Source of the DNA: Coptis chinensis
Taxonomy: Eukaryota > Streptophyta > Magnoliopsida > Ranunculales > Ranunculaceae
DNA: 64,000 bases
Direction of reading: 5' to 3'
Assembly: GCA_015680905.1 (NCBI GenBank)
Contig: CM027385.1
Location: 21,396,501 to 21,460,500 of the forward strand
The notes under the pieces are model-generated. The model ran no database searches. It was not told the origin of the DNA and worked only from the letters and a program-made list of their open reading frames with translations. Position numbers and translations under genes: made by a program. This document shows positions 1 through 64,000 of this stretch, in pieces (position 1 is the stretch's first letter; every line of letters begins with the position of its first letter).

Positions 1-180
1 AAATAGAGCATATGCATCTATTTCTCCCCAAATTTTACAAAAGAGTAAGACTCCAAGAAAGCAAAACTGAGGGAATTTCAATATCGTTTGTCAAAGCTGA
101 ATGATGCTAGCTAGCAAATTAAAGTGCCACGGAAAGGTAGGCAGGCTGGTTTCTTATATATTAGATTGGTTATATTTGCA

Positions 181-402
181 AGGGTGAACTAGTATTACAC
201 TAGATGAGCCAATTAGGATTTCCCCCCACGTACACTAGATGGGTAATTAGGGTCTCCCCCCAAATGCACACAAAAAAAAAAAACACAGTAAACCTATTTG
301 ACTAATTAGGGTGAACTAATTTGACTATATTTTTTGTGTGTATTTAGGGGGAAGACCTTAATTTCCCATGTGGGGGGAGGGGGGGTCATATTGGTTAACC
401 CT
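181..402. mobile_element. Foldback MITE-like element, 222 bp
   Basis: The ends form an imperfect terminal inverted repeat: AGGGTGAACTAGTAT at the left and AGGGTTAACCAATAT read inward from the right. A second inner inverted repeat of about 37 bp pairs 240-276 with 331-368, so the whole unit can fold into a hairpin around an A-rich centre. The flanks read TTTGCA on the left and ATTGCA on the right, which could be an imprecise target duplication. There is no coding capacity. The superfamily is not clear to me. Confidence 0.5.
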
Positions 403-555
403 ATTGCAGAGCTATTATATTTAAACAATATTTTTGGGGGGGATGTGCATGCATTCTTTCCAAATGTTAATGGATGACTAAACTAATATTCTTTGCTCTA
501 GGTTGTTCCTGTCCCGATCCAAGGAAAACAAAACTGAGGGGGTTTAAATACGTCA

Positions 556-866
556 CTTCATGGTGTTGTTGATCTTGAAGATAGAGCTAAGGAATTGATG
601 AATGTTGCTAGAGACTGGTAAGTTGATGGTTGGACTTGACTCTTCTTCTGAAGAAGCTAGATACAAATGAAGATACCAACACCTCCTCCTCCGAAGTGAA
701 CTGGAAATAATTTGCTTGATGGGAAAAACAAGGTTAATGAGTTCCGACACTTGGCTCCTTGCATGAATGAGGAGAAACCAACGGAACAGGGTTTTGTGCC
801 AGACACTAGATATGTACTTAATGGCATTGATAAAGAAGTGAAAGAAGAAGTATTGCTATCGAAAAT
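556..866 (+). pseudogene. Truncated tandem copy of the PPR-DYW gene
   Basis: This stretch aligns in the same orientation with about 2371-2650 of the downstream DYW gene, covering the end of the E region and the start of the DYW domain: the [12 protein letters not shown] part, the proline-rich IPTPPPKK part and the [12 protein letters not shown] part. It has several stop codons and indels, and it ends before the HSE deaminase motif. It has neither the PPR repeats nor the catalytic half, so it cannot make a working editing factor. It is probably the remnant of a tandem duplication of the gene at 1256. Confidence 0.82.
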
Positions 867-1255
867 TCGAAACTAACCTTTGTTACTTATTTGATAAAGC
901 TCTTGGTATCCTCCAAGATTTCAGATAGGTTCGATAATTGTATCGATATGGCGAGTAACAACCTCCCGAGACTCTGTTTGCCCGTGGAATTATCAGCATA
1001 GTTTTATTTCTTAATTAATGCGACCTAAAATTTGGCTCTATGGGGAGAGAATTTCTTGGGTTTTTGTTTCTTAACTAAATCTTAAGTTGTAAATTAGTCG
1101 GACTTTGAACCATTCTAGGGCCTGGCGTATTCGGTATTATGATTGTATAGAGAGACTTAATTGGCCAAAGCCCAGAAGGTGTAAATGAATATGGGAACCC
1201 TACAAAACAAAACATAAACCCCTGATTGAGGAGTTAATTAACTTAAATTTAATTA
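867..1255. other. Spacer upstream of the DYW gene
   Basis: AT-rich spacer between the decayed copy and the start codon at 1256. It must hold the promoter and 5' UTR of the DYW gene, but I see no distinctive TATA box or repeat in it. Confidence 0.4.
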
Positions 1256-2851
1256 ATGGCGTCTTCTTCTATGTTATCCTTTTATCGAGTTTCCAAACTC
1301 CTCTCTCAAAACCCATCATCTACTTATTACTCCCTCTTCAAACACCCTCATTCCACTCTCAAAATCACACCTTTACTGTTATCTTCATCTCATAATCACA
1401 ATCTCACCACTTCTTCGTCTTCTTCTATCCCAAATGACTTCCATCAAACACAACAACAACATTTTCACCCTAATAATTAGTGGCACCAGAACCAGAATCA
1501 GTACTACCCACCACCTCAAAACCCTAGCCCCACTAATAATCAGTGGCAGCAGCAAAGTCAAAACTACCCTCCACCTCAGCAACGTGGCCCCCCAACTAAT
1601 AATCAGTGGCAGCAGCAAAATCCGAACTACCCTCCACCTCAGCAACGTGGGCCACCAAATAATAATCAGTGGCAGAAGCATAATCCAAACTACCCTCCAC
1701 CTCAGCAACGTGGGCCACCACCTCAGCAGGTAATGGTTCAAACACAAGAAGTTGATTTATTGAGTTTGTGTAAAGAGGGGAAAGTTAATGAGGCTGTGGA
1801 GATATTAGAGAATGGTTATAATGCGGATTTTAATGTGTTTTATGAGTTATTGAATGTTTGTGGGAATCCCAAGTTTTTAGACGAGGGGAAAAAGGTTCAT
1901 AGTTTGTTGTTTAAGTCGCAAATGAGAGGGGATTTGGTGTTGTTGAATAAGTTGATTGAAATGTATGGGAAATGTGAGAGTATGAATGAGGCCAAACAAG
2001 TTTTCAAGAGGATGTTGGAACGGGATCTTGATTCTTGGCATGCGATGATGAATGGGTATGCGGCGAATGGGTTGGGTGATGATGGGTTACAGTTGTTTGA
2101 AGAGATGAGGAAGTTGGGTTTGAAACTGAATGAGAAGACTTTTCTTGCGGTTTTTGCGGCTTGTGGTAGTGCTGATGCTATTGAAGAATGTTTTCTACAT
2201 TTTGATTTGATGAAAAATGAGTATGGGATTACTCCTAGTGTTGAACATTATGGTGGGATAGTTGATATACTCGGTAAGTGTGGATATGTTACTGAAGCGG
2301 AGGAGTATGTTGAGAAGATGTCGTTTGAACCTACTGCAGAAATTTGGGAGGCATTGATGAAGGTCGCTCGGGTTCATGGTGATATTGATCTTGAGGATAG
2401 AGCTGAGGAATTGATGGTTGGACTTGCCCCTTCTATGGTGAATCCAAAGAAGATACCAACACCACCTCCGAAAAAGTGGTCTTCTATTAGCTTGCTTGAT
2501 GGGAAAAATAGGGTGAATGAGTACCGTCACTTGCCTCCTTACAAGAATGAGGAGAAACCAAAGGAACAAGGTTATGTGCCAGATACTAGATATGTACTTC
2601 ATGACATTGATCAGGAAGCCAAAGAACTAGCATTGCTCTATCACAGTGAGAGATTGGCCATTGCTTATGGTTTGATCAGTACACCAGCGAGAACGCCTCT
2701 TAGGATTATCAAGAATCTCCGTATTTGTGGTGACTGTCACAACGCGATTAAGATTATGGCGAAGATTGTTGGTAGGGAGTTGATTGTAAGGGATAACAAA
2801 CGTTTCCATCATTTCAAGGATGGAAAATGCTCATGTGGTGATTACTGGTGA
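1256..2851 (+). CDS. DYW2-like PPR-DYW organelle RNA-editing factor, with an in-frame TAG
   Basis: By family, a pentatricopeptide protein for C-to-U editing of organelle transcripts. The reading frame from ATG 1256 is continuous to 2851 (531 codons) except for one TAG at 1478-1480. In order it has: a Ser/Leu-rich presequence typical of organelle targeting; a Gln/Asn/Pro-rich region of four 21-codon repeats; a few PPR motifs from about codon 160; an E-like region; and a complete DYW deaminase domain with HSERLA (HxE), CGDCH (CxxCH) and the terminal CSCGDYW. The Gln-rich N terminus, few PPRs and [11 protein letters not shown] segment match my memory of Arabidopsis DYW2 (At2g15690), a shared partner in editosomes. 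The TAG replaces the CAG that opens every other repeat unit, so it is a simple nonsense change. Restarting at ATG 1733 would keep the PPR and DYW parts (372 aa) but lose the targeting peptide. It may be a functional gene with an error or allele here, or a fresh pseudogene. Confidence 0.85.
1478..1729 (+). repeat. Four 63-bp in-frame repeats in the DYW gene
   Basis: Units start at 1478, 1541, 1604 and 1667. Each is exactly 21 codons and encodes a QWQQQ...[15 protein letters not shown] peptide. Units 2 to 4 begin CAG TGG; unit 1, the most diverged, begins TAG TGG. The period keeps frame, so copy number can vary without breaking the gene. Confidence 0.95.
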
Positions 2852-4049
2852 AGCTTTGTTTGTTTTGTCATCAAGATGTGATGGTAAGAGTTTATGTTAT
2901 CTGAATTTATCTTATTTTGGATGTTCCATGTATTAAAATGCAATACAATTACTAGTGCAGCGTGTTTTGGAAATCAGGTTTGGTATTGGTTGGTAATAGA
3001 CAAAGCATTTGCTACTGATTGAAGAACGAATTTAGTGAGAGCATATAGTTCAGGTGTGATTTTGTCATTGTAAATCTGATCCTAGGAGGATATACATAAT
3101 GCTTTCTTCACAAACTTATTGCCTTTGTTCTCGTAAAAAATGTCTTTGGATTCAGTTCGATAAATCGTTGTCTGATTGAAAGTAGGTGCCTTGACAAGGA
3201 AATTGAGACACTTCGTTTAGGAAATGTTAAGGGTGTCTTTGAAATTGGGATGCAAGGTGTCATTGTTTTTCATATTGATTGACAATTATTAAGATGCAGA
3301 GTTGTGTAGGCATCACAAGTCCCGCCTCGAATCTATTGGTATTAACTTTAAAAGCTGAAAGTACGCTGAGAGTGAAACTTGATCAAAGGTGCAAGAGTCA
3401 CCATTGGTGAGCATTTTGAAATGAATAAATATATTATTCACTGAAAAAAATATCTGTTGTGCTTCCCTGCTTGACTCATGAGATGCCAGCAGATAATATA
3501 TTGCTTTGATTTATAAGGATGTATAGTCATAAGAATTCATCATGATTGACTTAGCAATTAAGCTTCTAATTCTACTACTTATGAATCTATTTGAGTTCTG
3601 ATTAGTTTTATAAGTGAAAATGCATTTATACCATCATTTGCATCAATTTACACATATTAACACCCCACACACACACACACAACAAAAGGAGTAAGTTTTA
3701 TTTATGAACTTAGCAAAAGCATGCAACTCATCCATGGTAATCGTTGATTTTCGCACAATCGCACTTGGAGAATTGATGTTTGTGCAGGTTAGCGAATCTG
3801 TTTCCTGTCACTTGCCATTGTATTAAGGTTTTCCGAATCAATGTTCGAAGGACCAATGATTGAGATCTAGAGCGCCTCCTATTAGTTGATATGAATGAAG
3901 ATTTCCATCGACGTAAACTAGATCAAGAAATCTAGTTGTAAGTTTAATGTTTAGGATGGAGTCTTGACGTTATAGCATCTATCCAACTTTATTTTTAGTG
4001 GGTTGTTAGAACTTTGAAGTAAGGCTTTGTTTGATAGCCCTATTTTCCA
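2852..4049. other. Spacer and 3' flank of the DYW gene
   Basis: AT-rich non-coding DNA after the DYW stop codon. The first 100-150 bases are the likely 3' UTR. A short AC microsatellite lies at about 3666-3682. I see no other gene or repeat. Confidence 0.5.
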
Positions 4050-7000
4050 TGGCAAATGCAAATAAATGACACTATTTATTTGTTTACCAATGTTTGATGT
4101 GTTTTTTTGACCCATGGCAAATATTTTTTGGATTTGTCACAAGTTGTGATTTGCCATGATTTTGATGGCAAATTTTACTGTGGGGGGAGGTATGTAAATT
4201 TTGCCACAACAAATTAACACACAAATTTGTCATGGATTTGCCACAAACCAAAATAGAAAAAACAAAAGCCCGAGAAAATCTCACTCTCTCCCTTCGTGAA
4301 GAACAACAATAGAGTTGCCTGCAGGCTCCAACGGTCTCTCTCCTTCTCATCTTCTCTCAGGTATGTTCATCTTTGTGTGTCTCTCTCATAGGTACCATTG
4401 TATGTGACCTCAACATCCTTTTCTAGCAAAGGGAAGAAGTCAAAAATGAAGGTTCAATAGATAGGTACCTGACCTTGTTCGCTCTATTTTAAAATGGGTA
4501 TTTTGATTCTTTTGTTATCTTTAATTTCTAATACAATGTGAAACAAGGAAGAAGGAAGACACTTGGGTTCATATTGCTGGAGTGGTAACTGGGGAATGAA
4601 TACTTTATTATTTTAGTGGTCTTGATGTTTATTTTGATTGGAAGAATTTTGACTAAATTAGCTATTGGAGTTTAATTTTAGGTGTCATCCTTGAGGAAAG
4701 CAGTCCGGAGGAGCTGCAAGTGGATTATTGTTGGTGTTTTTCAACTTGTTTCAACAAACATAATACAGAGAGATTATTGTTGGTGTTTTTGAGCTGTGGG
4801 CATTGTTTTATTTTGTGTTTTAATCAAATATGGCTAGTGCTTTTGTGTCTGTTAATGGTGGACCATAGGTTCAAAGAAGTTGTTTCAAGGATAGGAAAGT
4901 TAGAATGAAGGTTTCTTGTGTTTCTTCTTTAACTGATCAATATAGAACTCAATGACCAAGCATTTATGTTATGGTTGCAATAGATTGCAAGTTCTAGCTG
5001 ACGGGAACTATATTGAATATCCAAGTTATAAGACACAGTAAATTGCATTGTGTACTTCTTTGGAATTATATGTTTGAGTTTGATGCCTTGAATCCCCCTT
5101 GTTATGTGTATGTGTAATGGGGTGTTGTTCATCTCTCTGCTTTTATATTATTTGAACATGTCTAAGATCAGATTGATTGTGTGGTGTGGTTAAATTTAAA
5201 TTGAGTGCAAAGTGTATTTTATGTTTCTGCCTCCCACTTTGATATTACATATAAAATTGAACGTTTGATATTTTTAATTGAATCCAACTCTGAATGGAAA
5301 TTCAAAGAGTCCTTTGTTTAACGCCGAAAGCCCCAACTCATTTGGATGTGTGGGAAGAAAGTAATAGTTTTAACAACTTAGGTCGTCAGAGTTTTTTTAC
5401 TGCAGAAAACAGTTTCAGTGCACTGGATTGGGGTCATCTTTTCATATGGTTAAGTGTTGATTTAGGCTTTCATTAAAACATGAAAAAGTAAGTTTTAGGA
5501 GTCTTCTTTCCATACCAATTGGCCTCGTAGCATTCCGAGGCCAGTAGAGAATGATCTGACGTCTAGAAGTTTGGATGACGTAAAACAGTGCGTCAGAAAA
5601 CAGCTTCTGCACACTGTGTTCGAGCACAATTTTTACATATATAGAATGAGGTTGAGAATTTTTGTAAGACATAAGAAAGTAAGTTCTATGTGTTAGCTTT
5701 TCAACGCAAAAGCCTCATTGATTTTGGATACCTGTAGAAAGAGTGTCTGTCGGAAAATAGCACGTCAGATTTCTAGTTTGCTGGAAATTAGGATTCCTAC
5801 AAATTTTGAGCCATATTTACTTCTAGATGGAATGACATTGAGACTTCGGGTTGTACATGAAAAAAGCAACCGTGTATATACTAGTTTCTAAATAATCAAG
5901 TCGTGTGTCATTTGGGCGATCGTAGGAAAAGTTATAGCATCGACAAGGTGATTAGATAACCTATGTTTTTTCTCTTTTTAAGGTGCATGGGTCTATTTTG
6001 GGAAATTTCTATGGTAATGTAGTGAGAGTTTCTTGAAACCTTTCTTATGGTTTTATTTTATCTTTTGTGAATGATAATGAAATGTGATGTTGGTATATTG
6101 GGATTTTGGATATATGATATTTATGCGAGGCATATAAGTGTAAGAGCTACGTAAGATTTGATTCTAATCTTGAAGGATTAAATACGTAGGCAGTCTTAGT
6201 TGAAAGTGCAGCCGCTTTAGTATATATTATATTTTTAGTTTTTACGATTGGTATGTGTGTGATGGTTGTCGTATCCGTATATGAATTTTGTGTTTTACTT
6301 ACATGACAAGAAACTATATGCCTCTACTTAAGCGAGAAACTATCTAGAGAGTCTCGAAAAGTAAGAGGAACTACACGTCTTGATGCATGTGAGTGGTTCA
6401 ATAGTATTAATGTCTTCTTTTGTTGAAATTAAACTGGGACCATGCAGTGTTATTTGTGTTGAAATGACACTAACTAATGCCTTCTGAGAGAAGAAACTAA
6501 CTTGTCTCGAGGCGTGAGGGTTACTTAACTGTTCTGGCATTCGTCGAGACAGTGAAGTGTAAAATTTGGAGGAGATGAAGAAAATAATGGAAGAGATTGA
6601 AGAAGAAGCGGGAGCTCTTTGCAAGATGCAGACAAAGGTTGATAAGGAGATTGATGCCTTTGAAAGTACTTTCCTTAACCTTGAATTGTTTATAGTTTAG
6701 TTTCTTTTAATGATCCGTTGATAATGTTAGAATTATATGCATAATAGGGATTTTTTCCTTTAATTATGAATCCATTATTGAGTAATGAGGAAAAATGAGA
6801 TGGTTTAATCACACTCGCGTTGAATTTACACTATGCCTGTTTAACAGTTATAGCTGGGCAACTGAAAGAGGCATGGTTTAAGGAGGTGAAAACGTATGGA
6901 GGTACTAGTATTAGCATAAGATGTGGCTTTTGCGAAAACTGAATGAAGAACTCTGATTTGCTTGGGGACATTTTCTTTAGCATTCTACATATGAACCGTT

Positions 7001-8577
7001 ATTGACCGGTACATGATTATGTATTTGTCGTTTCCCATAAATATTGCAATTAGTTTTGTCTATCCTTTGGTCTGCTAGACTTAATTAGATGTCGACTTTT
7101 CGTTTGTTAAAATTTTGATTGTACTTTAGCTTCAAGTTACTTGAGAACATCTGATATTTCTGTGGTGTTTGAACATTGATTGTGATGCTTTTATGATCTA
7201 AATCACATTGTCTGCATGGAAAACAAGGTTTCTAGCTAATAAAAACACTTTTGTAGGATTACATGTGTCTTTATTAGTGCTTATGGTCGGTGTGTTGCTG
7301 ATACTGTGGTGGTGTATTCGTAATGTGGTGGTGGTGTTGGCATGTGGTGTGAGTGTGTGCTGGCAAGTGGTGGTAGTGTGGTGTACGTGACACACGTGCA
7401 GGTGTGTGGTGCTGTGTGGTGTGGTGCTGGGTGGAGTGTATGCTGGGTGCCTACTGCTGCAATGGAGCTACTTCCCTTTGGTATTTGTTTTCTTACACAT
7501 GTTTGTTACTTGTATGGTCAATTTGTTGATGTACATAAATATTTAAGATATTGGTTGGGCTCTGAGTTATCCCTTGTTTTCCATCCAAAACAAGTACATC
7601 TTGAAGCATGCCTAAGGATATAAACCAACATTGTTGAGGCTTTTTAAAAGCGTTTAATATGGTATCGATCTATCTTTACTAGATAGGGATATGTCTAAAA
7701 ACTTATTTGTTTATGTACTGTAATGACTTTTTGGAATTTCTTATGAATGAATGAATTTTATGTCTGTGTTACGACCTGACGACACAGGTCATCCTTATCC
7801 AAAAAAAAAAAATCAATGTGACGATTACCTTGATTGATGCAAGTTCCATTGGCATAATATTGTTTACAGACTTTTCATCTTGTGAAAATCAACTACCTCC
7901 ATGATTTTTCCCTTTCTCTTTTGTTTAGGTTTCACAAGATCTAATGAGTACACAATCAGTTGGGTTTTCTGACATTTGCTCAAGAACAATTATACTCCAG
8001 GAACATCAATCTGTTTCTTGAGGACTCATCTTTATCCAGACCTCATCCTTGTCACATGGATCTCAAAATTTCTCTTAAAACTAACATGAAATACTAATGG
8101 GCGAACAATGGCAACAGTTAATATATTTATTCATAGTTACGCTCAAGTGTTTTAGCTATATGCCTTCCAATATGCATAACCAGATTTGTGTCTTGAAAAT
8201 GCCACACAAGATACATACGCTGGAGGGACTGAATCATCAAATGTAGTCTTTAACCAAATTGAACCAGATTTTAGTAGATTTTATGTTTTCATGGCAAGTC
8301 TTTATATTCTTTTTTAGTGTGATATAGGTGAAACCATATACAACATATAAGATAAATTTACAAATAAGAGTAGTTATAATTTTTAAATTTTAAATATTTT
8401 AAAAAACAAAAAGTAAATATTTACCGCCGGTAAATTTGGACAATTAAACAATAGCAAATCATAACAAGTGATATTTACCATAATATCATCAAATAGTGGC
8501 AATTTTTTATAAATTATTTACAATTGTCACAGCAAATTAGCCAGTGGCAAATGGTGACAAAATTTGCATTTGCCACG
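4050..8577. mobile_element. Possible decayed DNA transposon with TGGCAAAT-type ends
   Basis: The left end carries TGGCAAATGCAAAT at about 4052, and the same word appears inverted at about 8563-8577. Both terminal zones (about 4050-4250 and 8440-8577) are crowded with TGGCAAAT, TTTGCCA and TTTGTCAC in both orientations, as in subterminal transposon repeats. No transposase is recognisable and no clean target duplication is visible. The interior holds an old LTR-derived segment (5478-6260) and a GTGG-rich low-complexity stretch (about 7300-7440). The two ends may belong to separate small elements. Confidence 0.3.
5478..6260 (+). repeat. Decayed LTR segment related to 41029-41940
   Basis: Aligns at moderate identity with 41029-41940. 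It shows the same roughly 190-bp phrasing, with ACAT-A-rich-GTAAG words at 5478, 5669 and 5855, and shared blocks such as TTCCAATTGGCCT-like and GACAGAAAACAGTG-like sequence. It ends with the same short module that precedes an AT-rich tail. It is an old copy of the long LTR-like repeat that hosts element A. No protein is encoded. Confidence 0.6.
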
Positions 8578-9829
8578 GTCTCTCTCTCTGGAAATAATTG
8601 TGAAAGTCGATGTACAATAAATATGTGAATAAAAGCAATCTCTTTCTCAGTATATGCAAAGATGTGCTGTTGAATGTTTTGGTTTGTAAAGATGAGGGGC
8701 GACTACAACATATTGCCCGGCACAAAAAAACACTTCTTAAGTCGGCTGTGATTGGCTGGTTAAGAGAGAGGAGGGAGAGAGACTCATTATTTTATTGTAA
8801 TATACCAATAAGAGTGGGACGTTTTTTTTTTGTGCGGGCCATATGGGTTAGTTCTATCCTGTAAAGAATTCAGTTTCTGAAATGTCGTGTTCTACAGATA
8901 AATTTGACACGTCACATCAGACTTGCAATCTGTGTGGAAAGTTTCTTATGGAGCAGTGCCAGTGGCGAAAGTTAGAATTTGCGCTGAATGTTTGATGAAA
9001 CAAAAGTTTCTCAATACTTACCCCTCGCCCCTCGGGTACCATTCACAGGAAGTTCCTATATTACACCCTGCACATTGGGCAAAATCAGAAGACTGAGGGT
9101 GTACTGGTCAGTGTTTTGCAAGATAAGAACCTGGACTTGTTTGCTGAGATTTACTAGACGTTATTTTCTCTGCAGGAAAATAGAACCTACCCCATTTCGT
9201 TTCTAAATTTTGTTTGGCATTGCGATAGAGATCTTGCGTTCGCACTAAACATATCAAATTGCCACAAAATTTACAACCTCTTCTGATTTTAACACCTCTG
9301 TCCAACTGATTAAGCTTCGTACTCCTTCACATTATCAAAGTCTGCGATTGGGTGAAGAACAAAAATGCCTCTTATAATCTGATTCACACAATGGCTACAC
9401 AGTGTCACAGACTCACAGTCCACACTAGCAAGAAACTGGTTAAGGTACGCATTACAAAGTCAAAGCAAGCTAGGCCAACAAAACACCACTAACAGCTCCA
9501 AGCCTCCAAAGACCACTAAACCTTTCAGGACAACAACTTCTTATGGGCGTTGTGGCCCATAATTTCATTAAGACTTTCTTGTTATATGTTGCACTTCATC
9601 CCTTGCTCATAATTGAAACACCCCTAAAAGCTTGTTTTCAGATGCTAATTTAATTAAAACCTATAGGTATAAACTAAAATTCCCCGAACAGAAATGACCC
9701 ACCCCCATACTCGACACACGTTAGTACGCACTACCTCCAGTAGCTTAGCCAGAACTTAATCCATGCCCTGCTTTGCATGCAAAACAACTAATATGCATGT
9801 CTGTAGGACAACAGTGAAGTTTCAAAAAC
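8578..9829. other. Gene-free AT-rich spacer
   Basis: No open reading frame with recognisable content and no repeat structure that I can support. Short frames here look like chance. Confidence 0.5.
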
Positions 9830-9832
9830 TTA

Positions 9833-10324
9833 GGATGCGTTTGTTTACTCACTCACTTGAGGAAAGGAAAGGAAAACCCATGAGTGGTCTACTGTGGAAT
9901 AGAAAAGAAATGAATGTAATGAATTTTTCTTTTTGATGCATCTATTTGATTACTTCAGAAAAGGAAAGAAAAACCTAGGAATGGAATCTATGATGTTTGT
10001 GAGACCAAAACTTAAGAAATGAAAGGAAAAGAAAACTACATATTTTTTATTAAACTTTATTTCTCTTTTCCTTTTCCTTAGATTGTTTGTTATGCAAAAG
10101 CTAAGGAATGGAAAGAAAAACTAGTATTTTCCTTTTCCTTTCCTCTCAAATCCGAGGGTTGAGCCACGGACTCGAAAACCCTTTCCTTTCCATAGTTTAG
10201 TTTCCATAGAGGAAAGACAATTTTCTTTTCCATGGAAAACAAACACATTAAACTTATGGAAAAAGTGGACCACACTAGACGTTTCCTTTCCTTTCCATCC
10301 TCAAGTGTGTAAACAAACGCAACC
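9833..10324. mobile_element. Tourist-like MITE (PIF/Harbinger type), 492 bp
   Basis: Left end GGATGCGTTTGTTTAC, right end the inverse of GGTTGCGTTTGTTTAC, each followed inward by ACTTGAGGA and GGAAAGG. The element is flanked by TTA on both sides (9830-9832 and 10325-10327), the 3-bp target preference of PIF/Harbinger elements. The interior is rich in GGAAAGGAAA and its complement and has no coding capacity, so it is non-autonomous. Confidence 0.87.
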
Positions 10325-10489
10325 TTAGAAGTTTCTACATCAAATCTTCTTAGGTTTGACTGTAAATTGCTGACACGCTACAGACTTCTGTGACAAAGGT
10401 AACAAAGAGTACTAAACAGGGTTACTTTGTATAACATGCTGCAACATCATATTTTGCATGGAAGTGTCAAAGGCCTAGTACTGTCATTA

Positions 10490-11532
10490 TAACACCCGGC
10501 TATTTCTATTTATTATTTTTATAATATATGATTAATATTAATAATAAGAATAAATTAAATAAAAAAAAAATAGGATAAAGATTAGTGGAGAGAGAGGAAA
10601 CGTGGGAAAAGAGGATAAACCCTCTTCCCTGTTTTCGAAAAAAAAATAACACAGAGAAGAGTTCACACGAAAAGTTTTACAAAGAAAAGAAAAAAAAAAA
10701 AGTGGTGGATTTGTGCACCTCTTATCTAGCAATGGATCGGATTTTTAGCGTTTTATTCTATATATTTTTCTGCGGGATACGAGAGGTGAGTAGATTAATT
10801 AATCTTTCACCGAACTTTTATCGAATGTTTTCTCTCTAAACAAACGGTTTACTGATTCAATAAAACTGATTTCATATAACTGTGTCAGTTAAGTTTTATT
10901 CATTTTGTGCCGTTCTAAATTATTCTGTATGCTTTGTCAAAATTGTTCTCTTTAAATTTAAAGTAATGGGTATTAAATACTTTTATATTGCCGATTGAGA
11001 TGGAGTATATGGGTTGTTTTATACTGCCGATTTAGATTGGGTATAAGGGTTGTTGTATACTGTCGAGTGATTGAGTGAATATATGGGTTGTGGTGTTTGA
11101 ATCAAGTGTTTTGGTGGTTTAAATTTGTTGGTTGTTGTTGTTAGGTGATGGGTATATGTTTGGTTGTTGTTTGGGTACTGTTGAAGTCGCCCATATGGTC
11201 GTTAATGGGGTCGAGGTCGATTTTTTTGAAGTGATGGAATTGGATTTTGAAGATGGCAAAAAATTGGGTTTTTGAGTAGGATCAAAACCGAATGGTTTTG
11301 GTGTGATGGTGAGTAAGAGGGGTGGTGGTTGTTTCGGTGGTGGTGTGGGTTGTTGGGGAAGAAGGAGGAGGAAGAAGACGACTTGAAGTGGGCTGGGTTT
11401 TAGTTTCTTTCAGTTGGGCTTGGGCCGAATTTGAAGGGTGAGCTTGAGTTGTTTATAAACTTTTGGGCTTAAGTAGTTTATGGTTTTGGGCCTTGAGTTG
11501 TTGGGCTAGTTTCTATTATTTTTGTGGGCTGG
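10490..11532 (+). mobile_element. Left part of a long LTR-like repeat split by element A
   Basis: Begins near ACACCCGG, followed by A-rich and GA-rich sequence, then a long region of TTGGGC/GGGCT words up to the GCTGG target site at 11528-11532. The same style of sequence resumes at 40697 directly after the second GCTGG, so the two parts were one repeat before element A inserted. Joined length would be about 4.1 kb. An ACACCC start and this length recall Tekay/Del chromovirus LTRs, but there is no associated coding region, so the lineage is a guess. Confidence 0.55.
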
Positions 11533-13494
11533 TGATGATAACACTTTGTGGTTTAAAGAATTGAATGTTTCTTCTCCATTCGGTGTTAACTCAACGTCCT
11601 TACTCACGATTTTTCATTTGTTTAGTTCGAGTAGGGATTCGTTCCAACCTAAAGTCTAGGACAACATTACAACTTTATTGTGCTATTTAGGAAACTAGTG
11701 AGTAAGTTTTTGATATATGCTAAGTCTTGATTTGTTTTAATTCCTATCGAACACTTATCATGCAAGACACAAAAACATATCGAAATTGATATTTGACAAG
11801 ATAAATCAAAAGAGATAAATGGTAGAGGCTTATGCTACTCATGCAAGGTCTCACTATATTTCTTTTAGAATTAGATTACTACAATTTCTAATCTGTTTTG
11901 GGTTCATTAGCAAACCCCAAACGGATTAAGAATCAATCCCTAGCGAGATGAATTCATCTCTAAGTCCATCTTACTAGCAAAAAGAGTTGAACTGATATTT
12001 CATCTCTGAAATACCATCTCAACTCCTAGACTTATACAACATACTCCTGTCAATTAGAGGAACATGAGGACAAATAAGACTCGCGCACGCGGCTAGCCCA
12101 GGCAAGAAAAGGGTGGCACAAGCGAGTCATTCTCAACCTCCAGGCCTCAAGTTTGGCTGGACACTACCATTTTGGAGTAGGGTGCTACATGGGTCTTTAG
12201 TTCTAAGCAGTTAATCCTACTTCTAAGTAGGGCAGGGAATCGAGTTAGGTAGACCCAAATCCCACCCGACTCGATTACCTAATACATCGGGTTCGGGTCG
12301 ATTTTCATATCCGTTTATGTATTCGGGTCAGATTCGGATTCGGGTATTTTGGGTTCAAATTCAGATATAATTTTTGGGCTTTTTTTGAATTTTTAATGTT
12401 ATCCGATCGAGTTAGTCGGGTTCGATCGGGTTCAGATATTAAATTTCGGATATAATCGGATTCGGGTTTGGATATTGTGAAATTATTCGGATTCGGATTC
12501 GGATATAGCTACATCCGACCCGATCCCTGCCCTACTTCTAAGAAACATATATAAATCCTCACACGAGCATCATTAGCCCTCCACCTTTTGAGGGTTTTAG
12601 ATCATGATCCTTGGATTTTTATGCAAGATATGATGTATGGATAATGACTTTAAAGAAAGAAGAATAATAAAATTACAAGAGATAACTTTTAAGCTAGAAA
12701 GGAATAACTTTTATTTAGAAACCGCTTTTACATTCCATTAACACTATTACACTTAAGAAAACTAACTTAGTTCTAAAAAGGAAATTTTCTATTAAAACAT
12801 GGAATGAATGCTAGTTTTCTTTCTCTTTACTCATATGAGAGAATTCCTCCTCCATCCCAGGTGAAGCCCCCATCCCAGGTGAAGCACCCCCCTCCATATT
12901 AATTATATTCTTATCTAACAATTAAAACCATTTTGTTGACACCTTGCATTTTTTTTTATTATTAGCACCAAAATCCAACTAACTCTATTAATTGCATGCA
13001 AGGTGTCCACTTTGTGCCAATTATTTGCACATTTGTCTTGACTTGCATGATGACTCATCAAATCTTGCGGGTCCACATAGTGGCCAGTGGCGGGCTGGTT
13101 TTTTGCCATTTTTACAACTTTCTGCCTTTGCGTAGAGTTCATCGCACTGATCATCTGAGTAGCTCACTTGCCGAATTCGAGTACTAGTTCAAGAGATATG
13201 AGCTTCGAAAGTTTGCTGTTTCTATGCACGTAATCCCGTTTCTGACTTGATTCTGTCATGTTGGAGTCTTTGGGGCTTAAGTCTGAATTTGTTGGGCTTC
13301 ACATGGCTTAATTGGAAAGCTTTATGTATACTCCCTATTCCGTGCTTAAATACTGGCTTTATTATCATTTTTACGTTGGTTGCTCCAACCTGCAAAAGCA
13401 CGAAAATACGATTATTTTTTTATTATTAAGCACAAAATTAACCGAAATATTACGTCTTTATGGGGTTTTATAATACAGTTTTGGGTGATTATCA
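11533..13494 (-). repeat. 3' LTR of element A
   Basis: On the minus strand it begins TGATAATCACCCAAAACTG at 13494 and ends ATCATCA at 11533. It aligns along its length with the 5' LTR (39058-40696), apart from a 307-bp MITE at 12228-12534. Without the MITE and its duplication it is about 1647 bp against 1639 bp for its partner. The start word is shared with the LTRs of C, D and the solo LTR. Confidence 0.92.
12228..12534. mobile_element. hAT-type MITE inside the 3' LTR of A, 307 bp
   Basis: Terminal inverted repeats TAGGGCAGGGA and TCCCTGCCCTA bound the unit, flanked on both sides by the 8-bp duplication CTTCTAAG (12220-12227 and 12535-12542). Eight-base duplications are characteristic of hAT transposons. 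The 5' LTR of the same element has CTTCTAAG once at the matching place (about 39748), which is the empty site. The interior is rich in GGATTCGGAT and GGGTTCGG words and is non-coding. Confidence 0.93.
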
Positions 13495-13532
13495 TACTAC
13501 CCCCAAACAGCACTTTGCTTGTCCTCAAGCAA
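13495..13532 (-). promoter_or_regulatory. Polypurine tract and conserved upstream motif of element A
   Basis: On the minus strand GTTTGGGGGTAGTA lies directly against the 3' LTR start; this is the expected plus-strand primer. Just upstream is GCTTGAGGACAAGC (in 13517-13532), a motif commonly found before the polypurine tract of Athila and Tat elements. Confidence 0.85.
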
Positions 13533-14769
13533 AAAGAAGAGACATATATATAAATAAGTTGCCAAAATGTGCAGTCCTAAGCTAATTCTCATTTCGCAGA
13601 GTGCGGTTGCATTGACCGTATGCAATAATGCCTTAAACCACTAGGAATTCCCTAGTGGACAAGTTATAGCCTCGTGAGAGTTTTCCAGAGAAGATACTCA
13701 CAAACTTCATTTATACTAAAACGACTCAGTAACAAAAGCTTGTTTCCTATATTAATCTCAGATATCTATACATCTTCTTAGTGGGGAACGAGGATTAATT
13801 CCTTTGAAAACTCAAGTGAATATGCATACAATAATTAAAACATCTACATATGAATATGCATACAGTGAACTTTACATTGAAATGTACAAGCAGGGTCGTT
13901 TCTAGATCCTTTGGAGAGCGTCCTTAAATAGGTTCTCACAGGTATGTGTCGAAATACAAATTCGCTCATAATTTTTCCACTAAGGTTTCACTAACTCCAG
14001 TGTGCAGTGGGCACACGTTTCCTCACATACTCGATGACAGTCAGAGGAGCCGAGGTCGATCAATGACATCTACTACTTAATATCACACCATCCTACTCCT
14101 AATTAAGCTAGAGGTCTTTATTAGGTATTATGGGGCTTAGGTGGTGGTGTAGAAGAAAATGGAAATGGAAAATAAAAAATGACAAGTATGAGAGAATAAG
14201 GTCTTCAAGATATTTACACTAGAGAAATTTTTGTTTTATTTTTCTGCTTCTACCTGAGTTTTCCTACTTTGCTCTTAAACCTTTGAACTCATCATTTTTA
14301 TTTTTATTTTTAATTATTTTTAATTTTTTTTATGCTAAGGCTTAAGAAACATGATTCTATTTTTCTTTCCTAAAGCAAGTAACTGACTTTTATTTAGGAC
14401 AAGTCTTTCTCTTTATTTGTCTACATTTCATCATATTTCTCATACTCATCATTTAGGTAGGTTATTTTATTTGGGGTTAATAGAAGGGAAGGAATTTTTG
14501 GTGAAAGTGAAAGGTTTGATGAAAGGTTCAGTGGAGTGACTAGTGGTAGAATTTGTAACAGGTATGAATTTTTGGCTATGTGGTTCCAAAGACGGCCTAA
14601 ATTCTCGCCTAGGGTTTAGATGGTGATCAAGTAAGTAGACATGTGATTTTCTCTATTCGGGAAAACTACTCCTCTGTGTCATTACTGATATATCACACAT
14701 GCTAAAAGTGTGAGAAAATAGCTAAAAGTGGTATATTGGTATATGTGAAGAAAAAGGTAACCACATGCT
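13533..14769. other. Non-coding 3' region of element A
   Basis: AT-rich sequence between the polypurine tract and the tandem repeat. In element D this side of env2 carries a third env-position gene, but I find no trace of one here. Confidence 0.5.
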
Positions 14770-15120
14770 AAGAGAGAGAAAACAAGTAGGAGTCTTTATT
14801 ATGTTTTAAGAAATAATTGATGGAGAGAGAATGTACTAAAGATAGAGAATGTAGGAGTAGTTAATGATTAGAGGAGAGAGAAAATAAAAAGAGAGAGAAT
14901 TGTAAAGTGGAAACCGAGAGAAAAGTGGGAGTGCTCATGTGAATTTTAAAGAGAGAGAAACAAGTAGGAGTGTTTATTATGTTTTAGGAAATAATTGCTG
15001 GAGAGAGAATGTACTAAAAAGAGAATGAAGGAGTAGTTAATGATTAGAGGAGAGAAAAAATAAAAAGAGAGAGAGAATTGGAAACCGAGAGAAAATTGGA
15101 GTGCTCACGTGAATTTTAAT
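14770..15120. repeat. Two-copy tandem repeat of about 170-180 bp, GA-rich
   Basis: About 14770-14950 and 14951-15120 are direct copies, each running from a GAGAGAGAAA-CAAGTAGGAGT start through GGAGTAGTTAATGATTAGAGG to GTGAATTTTAA. They lie in the 3' untranslated region of element A. Confidence 0.85.
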
Positions 15121-15164
15121 AGGTCCTGACTTATTTTGTTAAGGGAGTCCAGATGAGAGCACTA

Positions 15165-15168
<4 letters not shown>

Positions 15169-15202
<34 letters not shown>

Positions 15203-15222
15203 TTATTTATTTATTTATTTTT
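15169..15222. repeat. TA and TTTA microsatellite
   Basis: A run of TA dinucleotides (15169 to about 15197) followed by TTTA tetranucleotides, next to the 3' end of env2 of element A. Confidence 0.95.
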
Positions 15223-16324
15223 TAGTAGGAAAATGATGGACCAGGATGACGATGATGATGGCTACGAGGACGCAAATCGTGCACAACACTGTTTAGTTCA
15301 TCAATTTGTTGGCCGAGCTGAAGTTGAATGGCGCACTGATTGGCAGAAAGCGTAGTTTGATTCTCCATTAGGAGAGCGTGATTTTCCAAGGACTGAGAGT
15401 GATTTTCCAAGATTGCCTCTTGTTCCACATCGTGCATTGCTTGACGTTCTTGGAAATCCAGAAGGCTTTTGATGATGATTTCATGGCGTGCGTGTAGTTC
15501 CCGCATGCCTTGGTGAAGAAAATGAATGCCTTCCATAGGTATAGGATTAAAAATGTTCTGCATGGCATTTTCATCAAAGAAATGTTCAGAGTTTGAGCTT
15601 TGGTTGTCTTGTTCATCTGTCAGAGTATCTGGAGTCCAAAAACCAGCGGCGCAGTCTATGTGAATTAAAGTGAGGTCCGCTTTTTGAAGAGGTATTTCTA
15701 GATAAATAGCTGGATAACCCCAACGCATCATAATTTTCGTGACTAAAGTAGGCAGAGGTGCTAACCTTTTTTTAGGCCTGGTGATTGAGTCCCGGGATGT
15801 TGGATTATGCAAAAATCATCCCTTTAATTCTGCCTAATCCAAAGTAAGTGGAGTTGAGGTTTTGTCACTTCAGATGTTTGTGATGTACCTACGACATTGT
15901 GTCATAACTAGTGAAGCACAACTCGTTGATTCAGTTTCAAAGAGCATTGAAGAACAACGTGATGTCTGTTTCCAACTTCGCCACGAGAGACATTGGCCTG
16001 TAGTAGTTGTTTGACGGTATCAAAGGGTGACTCTGGAATATGGAACTCTGGGTTATTAATTGGAATTTGAAGTATGTCGGAGATGATTTCCCTAGTCAAT
16101 TCAAATCGTTGTCCATGGGTATGGAAACAGAATTTACCATGTTCAGTTCCGCTATATTCGTAGAACATCAAAACCAATTATCTAGAATAAGCAACTTCTG
16201 AATGATATAGAAGAGGCATCCATCCTTGACGTACAATTTCTAAATCAAAATAAGGAGAAAACAGGCCGTCATCAAAAAAATTCAGGTAATTTTTCTCGGG
16301 CACTATCTTTCTTGGTTGATCCAT
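15222..16324 (-). pseudogene. env2 of element A: env-position plant transposon protein, broken
   Basis: The start at 16324 (MDQPRKIVPEKNY) is followed by the pattern GLFSPYF-EI-GW-PLLY-Y, then LVLMFY, FELTREIISDILQIPI and a C-terminal part with FDENAMQNIFNP and a helical Gln/Glu-rich tail ending in a His/Arg-rich stretch. It matches env2 of element D (61937-63033) along its length. It resembles what I recall as the putative plant transposon protein family (Pfam PF20167, from memory) found downstream of gypsy pol. I see no signal peptide or membrane span, so it is not an obvious envelope protein. A TAA at 16178-16180 and frame breaks near 15830-15910 inactivate it. Confidence 0.8.
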
Positions 16325-16389
16325 TTGAAAGTATAATTGAGGGAAGGATAGTGAGGAATGCGTGTAATGAAAATGGATGAAAGGAAGGG

Positions 16390-16396
16390 ATTTATA
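16390..16396 (-). promoter_or_regulatory. TATA box of env2 in element A
   Basis: TATAAAT on the minus strand, about 66 bases before the env2 ATG at 16324. Element D has a TATA-like box about 70 bases before its env2 (61861-61869), so the placement is conserved. Confidence 0.55.
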
Positions 16397-17092
16397 GCTA
16401 ATATATGAGCCTGTACGAATCAGGATGCCAAATGCAGTTAGATCCAGAATTAATATATGGAAAACACAAGTGAAACATGTGTTGTTGCTGCACATTATTA
16501 TGTAATAGCAACTATGGGTATCCATAGTAGGTCTTTTCATGTCAGATTCCCAAAACACTTAATGAGGTGTTCTAATGTTAGAAAATACGGAGGAAGGTTT
16601 CACATGGCAGTTAGACCAACATATATTTTCTATCATGAATTATCAATTAGGGTATTGAAAATAACGTCCCTAAGACTGTGACTGAGGTATGCAAATAGAT
16701 AGAACGTACGGAGGTGCAATAACCACAATTTAGTTAGACCTACAGGTAATTTCTGAATTGATGTAGCAAACCTCAATAATGGAATATGGATATAATGATA
16801 GAGCTGCGTGCGAGACATGTTTTAGACTTACCGTGTAGCGTGCGCGACTTGTTATGAACAGAATGAGTCAAGATTGATTTATTTTTGTGAGTTATTGATT
16901 TTGTTTATTTGTTATGGTTTTTATGATTTTTTTATGTTTATGATAAGGTAAAAATACAAGTAATACACACAAATATTAAATAGGGGACTTCTCCATTTAA
17001 TACGTAAACCGTACAAATGTTTGAAAATTATTTAACACTCCGCACTAATATACAAGGCGACAAAGGGAAATTGAGATGTAGGTTACATAGAT
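16397..17092. other. Spacer between microprotein and env2 in element A
   Basis: About 700 bases without a supported gene; the equivalent spacer in element D is about 330 bases. It should contain the end of the microprotein transcript and the upstream promoter of env2. Confidence 0.5.
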
Positions 17093-17212
17093 CTAGATAT
17101 TTTGGATGATGTTATGCATGATTAGTAGTATCACAACGATAAATACTGTTATCAGGACGACTTTGAATGCTACATCACATTGCTCCTTTTCGAATTTCTT
17201 GATCGGATCCAT
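17093..17212 (-). CDS. 39-residue single-span membrane microprotein of element A
   Basis: ATG at 17212, TAG at 17095-17093. It starts MDPIKKFEKE, has a short charged segment to about residue 17, then a hydrophobic stretch of about 20 residues (VVLITVFIVVILLIM), and ends HNIIQNI. Element D has a 40-residue relative at 61483-61605 with the same MD-x-x-x-KFE start, the same charged-then-hydrophobic design and the same NI end. Both lie between env1 and env2, about 90 bases after a TATA box and an AACGGTCA array. The frame is intact although both neighbouring genes here are broken. I do not recognise the family. Predicted: a small tail-anchored or signal-anchor membrane peptide; function unknown. 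Confidence 0.7.
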   Translation of the reverse strand: MDPIKKFEKEQCDVAFKVVLITVFIVVILLIMHNIIQNI

Positions 17213-17297
17213 TATGTTGAAGAAGATGAGAATATGTGAAGATTAAGTTGTGGAGAGTGAGAGAATGGGATGAGTGAAGTTTGATGAGGAGTGTCGG

Positions 17298-17376
17298 AAT
17301 TTATAGGCGAAAATCTGACCGTTTGTGGATATTTGACCGTTTGGATATCTGATTGTTTGGATATCTGACCGTTGGA
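17298..17376 (-). promoter_or_regulatory. Promoter of the microprotein in A: AACGGTCA repeats plus TATA box
   Basis: On the minus strand, perfect AACGGTCA words lie at 17316-17323, 17334-17341 and 17366-17373, with a degenerate one at 17350-17357. The most upstream sits in TCCAACGGTCA (17366-17376), a perfect match to the mitosis-specific activator consensus YCYAACGGYYA bound by MYB3R factors. TATAAATT follows at 17305-17298, 86 bases before the ATG. The same arrangement stands before the microprotein of element D. The word also overlaps W-box-like TTGACC on the opposite strand, an alternative reading. Confidence 0.6.
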
Positions 17377-17629
17377 CCTAGTGAATAAATCCAATGGAGT
17401 TACTATTTGAATCAGTCCATTGGGCCTAATGCATAAAGGAACAAACTAATATATTTATAGGAGGAAGACAATAATCTCCTAACATAAATAATTTCTCATT
17501 TAATCCGTCTGGAGATACAAAACTATGAGAAAGTAATCGACATACCGTTTTACATCACTAGAAAAATAAAATGCAATACATAAGGGAAACAAATGACAAA
17601 GTCATTTTGAAAACAAAAGAAGGAAGCTG
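17377..17629. other. Spacer after env1 of element A
   Basis: Non-coding; likely 3' UTR of env1 and distal promoter of the microprotein. Confidence 0.4.
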
Positions 17630-20318
17630 CTACTGTGAATCGTTAGGGTTAGCCGAAGATGAACCAGGGTTCCGATGACGACGGGCGCTGCGAACTCCTG
17701 AGTGAGATAACTGGTCATGTATGTTGCCTAAAGACTGAACCACTTGTTCCTGAAATTGATGTTGGCTAGCCCATTAACATGCGCTGGAAACGGCTCTGAC
17801 GATTATGCATCTCTTGATGAAAATCACCTATGGAAGTATGTATCTGTTGCTGAAAATTACCCATGGAAGTTTCCATGCGTTGCTGAAAATCAACCATGGA
17901 AGTTTCCATGGTCACCTGGTGAGTAAACATGTTGCGCATGCCAGTGTTCATTGTTCTCAAAGCTTCCATGGGATTAATGATTCTATGCATGGTATTCTCA
18001 TTAAAACAATTGGGGGGGGGGGTTTGGGAAGGAGGAAGAGGAGGCACATTATCATGCTCAACATTATCTCTTGCTATAGGTTCCCAGTGGTCCATGACAC
18101 AAGTCTCAAAAATCCCAAAATTTTTGAAGGACCTTGTTTGAATTAATGGAGTAGCAGACTGGAACCCTAAATTAATCATAATCTGTGTAACAAGAACAAC
18201 AAGAGGGGCTGACCTGTTGGATGCAGTAGTAAGGACATGTCCAAGGAAATGGACCATACAGAATGTTTCCTTCTTTTCCTGGAGGATCCATAACAAATGC
18301 AAGAACGTCTTTTTGACGTCGGACGTCTTCGATATACCAATCACATTGTAGGCCAGCCATTGAGTGACTACCAGTTGGTTCCGTCGGAGGGAGTGTTGGT
18401 ACACGCATCTCGAGCCATCGTTGTATTCTCCCTCGAGTAGCATGTCGAACATCAATTCCATAATATTAGGATAATCCGATATCAGCATGGTTAGATGATA
18501 AGAGTCCAAAACTGTAGTTTTAACCCTGTAACAGTCATACTTTTAGACCAATTATATGAGTAATAATTAAGAGTTAATACTGATTACGTGTTTTTATGCA
18601 TTTCAGGCTTCAAAGTCCATTATGTGCAGAAATGTGCCACTTTAGCGAGATAAAGGAGCAAAGGTTGGTTGCTAAGGAGTTCTGTGATTAAAGGCCAAGA
18701 TTCAAGAAGACAAAGCCTTTCTAAAGCCCGGTCAAAAGCTGAAAAGTCGACGCGGGCAGAAACAGCACACAAAGTCAGCAGAACTTCCGAAGGCCGTATC
18801 TTTGGACTCAGACCTTATGTCAAAACAACCGGCTCGGAAAGAGCTTTCCAATGGTCTAAGCCTTGACCCAATCAGAGGAGTAGAAGTGGACGAAAAGTCA
18901 GTTGAAGACAACTGTAGCTGAAGAGGCCTTTTTGGACTGAAAGAATTGGGTTTTGGGCCTGATTCTCTGGCCCAAAACATGGCTCCAAGCCCATGCACGA
19001 TTTTTGGATCTGAAGGTATAAAAACAAGAGCTTGACTCTTTGTTAATGGTAGATAGTTAGACCTAGATTAGTTAGCCTCCATTAATTAGTTTTAGAACTT
19101 AGTTTTAGAATTTCAATTAGTTAATTAATTAGTTTTTCATATCTTGTTTTAGATATAGTTTCATGTTTAATTAATTACTTTAGAACAAAATAGATTATTA
19201 ATTTAGTATTTGATTCATTATTTTATTATTCATTAGATTAATAAAATAGTGTTCTTGGTAATCTAGTTTCATGTTCCATTTACTTATTTAGTTAAATTCT
19301 TAGATTCAATTATTTGTCATTATTAGTTTAATTCAATTATTGCATGAGTAGTTTTGAATTGAGTTTAAACAAGCAAAGTTTCAATCTTTATATAATGTCT
19401 TGTTCGAATTCCATTGGGAATGATAGCGTGATGATTCTCGGCTAAGCCTCCATTAGAGGGGGTTGAGAAGCCTTAATGAAAGCTTGATTCCGATTATCGT
19501 AGAGTCGTCGTAATTTCCTTTCCACTCTAGAAATGATTAGTTCACCATGAGAATGGGTGTAATCGTTCACATGCTAGTTATGAATTAGTAGAAATGCCAT
19601 GTGTAATTAGGGGATTAGGAGTAACCAGTTGTTTCGCGGCGATTCAATTTGGATTACTTACGATCTCGTCGTTAGTGGATTAAGTTGAGCTAAGGTGGAA
19701 TCAATCCCCCTCTAACTCCTTATCATAGAATCGACGTAGTATTCCCAAAGTTGTTCAAATAGTCGACTAGTTGCATCTTGTGGGTAGTTGCATCGTAGTC
19801 TAGTTATCATTCGTAAATCTCTCATTAGACTTTAGTTAAGATTACTTATATAATGAGAGAACACAAAGATCTTGGAAGGACTAGGAGTGGAACGAATCAT
19901 CTACTCCACTATATCTCATAGGATTGAGAGTAGAAATCTTTGATAAATATAGGCACGTATAAGTTTTAGTTTACTTACGTTTTGAGTTTTATCGTTCATT
20001 TCATAGGTAAACTTTTATCTTTTTATGATTTATCATTAGACTATCGGAGTTGATCGGAATATTCGTTATAACTGATAACAACTCTAATGTGAGTTCACGT
20101 TCCATCCCATCCGTCGTAATCCAAAACTCATTTCCCCGAAAACCACTATTGTTGTAGAACTTCAACAATAAATCTTCGGAGTAGTGTTCCGGAATTAGGT
20201 GCAATAGATACTCCCACTCCCTACTTGCAATTTCCGCATAAACAAATGGGTGAAACATGTCGGCATCATAGAGATTTTTGAAATTTCGCTCGACTGTGAT
20301 TTGTCGATTTCCGGCCAT
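17630..20318 (-). pseudogene. env1 of element A, interrupted by a solo LTR
   Basis: The N-terminal part (20318 down to about 20041, start MAGNRQITVERNF) and the C-terminal part (about 18490 down to 17630) are halves of one gene split by the LTR at 18496-20035. The N part has the same DADMFHPF-EI-RE-EYLL-LLLKFY pattern as env2 and env3. The C part has a conserved LEGEYNDG-RRNQLVVTQWLAYNVIG block, a proline run, then a coiled-coil-like tail with an 11-residue METSM-x-x-FQQ repeat, and ends in an Arg-rich segment (SARRHRNPGSSSA) after a frameshift near 17763. The same tail occurs in env1 of element D. No signal peptide or membrane span. Dead because of the insertion and the frameshift. Confidence 0.8.
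18496..20035 (+). mobile_element. Solo Athila-type LTR inside env1 of A, 1540 bp
   Basis: Begins TGATAAGAGTCCAAAACTG and ends TTTATCA, flanked by the 5-bp duplication TTAGA (18491-18495 and 20036-20040). It aligns closely with the 5' LTR of element C (43811-45336), including the GCCCGGTCAAAGCTGAAAAG region and the GTAAAAC-rich end. There is no internal retrotransposon sequence, so it is a recombination product of a former complete element. A TATAAAAA box at 19017-19024 is its likely promoter. Confidence 0.93.
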
Positions 20319-21236
20319 AAAGAGATTGAATTGGATTTCTGAGGGTGTATATGGGGTGAACGAAGTGAGTAGAAGATGTTGTAGGAAAAGAGTTTGCGTT
20401 GGTGAGGTTTCTATCGCGTGCGTGAGTCAAATCTAGGGTAAGCGTACCGCGTGCGTGTTTAGATGGGAACAAGATCCGGATTTAAGGGGGAAGAAATGGA
20501 AGAGGCTGATACGTGGGATGTATCGTGTGAAGGCTTTACTGGTTGGGCACGTGACTTGGGTTGGTTTCAAATTTTTGGCCCAAGCCCATATGAAATCTAG
20601 AAATTCCCATTATGTCCCTAAATGTCTGAAACTTCCAATTTGAAACCTCGATTCGTTTCAACTCCAAATTAATGGAACGAATGAGGTGCCAAATTGATCG
20701 ACATTAAAATTGCCATCCAATGGAATAAGGCAAGTGCACATTCAAACCTTTTATTTATTTATTATTATTTTATTTATTTATTTTTTTGGGTGCGTGGGGG
20801 GGGGGGGGGGGTTGAGTCCTTTTTTTTTTTACAAATGTACAAGGGGAGATGAACGTGTCAACAACACCGGAAGTCCAGAAGAATCACCACAAACAGTAAA
20901 ATCAGGCAACTGTCATGTCGGCTCTGGAGCGAACCCAATCTAGCTAGACTATGACTTAACCTTTATCTTTTGGGGGCCTAGGGTTCAGGACGGTACCATC
21001 CCTGACCGTTGTGCAATGGTCTAGTAATAATATTACCCTTAGTACATATGGTATAGCCTCAAACTACCCTGAAATGCAATCAAATAGCAAACTGCTAGGG
21101 GTTTCACTAAGTATTGGCCTGGTGAAATCCATTGCCTGTCCAAATTAGAGAACATCCGTTATTGCACATCACGACTCTCTTTGTGCACAATGCTTAGTGC
21201 AAAAGGAAAAATAAAAGACACGAGTATATACATGTT
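20319..21236. other. Spacer between Cys/Arg-rich frame and env1 of element A
   Basis: Non-coding on the minus strand and alignable with 58970-59340 of element D (shared GATGGTACCGTCCTG and GAGCCGACATGACAGTTG). It contains a run of 16 G (20796-20811) followed by a T run, beside a TTTA-rich stretch. Confidence 0.5.
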
Positions 21237-21303
21237 GAGTCTTTTAACGTCAGATCCTCAAGACGAATGTGAGTCTTTTAACGTAAGATCCTCAAGACGA
21301 ATC
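21237..21303 (-). repeat. Two-copy 34-bp repeat at the end of the Cys/Arg-rich frame of A
   Basis: GAGTCTTTTAACGT-type units start at 21237 and 21271 on the plus strand. Element D has the same pair with a 33-bp period at 58895-58960. Confidence 0.85.
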
Positions 21304-21591
21304 CTAACCTATGGGAGCAACAGGGTGATGACGAAGTTTATCCTGCTCACCTGGTGTCAGACAAAAATATACCTTATACCGGCAATTATCGGATAGTAAT
21401 TCAAGACCTAAACAGAAAGGTGTTTGACAATGCATACACCACCCCATCTTTCTCGCATGTCGCTTTCGAGCAAAAGTTCTATGACCATTACCTATTCGAG
21501 ATGGGTGAGATTTACACCAAATGATGAGTTGAAGTTCGCGAGGAAGAGAATAGAAAAGGGAAGAGAAGGAAGGAGGGGAAATTTTTGGTAC
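21292..21591 (-). pseudogene. Cys/Arg-rich conserved frame of element A
   Basis: Read on the minus strand from the valine codon at 21591 (VPKISPPSFSSLFYSLPREL) to the TGA at 21292-21294. Landmarks: LIIWCKSHPSRIGNG, an Arg/Lys block FARKRHARKMGW, the cysteine cluster CMHCQTPFCLG and YFCLTP. Element D carries the same frame at 58571-58906. In my hand alignment about 12 of 19 base differences over the first 44 codons fall in third positions, as expected for a selected protein. Here a TAG just before the segment and another at 21304-21306 replace TGG codons of D, so this copy is dead. The CxxCxxxxC cluster suggests zinc binding; no family is recognised. Confidence 0.6.
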
Positions 21592-21920
21592 CTATTGTTT
21601 ACCATAAGGCACGTTTGCTCGATTATCAGAAAACATTTATATTCAATTCTGAAATATATAGTTTTTATGGACTAAGGTTCCAACACTTGCAACCACACAC
21701 TCTAGGAGATTTGAGAGAAGAAAATAGAAGAGGGCCCGATTACCCTAATGGCGTACTTCCCTTACTTTAAACACATGGAAGGAAGGACACCAGCGCATCT
21801 ATTAGTCTCTGTAGACTAGATCTTGGAGAAGAGTCTTTTCGACATCTGGAGAGTGCAACTCATGATAATGTTTAAGGCGTTGGCCATTTACTTGAAATTC
21901 GCTGTTATCATTTAAATTTT

Positions 21921-22760
21921 TCAAAGAGATACCACATAAGGGGTGACAGCAGAGACAGTGAAAGGATCAGACCATCGAGTTTTTAATTTTCCTAGAAAAA
22001 TGTGTAATCTTGAGTTGTATAACAAAACTTTTTGACCAATCTTGAAATCTTTTCTCAATATGTGTTTGTCATGCACTCTTTTCATGTTGGTTTTATAGGA
22101 CTTCGAGAGATCATACGCATCACTCCGAATTTCCTCAAGCTTATTTAGTTGCAATTTTCGCTTCTCGCCTGCTACATTGGTATTATAATTTAGGCTTTTG
22201 ATGGCCTATATAGAACGATGCTCAAGTTCGACCGGCAGATGACAAGGTTTTTCAAAAATGAGGCGGTAAGGAGACATGCCTATAGGTGTCTTAAAAGTCA
22301 TTCGATATGTCTACAAGGCATCAGATAATCAGAGAGACCAGTCTTTCCTAGATGGATTAACTATTTTTTCTAAAATGGACTTAATCTTTCTATTCGAGAC
22401 TTCGACTTGGCCACTGGTCTGAGGATGATATGGAGTCGCCACCTTGTGAGTGACTCCATATTTCTTTACTAACAACTCAAAAATTTTATTACAAAAATGT
22501 TTTCCCCCATCACTAATGCTAGCTTTGGGAACACCAAAACGAGATAAAATATTTTCTTTTATGAACAAAATGACAGTTTTATGATCATTCTCACGACATG
22601 CCATTGCCTCAATCCATTTTGACACGTAGTCAACAACTACTAGTATGTAGAGAAAGCCATGAGAATTTGGAAAGGGACCCATGAAGTCGATGCCCTACAC
22701 ATCAAAGATTTCCACAATTAAAATTGGATTTAAGGGCATCATATTGTACTGAGTAATGCG
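21921..22760 (-). pseudogene. Integrase core and C-terminal region of element A
   Basis: Minus-strand segments with the DDE integrase core: GIDFMGPF (first Asp), SDGGKHF (second Asp) and the Glu of GQVEVSN, followed by the C-terminal domain ending in LKTRWSDPFTVSAV. A TAG replaces the TGG before GIDFMGPF (near 22695) and other frame breaks split the segments. Its 116-codon stretch between SILE and YNSR is missing from element D. Confidence 0.85.
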
Positions 22761-23640
22761 TCATAGCTGCTGGTAGCGGGTGCATGCTTTGCAATGTTCA
22801 TGTGCATCTCTAAATAGTGTTGGCCAATAAAATCCATACTGTAGAACCTTGGCCGCAGATTTCTTACCATTATAATGACCACCACAAGATTGTTCATGGT
22901 AGAAGGATAACACGTCATTGTGTTCCCAGTCGGGAATGCAACGACGGATCAGTTGGTCGGAATAATACTTGAAGAGGTAGGGATCATCCCAGAAATAAAA
23001 TTTCACAGTAGATAATAACTTTTTCTGGTCAGTACGAGACCAAGATGAAGGGACTCCTTCGGTAACTAGGTAGTTTACTACATTAGCGTACCAAGGAGAC
23101 GAAAAGACGGAATACAAGTGTTCATCTGGAAAGGAATCACAGATGGGTTTGGTATCATTATCGACATCACTGATGAGTCGTGATAAATGGTCTGCAACCA
23201 CATTCTCGCAGCCTTTTTTATCTCTAACTTCTAGAGTAAACTCTTGCAAGAGGAGGATCCATCGGATCAACCTCTGTTTGGCATCTTTTTTTGCTAATAG
23301 GTAACGAAGCGCTGCATGGTCAGTGTATACTATTATGGAAGAACCAACTAGGTAAGGACAAAACTTATCCAAAGCATATACAGCTGCGAGAAACTCTTTC
23401 TCAGTGGTGGTATAGTTATGTTGAACTTCATTAAGAGTTTTACTAGCATAGTAAATGACAATTGGCTTGTCCTCTCGGCGTTGCACTAGGACAGCTCCAA
23501 TAGCGTAGTCGCTCGCGTCACACATTAATTCAAAAGGTTTAGACCAATTAGATGGTTGAATTATAGGAGCGGTAGTCAGGGTGGATTTTAAGGTCTCAAA
23601 AGCTTGTTTGCAATTGAAAGTGAAGTCAAATACGATATCT
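22761..23640 (-). pseudogene. RNase H and integrase zinc-binding region of element A
   Basis: Starts near [13 protein letters not shown], with the RNase H pattern [15 protein letters not shown] and [12 protein letters not shown], then VVADHLSRL, then the HHCC zinc-binding part of integrase ([20 protein letters not shown]). The segment 22761-23525 is open for 254 codons. The gene as a whole is interrupted on both sides. Confidence 0.87.
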
Positions 23641-24793
23641 TTAAGCAGGAGATTTGTTAAAGTTAAGGTCGAGCAATCTTAGAGAAATCTTGAATAAATC
23701 TCATATAGAACCCTGCGTGTCATAAAAATGCCCGTATGTCCCGAACTATTTTTGGTAGCGGAAGAGAAGAAATTTTTTCAATCTTAGCTTTATCTACTTC
23801 GATTCTGTCATTTGAAACAATATGGCCTAGAACTATTCCTTTTGTAACAATAAAATGTCATTTTTCCCAATTAAGAACGGGATTTTTCTCTTCAAAACGT
23901 GCAAAAACCTTTTCAAGATTTGATAGACAACTATTGAAAGAATTACCATATATTGAGAAATCGTCCATGAAGACTTCTATAAAACGTTCAACCATATCAC
24001 TGAAAATGTGAAGCATACAACGCTGGAATGTACCAGGGGCATTGCAAAGGCCGAAAGGCATTCGTTTATACGTAAATATACCGAAAAGACAGGTGAAAGT
24101 TGTTTTTTCTTTATCCACAGGATCTATGACTATTTGAAAATATCCTGAATACCCATCAAGAAAACAATAATATGCATGACCCGCTAACCGTTCAAGCATC
24201 TGGTCGATAAAGGGAAGTGGGAAGTGATCTTTACGAGTGACCGCATTAAGTTTGCGATAGTTAATGCATATTCGCCACTTCACTAGAATACGAGCGGAGA
24301 TGCATTCATCTTTATCATTTTGCACAACTCTAATGCCAGACTTCTTGGGAACAACGTGTACTGGACTCACCCAAACACTATCAGAGATAGGGTAAATAAT
24401 ACCAACATCGAGTAACCTTAAAACTTCTTCTCAGACCACATCCTTCATGGTGGGATTTAGACGACGTTGCGGTTCACGCGACGTCTTTGCATTTTCTTCA
24501 AAATGTATGCGATGGGTGCATACACTAAGGTCAATGCCCTTAATGTCATCAAGAGATTATCCAATAGCAGAACGGTGTTTTTGAATGACATTAATTAAAT
24601 GGGATTCCTGATCGTCAGTCAATTGTGATGATATGATAATTGGGTGACTACCATCTGGATCAAGATGTACGTATTTTAATTCTGAAGGAATATGCTTTAA
24701 GTCAGGGGTGGGAGGAGTGGGTATTAAAGATTCTTGAGGAAAGTCATCTTCTATAGAGCAAACAGATTGATGTTCATCCAAGTTGCTTGACAA
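23641..24793 (-). pseudogene. Reverse transcriptase of element A
   Basis: Contains SELKYVHLDPDGSHP and HRSAIG upstream, then VSPVHVVPKKSG, WRICINYRKLN, PFIDQMLERLAGH, FLDGYSGYFQI, MPFGLCNAPGTFQRCM and the catalytic FMDDFSIYG. This order and wording are typical of Athila reverse transcriptase. A TAA replaces the Trp codon after HRSAIG (24557-24559), a TGA replaces an Arg codon near 24434, and further stops lie downstream. Confidence 0.9.
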
Positions 24794-24989
24794 GACGGTA
24801 GTAGGGTCAAATAGTAGTATTGACTCTAATAACGCGTTTACTTCCTGTGTATAAGCATCAACATCAAATCCAGAATCACCAAAGGAAAGAAATTGGTGTA
24901 CTTCATCGTCAGGAAAAGAGTTTGTTAAATATTCTTAAACAAGGCTGTCAACCAGGTTAACCTCACCATCATTGTTAGCCTCTGGAATT

Positions 24990-25923
24990 TGTTTCATCAA
25001 CTTGAACACATTAACCTCGATCAAAAGATTTCCAAAGGACATGGTCATGGAACCATCCCTACAGTTTATGAGAGCATTAGTAGTGGTGCTAGGAACGGAC
25101 GCCCTAATATGATAGGAATGGAGTCACAGGCAACTTCTGTATCTAAAATGACAAAATCGATAGGATAGTAAAAGTCTTGGACTTTTTACACAATGCCTTT
25201 TGGATACTTAATGGAACAATTTGCTGACTGCAAAGTCATGGTGGTAGGTTCAAGCTCATGAAGACCTAGTTGTTTGAATAAATAATATGGAAGTAAGTTC
25301 ACACTAGCTCCTAGGTCTAGTAGCGCAGTAGCCGTATATTTGTCACCTAATGTGCATGGAACTGTTGGTAAACCAGGATCCTTGTATTTGACTATACCAT
25401 TGTATTCGGTGATAGACAGAAATTGTTCGGTGAGAAACGCTTGTTGAGGAACATTGGTTTTCCTTTTTGTGGTGCACATATATTTCAAAAATTTTGCATG
25501 TTTTGGCAATTGTTTGAGGGCATTGAGAAAAGGTAAGTTGATTGTCAAATTCTTAAAAGTTTCTCGAATTTCATTAAAATTTTTGTCAGGTTTATTCTTT
25601 GCCAAACGGGCAGGAAACAGTGCTTTAGGGAGGAATTTGGCATAGGGATCCGCTTGCTCGTTTCCTAATTTTTGAGTTGGTGACTTTGTTGGACTTGGTG
25701 TTTCCATCGTAAGTTCATTATCAAAAACAAACTCATTGGAATCTCCAGTTACCTTTGGTTGATCATCTGGCATACAGATTTGATTGTTAACAGTTTTGCC
25801 AGATCGAAGAGTAGTTATTGCATTAACCTCACCTTGGTTTGGAAAATTTGTACCAGGTGCATTGGTGAGTTCAAAGGTAGTGTTTGCTGGCTTAGGGTTT
25901 GGAATTGCTTGTCTAGGAAACAC
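24990..25923 (-). pseudogene. Protease region of element A
   Basis: Holds the Athila hallmark NAITTLRSGK, the FKNLTINLPFLNALK segment and the aspartic protease site LLDLGASVNLLPYYL followed by KQLGL and LQSANCSIKYPKG. The Asp is in DLG rather than DTG/DSG, as usual for this lineage. A stop follows KGIV near 25186, and the ILGRPFLA part is only readable beyond it. Confidence 0.85.
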
Positions 25924-27405
25924 GCCTTTCTGACTCTTTTCTTGTGCTAATTGTTGAAGTGATTATTGGATAGATGTTAGTATTTGAGATTGTTAGTTCA
26001 TGTAAGCTAAGAAAGTCTTGCTTGTCCTATCAGTAGCGAGTGGCACAGGATGTGCAACAGGGACTAGTTCACGATTATTGCTGAGAAGTTGTTGATTATA
26101 GCCAGAACTGGGATTGGCTGGAACAAGGCTGCGGTTGTTTTGGTAGTTAGCATTGGAATTACTTTGAGACTGATTTTGACTTTGTTGGTAATACTAATTA
26201 TTTCCTTGGCGGTATGGAATAAAGTTGTTGGGTGGTCGAACAGGTGGATTGGCGAAACCTGGAGGAGCCATCTGTTGTGTATTTGGGCGCCAAGCGAAAT
26301 TCGAATGTTGTCTCCAAGGTGCATTAGGAATGCAGAATGCACATGCCTCTTCTGATGGTTGGGAAGGGGATGCATATAACAAGGGACAATAAGTATCAGG
26401 ATGGTCAGGACTGAGACAAAGGATACATGGGGAAGTGTTAACGTTCATGGCCTATTTTGGGAGTTGATCGTTTACTTGAACTGCAAGGGCATCTACTTTT
26501 TTAGTCAGGGATTCTATCAGATTTTTTAATTCGGGATCGGGTTTTACCTCAAAAATAAATGTAACTTTTGTAATAGTATCCTTATATGACCTAGAAGAAT
26601 CAGTGTTGCCCCAATATGTACCTCTTGTTGCTTGTTTTTCAAGAAAAGTATATGCTTCAGTAGCTCCTTTGTCCATGAAACAACTGCCGTTCATTATATC
26701 AAGAGTTTCTTTTTAATGATCGGAAAGTCCATTAAAGAATGAACGAACAAGAACAGCGGTGTCAAGCTGATGATGATGACATTCTAAAAGAAAATCAATA
26801 AATCGACTCCAGTCTTCCGTAAAGGATTCATGAGGATTTTGATGAAAGAATTGGATTTTCTGAAGCATTTCAGTAGTTTTCTTCTGAGTATAAAATTGTA
26901 GAATGAAAGCTTGCACAAGTTTATTTCATGTTTCTATGGATTGTGGTTGTTGTCCTGCTAGCCAAACTGACGCTTTATCAGCTAAAGTGAAAGGAAACAA
27001 CCTAAGCAAGACTTGTTTGGTAGAGACGGATGGATGGTGAAATGTTGTGGCTACTTGCTGAATCCTACGGATGTGATTATACGGTTTCTCATGGTCTAGA
27101 CCATGATAAACAGGTAACAATCCAAAAACGTTAGGCGGGATTCTAAAATCGCCGGCAATATCCTCGAGTTTGATGCAGGAAGAAGGTCTTTCCTGTAATG
27201 CAGTATAGATGTCCGAAAAGGGCTTCTCAGCTAGTGGAGTTTCGTCATCCAAAACGAATGAAGTTAATGGCAGTAAGAGATCTTGATGATTTTTATTAAT
27301 AGATGAAGAACTATGTTGAGGTGAGAACTTACACAAATGCTTATCGTATTTTCTCTTACGATAAGTATGTTCAAATTCTTTATTATGACCAGACCTTAAT
27401 CTCAT
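25924..27405 (-). pseudogene. gag of element A
   Basis: Starts MRLRSGHNKEFEHT at 27405. The capsid region carries DFRIPPNVFGLLPVYHGLDH, LLRLFPFTLADKASVWLAG and IQFFHQNPHESF; the nucleocapsid knuckle is CILCLSPDHPDTYC (CCHC), followed by an Asn/Gln-rich tail. Stops at 26926-26928 (TGA for Trp), 26713-26715, 26452-26454, 26194-26196 and around 25970-26000 fit Gln or Trp codons changed by one transition. Virtually no frameshifts are needed to read through. Confidence 0.87.
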
Positions 27406-28612
27406 GCAAGCATAAAATTAGATCTGATTCACCAAAAGAACTTATTATTATTTGAATTTTATTATTTCCTGAAGCATTAGAGGTTAACAATGTAGGCCTA
27501 AGATGTTGCTAACATAGCAGTGAAGCTAGGAATACGTGTGCATAAACCAATAGCCAGGTCACAAGAAAGATATGAGGGAGGATTTCCGTGCAAGCACGGT
27601 TCTAATTAAGTAACCTTAATCTTTTAATTTTCCTAGACACCGTTGGAATATGATTAAGATTTATGGGATTTTTTTTTTAATTAAAATTTATGTAAGGGAT
27701 AAAGGCACAATTTTTTTTTTAATTAAAATTTATGCATATAAAGTACAATCATGCAATCATGCAAATACAACTGATACGTATAGAATTGAAGTACAATCAT
27801 GCAAATACAACCTACTCATACATTGCTAGATACAGAAGCATGTGAAGATACTCTACTCATACATATTGAAATAGTAATAGGCAAGGTTGTATCATCAATA
27901 AATACTTCGATACTTACAGGCAAATACACATCAGTAATACGTATATGTAGGTTAAGAGACAAATATATATTACATATACATATATCTACGCTAACAGGCA
28001 AATTTATACTACACGAGTTCTGCATAATATTTTGATTCCGTCAATACTCATTGAGACTGCGTGTGTCATATACAGAGAAGGTTCATCTCGAAGGGCTTAG
28101 AAACAACTTACTCAACTCAGATTTAACCCTCGTTGGAATGTTCTCCTCTTTCATGACAAAATCAAATTATTAAACAAAACAGTTGACTCATACGTAGATA
28201 GATACTAAACATGCAAAACATCCACTTATACGTATATATAGATATAACCATGCAAAAAAGTACCACGGACATGTATATATATATTTAGATGCAGTTCATA
28301 ATCACTTAACCGTATATATATATTAACAGGCGTATTCACATGATTCATACATATTGCTAACCTAATACGCAAATAATAGTCCATTACCTACGACATAATA
28401 GATAACACATGTGAATCATACAATAATAATTTAATATTAGAACCTGTTAGCGTCTCGCAAGTCCGCCAAAGAAATGAAACAGTCGTTTCAACCCGTGGAT
28501 GTCCTGAACACCAAAAGGAATTGTGAAGTAGCAGTTGCAGTTGCAGAAACTTAGGTCCTTTTCTTGAATAAGCAAGACTAGTAGGTGCTTCTGTTGAAAA
28601 AATAGCAAAGTC
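27406..28612. other. Leader of element A, gag-proximal part
   Basis: Non-coding AT-rich sequence between gag and the insertion point of B, with irregular repeats of ACAGGCAAAT- and ATATATAC-like words around 27800-28330. It continues on the far side of B at 38727-39057. Confidence 0.6.
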
Positions 28613-28617
28613 AAAGA

Positions 28618-30419
28618 TGATAAGCGCATAAATGTTATATATTTACGCTCAATTTTATATTAGTTAGTTCGTTTAATTTATTCGTTTGATGTAGTTAGTG
28701 TATTTTTGGTGGTTTTACAGGAATTGGAGTTATTGATTAAAACTGCTGAAACTATCGAGATTCGGGATATTATTATTGCTTAACTTGTGGTTAGATTGAG
28801 GCTTAGTTGTTCAGTTCAATGGAGGTGCCCCGATATTGGGAATATACCGCTTATGGTTCCGCTAATGAGAATTGAGGCGTTATTGATTTGGACTTGGTAC
28901 CTTAGCACCTGATCATCGGTGAGAAACAAGGCCGAGACTATGGATATGAATATTGGTAAATGCACGTGAAGAATACAAACTTGCAAGCTATGGGCCAACT
29001 TTTCTTAAACCTTATTAAACCTCAGATCACAAGGTAACCTTACCTATATTTTAAACCTCGTATCACAAGGTTTATTTTTACCCTTGAATTTCTTTCTCCT
29101 AGACCGGCCATGTGGGATGGAATCAATAAAGGTGTTATAAAACCGCACCCATCAAGCTTTGAATTTCGGTATGCCTTTTTACTCAAAATCCCATACCCAC
29201 TAAAGGGCCACACCATTCCCCATCCGGCTTAATATATACCGTAGCAGTCCTTAGCTTCTTCTCCGTTTCCAATTAAGCGCGAGCAGAAAAACCCATCCCT
29301 CAATTCCAGCGATCAAATCTCCCAATCCGAATTTCATGCAAATCGACCTAAACAACTAAATAACCCACACACTACATTACCATAAACTCGACTCATTATC
29401 GCGAATAGGAAGGAAAACCCAAAACAAAGATCTCCTTTAAATCGGACTTGGATGAAACGAAACTCTTTTCGATCGACTTCAATTCTATTCAAATCAAACA
29501 CTGCTAAAACCGTAACCTCTATATATACAAGTAAAAACCAAAGAAAACTCTCTCCACAACACACGCCAGAATTAAGAACGGACAGAAAAGTGGAGGAGGA
29601 TTGGAGACGACGAAAACCGAGAACGAGGACGAAGGGAGGCCAAGGAGACTTCATCACGACATGAGTTTTCCTAACCTTTTCTTTACTTTCAGTTCCATTA
29701 TTATGACTTGCTAAATTATTTAGCTAGGGCTAAGATGAAGCCCTAACCTTTGATGTAATTATTTTGAGATTGGGTTTTATGGTTATAATAATAATTAATC
29801 TGTCAATCTTCTTTTCGTTACATTCTCGATCAATAGTTGTTATATTCTTGCACCTTGTATGTCAAGCATCCTAGGTAGTGTGAACTGATTAACTATTAAT
29901 CATAGCCTGATATCTATTGTCAATATCAAATTTAGATATTAGTTGTCGCTTAAAAGACAATTAATCTTTTAAGTTCGATCTCTAGTGCTGAATTTCGGAA
30001 GATGCTTTTATGTAATTGTTTTGTCACGATAACATCTTCGGGTAAACACCGAATTCTCATTCGAGTGTTTCTCGTATTAAACTGAAACATTGAACCCCAG
30101 TCCTAAAATATTTATTGAAAAGTCTAGAGTGGATTCTCAAGTCCTAGTTCCTCTCCAATCATCTGAACCAAATTCTTTAGTTAATTGCTTTCATAGAAAT
30201 TAGTTAAATTAAATAGTTTTAGATAATAGTGAATTCCAAACTTTCTCTAAACCACCATTGTTCGCATTAGGATAAATAATCAGTTAGTATTCAATTGTCT
30301 GAGTAGCAATCCACAGTGGGATCGACCGATTAAGCGAACTATATTCAACGATAGCTGTAAACTGCGGTATAATTAGGATTAGATTAGTCTATTAATTTAG
30401 ACCCACTAATTTTCTATCA
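28618..30419 (+). repeat. 5' LTR of element B
   Basis: Starts TGATAAGCGCATAAATG and ends TTTTCTATCA. Aligns end to end with the 3' LTR at 36917-38721. A TATATATA box at 29520-29527 is the likely promoter. After the LTR end I find no tRNA-Asp-type primer site; the next bases are AGTTTTTAGGCCC. Confidence 0.95.
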
Positions 30420-31091
30420 AGTTTTTAGGCCCATTTTGCGATTGATTGTAGTGGCACAATTGAGTTTTAAAGTCTTATTTATCGTAATTCATAGTTTAAG
30501 TTTAGTCGTAGTTATATTAATTCATAGTTTACGTATTTAATTTTAGTTATTTTTGCAGATAGTTAAGCAAAGATTTTTTCTTACAAAGTTGATAGTCGTG
30601 ATTTTGTTGTGGACTTTGTGAAGTTGCTTGCTGTCGTCACCCGGCGTCGCAAGTAGCCCTCGAAGGCTTACGCCGGAGGTACGTCTCTTTCCTTTGTGGG
30701 CTTAGACTTTGTTTGTTTTCCGTGTTTTGCTTGTTTTCATTGTTTCTTGCATCTAGGAAGGTTAAATCACCTTGACCAGCCTTAGGCATCTTGCATTAGG
30801 ACAGGTTTAGCCCGCTCACTAGGAAAGCCCTTTTGACACGTGGATCGAGTGGACGGTGCTTTTTGCACAAGAACCGGAATCGTGTTATTTGGGTTTAGGA
30901 GCAAATATATTAAACATTATTGAAAATTCAATCTGGTTTGAAATAAAATTGTTTGATATTATTTGTGTGTGTGCATCGTTTGCATTAATTATAGTCTTAG
31001 GTATTAAGTTAGTTTTCTTTTTGTTAGGGTGTCGTCCTATAGAGTCTTAAAATAAAAATAATAATAATAATAATTAAAAAAATAAATAAAA

Positions 31092-32762
31092 ATGGAAGGA
31101 GACAATAATAACGAAGTTGTTGCCCAAGTACCTAGATCCATTAAAGAGTTTATCTATCCCACTAGGACAACTCGACCATCTTGCATCGTTCCTCCACCGA
31201 CCAATGCTAATCATTTCGAGTTAAAGCCCAATCTGCTTGGGCTACTTCCTAAGTTTAGGGGAATGGATGAGGAAGATCCGTATCTTCACGTAAGGGAATT
31301 TGAGGATATCTGTGGGACTGTTAAGCTTCAACAGTTTAGTGACGATGCTATAAAATTGAAGTTATTCCCATTTTCCTTGAAAGAGAAAGCGAAGAGTTGG
31401 TTTCACACTCTTCCATCTAATTCTATCGCGACCTGGGAAAAATTATGCATTGTATTCTTAAAGAATTTTTTCCCTAATCATAAGGCAACTGCTTTTAGAA
31501 AAGTAATTTCATCTTTCTGCCAAAATGAGGGTGAGTCGTTGTGGAAGTGTATGGAGAGATTCAAAAACATACTCTTGCAGTGTCCTAACCATGGCCTTGA
31601 GAAAGGTAGACTGGTACAAATTTTTTATGAGGGCCTTGATTTTAATTCTAAGGCCATGGTTGAGACTATGAGTACGGGAGATTTTTGTGATAAGACTGTG
31701 GATGGTGCATGGTCAATTTTAGAAGACGTTGCTGAAAAGGTTCAGCAGTGGGAAACTAGTCGTGAACCTAAGAAGGTGGCTAGTAGTACTACAAAGAATG
31801 CTATGTTTCACGTTGATAAGGATTTTGACGCGAATGCTAAAATAGCTGCCTTAGTTAGAAGAGTTGAGGCTCTTGAGCTAGAAAAGGAGACAAAATCTCA
31901 AGCTCAAGTTAATAATGTTGAGACTCCTGGTTGTCTTTTGTGCGATAGTCTTGATCATGTTATTGATAATTGCCCTGGCGTGACTGCACAAGTCAATGCC
32001 TTTAACACATACCAGAACCCAAGCAATAACTCCTTTTCTAATAATAGTTATAACCAAGGGTGGCGTAATAACCCTAACTTGTCTTGGTCTAAAGGTATAC
32101 ACCAGGGAGGCCCCGTGGGTAACTCAAACCCAGTACCACAGTATGCACCTCAACCACCTAAACTTTCACCTATAGAAGAAGCCATTGCTCAATTATCACA
32201 AAACACCATGAAATTTCAGGCAACAACCCAACAGTTTATGCAAGCCAGTCAACTTGCTACTCAAGATAATGCTCAAGCCATTAGGAAGATTGAAGTCACC
32301 ATAGGTCAAATTGCTAATACTTTGAATGAAAGGGACAAGGGTAGGTTTCCTAGTCAGCCAGTGGCTAATCCAAAGGGTCAGTATGAGATAGGCTCTAACT
32401 TGAGCCAAGGGCACCACCATGAGCAAGTAAAGTCGATTACTACGCTTAGGAGTGGTAAACATGTTGATAATAAGGTTGAGATGCCTATGGTAGAGGTTAG
32501 GTCTGATTTGGGTGAACGTGAAAGTGAGGAGAGTGATATTAGTGGTCCTCATGCTAGTGAAGCTTCTAGGCAACCTTCTATTCCTGTAGAGTCTAGTCCT
32601 GTGCCACATTATATACCAAAAGCTCCTTTTCCTCAAAGATTGGTTCAAGTAACGAAAGGAATACAATCTAATGAAATTTTGGATGTTTTTAAAAAGGTTC
32701 ATATAAATATTCCATTTCTTGAGGCTATTAAGCAAGTTCCCTCGCCTATGCCAAGTTCTTAA
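31092..32762 (+). CDS. gag of element B
   Basis: Open for 556 codons from MEGDNNNEVV. The capsid part (about residues 50-200) has LKPNLLGLLPKFRGMDEEDP, LKLFPFSLKEKAKSWFHTLP and LKNFFPNHK, the Athila gag signature. A CCHC knuckle CLLCDSLDHVIDNC lies at about residues 281-294, followed by an Asn/Gln-rich region, and the Athila word TTLRSGKHVDNK near residue 450. The frame ends early at VPSPMPSS because of a small shift near 32745; the sequence just after it still reads as the expected linker to protease in another frame. It supplies the particle protein for this non-autonomous element. Confidence 0.9.
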   Translation: MEGDNNNEVVAQVPRSIKEFIYPTRTTRPSCIVPPPTNANHFELKPNLLGLLPKFRGMDEEDPYLHVREFEDICGTVKLQQFSDDAIKLKLFPFSLKEKAKSWFHTLPSNSIATWEKLCIVFLKNFFPNHKATAFRKVISSFCQNEGESLWKCMERFKNILLQCPNHGLEKGRLVQIFYEGLDFNSKAMVETMSTGDFCDKTVDGAWSILEDVAEKVQQWETSREPKKVASSTTKNAMFHVDKDFDANAKIAALVRRVEALELEKETKSQAQVNNVETPGCLLCDSLDHVIDNCPGVTAQVNAFNTYQNPSNNSFSNNSYNQGWRNNPNLSWSKGIHQGGPVGNSNPVPQYAPQPPKLSPIEEAIAQLSQNTMKFQATTQQFMQASQLATQDNAQAIRKIEVTIGQIANTLNERDKGRFPSQPVANPKGQYEIGSNLSQGHHHEQVKSITTLRSGKHVDNKVEMPMVEVRSDLGERESEESDISGPHASEASRQPSIPVESSPVPHYIPKAPFPQRLVQVTKGIQSNEILDVFKKVHINIPFLEAIKQVPSPMPSS

Positions 32763-32934
32763 AAGATTTGTGTAATCTTGTGAAACGTAAGATGCATGTG
32801 CAGAGAGAGCATTCCTTACAGAGCAAGTAAGCTCAATCATTCAATACAAAACTCCACCTAAGTTTAAAGATCCAGGTTGTCCCACCATTTCGTGTGTTAT
32901 AGGAAGCCATAAGATAGAGCAAGCTTTAGTTGAT

Positions 32935-34395
32935 TTGGGAGCGAGTGTGAATTTACTTCCCTATTCTGTTTATGTGCAATTAGGATTGGGAGAGCTTAAG
33001 TCCACTCCAATAACATTACAACTTGCTGATAGATCTGTTAAAATCCCTCGTGGTGTTATTGAAGATGTTTTGATTCAAGTAGATAAATTTTATTTTCCAG
33101 TGGACTTTGTGGTTCTTGATACTCAACCTGTCCAAAATTCTAAAGGAAATATTCCTGTGATTCTTGGTAGACCATTTCTGGCTACAGCTAATGCCATTAT
33201 AAATTGTAGGAATGGTGTCATGAAAGTTTCTTTTGGTAATATGACAGTCGAGCTTAATGTTTTTGATGTGAGCAAACAACTTGGAGAGTTAGAGAATATA
33301 TATGAGGTTAATATGGTCGAAACTGCTAGCAAACAATTAAGCACTAATAATGACACTAGTTCGATTTTGGATGATGATTTTTGGTTGTCTGATAGTGATG
33401 ATGATGATGTACTAAAAGTGGTAGTGCATACTCTATCTGATGAACTCTCTCTTGATAGTACTCTTGAAGTTAACTCTTCATGTCCTAATTCCATCGTCCC
33501 TCTCTCTAGTACTTCCACTCCATGTTTTGACCCTAGCTGTGTTGTTGTAGTGAATGACTTTCATGAGAAAGTTTCTAAGGATTATTTTGAGTTGTTAGAT
33601 AAAAATAAACAATTACTTGAGGAAAATGAGAAGTTGTCTGACCGGATGCTATCTCTTGAGAGTGAAAACATTGTTTTGAGTTCCAAAGCTAATGAGTTTA
33701 TGCATATTGCTAATAAATTGAAAGTGGAGAATGAAACTCTTAGTGATATGAATAAATCTTTGGAACATGAGTTTGACATGATCAAGGAAAGGCAAAAATG
33801 TATTGAAACTGATTTTGATCTTTTAAAGAAGAATTTCGACTCGAATGTGACATTTCCAAACCTGTGTAATGATGTTGAAATTTTGGATACAATCCCAAGT
33901 GTTGGGGAGTGTTCCAGTGATCACGATAGTCTTATTATTTGTTCTAAGTCAGCTCCATCTTCTTTAGAACGTGTCTCAACTACTACACCTTCCACTACTC
34001 ATATTGAACGTCCTAGGCCTCTTGTTGTTTGTTATTATTGTGGTGGTGAAGGGCATATTAAGTATCACTGTCAGGTTAGAAAACGAGCATTTCAGTTTTG
34101 GTATAAAGCTAATACTAGTGTAAACCAGGGTAACTCTGTGAACCAAGTTCCACAATTAGGTATTTCACCTCATGACCATCCTAGTAAGTTTGTCACATCT
34201 AATTCGCTTCCTAAGTCTTCTTTGGAATCTGCCTATAGTCTACCTATGACTCATACTAAGAAAAGAAATGTAAGATTTAAACAAACAGACCCTAGACACT
34301 TTCCAACTAATGTACGTACCGTTTGGGTGAGAAAAGATGACTTGAAAGTATTGTCAGATTTGCGAAGATCTCATGGCATTTTCACTATTTGTTAA
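32935..34395 (+). CDS. Protease fused to a coiled coil and CCHC knuckle, element B
   Basis: Readable in this frame from about 32808, after two frame breaks from gag; no ATG marks the start. Residues 1-115 are an aspartic protease (LGASVNLLPYSVY, LADRSVKIPRG, VILGRPFLATANAIINC). An acidic Ser-rich linker follows, then a coiled coil at about 200-305 (LLEENEKLSDRMLSLESEN). A CCHC knuckle CYYCGGEGHIKYHC lies at 366-379, and TVWVRKDDL is near the end. A normal Athila protease leads into reverse transcriptase; here that part is replaced. Coiled coil, CCHC and a VWV-K word resemble the gag C-terminal half of Copia (SIRE-type) elements, so I infer a fusion across superfamilies. No polymerase motif is present. 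Confidence 0.8.
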   Translation: MGASVNLLPYSVYVQLGLGELKSTPITLQLADRSVKIPRGVIEDVLIQVDKFYFPVDFVVLDTQPVQNSKGNIPVILGRPFLATANAIINCRNGVMKVSFGNMTVELNVFDVSKQLGELENIYEVNMVETASKQLSTNNDTSSILDDDFWLSDSDDDDVLKVVVHTLSDELSLDSTLEVNSSCPNSIVPLSSTSTPCFDPSCVVVVNDFHEKVSKDYFELLDKNKQLLEENEKLSDRMLSLESENIVLSSKANEFMHIANKLKVENETLSDMNKSLEHEFDMIKERQKCIETDFDLLKKNFDSNVTFPNLCNDVEILDTIPSVGECSSDHDSLIICSKSAPSSLERVSTTTPSTTHIERPRPLVVCYYCGGEGHIKYHCQVRKRAFQFWYKANTSVNQGNSVNQVPQLGISPHDHPSKFVTSNSLPKSSLESAYSLPMTHTKKRNVRFKQTDPRHFPTNVRTVWVRKDDLKVLSDLRRSHGIFTIC

Positions 34396-36873
34396 GTGCA
34401 TTGTCCTATGTTAGCCTATAGTGCACTGCATTGGCATATCTTATTAGGTGATACATGGTATGTTTAAGTGTTGTTTTGCACAAGTTTGGGGGTGACAGAG
34501 TTAAATTGAACTTCACATGATCTTTTGCTTGAGATTGGAATATTTGATTATTATTAGGTCATAATCTGAGTGATATCTAATGAGTATGTTTGTACTTTAG
34601 TAGTTTAGGTTTTGTTTTTCGTTGTTTTTAGGTTTTGTTCTTCTTTGGTAAGAGTCGCTTCGCATTGTTCCCAAATATTTCATTCTAGCCCCTAATCTCC
34701 ATTTGGGGTTAACCAATGAGAAACATATTATCGTGATTTTAAGGTTATGACAGGTTGTCTATTTATGAAATGTCGAAAATACAAAGGAGACTCTGTCGAA
34801 ATTTTTTCAATTTTGGAGAGTTCATTTTGTGTTTAGTTGGTAGACAAAATGCTAATCTAAGAATTGGGTGTGCGAAGCATTAGCCCCGCTAGAGACGTTA
34901 ATCAGAGCTTTATGGGAGGCAACCCATGTTTTATTTTTGTTGAGTCTTTTGTGCACGTGTATCATGCATTCCACTCTAGCACCTTTTCTCTGCCTTTTTG
35001 GAGACGTGTAACTCTATGGGGTGAGACACGTGACACATTTTAGTCATTGTAGTAACTTGGTTCCTCTTTTATATTATCATTGTTATATCTTTTGTGAGGT
35101 ACTAATTTCTACAGGTGAATCAAAGATATTATTTTTCGTTTTTGGAAGCTCTTGGTAACCTCTTTCCTTATATACTTTTACTTGTCCATGTTGTTATCTT
35201 TTAAATTCCGTATCTATGTTAACATTGAGGACAATGTCTATAAAAAGTTTGGGGTGGGAACAAAATGTTTGTTTAGCGAAAAATAAATATGTCTAACATG
35301 GTATGATTAATGGTGATTTTCTATGACGAGAAATTAAAAAAAAAAAAAAAGATTTTTAAAGCCACTGATTTTCAAGGAATCTATGAAGTTAAGAGTCACT
35401 TTTGAAGCCATTGTTGCTTTTAGACTATTTTCTACCTCTAGAAATAGATTTTGTTGATGAAGTCTAAGCCAAAGTGGAATATGCACTATTAGCCACCTGA
35501 TACATGTCAAATTGAAGAGTAATTTAATCTCCTAGTGAACTAGAAGAGAAATGTAGAGACTTAACCCGTGAGACTTGAGCCTTTGAATTTCTTGGAGAGT
35601 TTTTACGTAAATTCTGAGTCCAAGTTGACTCAATCATTTTTTTGTGCTTAAATTCGTTGTATGGTCTCATTTTTTCTTATTTTGGTCGATCACGAAGTGA
35701 CATCAACTGGGGAGATAGCCATTAGGTCTTGTAGTCTATTCGAAGCGGAATATCATACTGATAAGTCAAGTAGTGAACCAATTAGCCTTTATTTATCCCA
35801 CCTAGTAGGATCATCATGTTAACCCCTTTTGAGCCTTATATATTAAGCCTTTTCTTCTCAAACCAACTATATTTAACCCAACTCCAGATAAGGAGTCTAA
35901 ACCCATATTATTGGCCTTACCCATATTTCTGAGAATTTCTAAAAGACTAAGGAGAAAGCTAGAAGAAAGAAGATTTGGAAGGAAAATTTACCAAAATCAA
36001 ATGAAGAAAATCATTCCTTTTGCTCAAAGTGATTCAATAGAAAAAAAAAAGAAATCATTGAGTAGAAGTAGTGAGAAAGTCAAGTAATGTGATCTACAAA
36101 GTGAAGAAATTTTCCATGAAGGTCAAGTACAAGATGGTCTTTAGTTGATTCTCAGAAATTTTGGATTCCTTTTTACCATTTTCTTGTCAACCTATCCTAA
36201 GCCCCGTCTTAATACCCAGACTTATCACAAAAGTATGATATGAAGTGTAGAATAGGTGAGAGGATGCTAAAGTGAAGGACCCGACACTTCACATGTGATT
36301 GATGTTCTTTCCATGAGACTAATTTGTTTTTGAAATTTCATAAGTCCGTCTTTCTGGCTAAGTATGTGGGATGTTCTATTATTTTACTCATTTCCCTGCA
36401 TACAGAGGTAAAATTGAAAACTTATCTAAGAGAGAGACTTTCTTGTGAGTGTATGAATGGTGAGGATTGAGGTTGATATGTTCTTTGGATAGTAAGTTAG
36501 GAATTCCGTTACTTGGATAAGAGATTGTATTAGTTTGGCTAAACACACACACGCTTTGTTTTGGAGTAGTAATCAATGATTTCTATCTTTGGAAGTAGTG
36601 ATGAGTCTTGGTAATGATGATGTAAACTGTGACAATTGCTGATTTTTGAACTTGTTTAGTAGTGGGCGAAAAAAAAATTTTATCTCTGAGAAAATTATAT
36701 CACCATTTGTTATATACTATGTTAATGTTTGTGGGTACCATTTCTGAAAACCCTCACGAGACTAAACTCGTCCACTAGGGGTAACCTAGAGGTTTAACGG
36801 CTTGTTACACATGCTAAGTGTAATCGTGATTCCTACGAAAGTGAGTTAGAATTTTTGTTTTTGTTATTAGTTT
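34396..36873 (+). other. Long non-coding 3' region of element B
   Basis: About 2.5 kb without a gene. It carries GGGAGGCAACCCA (near 34915), a word typical of Athila-type 3' regions. It also holds two copies of AAGTTTGGGG-like tracts far from the LTR (about 34483 and 35250), the second preceded by TTGAGGACAATG, like extra polypurine-tract motifs. No reverse transcriptase or integrase remnant is visible. Confidence 0.6.
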
Positions 36874-36916
36874 AGTTTTGCTCGAGGACTAGCAAAATGT
36901 AAGTTTGGGGTATTTT
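36874..36916 (+). promoter_or_regulatory. Polypurine tract region of element B
   Basis: TTTTGCTCGAGGACTAGCAAAA followed by AAGTTTGGGGTATTT, directly before the 3' LTR. This is the same motif pair as in element A at 13495-13532, so both belong to one lineage. Confidence 0.8.
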
Positions 36917-38721
36917 TGATAAGCATAAATGTTATATATTTACCAATTTTATATTAGTTAGTTCGTTTAATTTATTCGTTTGATGTAGTTAGTGTATTTT
37001 TGGTGGTTTTACAGGAATTGGAGTTATTGATTAAAACTGCTGAAACTATCGAGATTCCAGGATATTATTGTGCGAACTTGTGGTTAGATTGAGGGGCGCT
37101 AGTTGTTCAGTTCAATGGAGGTGCCCTGTGATATTGGGAATATACCGTTTGCGTGTCTGCTAATGAGAATTGAGGCGTTATTGATTTGGACTTGGTACCT
37201 TAGCACCTGATCATCAGTAGAGAAACAAGGCCAGAGACTATGGATATGAATATTGGTAAATGCACGTGAAGAATACAAACTTGCAAGCTATGGGCCAACT
37301 TTTCTTAAACCTTATTAAACCTCGTATCACAAGGTAACCTTACCTATATTTTAAACCTCGTATCACAAGGTTTATTTTTACCCTTGAATTTCTTTCTCCT
37401 AGACCGGCCATGTGGGATGGAATCAATAAAGGTGTTATAAAAACCGCACCCATCAAGCTTTGAATTTCGGTATGCCTTTTTACTCAAAATCCCATACCCA
37501 CTAAGGGCCACACCATTCCCCATCCGGCTTAATATACCGTAGCAGTCCTTAGCTTCTTCTCCGGTTTCAATTCGCACGAACAGAAAAACCCATCCCTCAA
37601 TTCCCGCGATCAAATCTCCCAATCCCGAATTTCATGCAAATCGACCTAAACAACTAAATAACCCACACACTACATTACCATAAACTCGACTCATTATCGC
37701 GAATAGGAAGGAAAACCCAAAACAGCATCTCCTTTAAATCGGACTTGGATCGAAACCGAAACTCTTTCGATCGACTTCGAATTCTATTCGAAATCAAACA
37801 CTGCTAAAACCGTAACCTCTATATATACAAGTAAAAAACCAAAGAAAACTCTCTCCACAACACAGCAGAATTAAGAACGGACAGAAAAGTGGAGGAGGAT
37901 TGGAGACGCACGGAAACCGAGAACGAGACGAAGGGAGGCCAAGGAGACTTCACTGTCGACATGAGTTTTCCTAACCTTTTCTTTACTTTCAGTTCCATTA
38001 TTATGACTTGCTAAATTATTTAGCTAGGGCTAAGATGAAGCCCTAACCTTTGATGTAATTATTTTGAGATTGGGTTTTATGGTTATAATAATAATTAATC
38101 ATTCAATCTTCTTTCGTTACATTCTCGATCAATAGTTGTTATATTCTTGCACCTTGTATGTCAAGCATCCTAGGTAGTGTGAACTGATTAACTATTAATC
38201 ATAGCCTGATATCTATTGTCAATATCAAATTTAGATATTAGTTGTGCCGTTAAAAGACAATTAATCTTTTAAGTTCGATCTCTAGTGCTGAATTTCGGAA
38301 GATGCTTTTATGTAATTGTTTTGTCACGATAACATCTTCGGGTAAACACCGAATTCTCATTCGAGTGTTTCTCGTATTAAACTGAAACATTGAACCCCAG
38401 TCCTAAAATATTTATTGAAAAGTCTAGAGTGGATTCTGAAGTCCTAGTTCCTCTCCAATCATCTGAACCAAATTCTTTAGTTAATTGCTTTCATAGAAAT
38501 TAGTTAAATTAAATAGTTTTAGATAATAGTGAATTCCAAACTTTCTCTAAACCACCATTGTTCGCATTAGGATAAATAATCAGTTAGTATTCAATTGTCC
38601 TGAGTAGCAATCCCTGTGGGATCGACCCGTTCGCCGCAACTATATTCAACGATAGCTGTGCGCTTGCGGTATAATTAGGATTAGATTAGTCTATTAATTT
38701 AGACTGACTAATTTTCTATCA
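36917..38721 (+). repeat. 3' LTR of element B
   Basis: Starts TGATAAGCATAAATG and ends TTTTCTATCA, then AAAGA. It differs from the 5' LTR mainly by clusters of 1-4-base indels, many beside CG. TATATATA lies at 37820-37827. Confidence 0.95.
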
Positions 38722-38726
38722 AAAGA

Positions 38727-39057
38727 ACATCAACCAGCGCGCGCGAGGGAGTGTTAGAGGATGCGAGTCAGGTATCACGCTCGCGTAGTAATCGTTTGCA
38801 ATAGGCTCAACTTTTTACAGGAGTCTTAAGGTCAGTGTGTAGATTAGGCTCCAGGTCCTAACTTTTGTTTCCTGTAAGTGCCACCGAAAAACAGATTTCA
38901 GATCAGTACCAAAATGCGGGAAAATTGAAAAAACGAAGAAAAACGCAAGAAAATGAAATGAAGGAAATGAATGAGATTGGGGGTTTCCCCTTGGAGCAAT
39001 TCCAGTTTGCAATCAATGTTCCTTTGGTCTTTAGAATGGTAGCGACACAGTACCATT
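38727..39057 (-). other. Leader of element A, LTR-proximal part with primer-site position
   Basis: On the minus strand the 5' LTR ends at 39058 and is followed by AA and TGGTACTGTGTCGC. This is the place of the primer-binding site, but it differs from the TGGCGCCGCTGC seen in elements C and D; I recognise no tRNA match. The rest of the segment is non-coding. Confidence 0.55.
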
Positions 39058-40696
39058 TGATGATAACACTTTGCAGTTTAAAGAATTGAATGTTTCTTCT
39101 CCGTTCGGTGTTCACTCAACGTCCTTACTCACGGTTTTTCGTTTGTTTAGTTCGAGTAGGGATTTGTTCCAACCTAAAGTCTAGGACAACATTACAACTT
39201 TATTATGCTCTTTAGGAAACTAGTGAGTAAGTTTTTGATATATGCTAAGTCTTGATTTGTTTTAATTCCTATCGGACACTTACCATGGAAGACACGAAAA
39301 CGAATCGAAGTTGATATTTGACAAGATAAATCAAAAGAGAGAAATGGTAGAGGCTTATGCTACTCATGCAAGGTCTCACTATATTTCTTCTAGAATCAGA
39401 TTACTACAATTTCTAATCCATTTTGGGTTCATTAGCAAATCCCAAACGGATTAATAATCGATCCCTAGCGAGATGAACTCATCTCTAAGTCCATCTTACT
39501 AGCAAGAGGAGTTGAACTGATATTTCATCTCTAAAATACCATCTCAACTCCTGGACTCATATAACATACTCCTATCAATTAGAGGAACATGAGGTCAAAT
39601 AGGACTCGCGCGCGCGGCTAGCCTAGGCATGAAAAGGGTGGCACACGCGAGTCATTCTCAACCTCCAGGCCTTAAGTTTGGCCAGACACTACCATTTTGG
39701 GGTAGGGTGCTCCATGGGTCCTTAGTTCTAAGCAGTTAATCCTTCTTCTAAGAAACATATACGAATCCTCACATGAACATCATTAACCCTCCACCTTTGG
39801 AGGGTTTTAGCTCATGATCCTTGGATTTTTATGCAAGATATGATGTATGAATACTGAATTTAAAGAAAGAAGAAGAATAAGAATACAAGAGATAACTTTT
39901 AAGCTAGAAAGGAATGACTTTTATTTAGAAACCTCTTTTACTTTCCATTAACACTATTACATTTAAAAAAACTAACTTAGTTCTAAAATGGAAATTTTCT
40001 ATTAAAACATGGAATGAATGCTAGCTTTCTTTCTCTTTACTCATATGAGAGAATTCTTCATCCATCCCATGTGATGCACCCCCATATTAACTATCTTCTT
40101 ATCTAAAAACTAAAATCATTTTGACACCTTGCATTTTTTTTTTTAGCACCTAAATCCAACTAACTCCATTAATTGCAGGCAAGGTGTCTACTTTGTGCCA
40201 ATTATTTGCACATTTGTCTTGACTTGCATGATGACTCATCAAATCTTACATGCCCGCATAGTGGGTCCACGTGCTATATCCAGTGGTGGGTTGGTCTTTT
40301 GGTATTTTTACAACTTCCTGCCTTTGCGTAGAGCTCATCACACTGATCGTCTGAGCAACTCACTTGCCAAATTCGGAGTCCTGGTTCAAGAGATATGAGA
40401 TTCGGAAGCTTGTTATTTCTGTGCACGTACGTAATCCCGTTTTTGACTTAATTATGTCCTATTGGAGTCTTTGGGGATTTAGTCTGAATTTGTTGGGCTT
40501 CACATGGCTTAATCGGAAAGCTTTATGTATACTTCCTATTCCGTGCTTAAATACTGACTTTATCATCATTTTTACATTGGTTGCTCCAACCTGCAAAAGT
40601 ACGAAAATTCGATTATTTCATGATTATTAAACACAAAATTAAACAAAATTTTACGACTCTATGGGGTTTTATAATACAGTTTTAGGTGCTTATTAG
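39058..40696 (-). repeat. 5' LTR of element A
   Basis: On the minus strand it starts TAATAAGCACCTAAAACTG at 40696 (TG changed to TA) and ends ATCATCA at 39058, with the GCTGG duplication outside. It matches 11533-13494 apart from the MITE present there. Confidence 0.92.
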
Positions 40697-40837
40697 CTGG
40701 GTCCTTTTTATTTTAAGTGGACCGGATTCTATTTATTTAAATGGGCTTTGGGTTAGATTTTGTTTTTGGGCCGAATCTGTGCCTGGTTTGGAATTGAGTT
40801 TTCACCTAGTTAGGATCAGCTTCAAACTCTTGCCAAA

Positions 40838-41600
40838 ACATTAAAAAGTGAGTTTTCTAAGTCTTGTTTCCAACCTAATTGGCCTTGTCGCATTCCAAGG
40901 TCTGTGGTAGTAGATATGATGTCTGGAAGTTTAGTTGACAGAAAACAGTGCATCAGAAATCAGTTTGTACGCACTATGTTCAAGTCCAGTTTTAATTTAG
41001 TTAGGATTTGAACTAGATTTTTATGATAACATGAAAAAGTAAGATTTGGAAGTCTTCTTTCTATTCCAATTGGCCTCATTGTATTCCAAGGACTGTGGAA
41101 TTAATTATGGTGTATGAAGTTTGACTGGCAGAAAACAGTGTGTCAGAAATCAGTTTCTACGCATTGTGTTTGAGCCTAGTTTTCGAACATTTAGAATGAG
41201 ATTGAGTATTTTTATAAAACATAAGAAAGTAAGTTCTGTGTGTTAGCTTTTTAACACAAAATGCCTCAATGCATTTGGACGCCTGTGGAAAGCGTTGTGT
41301 CATTCAGAATATAGTCTGTCAGAAACCTAGTTTGCTGAAGATTAGGATTTTTACCAAGTTTGAACTATTTTTACTCCAAGATTGATTGACATTGAGACTT
41401 CGAGTTCTACATGAAAAAGTAAGTATACCTATCCTAGTTTTCAAATAATCAAGTGATGTATCATTTGGATGTCTATAGGAAATGTTATTGTTTTGGCAAG
41501 TTACCTAGATAACTTATCATGTTTTCTTTTTAGGGGAGCTATAGTTAACTTTTCTTATTGTAATGAGATAAATGATTTTACTTAGACAGACGAGTGTCTT
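40838..41600 (+). repeat. Degenerate tandem module with 190-bp period
   Basis: ACAT-AAAAAGTAAG-like words start at 40838, 41029, 41219 and 41409, spaced 191, 190 and 190 bp. Units 1 and 2 share the CCTAATTGGCC/CCAATTGGCC and GACAGAAAACAGTG blocks clearly; units 3 and 4 are more diverged. The same phrasing is present at 5478-6260. Confidence 0.75.
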
Positions 41601-42376
41601 GAATCTTGATTGCTTAATTTCACATTTGTATTATATTTCAAGTACAATTGTTGCATATATACTAAATGTTAGTATAGATTTATGTTATATCACGTGACAT
41701 GTTACATTAAAGTTTGTATTTAATATATATATATATAATTGAGGAATGAAAAGGAAATGAAGTGTGCAACCTTAAAGCATGAATTTTTATTGTTCTTTGA
41801 CTTTGACTATGTGGCTGATAAAAACTACGAAGGCTTGATTCCAATCTTGAAAGATTTGGATACGAAGGCAGCTTTGAGCAAAAGTGCAACCATTATATTA
41901 TATATTAGTTATTAGTTATTAGTTATTGTGATAACTATATGTGTACAATATTAGTACTTAATTGTGTACGTGATTGTGGTTGTTTAAAATGTATTCACGA
42001 GACATTTAACTAATGTGTTATTCCTGGTTGAACCTTTTGATATCTATGATTTATATAATTGATAATGAGGTGAGTTGATTAGTTATTGTGTTTGGAATCT
42101 TTAGTAATGATTCTCTTGTTTGAGACGATGTTTGTTTTGTAATGAAAATATTATAATAAATGAGAACACTTGAGTGTTAAAAATCCGGTGTAAAAGTGTT
42201 CGGAGAAAATTTAATGTGTTGCCCACATCTTTATATCTCTCCATGCCTCTTTGATGAAAAGAAATGGAAGGAAATGTTTATGACTAATGATGTTATGTGA
42301 AAAGGCATCTTAGAGAGGAACTATGGCATTCGCTTTGTAGGTTGGCTATATTCCTTGAATGTTCGGGAATGTAGGT

Positions 42377-42607
42377 CTGTATTCCTTGAATGTGGTGGGA
42401 ATGACCTAAGGTATTCATTGAATGTGCCATGAATAACTTGTTAGTATTATGTTGGGTATTCCTTGAATGTGGCGGGAATGACCCAAGGTATTCATTGAAT
42501 GTTCCATGAATGACCTATTAGTGTTATGATGGGTATTCCTTGAATGTGGCGGGAATGACCCAAGGTATTCATTGAATGTGCCATGAATGACCTGATATTT
42601 TGTTATG
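42377..42607 (+). repeat. 77-bp tandem repeat, three copies
   Basis: GTATTCCTTGAATGTGG-type units have ATTCC at 42381, 42458 and 42535. Each unit contains two related halves (ATTCCTTGAATG...GGGAATGACC and ATTCATTGAATG...CATGAATGACC), so it arose from a shorter duplicated word. Confidence 0.9.
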
Positions 42608-43810
42608 CCCAAAAGAGGCTTTGTGATTATGTGTATGGAAAGCCCAGAGATGGCTGTGACTCACAAGTTATGAGTTTACAAGATGGAAATATGTTTCCTG
42701 GAGGCGATATCCCTGTTTGGGACATATGTCTTGTAGTGGTACTCGGTGTGAGTGAGGCACACGGATATGTGTGATTTGGCAATTGTGTGAAGTGCAAATT
42801 GTAGAGTAGGAACTAAAGGTTAGGCTGTGTCTTCTAATAAATAAGTCAACGAGATAATTAATAAGCAAAGTAAAATATTAATTTTATGTGTGATGGAGTT
42901 ATTGCATATGAATATTTATATATTATGATGTATATGATTTCTTATGAGAAATGCTAATGTGGTTTGTGTGAGTTGATACTCATAAGGGATGAATGTACTC
43001 CCTGGTTGTCACATTTTTCCTTGTTCTCATAAGTAGACAAGTGGATTTTAAGAAAAATATTGGCTTTAAGTATGAGCGAGTTGTTGCCTATGATTGACGA
43101 TATATTATGCCAGATTATATATGCCCATGATGGTTGTAATGAGAGTGAAATAGATGTATATTATAAATGATTACGTTTGGGAAATCTAACTTTGTTTTGT
43201 AGGAGGGTAGGACTTATTAACTTTTTATACAGAGACGTTGTCCTACCTTAAGACGACGTGCGGGATTAAAGGTAAAGTGTATCAAACTCATATTTAAATA
43301 AGTTATCATATTTGTATGTCATAAGTGGAATGTAAGTGGTAATTATATTGTGAGTTATTTTGGAAAGTGAGAATGATGAATACTGTTATATGAGATTTCT
43401 TGGTAATGTATATTGGGGGTTGAAATCTTACTTGGGAAGAAACTGCATGCCGTTTTGAGAATACAGAACTAAATTGTCTTCCAAGTTGAAATAATTGTAA
43501 TAGTATATTTCTTGATTTGAAAGATTGAACATACTGCTATACTATTTTGTATTTAGTCTTACTCATACCAGCAAATTTAATTTGCTGACCCATGTTGGCT
43601 TTGTCTTGCAACGTGGCTATGTTCTTGGAAACATAGATGGTGGAGTGCGGTGGATGAGGACACATGATTTGGATTTGCTCTTGGAGTCTTTTAGTTTAAG
43701 TTTTTATGAAGTTTATGGTTTTATTTTTGAGACAGATGTAATATAGTTGGTTAGTTTCATTGTAGTTTAATAATGTGATTGAAAGATTGTTTTTTTTGGG
43801 TTTTAAATTT

Positions 43811-45336
43811 TAATAAGAGCCCAAAACTGTAGTTTTAACCCCTTAACAATATTGCTTTTTGACCAATTATGTGATTAATAAGTAAGAGTTAGTACTGTTA
43901 TCGTGTTCTTATGTATTTCAGGCATTAGAGTCGAATATGTGCAGAAATGCACCCCTTTTGCGAGATAATGGAGCAAAGGTTGGTTGCTAAGAAGTTCTAT
44001 GATTAAAAGCCAGGATTCAAGGAGAAAAAACCTTTTTAAAGCCCGGTCAAAGCTGAAAAGTTAAAGTTAACGCAGACAGAAATAGCGCACAGAAGTCAAC
44101 AGAACTTCCGAAGGCCGCATCGTTTGACTCAGACCTTGGAATTGGGCCTACCTTATGTCAAAACGACCGGCTCAGAACGAGCTTTCTAATAGTCTAAGCC
44201 TTGACCCAATTAGAGGAGAAAAAGTGGACAAAAATACTATTGAAGTCATTTCTAACTGAAAACCCCTTTGTGGACTGAAGTAATGAGGTTTTGGGCTCGA
44301 TTTTCCGGCCCAAAACATGGCTCCTCAGCCCATGCACAAAATTGTGAATCTGATCTCCTCCATATGAGGAGACAAATGCTTAGCTCTTAAGCAACTTAGT
44401 TTTTACTTAGTCAATAATGCAATAGTTAGTTTTTATCTAGTTACTTTTCATAAAATTAGTTTTTAGAACAAGAATTTAATTTGTAGAATCAATAACTTAG
44501 TTTTTATCTAGTGAATTATCAATAAATTAGTTAGAACAGTAAATTTAGTTTTTAGAATCCATTACTTAGTTCATTTCATTTAGTTTGTCTTAAATTGATA
44601 ATTAGTTATTCATAATCGTAGTTTTAAATTCAGTTTTAATTCATTTTGAATCATTATTACTCATGTTCAATTAGATTAATAAAGTTTATTGCTTATTCAA
44701 TAATGACTTGTTCTATTTGTTCTTGTGTTAGAAATGATAGTGTAATGATTCAAGGCTAAAACCTCTATTATAGGGGTTTGAGAAAGCCTTGATGAAACTT
44801 GATTTCGATTAGCGTAGAAATGGTCGTAGTAATCTATTCTATTATAGAAAGTAATTAGTTCTCCATGAGAATGGGTTTGATTGCTTCACATGCTGATTGT
44901 TAATTGGTAGAGATTACCATGAATGATTAGGGATTAGATATACCCAATTGTTATGCGAAAACATTTCAATTTGGATTACGACAATTCTTCGTTAGTTAAT
45001 TAAGGCGAATCAAGGTGGAATCAAATTCCCCTAATTCCTCCCCATATTGTCAAGTTAGTATTTTCATAGTTTGATTTATATCATCTTGATTGTTGATTCA
45101 CCATCATAGTTACGTTCAATTCCATTACTCTCACGACTTTGTTAGCTTACACGAACTAGGACACGTTACATTCTGAACGAGCTAAGAGTGGAACGAATTC
45201 TCTACTCTAAACGTATTGCATTGATAAAGAGAGTAGATAACTTTGATATATATAGGCAAGAAAATAGTTCTAGTTTTACTTACATTTGAGTTTTGTCGCT
45301 TATTCATAGGTAAAACTATCGTTTTACCTTTTATCA
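43811..45336 (+). repeat. 5' LTR of element C
   Basis: Starts TAATAAGAGCCCAAAACTG (TG changed to TA) and ends CCTTTTATCA. It is the closest relative in the window of the solo LTR at 18496-20035. It is followed by AA and the primer site. Confidence 0.9.
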
Positions 45337-45338
45337 AA

Positions 45339-45350
45339 TGGCGCCGCTGC
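45339..45350 (+). promoter_or_regulatory. Primer-binding site of element C
   Basis: TGGCGCCGCTGC two bases after the LTR end. It matches the start of the tRNA-Asp primer site (TGGCGCCGTTGCC) used by Athila and Tat elements. Element D has the identical word at 51947. Confidence 0.88.
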
Positions 45351-45549
45351 AATCTTAGTTGTGTGTAGTTTCATTTTCTTTAGTAGTGATAATCCTACCA
45401 AAGTGCCATTAAACCCACCCACCCTTGTTTGGTTCTAACTATGGTTGTTTGCTTCATAACTAATTTTTTTTTTTTTTTTTGCAGAAATACACTGACTGCG
45501 CCACGCGACTCATTGGCCTAAAAGCATAGTGCACCACGCGCTGAATCCC

Positions 45550-45775
45550 CTGGAACTCAAGATAGGCACGAGCGCGCCCTGCGCCCATCTAAGGCAAATT
45601 TAGAGTGCACCCCGCGCTGAAATGTCTGGACATCAGCTAAGGCACGAGCACACCCTGCGCCCTTCCAAGGCCAATTCAGAGCGCACCCCGTGCTGACTTG
45701 TCTGGACATCAGCCAAGACACGAGCGCACCCTGCGCCCTTGGAAGGCAAAAATCTTAGCGCACCCCGTGCCCTCT
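45550..45775 (+). repeat. 76-bp GC-rich tandem repeat in the leader of C
   Basis: CTGGA-CATCAGC-type units start at 45550, 45626 and 45702, each containing CACGAGCGCACCCTGCGCCC-like and GCGCACCCCG-like words. It lies between the primer site and gag, where packaging signals are expected, and is much more GC-rich than the surroundings. Confidence 0.88.
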
Positions 45776-46116
45776 TCTGAATAGCCCGATTTCCACAGGT
45801 TAGTACAAACTTCCATTTCTTCAAGTTATTCAGTGTTTCTAACTTGTTAAATACACTGAGCTAGCGTATATAAGACGCTATTTATAAGCGAAGCAAGGAG
45901 GCATTCATGTACTTCTTTCTTCCACTCCTCGCATCTCCTGTTAGGGGATTTATACTAGCATATCAGGGTTGTTTTGGCTGTTGTCGTGTTTCTTTAATAT
46001 TGGACTTAGCCTTGCATGAGATTAAGGTTAGGTAGAGAAAAAATGACTAACATAATCTATTGTGAACGTCAACACACACACCCCTTTCTAGTATACCACA
46101 CACTACACCTGAAATA

Positions 46117-47743
46117 ATGGCTGAACTCTCTGACTTTTACAAAGTCTTGAACGATAGCCCAAAATCTTGCATTGTTCTTGCAGACCCAGTGGGGGATTTT
46201 CGAATCCCCCCGAATATATTTAATTTGTTACCAGTTTTTCATGGGCTAAACCATGAAAAACCTTATCAGCATATACGTAGGATTGAACAAGTTCTTACCA
46301 CATTCCATCATCCTACGGTAGGTGCAAAACAAATTAAACTGAGGGTGTTTTCTTTCACCCTAGTCGACAAGGCGACGTCTTGGTTAATTGCCCAAGCGTC
46401 TAATTCTGTGGACTCATGAGCCAAACTTGTTCAATTGTTTATGGAACATTTTTACCCACCACTGAAGACAGATGAAATGTTTTCCAAGATTCATTTTTTC
46501 CGACAGAATCCTCATGAATCCTTTTCAGAGGCTTGAAATCGTTTCACTGACCTTCTTATAATGTCCACATCATAACCTTGTGAAAGACATGTTAGTTCGT
46601 GCCTTTTTCAAGGGACTTTTACACCACCATAAAGAGGTCCTTGATATAATTAATAGAGGTAGTTTCCTCAATAAAGGAGCCTCAGAGGCTTATAGGTTTT
46701 TAGAAGATCAAACAAAGCATAATAACAACTGGGGGGGTAGTGACGATATCCCCCGCTCTGCTAGTTCTTCTTTAACAGTTAAGGCTGCTGATATGTTTGA
46801 GATTAAACCCGATCTTAAGCTTAAAACTTTAATCGAATCTCTCACTGAAAAGGCAGAAGCTATTTCTATTCAACAAAAGTCTATCCCAGTCATGAATGTC
46901 AACTCTAATCCATGTAATTTCTGTTTGAGTCCTGAGCATCCCGACTCCTATTGTCCTCTCGCCTATGAACAACAAACATGACAACTAGATAATGTTTGCT
47001 CCATTAATAGCTATCCTATTCACAACGCCCCTTGGAGACAAAATCCCAACTTCAGTTGGAGAAATAATCAACAAGTTACACCTCCAGGGTATAATAATCA
47101 AAATGTTAGGCTAGCAAACAATTACAACCAAGCTCCACCATGACAAGGACAAGGACAAGGACAAGGACAAAGGAATAATAATAATTATAATGCTAATAGA
47201 GGTATCGTTCCGGTTAATCATAACTACCACAACCCACCTGTTAATAATCAACGTGACATAGTTCTTGTCACACAACCTGTAACAACCACTCCTCCACTAC
47301 CGGATCATTTCGACGCCTTTATGCAACAAACCCAACAAAAGATTTTACAGTCCATCCAACTTTCCTTACAGCAGTTAGCCCAAGAGAAAGTACAACCCAA
47401 AGGTGTGTTTCCAGGTCAAGCGATACCTAATCCTAAAATAACAAATACAGCCTTTGAAGTAAATGGTAATACTAGTAATGAAAATGGAAATGTAGGTGAG
47501 CTAAAGGCTATCACCACTCTCCGTTCTGGCAAAGTGGTTGATAACGCCATAACTATGACTATAGTTACCCCACCAATAGTCCCTACACCGGATATTGTAC
47601 TAGATACCAAAGTAATAACTGAAGATCCTACCCCAGTAGAGGTACCAGTTAAACCACAACCTAAGAAAAAAAAGCCAAGGTTAGACATCCTGTTGATCCA
47701 TACGCTAAATATAGAGAGAAACCATTGTTTCCCCAGAGATTAG
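46117..47743 (+). pseudogene. gag of element C
   Basis: Starts near MAELSDFYKVLND, with DFRIPPNIFNLLPVFHGLNH and LRVFSFTLVDKATSWLIA, and the knuckle CNFCLSPEHPDSYC. The linker carries a (GGACAA)n hexamer run near 47143-47170, then AITTLRSGKVVDN. TGA replaces Trp at 46417-46419 and near 46536, there is one frame change near 46560, a TGA at 46979-46981 and a shift near 47690. Confidence 0.85.
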
Positions 47744-48366
47744 CCATGTTAACCAAGGATATGAATTTTGATGAGATTAGGGAGGTTTTCAAAAATCTAA
47801 CGATAAACCTACCCTTCCTAGAAGCGATTAAAAAGTTACCTCATCATGCTAAGTTTCTTAAAAAGTTGTGCACTACTAGGCGTAAGACAAATATTCCTAA
47901 AGACACATTTTTAACTTAACATTTTCCAACTTTAACCGAACATAATGGAATCGTTAAGTATAAGGACCCTAGTCGTCCTACTGTACAATGCACCTTAGGA
48001 GATTCCCACACGACGACCGTGCTATTAGACTTGGGAGCAAGTGTTAACTTACCCCCTTATTATTTATATAAACAAATAGGTCTACAAGAGATGCAACCTA
48101 CTAAAATGACGTTGCAATTACCGGATCGGTCTATTAAGTGTCCTAAGGGTGTGGTTCAAAATGTGCTTGTTAAGGTTCAGGATTTCTACTATCCTGCTGA
48201 TTTTGTTATCCTCGATACAGAAGTCGCTAACGACTCTGTTCTGATCATCTTAGGGCGTCATTTCTTGGCAACTGCCAACGCACTTATAAATTGTCGCGAT
48301 GGTTCGATGTCCATGTCTGTTGGCCATCTTTCTGTTGAGGTAAATGTTTTTAAAATGATGAAATAG
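47725..48366 (+). pseudogene. Protease region of element C
   Basis: Carries FKNLTINLPFLEAIK, the site LLDLGASVNLPPYYL, LPDRSIKCPKGVV and IILGRHFLATANALINC. A TAA at about 47917-47919 and a TAG at 48364-48366 break it. It is in one frame with the reverse transcriptase downstream. Confidence 0.87.
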
Positions 48367-48657
48367 TTATCAGATTCGTCTGTAGATGGGGAGGTTAGCA
48401 TGATCGAGAGCTTAGCTGAAGACTATTTTAACAACACGTTTCCAGAAAACTAGATGCATAAATTCTTTTCCTTTGGAAGTTCAGTTTTTGCCGATGACTT
48501 CTACTTAGAGGAAGTCAACACCATTTTCGATTATACTCCTATAGTAGACCCTTCTGTTGCTCCATCTACTGAGTTTGAAGACCTGCTACCTAAATAAGTC
48601 TTCACTACTCAAGATAAGGAGTCACCATAAGCCTTTATCGACATTCCCACCACCCTG

Positions 48658-50070
48658 GTGCTTAAACCTCTTCCTTCTGAGTTGAAGTATATTCAACTTG
48701 ATCCTGATTGTAGTCATCCGGTAATTATATCTTCTCTGTTGTCTGTGGATGAAGAAGCATGGTTGATTAGGATAATTAGGGAACATCGTTCAGTAATTGG
48801 TTGGTCCCTAGACGACATTAAGGGGATTGACCCTAATGTTTGCACTCATCGTATCCATTTGGAGGATAATGCAAAGACTTCTCGCGGACCTCAGCGTCGC
48901 TTGAACCATACCATGAAAGAGGTGGTTAGGGAAGAAGTCTTACATTTACTCGATGCGGGTATCATATGCCCAATCTCCGATAGCGAATGGGTAAGTCCCA
49001 TTCATGTAGTTCAAAAGAAATTGGGGGTTACCATGGTACGTAATGTTAAGGGTGGATATGTTTCCACACGAGTCCCGTTAAAATGGAGGACCTGTATTGA
49101 TTATAGACGTTTAAATACCATGACACGAAAAAGTCATTTTCCTTTACCATTTATAGATCAGATGCTTGAACGTCTAGCTGGTCATGCTTATTATTGTTTG
49201 TTAGATGGCTACTCTAGCTATTTTCAAATTATTATCGATATTGATGACCAAGAAAAGACTGCCTTCGCATGTCCTTTTGGAACGTATGCCTATAAATGAA
49301 TGCCTTTTGGCTTTTGTAATGCTCCTGGTACCTTCCAGCGGTGTATGCTTTATATATTTAGTGACATGGTAGAGCACTTCATGAAAGTTTTCATGGATGA
49401 TTTTTCTATCTATGGAGACTCTTTCACTGACTGCCTGTCTAAGGTTTTGACATGGTGTGAAGAGAAGAGTTTGGTTTTAAATTGGGAAAAATGTCATTTC
49501 TTGGTGAAAAAGGGAATAGTGCTTGGTCACATTGTATCTAGTGATGACATCAAAGTAGATAAGGCCAAACTAGATAAGATAGTATCTCTACCTATACCAC
49601 GGACTGTCCATGATATTAGAGCCTTTCTAAGCAATGCAGGGTTTTATAGGCGCTTTATCAAAGATTTTTCAAAAATAGCTAGGCCTTTAACTAATTTGCT
49701 CTTAAAGGATGCCATTTTTTATTTCAATTATAATTGTAAATAGGCTTTTGAAACTTTAAAAGCCGTTTTAACATCTGCACCCATTATACAGCCTCCCAAT
49801 TGGTCTAAACCTTTCGAATTCATGTGCGATGCTAGTTATTATGCCGTTGGTGCTGTGCTAGGTCAGAAACTAGATAATAAGTCTACTGTCATTTATTATG
49901 CTAGTAAAACTTTAAACGATGCTCAAAGGAATTATACAACTACGGAAAAAGAATTTTTAGCTGTCCTATAAGCTTTAGATAAGTTTCGTCCTTATTTGGT
50001 TGGTACTAAGACTTTAGTTTACACGAACCATGCAGCCCTTAGGTACCTTCTCGCAAAGAAGGATGCTAAG
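48658..50070 (+). pseudogene. Reverse transcriptase and partial RNase H of element C
   Basis: SELKYIQLDPDCSHP, IGWSLDDIKGIDP, PFIDQMLERLAGH and the catalytic FMDDFSIYG are present, then RNase H motifs FMCDASYYAVGAVL and TEKEFLAVL. Stops at 49297-49299 (TGA for Arg), 49741-49743 (TAG for Gln) and about 49969 are isolated, without frameshifts. The sequence stops after [11 protein letters not shown], where the LTR of element D has inserted. In D and A the same protein continues with QRL. Confidence 0.92.
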
Positions 50071-51944
50071 TGATAAGCACCCAAAACTGTAATATTAAAC
50101 CCCGAGAGACGTAGCATTTTGGTCGATTATGTGTTTAATAATCATGTAATAATAATATTTTTGTACTTTTGCAGGATTCCGCAATTAAAATAAATATAGT
50201 GATAAAACATGCATCGAAGTACAGGAATACGGGAATAATTGAAGTTTCCCACTCGACCCCCCGTGAAGCCGAAGTTTCCAAAAGAACAGAACCAGTGCGG
50301 AACGGGTCCACATATAAAGAAGCAGCAAACTTCCGAAGCTCAAATCGGATAAATCTAGATACCGACGTTGGCTAGTGAAGCTGCCAAGTACCGGAATACA
50401 GGAATATTTGGAATTCCCACTCAATCCCCATGAAGCCCAACAAAGCCTGACTAGAGCCGAAGTTTCCAAAAGAACAAAACCAAAGGTCGTAATCGGCCCA
50501 TATATAAAGAAGCGTGAAACTTCCGGCTCAAATCGGATAAATCTAGGTGCCGACATTGGCTAGTGAAGCTGCCATAGCAACCCGGCGAACTTAACTCTGC
50601 AAGGACAAAAGTCGTAAAACGCCAAATCGGCTCCGCCCATCGACACACTCTCGGGCCCGTATATGGGATGAGTCAAAGATAGGCAGGTGGCAAATAATGG
50701 TTTCAAATTGATGCCACCTTGCAATGAGAGAAGACACGTACCTGTTCAAGATGGAAATGAAATTGAGCAAAGGGACAAATACAAGGCGCAAGCGGACGAA
50801 ACATTAAATGAGTTTTGTTTCGTAAACAAAACTTGGTTTAAAGGAAGTCACGTGAAAACAAAACTTTGATATTCAAAGTTTTGAATGTCTCAAATGAAGA
50901 AACAACCAAAACCCAATTAAATCATTCTCCAGTCTCCAGCCTATATATATGAGGGGATCACCTTCATTATGACCCCTTCAGCATATCAATGCTTTAGCTA
51001 CGCTTAGTTTTCTTCTTCAGTACTTACATTCCGCCATTTCCATTTTAGCAGCTTAAATACTGTAAGTTATTTTACCCTTAATAACAGTCATTTCTTTTCT
51101 AGTTTAATTTCTGTCCTGCATTTATTTACTTAATGTATACAACAAGTTTTATTATTCCTTCTATGATGATGAGCTAATCCCCCCCCTCAGGGGGAGGGTT
51201 ATGCTGCTCGTGTGAAAATCCGGATTGACTCGTTAATATTCTAGAATCACTACTTAGGAATTAGGCATAGAATTAACATCCGGTCCCAAAATGACTGAGA
51301 CTGTACAAAGTTGGACTGCTGATGCTCCAGGACAGTCTCGCGCGCGACTCTCTGGTGTCAGACAGCTCTCCAATTCGTCCAGCTGATGTGAAATCGAGCC
51401 AGGAGCTTAAATAATATACCAGAGATGAGGTATTATTGAAACTCCTTATGCTAGTGAAATGCGACCTAGAGATGTGGGCATGCACTAGGGATCAATAATC
51501 GACGTCGTCTCCGAAACGAGACGAACTAGAGATGTAGCGATTTGGTAATAAAAACTGTTGAAAAATGATTCTTGCATGAGCATGATTAACTCTCTCCCTA
51601 TTTCTCTAATTTTGTTTACCTACATTTAATCGCCGTAGTAATTTACATTACCGTTAATTTAATTAAAACCAACTAAAAAGAAACCTAAAAATCCTACTCA
51701 CTAAAAGTTGTAATTCCAGTTGTGAACCTATCCGAGCCCTAAGGTTTGGACGATCCCTTACTCGACCTATCCTACCAAACCCACGTGAGTAAGGTAACTT
51801 GACTAAAACGTACGACTATACGGACGTTGGACTTTGGACTTTGGACTTGGGCTCTTGGACTTCGGACTTTGGACTGTGGACCTCGGACTTAAGAAAATAA
51901 GTAACTGAAAACCAAATAAACGTGTGTAAAATTGTGTTTTATCA
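50071..51944 (+). repeat. 5' LTR of element D
   Basis: Starts TGATAAGCACCCAAAACTG and ends GTTTTATCA. A TATATATA box at about 50942 is its likely promoter. It shares the start word with the LTRs of A and C but is otherwise distinct. Confidence 0.9.
50218..50574 (+). repeat. Direct duplication inside the LTR of D
   Basis: 50218-50386 and 50387-50574 are direct copies, both containing CCGAAGTTTCCAAAAGAACA, ATATAAAGAAGC and AATCGGATAAATCTAG and ending GTGAAGCTGCCA. Confidence 0.88.
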
Positions 51945-51946
51945 AA

Positions 51947-51958
51947 TGGCGCCGCTGC
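51947..51958 (+). promoter_or_regulatory. Primer-binding site of element D
   Basis: TGGCGCCGCTGC two bases after the LTR, tRNA-Asp type, identical to that of element C. Confidence 0.88.
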
Positions 51959-53132
51959 ACGCCGAAGGACTCTGGACTTAACGTAATAACTGGAATACAT
52001 CCATAAAAACCCCCTCCCTTACCTCCTCATCTTTTTAATTTTCATTTCTGTTACAATACTAACTCTTTTCCGTAACTTTTTCTACTAACAAATATCTGTG
52101 AACCAAGTTGTTTATTTTCATTAGCACAGTCTAAGTACTCCGTAGGAATTTGAAGTACTGAACAGACAAAAGAGTCTCGGACGAGACTGAATTAGTAGCA
52201 CGCGAGACTAACCTGGAGTATCAACACTCCGGTTTTCAGGTACAGGCCACTTTCCTTTTCAGTACTCTTTTGGGCTCTTTGGTCCTGTTTTACTAGTAAG
52301 CATAAGCTCGGGAGTAGTCGATCGCTATACGAGGAATCGCGGGACGCCAGGTTTCAAACTCTTAAACTCCTCAAACTTTGTCGAGGATATTATTTGCTAT
52401 AACCTGTTTTACCTCGTATATTTGTATGTTGGCATGAGAACTCTGTGCATGTAAATGTGGTTCGTCATCACATATTCACATAACACAATTAATATGATTC
52501 GAATATATTTTGATATATGCGTAGCGTCAAACCACCTGCTTAGAATATTTTTGTATGTGTATGTTACATCAATTCACGTACGCGGTATTCAATTGCATGA
52601 GTTCGTTCTCGACATTCCCCTAGCTCACGTATAACTTACACATAGTTGCACGTATAGGTAATATAGATTTGCATGGGTAGACTTTCTGCGTAAACTAGTA
52701 TATGTTAGTTAGTTTCTATTTTGGCATCTATCGTTTTTAATTGCATATTTCGTAATCACGTCTCCATAATACACTAATTACGTAAATTAAAATAAAAAAA
52801 TAAAAAAAAAAAATCATAGTAATTAAAAATTTCATCTAAATCATCTTAATAACACCCCGCATAATACACCATAATAAATCATCATCCTATTCCATCAGTG
52901 CCTAGGAAACTTGGAAAAAAATTGAGGTTGCCTAATTAAGGAACGTGCTAGCACGAACAACCTCCCTCAATTCTCTCAGGTGACACGCCACTGAATATTC
53001 ACACGCTATCCTAGCTTCCCCGCCGAAAGTTAGCAATTTCGGAAGACGTGCTTCAACTCCTCCTTCCTAACTTCTAAAACCTCCGGTCATTATTCGTTCC
53101 TTTATGAGCACTAAATTAAAATTTATATTTGT
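51959..53132 (+). other. Leader of element D
   Basis: Non-coding. It includes a near-palindrome AGTCTCGGACGAGACT at 52173-52188 of the same type as two before env1, an AT-rich stretch near 52400-52810 and an A run near 52790-52812. Confidence 0.6.
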
Positions 53133-54748
53133 ATGAGACTACTGTCCGTAAACATAAGGAATTAGAACTTATCATCATCGTCGAAAAAAACAAGAAACAA
53201 CTGTTTATGTTATCTCCTAGGCATAGTCCCTCCTCCTCCGTAAATCAACCTCGTCAAACATCTCCGCTTCCATTATCTCCTTTAATTATGGTGAAGAAAA
53301 TCTCACAGTCGAGAAACCCCTTTCGGATTTCTATACTGCCTTACAGGAAGGACCCGCTTCCTGCATTAAACTCGATGCGATTGTAGGTGATTTTCGTATT
53401 CCGCCAAACATTTTCGGTTTGTTACCTGTTTACCATGGGTTAGACCATGAAAAACCGTACAATCATCTTCGTCGGATGCAACAAGTAGTCACCACTTTCC
53501 GCCATCCGACCGTTACCAACGAACAAGTCTTGCTTAGGTTGTTTCCCTTCACCTTAGCTGATAAAGCTTCAGTTTGGCTTGCCGGACAAGCGCCGTAATC
53601 CATTGACACATGGGCCAAACTTGTTCAAGCATTCATGATAAAGTTTTATACTCAGAAGAAAACTACAGAAATGCTTCAAAAGATTCAATTCTTTCGCCAA
53701 AGACCCCTGTGAATCCTTTTGTAAGCGTGGAGCGATTTATCGATCTACTTCTCGAATGTCCCCATCATCAACTCGACGACATCGGCTGTATTAGTCCGTT
53801 TCGTTCTTTAATGGTCTCTCGACCATCAAAAGGAAACATTAGATATCATGAACGGCGGTTGTTTCATGGACAAGGGCGCCATCTTGAAGCATACACTTTT
53901 TGAGAAATAGGCCACACGAAGCACCCATTGGGGAAACACTGATTCTTCTAGATCTTCTAAAGACACTCCTACCAAAGTTACATCTATGTTCGAGGTCAAA
54001 CCCGATCCGGAATTAAAAACTCTAATTGAGTCCCTAAACAAAAAGGTCGATGCTCTTTCGGTACAAGTAAATGAACAAAAACCCAAACAGGTCATGGGCT
54101 GCCAACGCTTCCCCATGCCCTCTTTGCTTAAGTCCTGAGCACGCCGATTCTTATTGTCCTTTGGTATACGAGTGTCCTCCCCAACCTTCTGAAGAGGCTT
54201 GTGCTTTCAACATCCCTAATGCACCTTGGCGACAACATCCGAATTTAGCTTGGGCACCCCCTGTCCAACAACAAGCTCCTTCAGGTGGCAACAACGTTCC
54301 TGTACGACCACCCGCGAACTACAATTCCTATCATCAAGGAAATCCTCCACAATTTCAGCAAGGGCAAAGTAATTTTCCCAACAACGCAAATATGGGGTAC
54401 CAAAACAACCGCAACCTTGTTCCCGCTAATCAAGGATATGGCTACCAAAATCAGCCCGTGAATAATAACCGTGAACTAGTTCCTGCTACCCCTTTAGTCC
54501 AATCCACAGCCGATAAAACGGCTGAAACCTTCCTGACATACATGAATCAACAGAATCAAATCCTAGCTTCTATCCAACAGTCTCTTCAGCTGTTAGCTCA
54601 GGATAAAAGTCAAAAGGGCGTGTTCCCTGGGCAAGCAGTTCCAAACCCTAAGCCTGCAAACACTGCCTTTGAACTCAACAATGCACCAGGATCTAGTAAT
54701 CCAAGCCAGGGTGAGGTAAATGCCATTACCACTCTTCGTTCTGGCTGA
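53133..54748 (+). pseudogene. gag of element D
   Basis: Starts ATGAGACT at 53133, matching MRL of element A, but changes frame at once. Recognisable parts are DFRIPPNIFGLLPVYHGLDH, LLRLFPFTLADKASVWLAG, the knuckle CPLCLSPEHADSYC and the Asn/Gln-rich tail, ending in AITTLRSG. A TAA at about 53597 replaces a Gln codon; several frameshifts lie between 53700 and 54110, and a TGA replaces Lys at the LRSGK word. Confidence 0.85.
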
Positions 54749-55560
54749 ACCATCGACAATAATATACGTATGCCAAACAAGGAATCGACGGAAGTCACGA
54801 CTGACGTCCTTCCAACTCCTACCTCGCAACCTATAACGGACGAAGTTGTACCTTCAAAATCTACACCTACGTCCCTAGGGAAAGACGCCACTGATCCTTA
54901 TACGCGATTCCGTCCAAAAGCTCCGTTCCCTGCCCGTTTGGTAAAGAACAAACATGACGAACATTTTGATGAGATCCGTGAAACCTTCAAAAATTTGACC
55001 ATAAACTTACCTTTCCTAGATGCACTAAAGCATTTACCCAAGCATGCCAAGTTTTTGAAGAACATGTGCACCACCAAACGACGTACGAATGTACCTCAAC
55101 AAGCGTTCCTCACTGAGCAGTTTCCTTCAATTACCACTACCAATGATGTGGTAAAGTACAAGGACCCCAGTGTCGAATTAACCGTACCATGCACATTGGG
55201 CGACAAGTATACCGCTATCGCGACTTTTAGACCTAGGTGCCGTGTTAACCTACTTCCCTACTACTTATTTAAGCGGTTAGGGTCTTCATGAATTGAAACC
55301 TACCAATATGACTCTGCAAACTCGCGGATCGCTCCATCAAGTACCCAAAAGGCATAGTAGAGAACGCGTTATAGTAAAGGTCCAAGATTTTTACTACCTA
55401 GTTGATTTTGTCATTCTAGATACTCGGTAGCCTATGACTCCATCCCTATCATCTTGGGACGCCCTTTCCTTCCAACCGCCAACGCCTCTCATAAATTGTC
55501 GGACGGTTCCATGACATTGTCTTTTTCGGGAACCTTTCTCATTTAACTCAACGTGTTCAA
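54749..55560 (+). pseudogene. Protease region of element D
   Basis: FKNLTINLPFLDALK and VPCTLGDKYTAIA are intact, but the DLGASVN active site is destroyed by a small frame change near 55230. The following KYPKGIVEN and ILGRPFLPTAN parts are readable only in shifting frames. Confidence 0.82.
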
Positions 55561-55829
55561 ATTAATAAAACAGCAGTTTCCCGATCCTATAATGGAGGGC
55601 TTAGATTAGCTTGGTTGATAGTCCGGAACATGATTATTTCACAAACTCTTTTCCCCGCATCGAGATACACCAATTTCTTTCTTTTGATAATCCGGAGTTT
55701 GACGATGACTTCGCATTAAAGGGATGTCCATGCATTATTAGAGTCGGGCACCACTATTTGACCCTAATGCTTCAAAGGTAAACTAATTCGCTCTTTTCCA
55801 TTGAAGAGATGATCCCTCACGAATCCTTG

Positions 55830-57027
55830 ATCCCCAATCCTCCAACTCCGGATTTAAAACCTTTACCCCCTGATTTGAAGTACGTGCATCTCGATCCCGA
55901 TGGTAGTCACCCTATAATAATTTCTGCTCACTTGACTACGCATTTGGGAGGCACGCTTTGATTCATGTCATTCGTGAACACCGCCCGCTATCGGATGGTC
56001 CTTAGATGATATCAAGGGAATCGACCCTAGCATATGCACGCATCGTATACATCTTGATGACGGCACAAAGACATCGCAAGAACCACAATGCCGCCTTAAT
56101 CCCGCCATGAAGGAAGTAGTGAGAGAGGAAGTTCTACGTTTACTTTCGATCGCGGATATCATATACCCTATCTCGGGATAAAAGATCGGTTAGTCCTGTC
56201 CACGTTGTTCCCAAAAAGTCCGGCATTCAAGTTGTGCAAAATGAAAATGGTGAGTGCATCTCCACTCGCATTCCTTTGAAATGGAGAATTTGCATTGACT
56301 ATCGCAAACTTAATGCCAAAACCCGTAAAGATCACTTCCCTCTCCCATTCATTGACCAGATGCTAGAACGTTTAGCCGATCATGCTTACTACTGTTTTCT
56401 TGATGGCTATTCCGGATACTTCCAAATTGTCATCGATCTTGCCGATCAAGAAAAGACAACTTTCACGTGTCCCTTTGGAACCTTTGCATATAGACGAATG
56501 CCTTTTGGTCTTTGTAATGCCCAAGGCACTTTCCAACGCTGCATGCTTCACATTTTTAGTAATATGGTGGAACGTTATATGGAAGTCTTCATGGACGACT
56601 TTTCCATTTACGGAAATTCCTTTGACGACTGTTTATCCAACCTTTCTAAAGTATTAACGCATTACGAAGAGAAAAATCTGGTACTCAATTGGGAGAAGTG
56701 TCATTTCATGGTTACCAAAGGACTTGTTCTAGGTCATATTGTTTCAAAAGACGGGATAGAGGTTGATAAAGCTAAAATTGTTAAAATTTCTTCGCTACCC
56801 TTCCCACGTACAGTTCGGGATATCCGTGCCTTTTTAGGCCACGCTGGGTTTTACAGGAGATTCATTCATGATTTTTCTAAAGTTGCTCAACCCTTAACCA
56901 ATCTCCTGCTTAAGGATGCAGTATTCGACTTCAATTTCAATTGCAAACAAGCTTTTGATACTCTAAAACCGCCTCACTACTCGCTCCTATTATTCAACCC
57001 CCTGATTGGTCTCAACCATTCGAACTG
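55830..57027 (+). pseudogene. Reverse transcriptase of element D
   Basis: The linker LKYVHLDPDGSHP is readable but broken by indels up to 56230. From 56234 a clean frame covers WRICIDYRKLN, PFIDQMLERLADH, FLDGYSGYFQI, MPFGLCNAQGTFQRCM, catalytic FMDDFSIYG and VLGHIVSKDGIEVDK. It ends with a shift near 56970 just before RNase H. Confidence 0.9.
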
Positions 57028-58473
57028 ATGTGTGACGCTAGCGACTTTGCTATTGGTGCCGTGCTAGTCCAACGACGTGATGACAAACCCGTTGTCATTT
57101 ACTACGCTAGTAAAACTCTTAGCGACGCTCAACGTAATTATACCACAACTGAGAAAGAGTTCCTAGCTGTTGTCTATGCTTTGGATAAGTTTCGCTCCTA
57201 CCTAGTTGGAACATCGACCATCGTATATACTGACCATGCCACAATTCGGTACTTACTCGTGAAAAAGGACGCAAAACAACGATTGTTCTGCTGGATCCTT
57301 CTCCTACAAGAATTCACCCTGGAAATCAAAGACAAGAAAGGAACCGAAAATGTCGTAGCCGACCATTTATCAAGGCTGGTTGGTGACATCGATAGTGATT
57401 CTGAAGCTATCAGTGATTCCTTCCCAGACGAATACTTGTACTCTATTTTCTCATCTCCATGGTACGCGGATATCATTAACTACCTAGTTACTGAGGAAGT
57501 CCCCTCCTTTTGGTCACGTCCTGATCACAAAAAGTTCTTATCCACTGTAAAATATTATTTATGGGATGAACCCTACCTCTTTAAGTATTGTTCCGACCAA
57601 CTCATTCGTCGCTGCATTCCCGACTGGGAACACACCGACGATTATCCTTTGCCATGAACAATCTTGGGAGGTCATTTCAGTGGAAAGAAAACTGCGGGCA
57701 AGGTGTTACAATGTGGTTTTACTGGCTACCCTTTTTTCGCGATGCACACGAACATTGCGTAGCTTGCATTCGTTGTCAACACCTAGGTCGAACTACCAAA
57801 CGAAATATGATGCCCCTAAATCCTATCTTAATTGCGGAAATTTTTTATGTTTGGGGCATTGATTTTATGGGACCCTTCCCTATTTCTCAAGGTTTTCTAT
57901 ACATTTTAGTCGCTGTAGACTATGTGTCCAAATGGATTGAGGCACTCGCATGTCGCTCAAATGACCATAAGACTGTCGTGAGATTTGTAAAAGAAAACAT
58001 TTTCTCTCGTTTTGGTGTCCCCAAAGCTATCATCAGTGATGGGGGTACACATTTTTGTAACAAAATTTTTAGGTTTTTAATGAAGAAATATGGAGTTACT
58101 CACAAGATTGCTACTCCATACCACCCACAAACAAATGGCCAAGTGGAAGTCTCTAACAGAGAGATAAAGTCTATTCTGGAGTACAACTCCAGATTACACA
58201 TCTTTCCTGGTAAATTGAAAACACGATGGTCTGGTCCTTTCATTGTGTCAGCTGTGAAACATTATGGGGCAATCTCTTTGCTTAATCCAAAAATAACAAT
58301 GTGAATTTCAAGTCAATGGACAACGCCTAAAACATTACCACAATTACGCCACCGATGTTGAACGGACTCTTCTTCGAATCCAAAGATATACCGCACTAGA
58401 TGCTTCATTTGCGCGACTCAATCTTGTTTCTATAGGGTACGCCATTTTGGTAGCCGGGCCATCTTCTATCTTA
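57028..58473 (+). pseudogene. RNase H and integrase of element D
   Basis: RNase [50 protein letters not shown]. After a shift near 57640 come the zinc region and the core with [16 protein letters not shown] and GQVEVSN, so all three acidic residues are present. At 58181/58182 the frame jumps in phase from SILE to YNSR, lacking 116 codons found in element A. A shift near 58300 separates the last pol part (FQVNGQRLKHYH) up to the stop near 58473. Confidence 0.88.
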
Positions 58474-58570
58474 TGATCTCCAAAGTTCTTTGAAGTGTGT
58501 GGTTGCAAGCGCCGGAACCTTAGTCCACGAAAACTCTTTTACAGAACGGAGTATAAATGTATTATCTTGA

Positions 58571-58906
58571 ACCACGAGCAAACGTGCTTTTCAGTGTAAA
58601 CGATGGGTACCTAAAATTTCACCTCCTTCCTTTTCTTCCCTTTTCTACTCTCTACCTCGCGAACTTCAGCTAATCATTTGGTGTAAGTCTCACTCATCAC
58701 GAATAGGGAATGGTCGTAGTTCTTTTGCTCGTAAACGACGTGCGCGAAGGATGGGCTGGTGTATGCATTGCCAAACACCCTTCTGTCTAGGCTCTGACTT
58801 CCTATCCGATACTAGCCAGTTTAAGCTATACTTTTGTCTAACACCAGTTGCGCAGGATAATCTTCGTCGCTGCGCCGTTTCTCCCATAGGTTGGGATTCA
58901 TCTTGA
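58571..58906 (+). CDS. Cys/Arg-rich conserved frame of element D
   Basis: Open from 58571 to the TGA at 58904-58906, 111 codons. No ATG precedes the conserved part; a CAG at 58592-58594 after a T-rich run could be a splice acceptor. Landmarks: RWVPKISPPSFSSLFYSL, LIIWCKSHSSRIGNG, the basic block FARKRRARRMGW, the cysteines CMHCQTPFCLG and YFCLTP. The same frame is conserved in element A (21292-21591). The cluster suggests zinc binding, and the basic block suggests nucleic-acid binding or nuclear import. It lies between integrase and env1. I do not recognise a family; it could be a spliced exon rather than a stand-alone gene. Confidence 0.55.
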   Translation, partial: TTSKRAFQCKRWVPKISPPSFSSLFYSLPRELQLIIWCKSHSSRIGNGRSSFARKRRARRMGWCMHCQTPFCLGSDFLSDTSQFKLYFCLTPVAQDNLRRCAVSPIGWDSS

Positions 58907-58960
58907 GAATCTGACGTTAAAAGACTCGATTCGTCTTGAGGATCTGATGTTAAAAGACTC
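58895..58960 (+). repeat. 33-bp repeat, two copies, at the end of the Cys/Arg-rich frame
   Basis: GATTC-TCTTGAG-type units start at 58895 and 58928. Each contains the in-frame TGA. The pair is also present in element A (21237-21303). Confidence 0.88.
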
Positions 58961-59794
58961 ACCTTGTAAATATGTTTACCTTTTCCCTTTGCATTAAGTT
59001 TTGCACATGGGATTCGTGTCAAACCGCAGATGTTGCATACTTGGAACACAAACGGGCAATGGATTCCACCAGACCAACCCTAGAATCGGTTACTTGAGTC
59101 CCTTGGGGCGGTTTGAGGATAGCCGTATGTAAAAAGGGTAATTTTATTAGACCGTAGTGCGCACGGTCCAGGATGGTACCGTCCTGCCCCTAACCCCATA
59201 ATACATAGAGGTGAAGCCACAAATCGGCTGGATTGGGTTCGCTTCAAGAGCCGACATGACAGTTGTCTATGATTTAAGATGGTGACTCCACGACATCCAA
59301 GTGTTTTTTCACGTATATCTCCCTTGTATGTAAATAAAACCTTTACACTCTCCTTCTCTTAAAAAAAAAAAAAATTGTGACTTTCAAGAATGACTCATAC
59401 AATTGGATAGAATTTTTCGTGCCGATCGTTTCGATATCTCATTCGTCCAATTCGGAGTCCAAACTAGTCGTGGGTACGCATTTAGATTTTTAGGTTTAAA
59501 TCAGGCTTTAGGCTTGATTTGGGCTTCGAGAAATTTTTGGCCCAACCAAAATATCAATTTCTCGGTCCATTTAAACCCAAAAAACCCGATAACACACGTC
59601 ACAAATACATGATTCGTTTTCCTAAAAAACCGGATCTTGCCCCCTCTCGAATTAGTCTCGCACGAGACAGGCCCACACTAAAACCAGGTCTCGCGCGAGA
59701 CCCTCACAGCTCCGATCAAGAATTCCTTCCGTCAGATCATCCCAATTCTCCCCCTCATCAGTAATCAATATCTATCCTCTCTCTACAACCAGAA
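58961..59794 (+). other. Spacer and presumed promoter region of env1 in D
   Basis: Non-coding and partly alignable with element A (20820-21120). An A run lies at about 59360. Two GTCTCG-CGAGAC palindromes precede env1. No clear TATA box is seen within 100 bases of the env1 start. Confidence 0.5.
59655..59702. repeat. Paired GTCTCG/CGAGAC palindromes upstream of env1
   Basis: GTCTCGCACGAGAC at 59655-59668 and the perfect palindrome GGTCTCGCGCGAGACC at 59687-59702, about 90 bases before the env1 ATG. A third of this type is in the leader of D (52173-52188). Confidence 0.8.
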
Positions 59795-60964
59795 ATGGCC
59801 GGAAACAGGCGGATTTGTGTTGAAATTTTTTTTGGGAATTTGTTTGAAAACGGGATGTTTGCACCATTCTTTGATCACGAAATTCACTCTAGAGGATGGG
59901 AGAGTTTGTTATATGCCAATGGAGGGCTTTATTCCAAGGATTTGGTGATGAAATTCTACGACAATGGGAGCTTTAATGGCGACCATTTTTGGGTCACCAT
60001 CGAGGGTGTGTATACGGTCACACCGGTGTTGCTCTCCCGATCACGGGCATTCCACCGGGTCGACCACATACCGACTTCGGCAAGCAGTAGCCGGTACCCA
60101 CGGACTTACGACCTAATGCTCAACACGCTTAATCGAGGGAGAGTACAACATCGACGGAAATGCGCCAGATCGGTATTTCGGTGCGACGGAACCAGCTAGC
60201 GATGACTCAATGGTCGGGACTGACGCGTTATTGGCACCTCGAAGCCTTCCGACATCAACAACACCTTCCTCCACCTTCTCCGATCCTCCAGAGTGAAAGG
60301 GTAACTTCTGCATCGTTACCTTTCTTTTTGATATTATCACACATGCCACTCTTAGGTCAGCCCCCCTTGCCGTTCTAGTAACGCAAGTCATGATTAATCT
60401 GGGATTTCTGCCTGCCACCCCACTACTCCCTATACCACAATATGAGAATATGCTGGTCTTTAAGAAATGCATACAAGACCCTTGGGAACCCACAGCACCT
60501 AGGGCTACCGAGCACGCTAGCGTAGGATCCTCTCACCCACCATACTTTGATGAGACTGCCATGAGTAAAATCACCCAACCCATAGAGGCCATACGTGCTG
60601 TGAACAGTGGTCTGAGAGACATGTACACTCGCCAGGTATCGATGAGACGTACCTTGGGCGAGTTAAGGACAGATATGACCACTCGCCACGAGTAGATGAT
60701 GACATACGCATGGGCGAATTCCAAAGAGAAATGAGAGCCTCCATGACTGCATTTTCAGACAATATGCTTACTCGCCGAACCGGTTTCAATGAATGTTCAT
60801 GGCGAGCCAAAGATCGATTCGTGCTTTCGGTGATGGATACTTTTGGTGATATCCAAGAACAGTTAGCCTCCACGGGAGCTCGTACTGCACGACATCGCAG
60901 GACTCCTGGTTCTTCTTCTGCAGCCCCCGAGGATTCTGCTACAGCACCAGAGGATCATCAGTAG
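59795..60964 (+). pseudogene. env1 of element D
   Basis: Starts MAGNRRICVEIFFGNLF at 59795, like env1 of A, with GMFAPFFDHEIHSRGWESLL and LVMKFYDN. The middle is broken by frame changes between about 60000 and 60390. Then MINLGFLPATPLL, FDETAMSKITQPIEAIRAVN and a helical tail are readable, with one more break near 60695. The end is an Arg-rich ARHRRTPGSSSA segment and an acidic tail. There is no signal peptide or membrane span. Confidence 0.82.
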
Positions 60965-61233
60965 CTAGATTTATTTTTATTTATTTTTTTTTCCGGTCTT
61001 GTATAATATTTTATTTACGTGTTTGCATTTTCTAGCTTAATAGTAGATGGTTCCTAAATATTTCTATCTTGATATATTAGCTATATCTAATATTATAGTA
61101 TATAGGTAGGAACATATATTGGTAATAATAAATTATATACATATATATAAATATATTTCACATGTAATACTTAAACAACAAACTTTAACGTAAGTAACAC
61201 GTTCAGAAACCGATAATGAAAACGCATCTAGAA
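60965..61233 (+). other. Spacer after env1 of D
   Basis: AT-rich, probably the 3' UTR and termination region of env1. No gene seen. Confidence 0.4.
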
Positions 61234-61386
61234 AACGGTCATGAACCACATATAAAAAACGGTCATGAACCACATCTAAAAAACGGTCAGAAAATGGTCA
61301 TGAACCACATCTAAAAAACGGTCAAAAAACGGTCATGACCGCATCTAGAAAACGGTTAAAAAACGGCAAATTTATTTCTATAAATA
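61234..61386 (+). promoter_or_regulatory. Promoter of the microprotein in D: six AACGGYYA sites plus TATA box
   Basis: AACGGTCA at 61234, 61258, 61282, 61317 and 61328, AACGGTTA at 61351, plus a degenerate AATGGTCA at 61293. They sit in a tandem repeat of about 24 bp whose units also contain ATGAACCACATCT. TATAAATA follows at 61379-61386 and the microprotein ATG at 61483. AACGGYYA is the core of the mitosis-specific activator element recognised by MYB3R factors; the sense of action is inferred. The array is absent from the other genes in the window except the equivalent site in element A. Confidence 0.65.
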
Positions 61387-61482
61387 AGTTCAACTCTTCC
61401 TCCATATTCACTCATTTCATATTCTTCCCTCTACACTTCTTATTCTAAAAACCATTTTTGGATCACTCCAAGCTCAAGATTC

Positions 61483-61605
61483 ATGGATGCACTAGAAAAG
61501 TTTGAGCAAAGAAAAATGATTGAATATGCTACTCAAGTCTTCATGCTCGGTTGTTTTATTATAGTCATGTTGTTCATGTGGCATATAGTTCTATCTAACA
61601 TTTAG
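61483..61605 (+). CDS. 40-residue single-span membrane microprotein of element D
   Basis: ATG at 61483, TAG at 61603-61605. It starts MDALEKFEQRKMIEYATQ, then a hydrophobic stretch of about 20 residues (VFMLGCFIIVMLFMWHIVL), and ends SNI. It parallels the 39-residue product of element A (17093-17212) in start, length, design and end while differing at most internal residues. It is the first ATG after the TATA box. The neighbouring env1 is broken, yet this frame is intact. Family and function are unknown; a membrane anchor or small effector acting with the env-position proteins is a possibility. Confidence 0.7.
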   Translation: MDALEKFEQRKMIEYATQVFMLGCFIIVMLFMWHIVLSNI

Positions 61606-61936
61606 GTTTGTATTTAAGTCATCGTATCATTATGTTGTGTTTCCATACCGTTTATACGTTCTTACATCTTATTGTAATAATATATCTACAGTTTCCTTGT
61701 CTTTCTACTTTACGTTTTCTAAAAAAAAAAACTCCTTGTCACATGCCCCAATCTTCTCATCCACACTACACCCACTTTTGCGCATATCTTAGAAGATACA
61801 CGTGGCCTAACTACCCTATGACACCTCGAAATGTATCTTTTACACTTTCGGATGGGTGCCTATTTATAACAAGGATAGACACCTCAAAAATTTAACTTCC
61901 CTTTTTCCAAAATAATTTTTCACCACTCCATCTTTA
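61606..61936 (+). other. Spacer and env2 promoter of element D
   Basis: Holds the 3' end of the microprotein transcript and a TATA-like TATTTATAA at 61861-61869, about 70 bases before the env2 ATG, placed as in element A. Confidence 0.5.
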
Positions 61937-63033
61937 ATGGCCCTCACTAGAAGTTTTGTGCCTGAGCAAAATTTTATGGAAAATTTCCAAAATGGCCTTT
62001 TTCATCCTTTTCTTGACACTGAAATATTACGTCGAGGATGGTACCCTCTTTTACACCATAAGCAAACATTTTATTCCAGAGAATTGGTCTTGTTATTTTA
62101 TAAAAGCGGTTATTTCCAAAACGGACAATTCTTTGTCCGTGCTAACGGATGCGAGCATGAATTAACTATGGAAATCATCTCTGAGGTACTTCAAATTCCT
62201 ATTACAAACCAAGAAGTACACCTTCAGGATTCACCTTTCGATAATATCTGGCATCTGATGTTTGCAACTATCCTTCATGGCGAATACAACCGAAAAAACC
62301 GTATTGTTTATCAGCGATCTTTACAAAAGAACCAATTATATGTGATCCAATGGGTAGCTCATAATGTCCTAGGCACATCTAAGACTTCCGAAATAACCAA
62401 ACCACTCCTCCATTTACTCTGGGTGTTGCAGACTAACTGCAATGATTTTTGCATTATTAAATTTCTCCGGAATCGCGATCGCGACGCGTGCGGAAAAAGG
62501 CAGCCCCTTTACCAACCATTGTGACACTTATCATGATACATTGGGGTTTTTCTAGTACTTCTCCTCACACACCTCTTCGAACAGCTAACATTCTTACCAT
62601 TCACTCAGTATGTAGGAACGGATTCTGGAACCCCGACGTTGCAAAGAACCATGTCGGTGCAGGAACCAACGAAGATTGTTCCACCGACAACATCTTTCAT
62701 GAAAATGCATTATGCAACGTATTTAATCCCATGGAAGGGCTTCGCTTAATTCAACAAGGACTGATGATATTATTCAAACGTCAGAACATTATTATCACCA
62801 GCCTTCTTGAATTTCAGGACCTGCGGACAATAAACGAAGAGGAACAAGCACAATTCTTGCACAGCCACAACCAATTCTTGGCAAATCACACTCTCATAAT
62901 GGAGAACCACGCCGAGATTTACCAGACAGAAAGCAAAATGTTGCAACAGGCTGTTGCACGGATTGACGGCATAGAAAATCTTATAAACGGATCCCTCCCA
63001 CAAAAGGATCCTCGCCGTTACTTGGGCCAATGA
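61937..63033 (+). pseudogene. env2 of element D, one frameshift
   Basis: Starts MALTRSFVPEQNFMENF at 61937, with GLFHPFLDTEILRRGWYPLL, ELVLLFYKSG, HELTMEIISEVLQIPI, LHGEYNRKNRIVYQRSLQ and NQLYVIQWVAHNVLGTSK. A single frame change at about 62480-62500 separates it from a C-terminal part with PLPTIVTLIMIHWGF, HENALCNVFNPMEGLRL and a helical Gln/Glu-rich tail to 63033. It is the best-preserved env-position gene here and aligns with env2 of element A. No signal peptide or membrane span. One base error or indel could be the only lesion. Confidence 0.82.
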
Positions 63034-63183
63034 AACCATTTAAATTTTGCAATTTTATATTATTTATCATTTTCTTTTTATTTTTTTAATTTTTGTATGG
63101 TAATTTGTTTTTACTTAATTATTCTCATCATACTCTAATATTTGTTTATCCTTGTCTAAATAGGTCACATTTTTTTTCACACA

Positions 63184-64000
63184 ATGGAAGCTCCAAAGAT
63201 GATTCCAGAACAATCTTTCCATTCATTGCTGAATTCTCCGGCATATGGACATCTTTTCAGAGACTACATCACTCAAGTTGGTTGGAACTCTCTCATTCTA
63301 CACCCGGAGCAGACATACTCCCCAGGTTTGGCAGTTTATTTTTATGATAACATGGAAGATCTACCAGCTGTCCAGGGTTTCCCTTTGAATGGGTTTACAC
63401 TACGTATTGGTAACAACCGACACGCTTTTTATGAGCCAACAGTGGCTATGGCTCTAGACCTTCCTCCTCTTCAGCCAGATCTCCCCATTCAATACATGAT
63501 AGGGAATGAGCTTAATGACTATTCTGGGGAAGATTTTGCTGCCCGGTATGGCGATGGCCTTGCCCACGTCAAAGAACGCGTGCGAAGGCGGCCGATGGCC
63601 GAATTCACTATTCCACTAGCCAAGATGACCATGAATGTTGAACCGCCATGTTATTTATTCTTCAACATCATGGGAGATTGGCATTTTTCCATGGCATCAA
63701 AGTCGATGTAAGACATTCCATGCAATCGCCCAAAGAACATACCACCTTCGACATTACGTAACTAATAATTGAGAATCTTAAGAAGGCTCGGTCTTTTCGG
63801 CAACACTATATCACCCCCCGCCACAACATGCGGGATAGTGAGGACGCACTTCCCGAAGTTTGCAGCCACCTTTCGGATTTGGGTAAAGGTCGACTCTATG
63901 TGTCCAACAAACAAGATAATTCGTTCTTTTCGCGATTTCGACATGGACACGCCCCTGCAAGGTATCTTAAGAAAGTTCGTTCTTTCCCTAACGATGATAA
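63184..64000 (+). pseudogene. env3 of element D, third env-position paralogue, runs off the window
   Basis: Starts MEAPKMIPEQSFHSLLNS at 63184, with the family pattern HLFRDYITQVGWNSLIL, TYSPGLAVYFYDN and a segment equivalent to the EIIS-LQIPI part, but more diverged from env1 and env2 than those are from each other. The frame ends at 63711; the next frame continues the coding style with one TAA at 63759-63761 and then stays open to the window edge. Element A has no counterpart. Confidence 0.7.

What the first reader, a model, noticed from the sequence alone, without database searches (positions are those of the whole stretch)
61483..61605. Conserved 40-residue membrane microprotein between env1 and env2 (D copy at 61483, A copy at 17093-17212)
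Two diverged elements on opposite strands each carry an intact tiny gene in the same place. Both start MD-x-x-x-KFE, have a short charged segment, one hydrophobic span of about 20 residues and end in NI, with 40 and 39 residues. Sequence has diverged but design, length and position are kept, although the larger genes around them are broken. No other protein of these elements has a membrane span. I know of no description of such a gene in Athila elements.
Basis: partly seen in the sequence, partly recalled or inferred. Interest (0 to 1): 0.88.

Follow-up and report, generated by a model that had tools for sequence, protein, structure and literature searches.

The report
Tiny membrane gene in Athila retrotransposons
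Two families of a plant jumping gene in one genome each carry, beside their larger genes, a 39-40-residue single-span membrane protein with what looks like its own promoter, fitted with a motif that plants use to switch genes on at cell division.

Summary
Confirmed, and wider than the window. Both frames exist, are homologous (tblastn E 1.5e-5; segment-keeping shuffles 0 of 20,000) and lie between env1 and env2. The host genome gives at least 150 scored matches for each family. A and D have lost third-position similarity (10 of 39 codons) but keep second positions (29 of 39): the protein was long under purifying selection.

A TATA box lies 93 (A) or 104 (D) nt before the ATG, preceded by sense-strand AACGGTCA repeats whose units differ between families. 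Among copies picked by non-coding DNA, AACGG occurs in 30 of 30 D and 38 of 40 A copies. AACGG is the core of the MSA element bound by MYB3R factors in G2/M genes. I read this as an independent, probably division-timed gene for a tail-anchored-like membrane microprotein.

Against: pN/pS within young copies is 0.92 (D) and 0.58 (A), at or barely below non-coding controls; intactness alone means little (neutral survival 0.58); no expression evidence; one species. Membrane site and role are inference.

The parts
61483..61605 (+). D microprotein gene, 40 aa, first ATG after the TATA box
61379..61385 (+). TATAAAT, 104 nt before the D ATG: core promoter (inferred)
   Evidence: a TATA box at -95 to -106 in 27 of 28 protein-picked D copies, window copy included
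61407..61415 (+). TTCACTCAT, 28 nt after the start of TATA: likely transcription start region (inferred)
61234..61366 (+). Array of 7 AACGG, 5 of them AACGGTCA, all sense: MSA/MYB3R-like sites
61861..61868 (+). TATTTATA, 76 nt before the env2 ATG: separate env2 promoter (inferred)
   Evidence: TATA-like motif in 36 of 36 loci where env2 was placed, one placement wrong, no background rate computed
59795..60199 (+). D env1, N-terminal piece
60569..60964 (+). D env1, C-terminal piece in another frame
61937..62524 (+). D env2, N-terminal piece; weak PF20167 match below its cut-off
62461..63033 (+). D env2, C-terminal piece in another frame
17093..17212 (-). A microprotein gene, 39 aa
17299..17305 (-). 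TATAAAT, 93 nt before the A ATG
   Evidence: TATAAA in place in 34 of 40 DNA-picked A copies, window copy included
17270..17278 (-). TTCACTCAT, 27 nt after the start of TATA
17316..17373 (-). Three AACGGTCA, all sense to the gene, in a 16-nt tandem repeat unlike that of D
17766..18542 (-). A env1, C-terminal piece
16391..16396 (-). TATAAA, 72 nt before the A env2 ATG
16178..16324 (-). A env2, N-terminal piece (ATG at 16324)

Best explanation
These Athila-type elements carry an independent accessory gene between env1 and env2. AACGGTCA repeats just upstream of a TATA box recruit MYB factors, most likely MYB3R, so that in dividing cells (G2/M) a short sense mRNA with a leader of about 60-75 nt is made apart from the LTR transcript. 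It is translated from its first ATG into a 39-40-residue protein with a short charged N-terminus and one membrane helix ending a few residues from the C-terminus. That is the layout of a tail-anchored protein with its N-terminus in the cytosol, and it could sit in ER or nuclear-envelope membrane to tether the element's own proteins or particles in dividing cells. Shown here: the frames, their homology, their constraint between families, and the TATA and AACGG architecture in many copies. Inferred: transcription, MYB3R binding, G2/M timing, tail-anchored topology, membrane site and role. My estimates: a gene selected for its protein 0.93; own promoter 0.88; MYB-type sites functional 0.75; MYB3R and G2/M 0.6; the tethering role 0.2.
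For: Homology beyond composition. Codon signature between A and D: identical at positions 1/2/3 in 18/29/10 of 39 codons; second-position identity reached by 0 of 20,000 codon shuffles within segments; dN 0.52, like env2's C-terminal piece (0.52), with dS saturated. 150 scored matches per family (the cap), from 1613 and 2173 candidates. Promoter: AACGGTCA 9 times in 64 kb (shuffle mean 1.37), 8 of the 9 upstream of the two genes, all sense; 0 of 200 first-order Markov simulations of 64 kb had even two octamers within 150 nt. It is the only 8-mer present three or more times in the 260 nt upstream of A and one of 17 such upstream of D, while the repeat units differ. In 38 protein-picked loci AACGG averages 3.16 per 260 nt upstream on the sense strand (36 of 38 loci), against 0.00-0.14 in three sense control windows. 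In DNA-picked copies: D 30 of 30, A 38 of 40. The site 16-19 nt before TATAAA is AACGG in 21 of 30 D and 18 of 40 A, and a CpG-decay form in 2 and 11 more. TATA-to-TTCACTCAT spacing 28 and 27 nt. One predicted helix, residues 2-39, mean pLDDT 89, from a two-row alignment. MSA core AACGG in G2/M genes: PMC10905365, PMC9730800, PMC8964727 and PMC12227204 (passages).
Against: Within families selection is hardly visible. D: pN/pS 0.92 (3 silent, 12 replacement variants, p 1, in the 22 in-frame of 29 located copies). A: 0.58 over pairs, codon bootstrap 0.38-0.98, against 0.68-1.41 for six pseudo-frames in the flanks; for variants shared by three or more copies 0.45, inside the control range of 0.42-2.34 (33 in-frame of 40 copies). 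The lower A value of 0.33 from protein-picked copies is largely a picking bias: neutral simulations gave means of 0.38 (range 0.29-0.51) and 0.46 (0.43-0.51). Only 21 of 40 DNA-picked A copies and 20 of 29 located D copies are intact. AACGG clusters of three, as in A, are not rare by themselves: 41 of 200 simulations had one. AACGG is also a general MYB core (recalled). env1 was placed upstream in only 20 of 38 loci. No RNA, ribosome or protein evidence. One species only; an Athila-related element of another, unidentified plant (L001; L002 is nearly identical) gave no microprotein match better than E 0.18 and has no AACGGTCA.
Confidence: 0.62

Rival explanations
1. The promoter is real and MYB-driven, but the factors are R2R3-MYBs (stress, pollen or other programmes), so the gene is not tied to cell division.
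For: AACGG is shared by several MYB groups (recalled); no expression data here.
Against: AACGG repeated close to the start site is the layout reported for MSA elements (orientation is said to vary between genes; passages). This is a fit, not a proof.
Confidence: 0.22
2. The protein is real but is made from the LTR-driven or a spliced RNA; TATA and AACGG repeats upstream are incidental or act as an enhancer only.
For: [quoted passage not shown]
Against: Position, strand and repetition of TATA and AACGG are kept in two families whose spacer DNA no longer gives a blastn match at E 1e-6.
Confidence: 0.1
3. The frame is a leader (upstream ORF) that tunes translation of env2 on a shared transcript.
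For: It lies 5' of env2 in 35 of 35 loci with a credible env2 placement, 454-1052 nt before the extrapolated env2 start.
Against: A TATA-like motif stands between the two genes near env2 in these loci. Amino-acid sequence and membrane span are conserved over saturated silent divergence, which leader action alone does not need.
Confidence: 0.05
4. A chance frame in DNA kept by recent copying; no selected protein.
For: pN/pS near 1 among young D copies and close to the controls in A; a short frame survives easily.
Against: A-D codon signature and shuffle tests.
Confidence: 0.03

Closest known systems
Accessory gene23 of maize Grande (Ty3/gypsy)
   Same: Accessory gene between pol and 3' LTR said to be transcribed from its own promoter (PMC7264820, passages)
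   Different: Antisense, nuclear protein (PMC7264820 and PMC11963269, passages); here sense, 39-40 aa, membrane span, AACGG array
Athila 14 ORF(-) of sunflower
   Same: Small ORF (70 aa) with one predicted membrane helix in an Athila element that also has a PF20167-type ORF (PMC11728184, passages)
Env-like ORFs of the Athila/Calypso lineage (PF03078, PF20167)
   Same: Same 3' region; the env1, env2 and env3 pieces of D are paralogues of one another
   Different: The microprotein matches no Pfam family at E <= 0.1
MSA/MYB3R-controlled G2/M genes such as CYCB1, KNOLLE, SCL28
   Same: Repeated AACGG near the transcription start (passages)
   Different: Host genes; expression timing of the element's gene is unknown
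Internal promoters of spumaviruses (recalled)
   Same: A second promoter inside a retro-element that drives accessory genes
   Different: No relation tested; different host and proteins

Membership tests
Athila lineage (Ty3/gypsy) | RT-RH-INT related to known Athila elements | tested here: inconclusive
   A and D RNase H region 78% identical; 63% to a gag-pol of an unnamed plant contaminant. No named Athila reference was available.
Athila lineage (Ty3/gypsy) | Env-like ORFs of the PF03078/PF20167 type after pol | tested here: inconclusive
   D env2 matches PF20167 at E 1e-6, 29.2 bits, below the 45-bit cut-off; the other 7 env pieces given to the call matched nothing
Athila lineage (Ty3/gypsy) | PBS complementary to tRNA-Asp | tested here: not met
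   0 matches in the window to a recalled 17-base pattern with up to 2 mismatches; a shorter partial match after D's 5' LTR was seen by eye only
MSA/MYB3R-regulated promoter | AACGG core repeated close to the start site | tested here: met
   the start site itself is inferred
MSA/MYB3R-regulated promoter | MYB3R binding and G2/M expression | not testable with these tools
   no ChIP or RNA data on hand
Accessory gene with its own promoter (Grande gene23 type) | Promoter inside the element, next to the gene | tested here: inconclusive
   sequence architecture present; activity not tested
Accessory gene with its own promoter (Grande gene23 type) | Homology to gene23 | not tested
   sequence not on hand
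Tail-anchored membrane protein | Single membrane helix at the C-terminus with a short tail | tested here: met
   by hydropathy and predicted helix; no topology or signal-peptide predictor was run
Retroviral Env | Signal peptide, surface and fusion domains | tested here: not met
   39-40 residues, one span only; no Pfam hit at E <= 0.1

The most novel reading that the evidence does not exclude
Athila elements run a second, cell-cycle-timed programme: a MYB3R-switched internal promoter makes a tail-anchored membrane microprotein in G2/M, when the nuclear envelope opens and the cell plate forms, so that the element's particles or integration complexes reach chromatin, or pass through new plasmodesmata, at the right moment.
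Probability: 0.2. Interest if true: 0.92.

Novelty: new variant of a known kind. Interest (0 to 1): 0.72.

Why it matters
The roles of extra genes in plant LTR retrotransposons are unsettled, and env-like proteins of Athila are debated (PMC7264820, PMC11728184, passages). A tiny, testable membrane protein with what looks like its own promoter, and a motif that names a class of host regulators, makes the question 'when and where does Athila act in the cell cycle?' directly testable. It also warns that ORF-length cut-offs hide genes in transposons, and that copies should be picked by non-coding DNA before dN/dS is trusted.

Tried and rejected
Protein database searches with D, with the A+D alignment and with D env2 found nothing; Pfam (E <= 0.1) and PDB sequence (E <= 10) searches with the microprotein found nothing. 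Four IMG/VR scans found no relative. The one scan of prokaryote genome contigs found two contigs with an Athila-related gag-pol, evidently plant contamination, with no microprotein match better than E 0.18.

A hypervariable patch at codons 9-12 in protein-picked D copies looked like diversifying selection. I rejected that: diversity in these loci rises modestly with CG/CHG content (r 0.30-0.40 over 90 bins, three reference copies; the most diverse bins, though, are the tandem array and A-runs), and of 29 located DNA-picked copies 18 have exactly the same CAG run while about three or four have lengths that break the frame (my reading). The artefact or hypermutability reading is inference; a paper search on nanopore errors at methylated sites found none.

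A pN/pS of 0.33 in protein-picked A copies was set aside after the neutral simulation. In D, 8 silent and 6 replacement variants among 28 protein-picked copies (p 5e-4) were set aside for the same reason. Rows dropped before counts: in D 1 of 30 loci not located and 7 frame-broken (with them left in, ratio 0.81, p 0.74); in A 7 frame-broken of 40.

Splicing of the frame to env2: not tested by a predictor; both copies end with a stop at the same place. The sigma-70/terminator scan is bacterial and was not used. One script failed; its comparison of L001 with the env pieces, its TATA background rate and its TATA-to-TTCACTCA spacing count were not repeated. In one search the A env1 piece was read in a wrong frame and is not counted.

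Full report
1. What is there. The two frames are exactly as described. D (61483-61605, +) encodes 40 residues; A (17093-17212, -) encodes 39. D against the whole window finds A at E 1.5e-5 and nothing else better than E 2.2. The similarity is not only one of composition: the alignment score of 70 is not reached in 20,000 shuffles that keep the charged, membrane and tail segments apart (maximum 57). In hydropathy they rank first (A) and third (D) among 248 small frames of the window; 16 other pieces of the two elements stay at 1.64 or below. AlphaFold2, given only the two rows, predicts one helix, residues 2-39, mean pLDDT 89.

2. The elements (boundaries are my reading of the repeats). D lies on the + strand. 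Its 5' LTR starts at about 50071, next to an older pol fragment at 46.2-50.07 kb, and D runs off the window. A lies on the - strand with LTRs at about 40693-39058 and 13494-11533 (8.0% divergent), and holds a nested element between direct repeats 28618-30420 and 36917-38722 (95.5% identical). env1, env2 and a third frame of D (63184-63711), here called env3, are paralogues: env1-env2 E 4e-15, env2-env3 E 7e-6, env1-env3 E 6e-5. D env2 matches PF20167 weakly, below its cut-off. In the window the microgene sits between env1 and env2 in both elements.

3. Selection between families. Between A and D the identical bases at codon positions 1, 2 and 3 number 18, 29 and 10 of 39; third positions are at chance (shuffle mean 10.8) and second positions far above (mean 18.9; 0 of 20,000 shuffles of codons within segments). 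dN is 0.52, as in env2's C-terminal piece (0.52) and faster than RNase H (0.10). So the protein was constrained while silent sites saturated. By contrast, intactness alone is weak: under A's LTR divergence a neutral frame of this size stays intact with probability 0.58.

4. Copies in the host genome. G000 has 935.6 Mb in 116 contigs. The D protein gave 150 scored matches of 1613 candidates (3 with a stop, my count); the A protein gave 150 of 2173 (67-100% identity; 21 with a stop, my count). Since protein-picked copies bias pN/pS downward (neutral simulations gave means of 0.38 and 0.46; observed 0.33), I picked copies by the non-coding spacer after the gene. D: 40 matches scored of 1209 candidates, 30 loci read, 29 genes located, 22 in frame, 20 intact; 3 silent and 12 replacement variants, ratio 0.92, p 1. 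A: 40 matches scored of 1685 including the window copy, a recognisable gene in 40 of 40 by eye, 33 in frame, 21 intact; pairwise ratio 0.58 (bootstrap 0.38-0.98; 2% of bootstraps at 1 or above) against 0.68-1.41 in six pseudo-frames of the flanks; variants shared by three or more copies 0.45 (p 0.011) against 0.42-2.34 in the same controls; singletons 0.65 against 0.66-0.94. Thus among recent copies drift after insertion dominates and the A signal is marginal; the clear signal of selection is between families. The DNA-picked and protein-picked sets overlap in part.

5. In both copies TATAAAT stands 104 (D) or 93 (A) nt before the ATG, TTCACTCAT follows 28 or 27 nt after the start of TATA, no other ATG lies between TATA and the gene, and AACGGTCA is repeated just upstream on the sense strand: 5 times in D, 3 in A. 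The octamer occurs 9 times in 64 kb against 1.37 expected, and 8 of the 9 are in these two places; the ninth is at 21003-21010. In 200 Markov simulations of 64 kb none had two octamers within 150 nt; clusters of three or more AACGG, as in A, appeared in 41 of the 200, the seven of D in none. Tandem units differ (24-, 11- and 35-nt periods in D, 16 nt in A), so the octamer is kept while its surroundings are not. It is the only 8-mer found three times or more in the 260 nt upstream of A, and one of 17 in D.

6. The promoter in many copies. Protein-picked D (window copy included): AACGG in 28 of 28, TATA in 27 of 28. Protein-picked A (window copy included): AACGG in 46 of 50 and CCGTT in 0 of 50 within 330 nt; a TATA box within 125 nt in 46 of 50. 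Across 38 protein-picked loci with long flanks the mean number per 260 nt is 3.16 sense (36 of 38 loci) and 0.08 antisense upstream of the gene; control windows give 0.00 (after the gene), 0.14 (before env2) and 0.07 (env1 region) on the sense strand and 0.06-0.26 on the antisense strand. DNA-picked: D 30 of 30, mean 4.57; A 38 of 40, mean 1.8 in about 180 nt, with CCGTT in 0 of 40; in D one CCGTT, at -30/-31 in the copies, is present in 20 of 30. AACGG is followed by TCA in 110 of 137 D and 48 of 72 A cases. The site 16-19 nt before TATAAA is AACGG in 21 of 30 D and 18 of 40 A copies, and a CpG-decay form in 2 and 11 more. env2 has a TATA-like motif 57-94 nt before its extrapolated start in 36 of 36 loci where it was placed; one placement (L038) is wrong, several starts are not ATG, the motif list was permissive, the copies are related, and no background rate was computed, so this is weaker evidence. 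In the same 38 loci env1 was placed upstream in 20, not found in 15 and matched only downstream in 3.

7. Reading. AACGG is the core of the mitosis-specific activator element bound by MYB3R factors, repeated near the start site of G2/M genes (passages in PMC10905365, PMC9730800, PMC8964727, PMC12227204). The longer consensus that I recall (ending AACGGYYA) fits AACGGTCA, but a search for its full string found no paper. I therefore read the unit as an independent gene switched on in dividing cells. The membrane span close to the C-terminus gives the layout of a tail-anchored protein. What it does there is unknown; tethering the element's proteins or particles to ER or nuclear-envelope membrane in dividing cells is my best guess (0.2).

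8. What is known. An accessory gene with its own promoter is reported for maize Grande, antisense and nuclear (PMC7264820 and PMC11963269, passages). A 70-aa one-span ORF on the minus strand is reported in a sunflower Athila element (PMC11728184, passages), and a 19-codon predicted span after pol in Tpb1-1 (PMC1142308, passages). In Retand elements no sense ORF of the size class studied after pol had a predicted span (PMC11963269, passages). Searches for Athila with env-like and transmembrane (7 papers), with internal promoter (7) and with own promoter (8), for plant retrotransposon internal promoters (9), for retrotransposons with MYB3R/MSA terms (0 and 0), and for Athila or small-membrane-protein terms (375 papers, 10 seen, none of those holding 'Athila') showed no listing that, from title or start of abstract, describes this gene. 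The library holds only openly licensed papers, and the Athila4 paper (Wright and Voytas 2002) is not held. I therefore call it a new variant of a known kind.

9. Limits. One species; no expression data; the assembly appears to carry garbled patches, partly at CG/CHG-rich places, so some broken frames, in large genes too, may not be real. The other Athila-related element that could be read (L001, unnamed plant; L002 is 99.7% identical) gave no microprotein match better than E 0.18 and has no AACGGTCA, so the gene is probably not universal in the lineage.

I went back over the counts. Added: env1 placement in 20 of 38, shared-variant and singleton controls, the 41 of 200 simulations, the missing env2 TATA background, the misframed piece, and rows dropped.

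Noticed in passing
window 59795-60199, 61937-62524, 63184-63711: env1, env2 and a third frame (env3) of element D are paralogues of one another, so the 3' module looks like a triplicated gene.
   Followed up: partly
L003-L030, codons 9-12 of the microgene and other spots in env1 and env2: Short patches differ wildly between otherwise near-identical copies; diversity rises modestly with CG/CHG content (r 0.30-0.40). Perhaps base-calling or assembly errors at methylated sites, or hypermutability.
   Followed up: partly
L001 (NZ_QPKJ02000021.1) and L002 (NZ_JABGCL010000066.1): Two bacterial genome records contain the same plant-type Athila-related gag-pol contig (99.7% identical over 9.0 kb): probably contamination.
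   Followed up: partly
window 28618-38722 and 46189-50069: An element with 95.5% identical ends is nested in A, and D starts right after an older pol fragment at 46.2-50.07 kb.
   Followed up: no
window 62981-63183: The stretch before env3 is T-rich and ends in TAG shortly before the ATG, like a plant 3' splice site; not tested.
   Followed up: no
window 42379-42597: Tandem repeat of about 77 nt, roughly three units.
   Followed up: no
window 18498-20035 and 43813-45336: Related stretches, one between the two pieces of A's env1 and one beyond the LTR at 39-40.7 kb, apparently copies of one inserted sequence.
   Followed up: no
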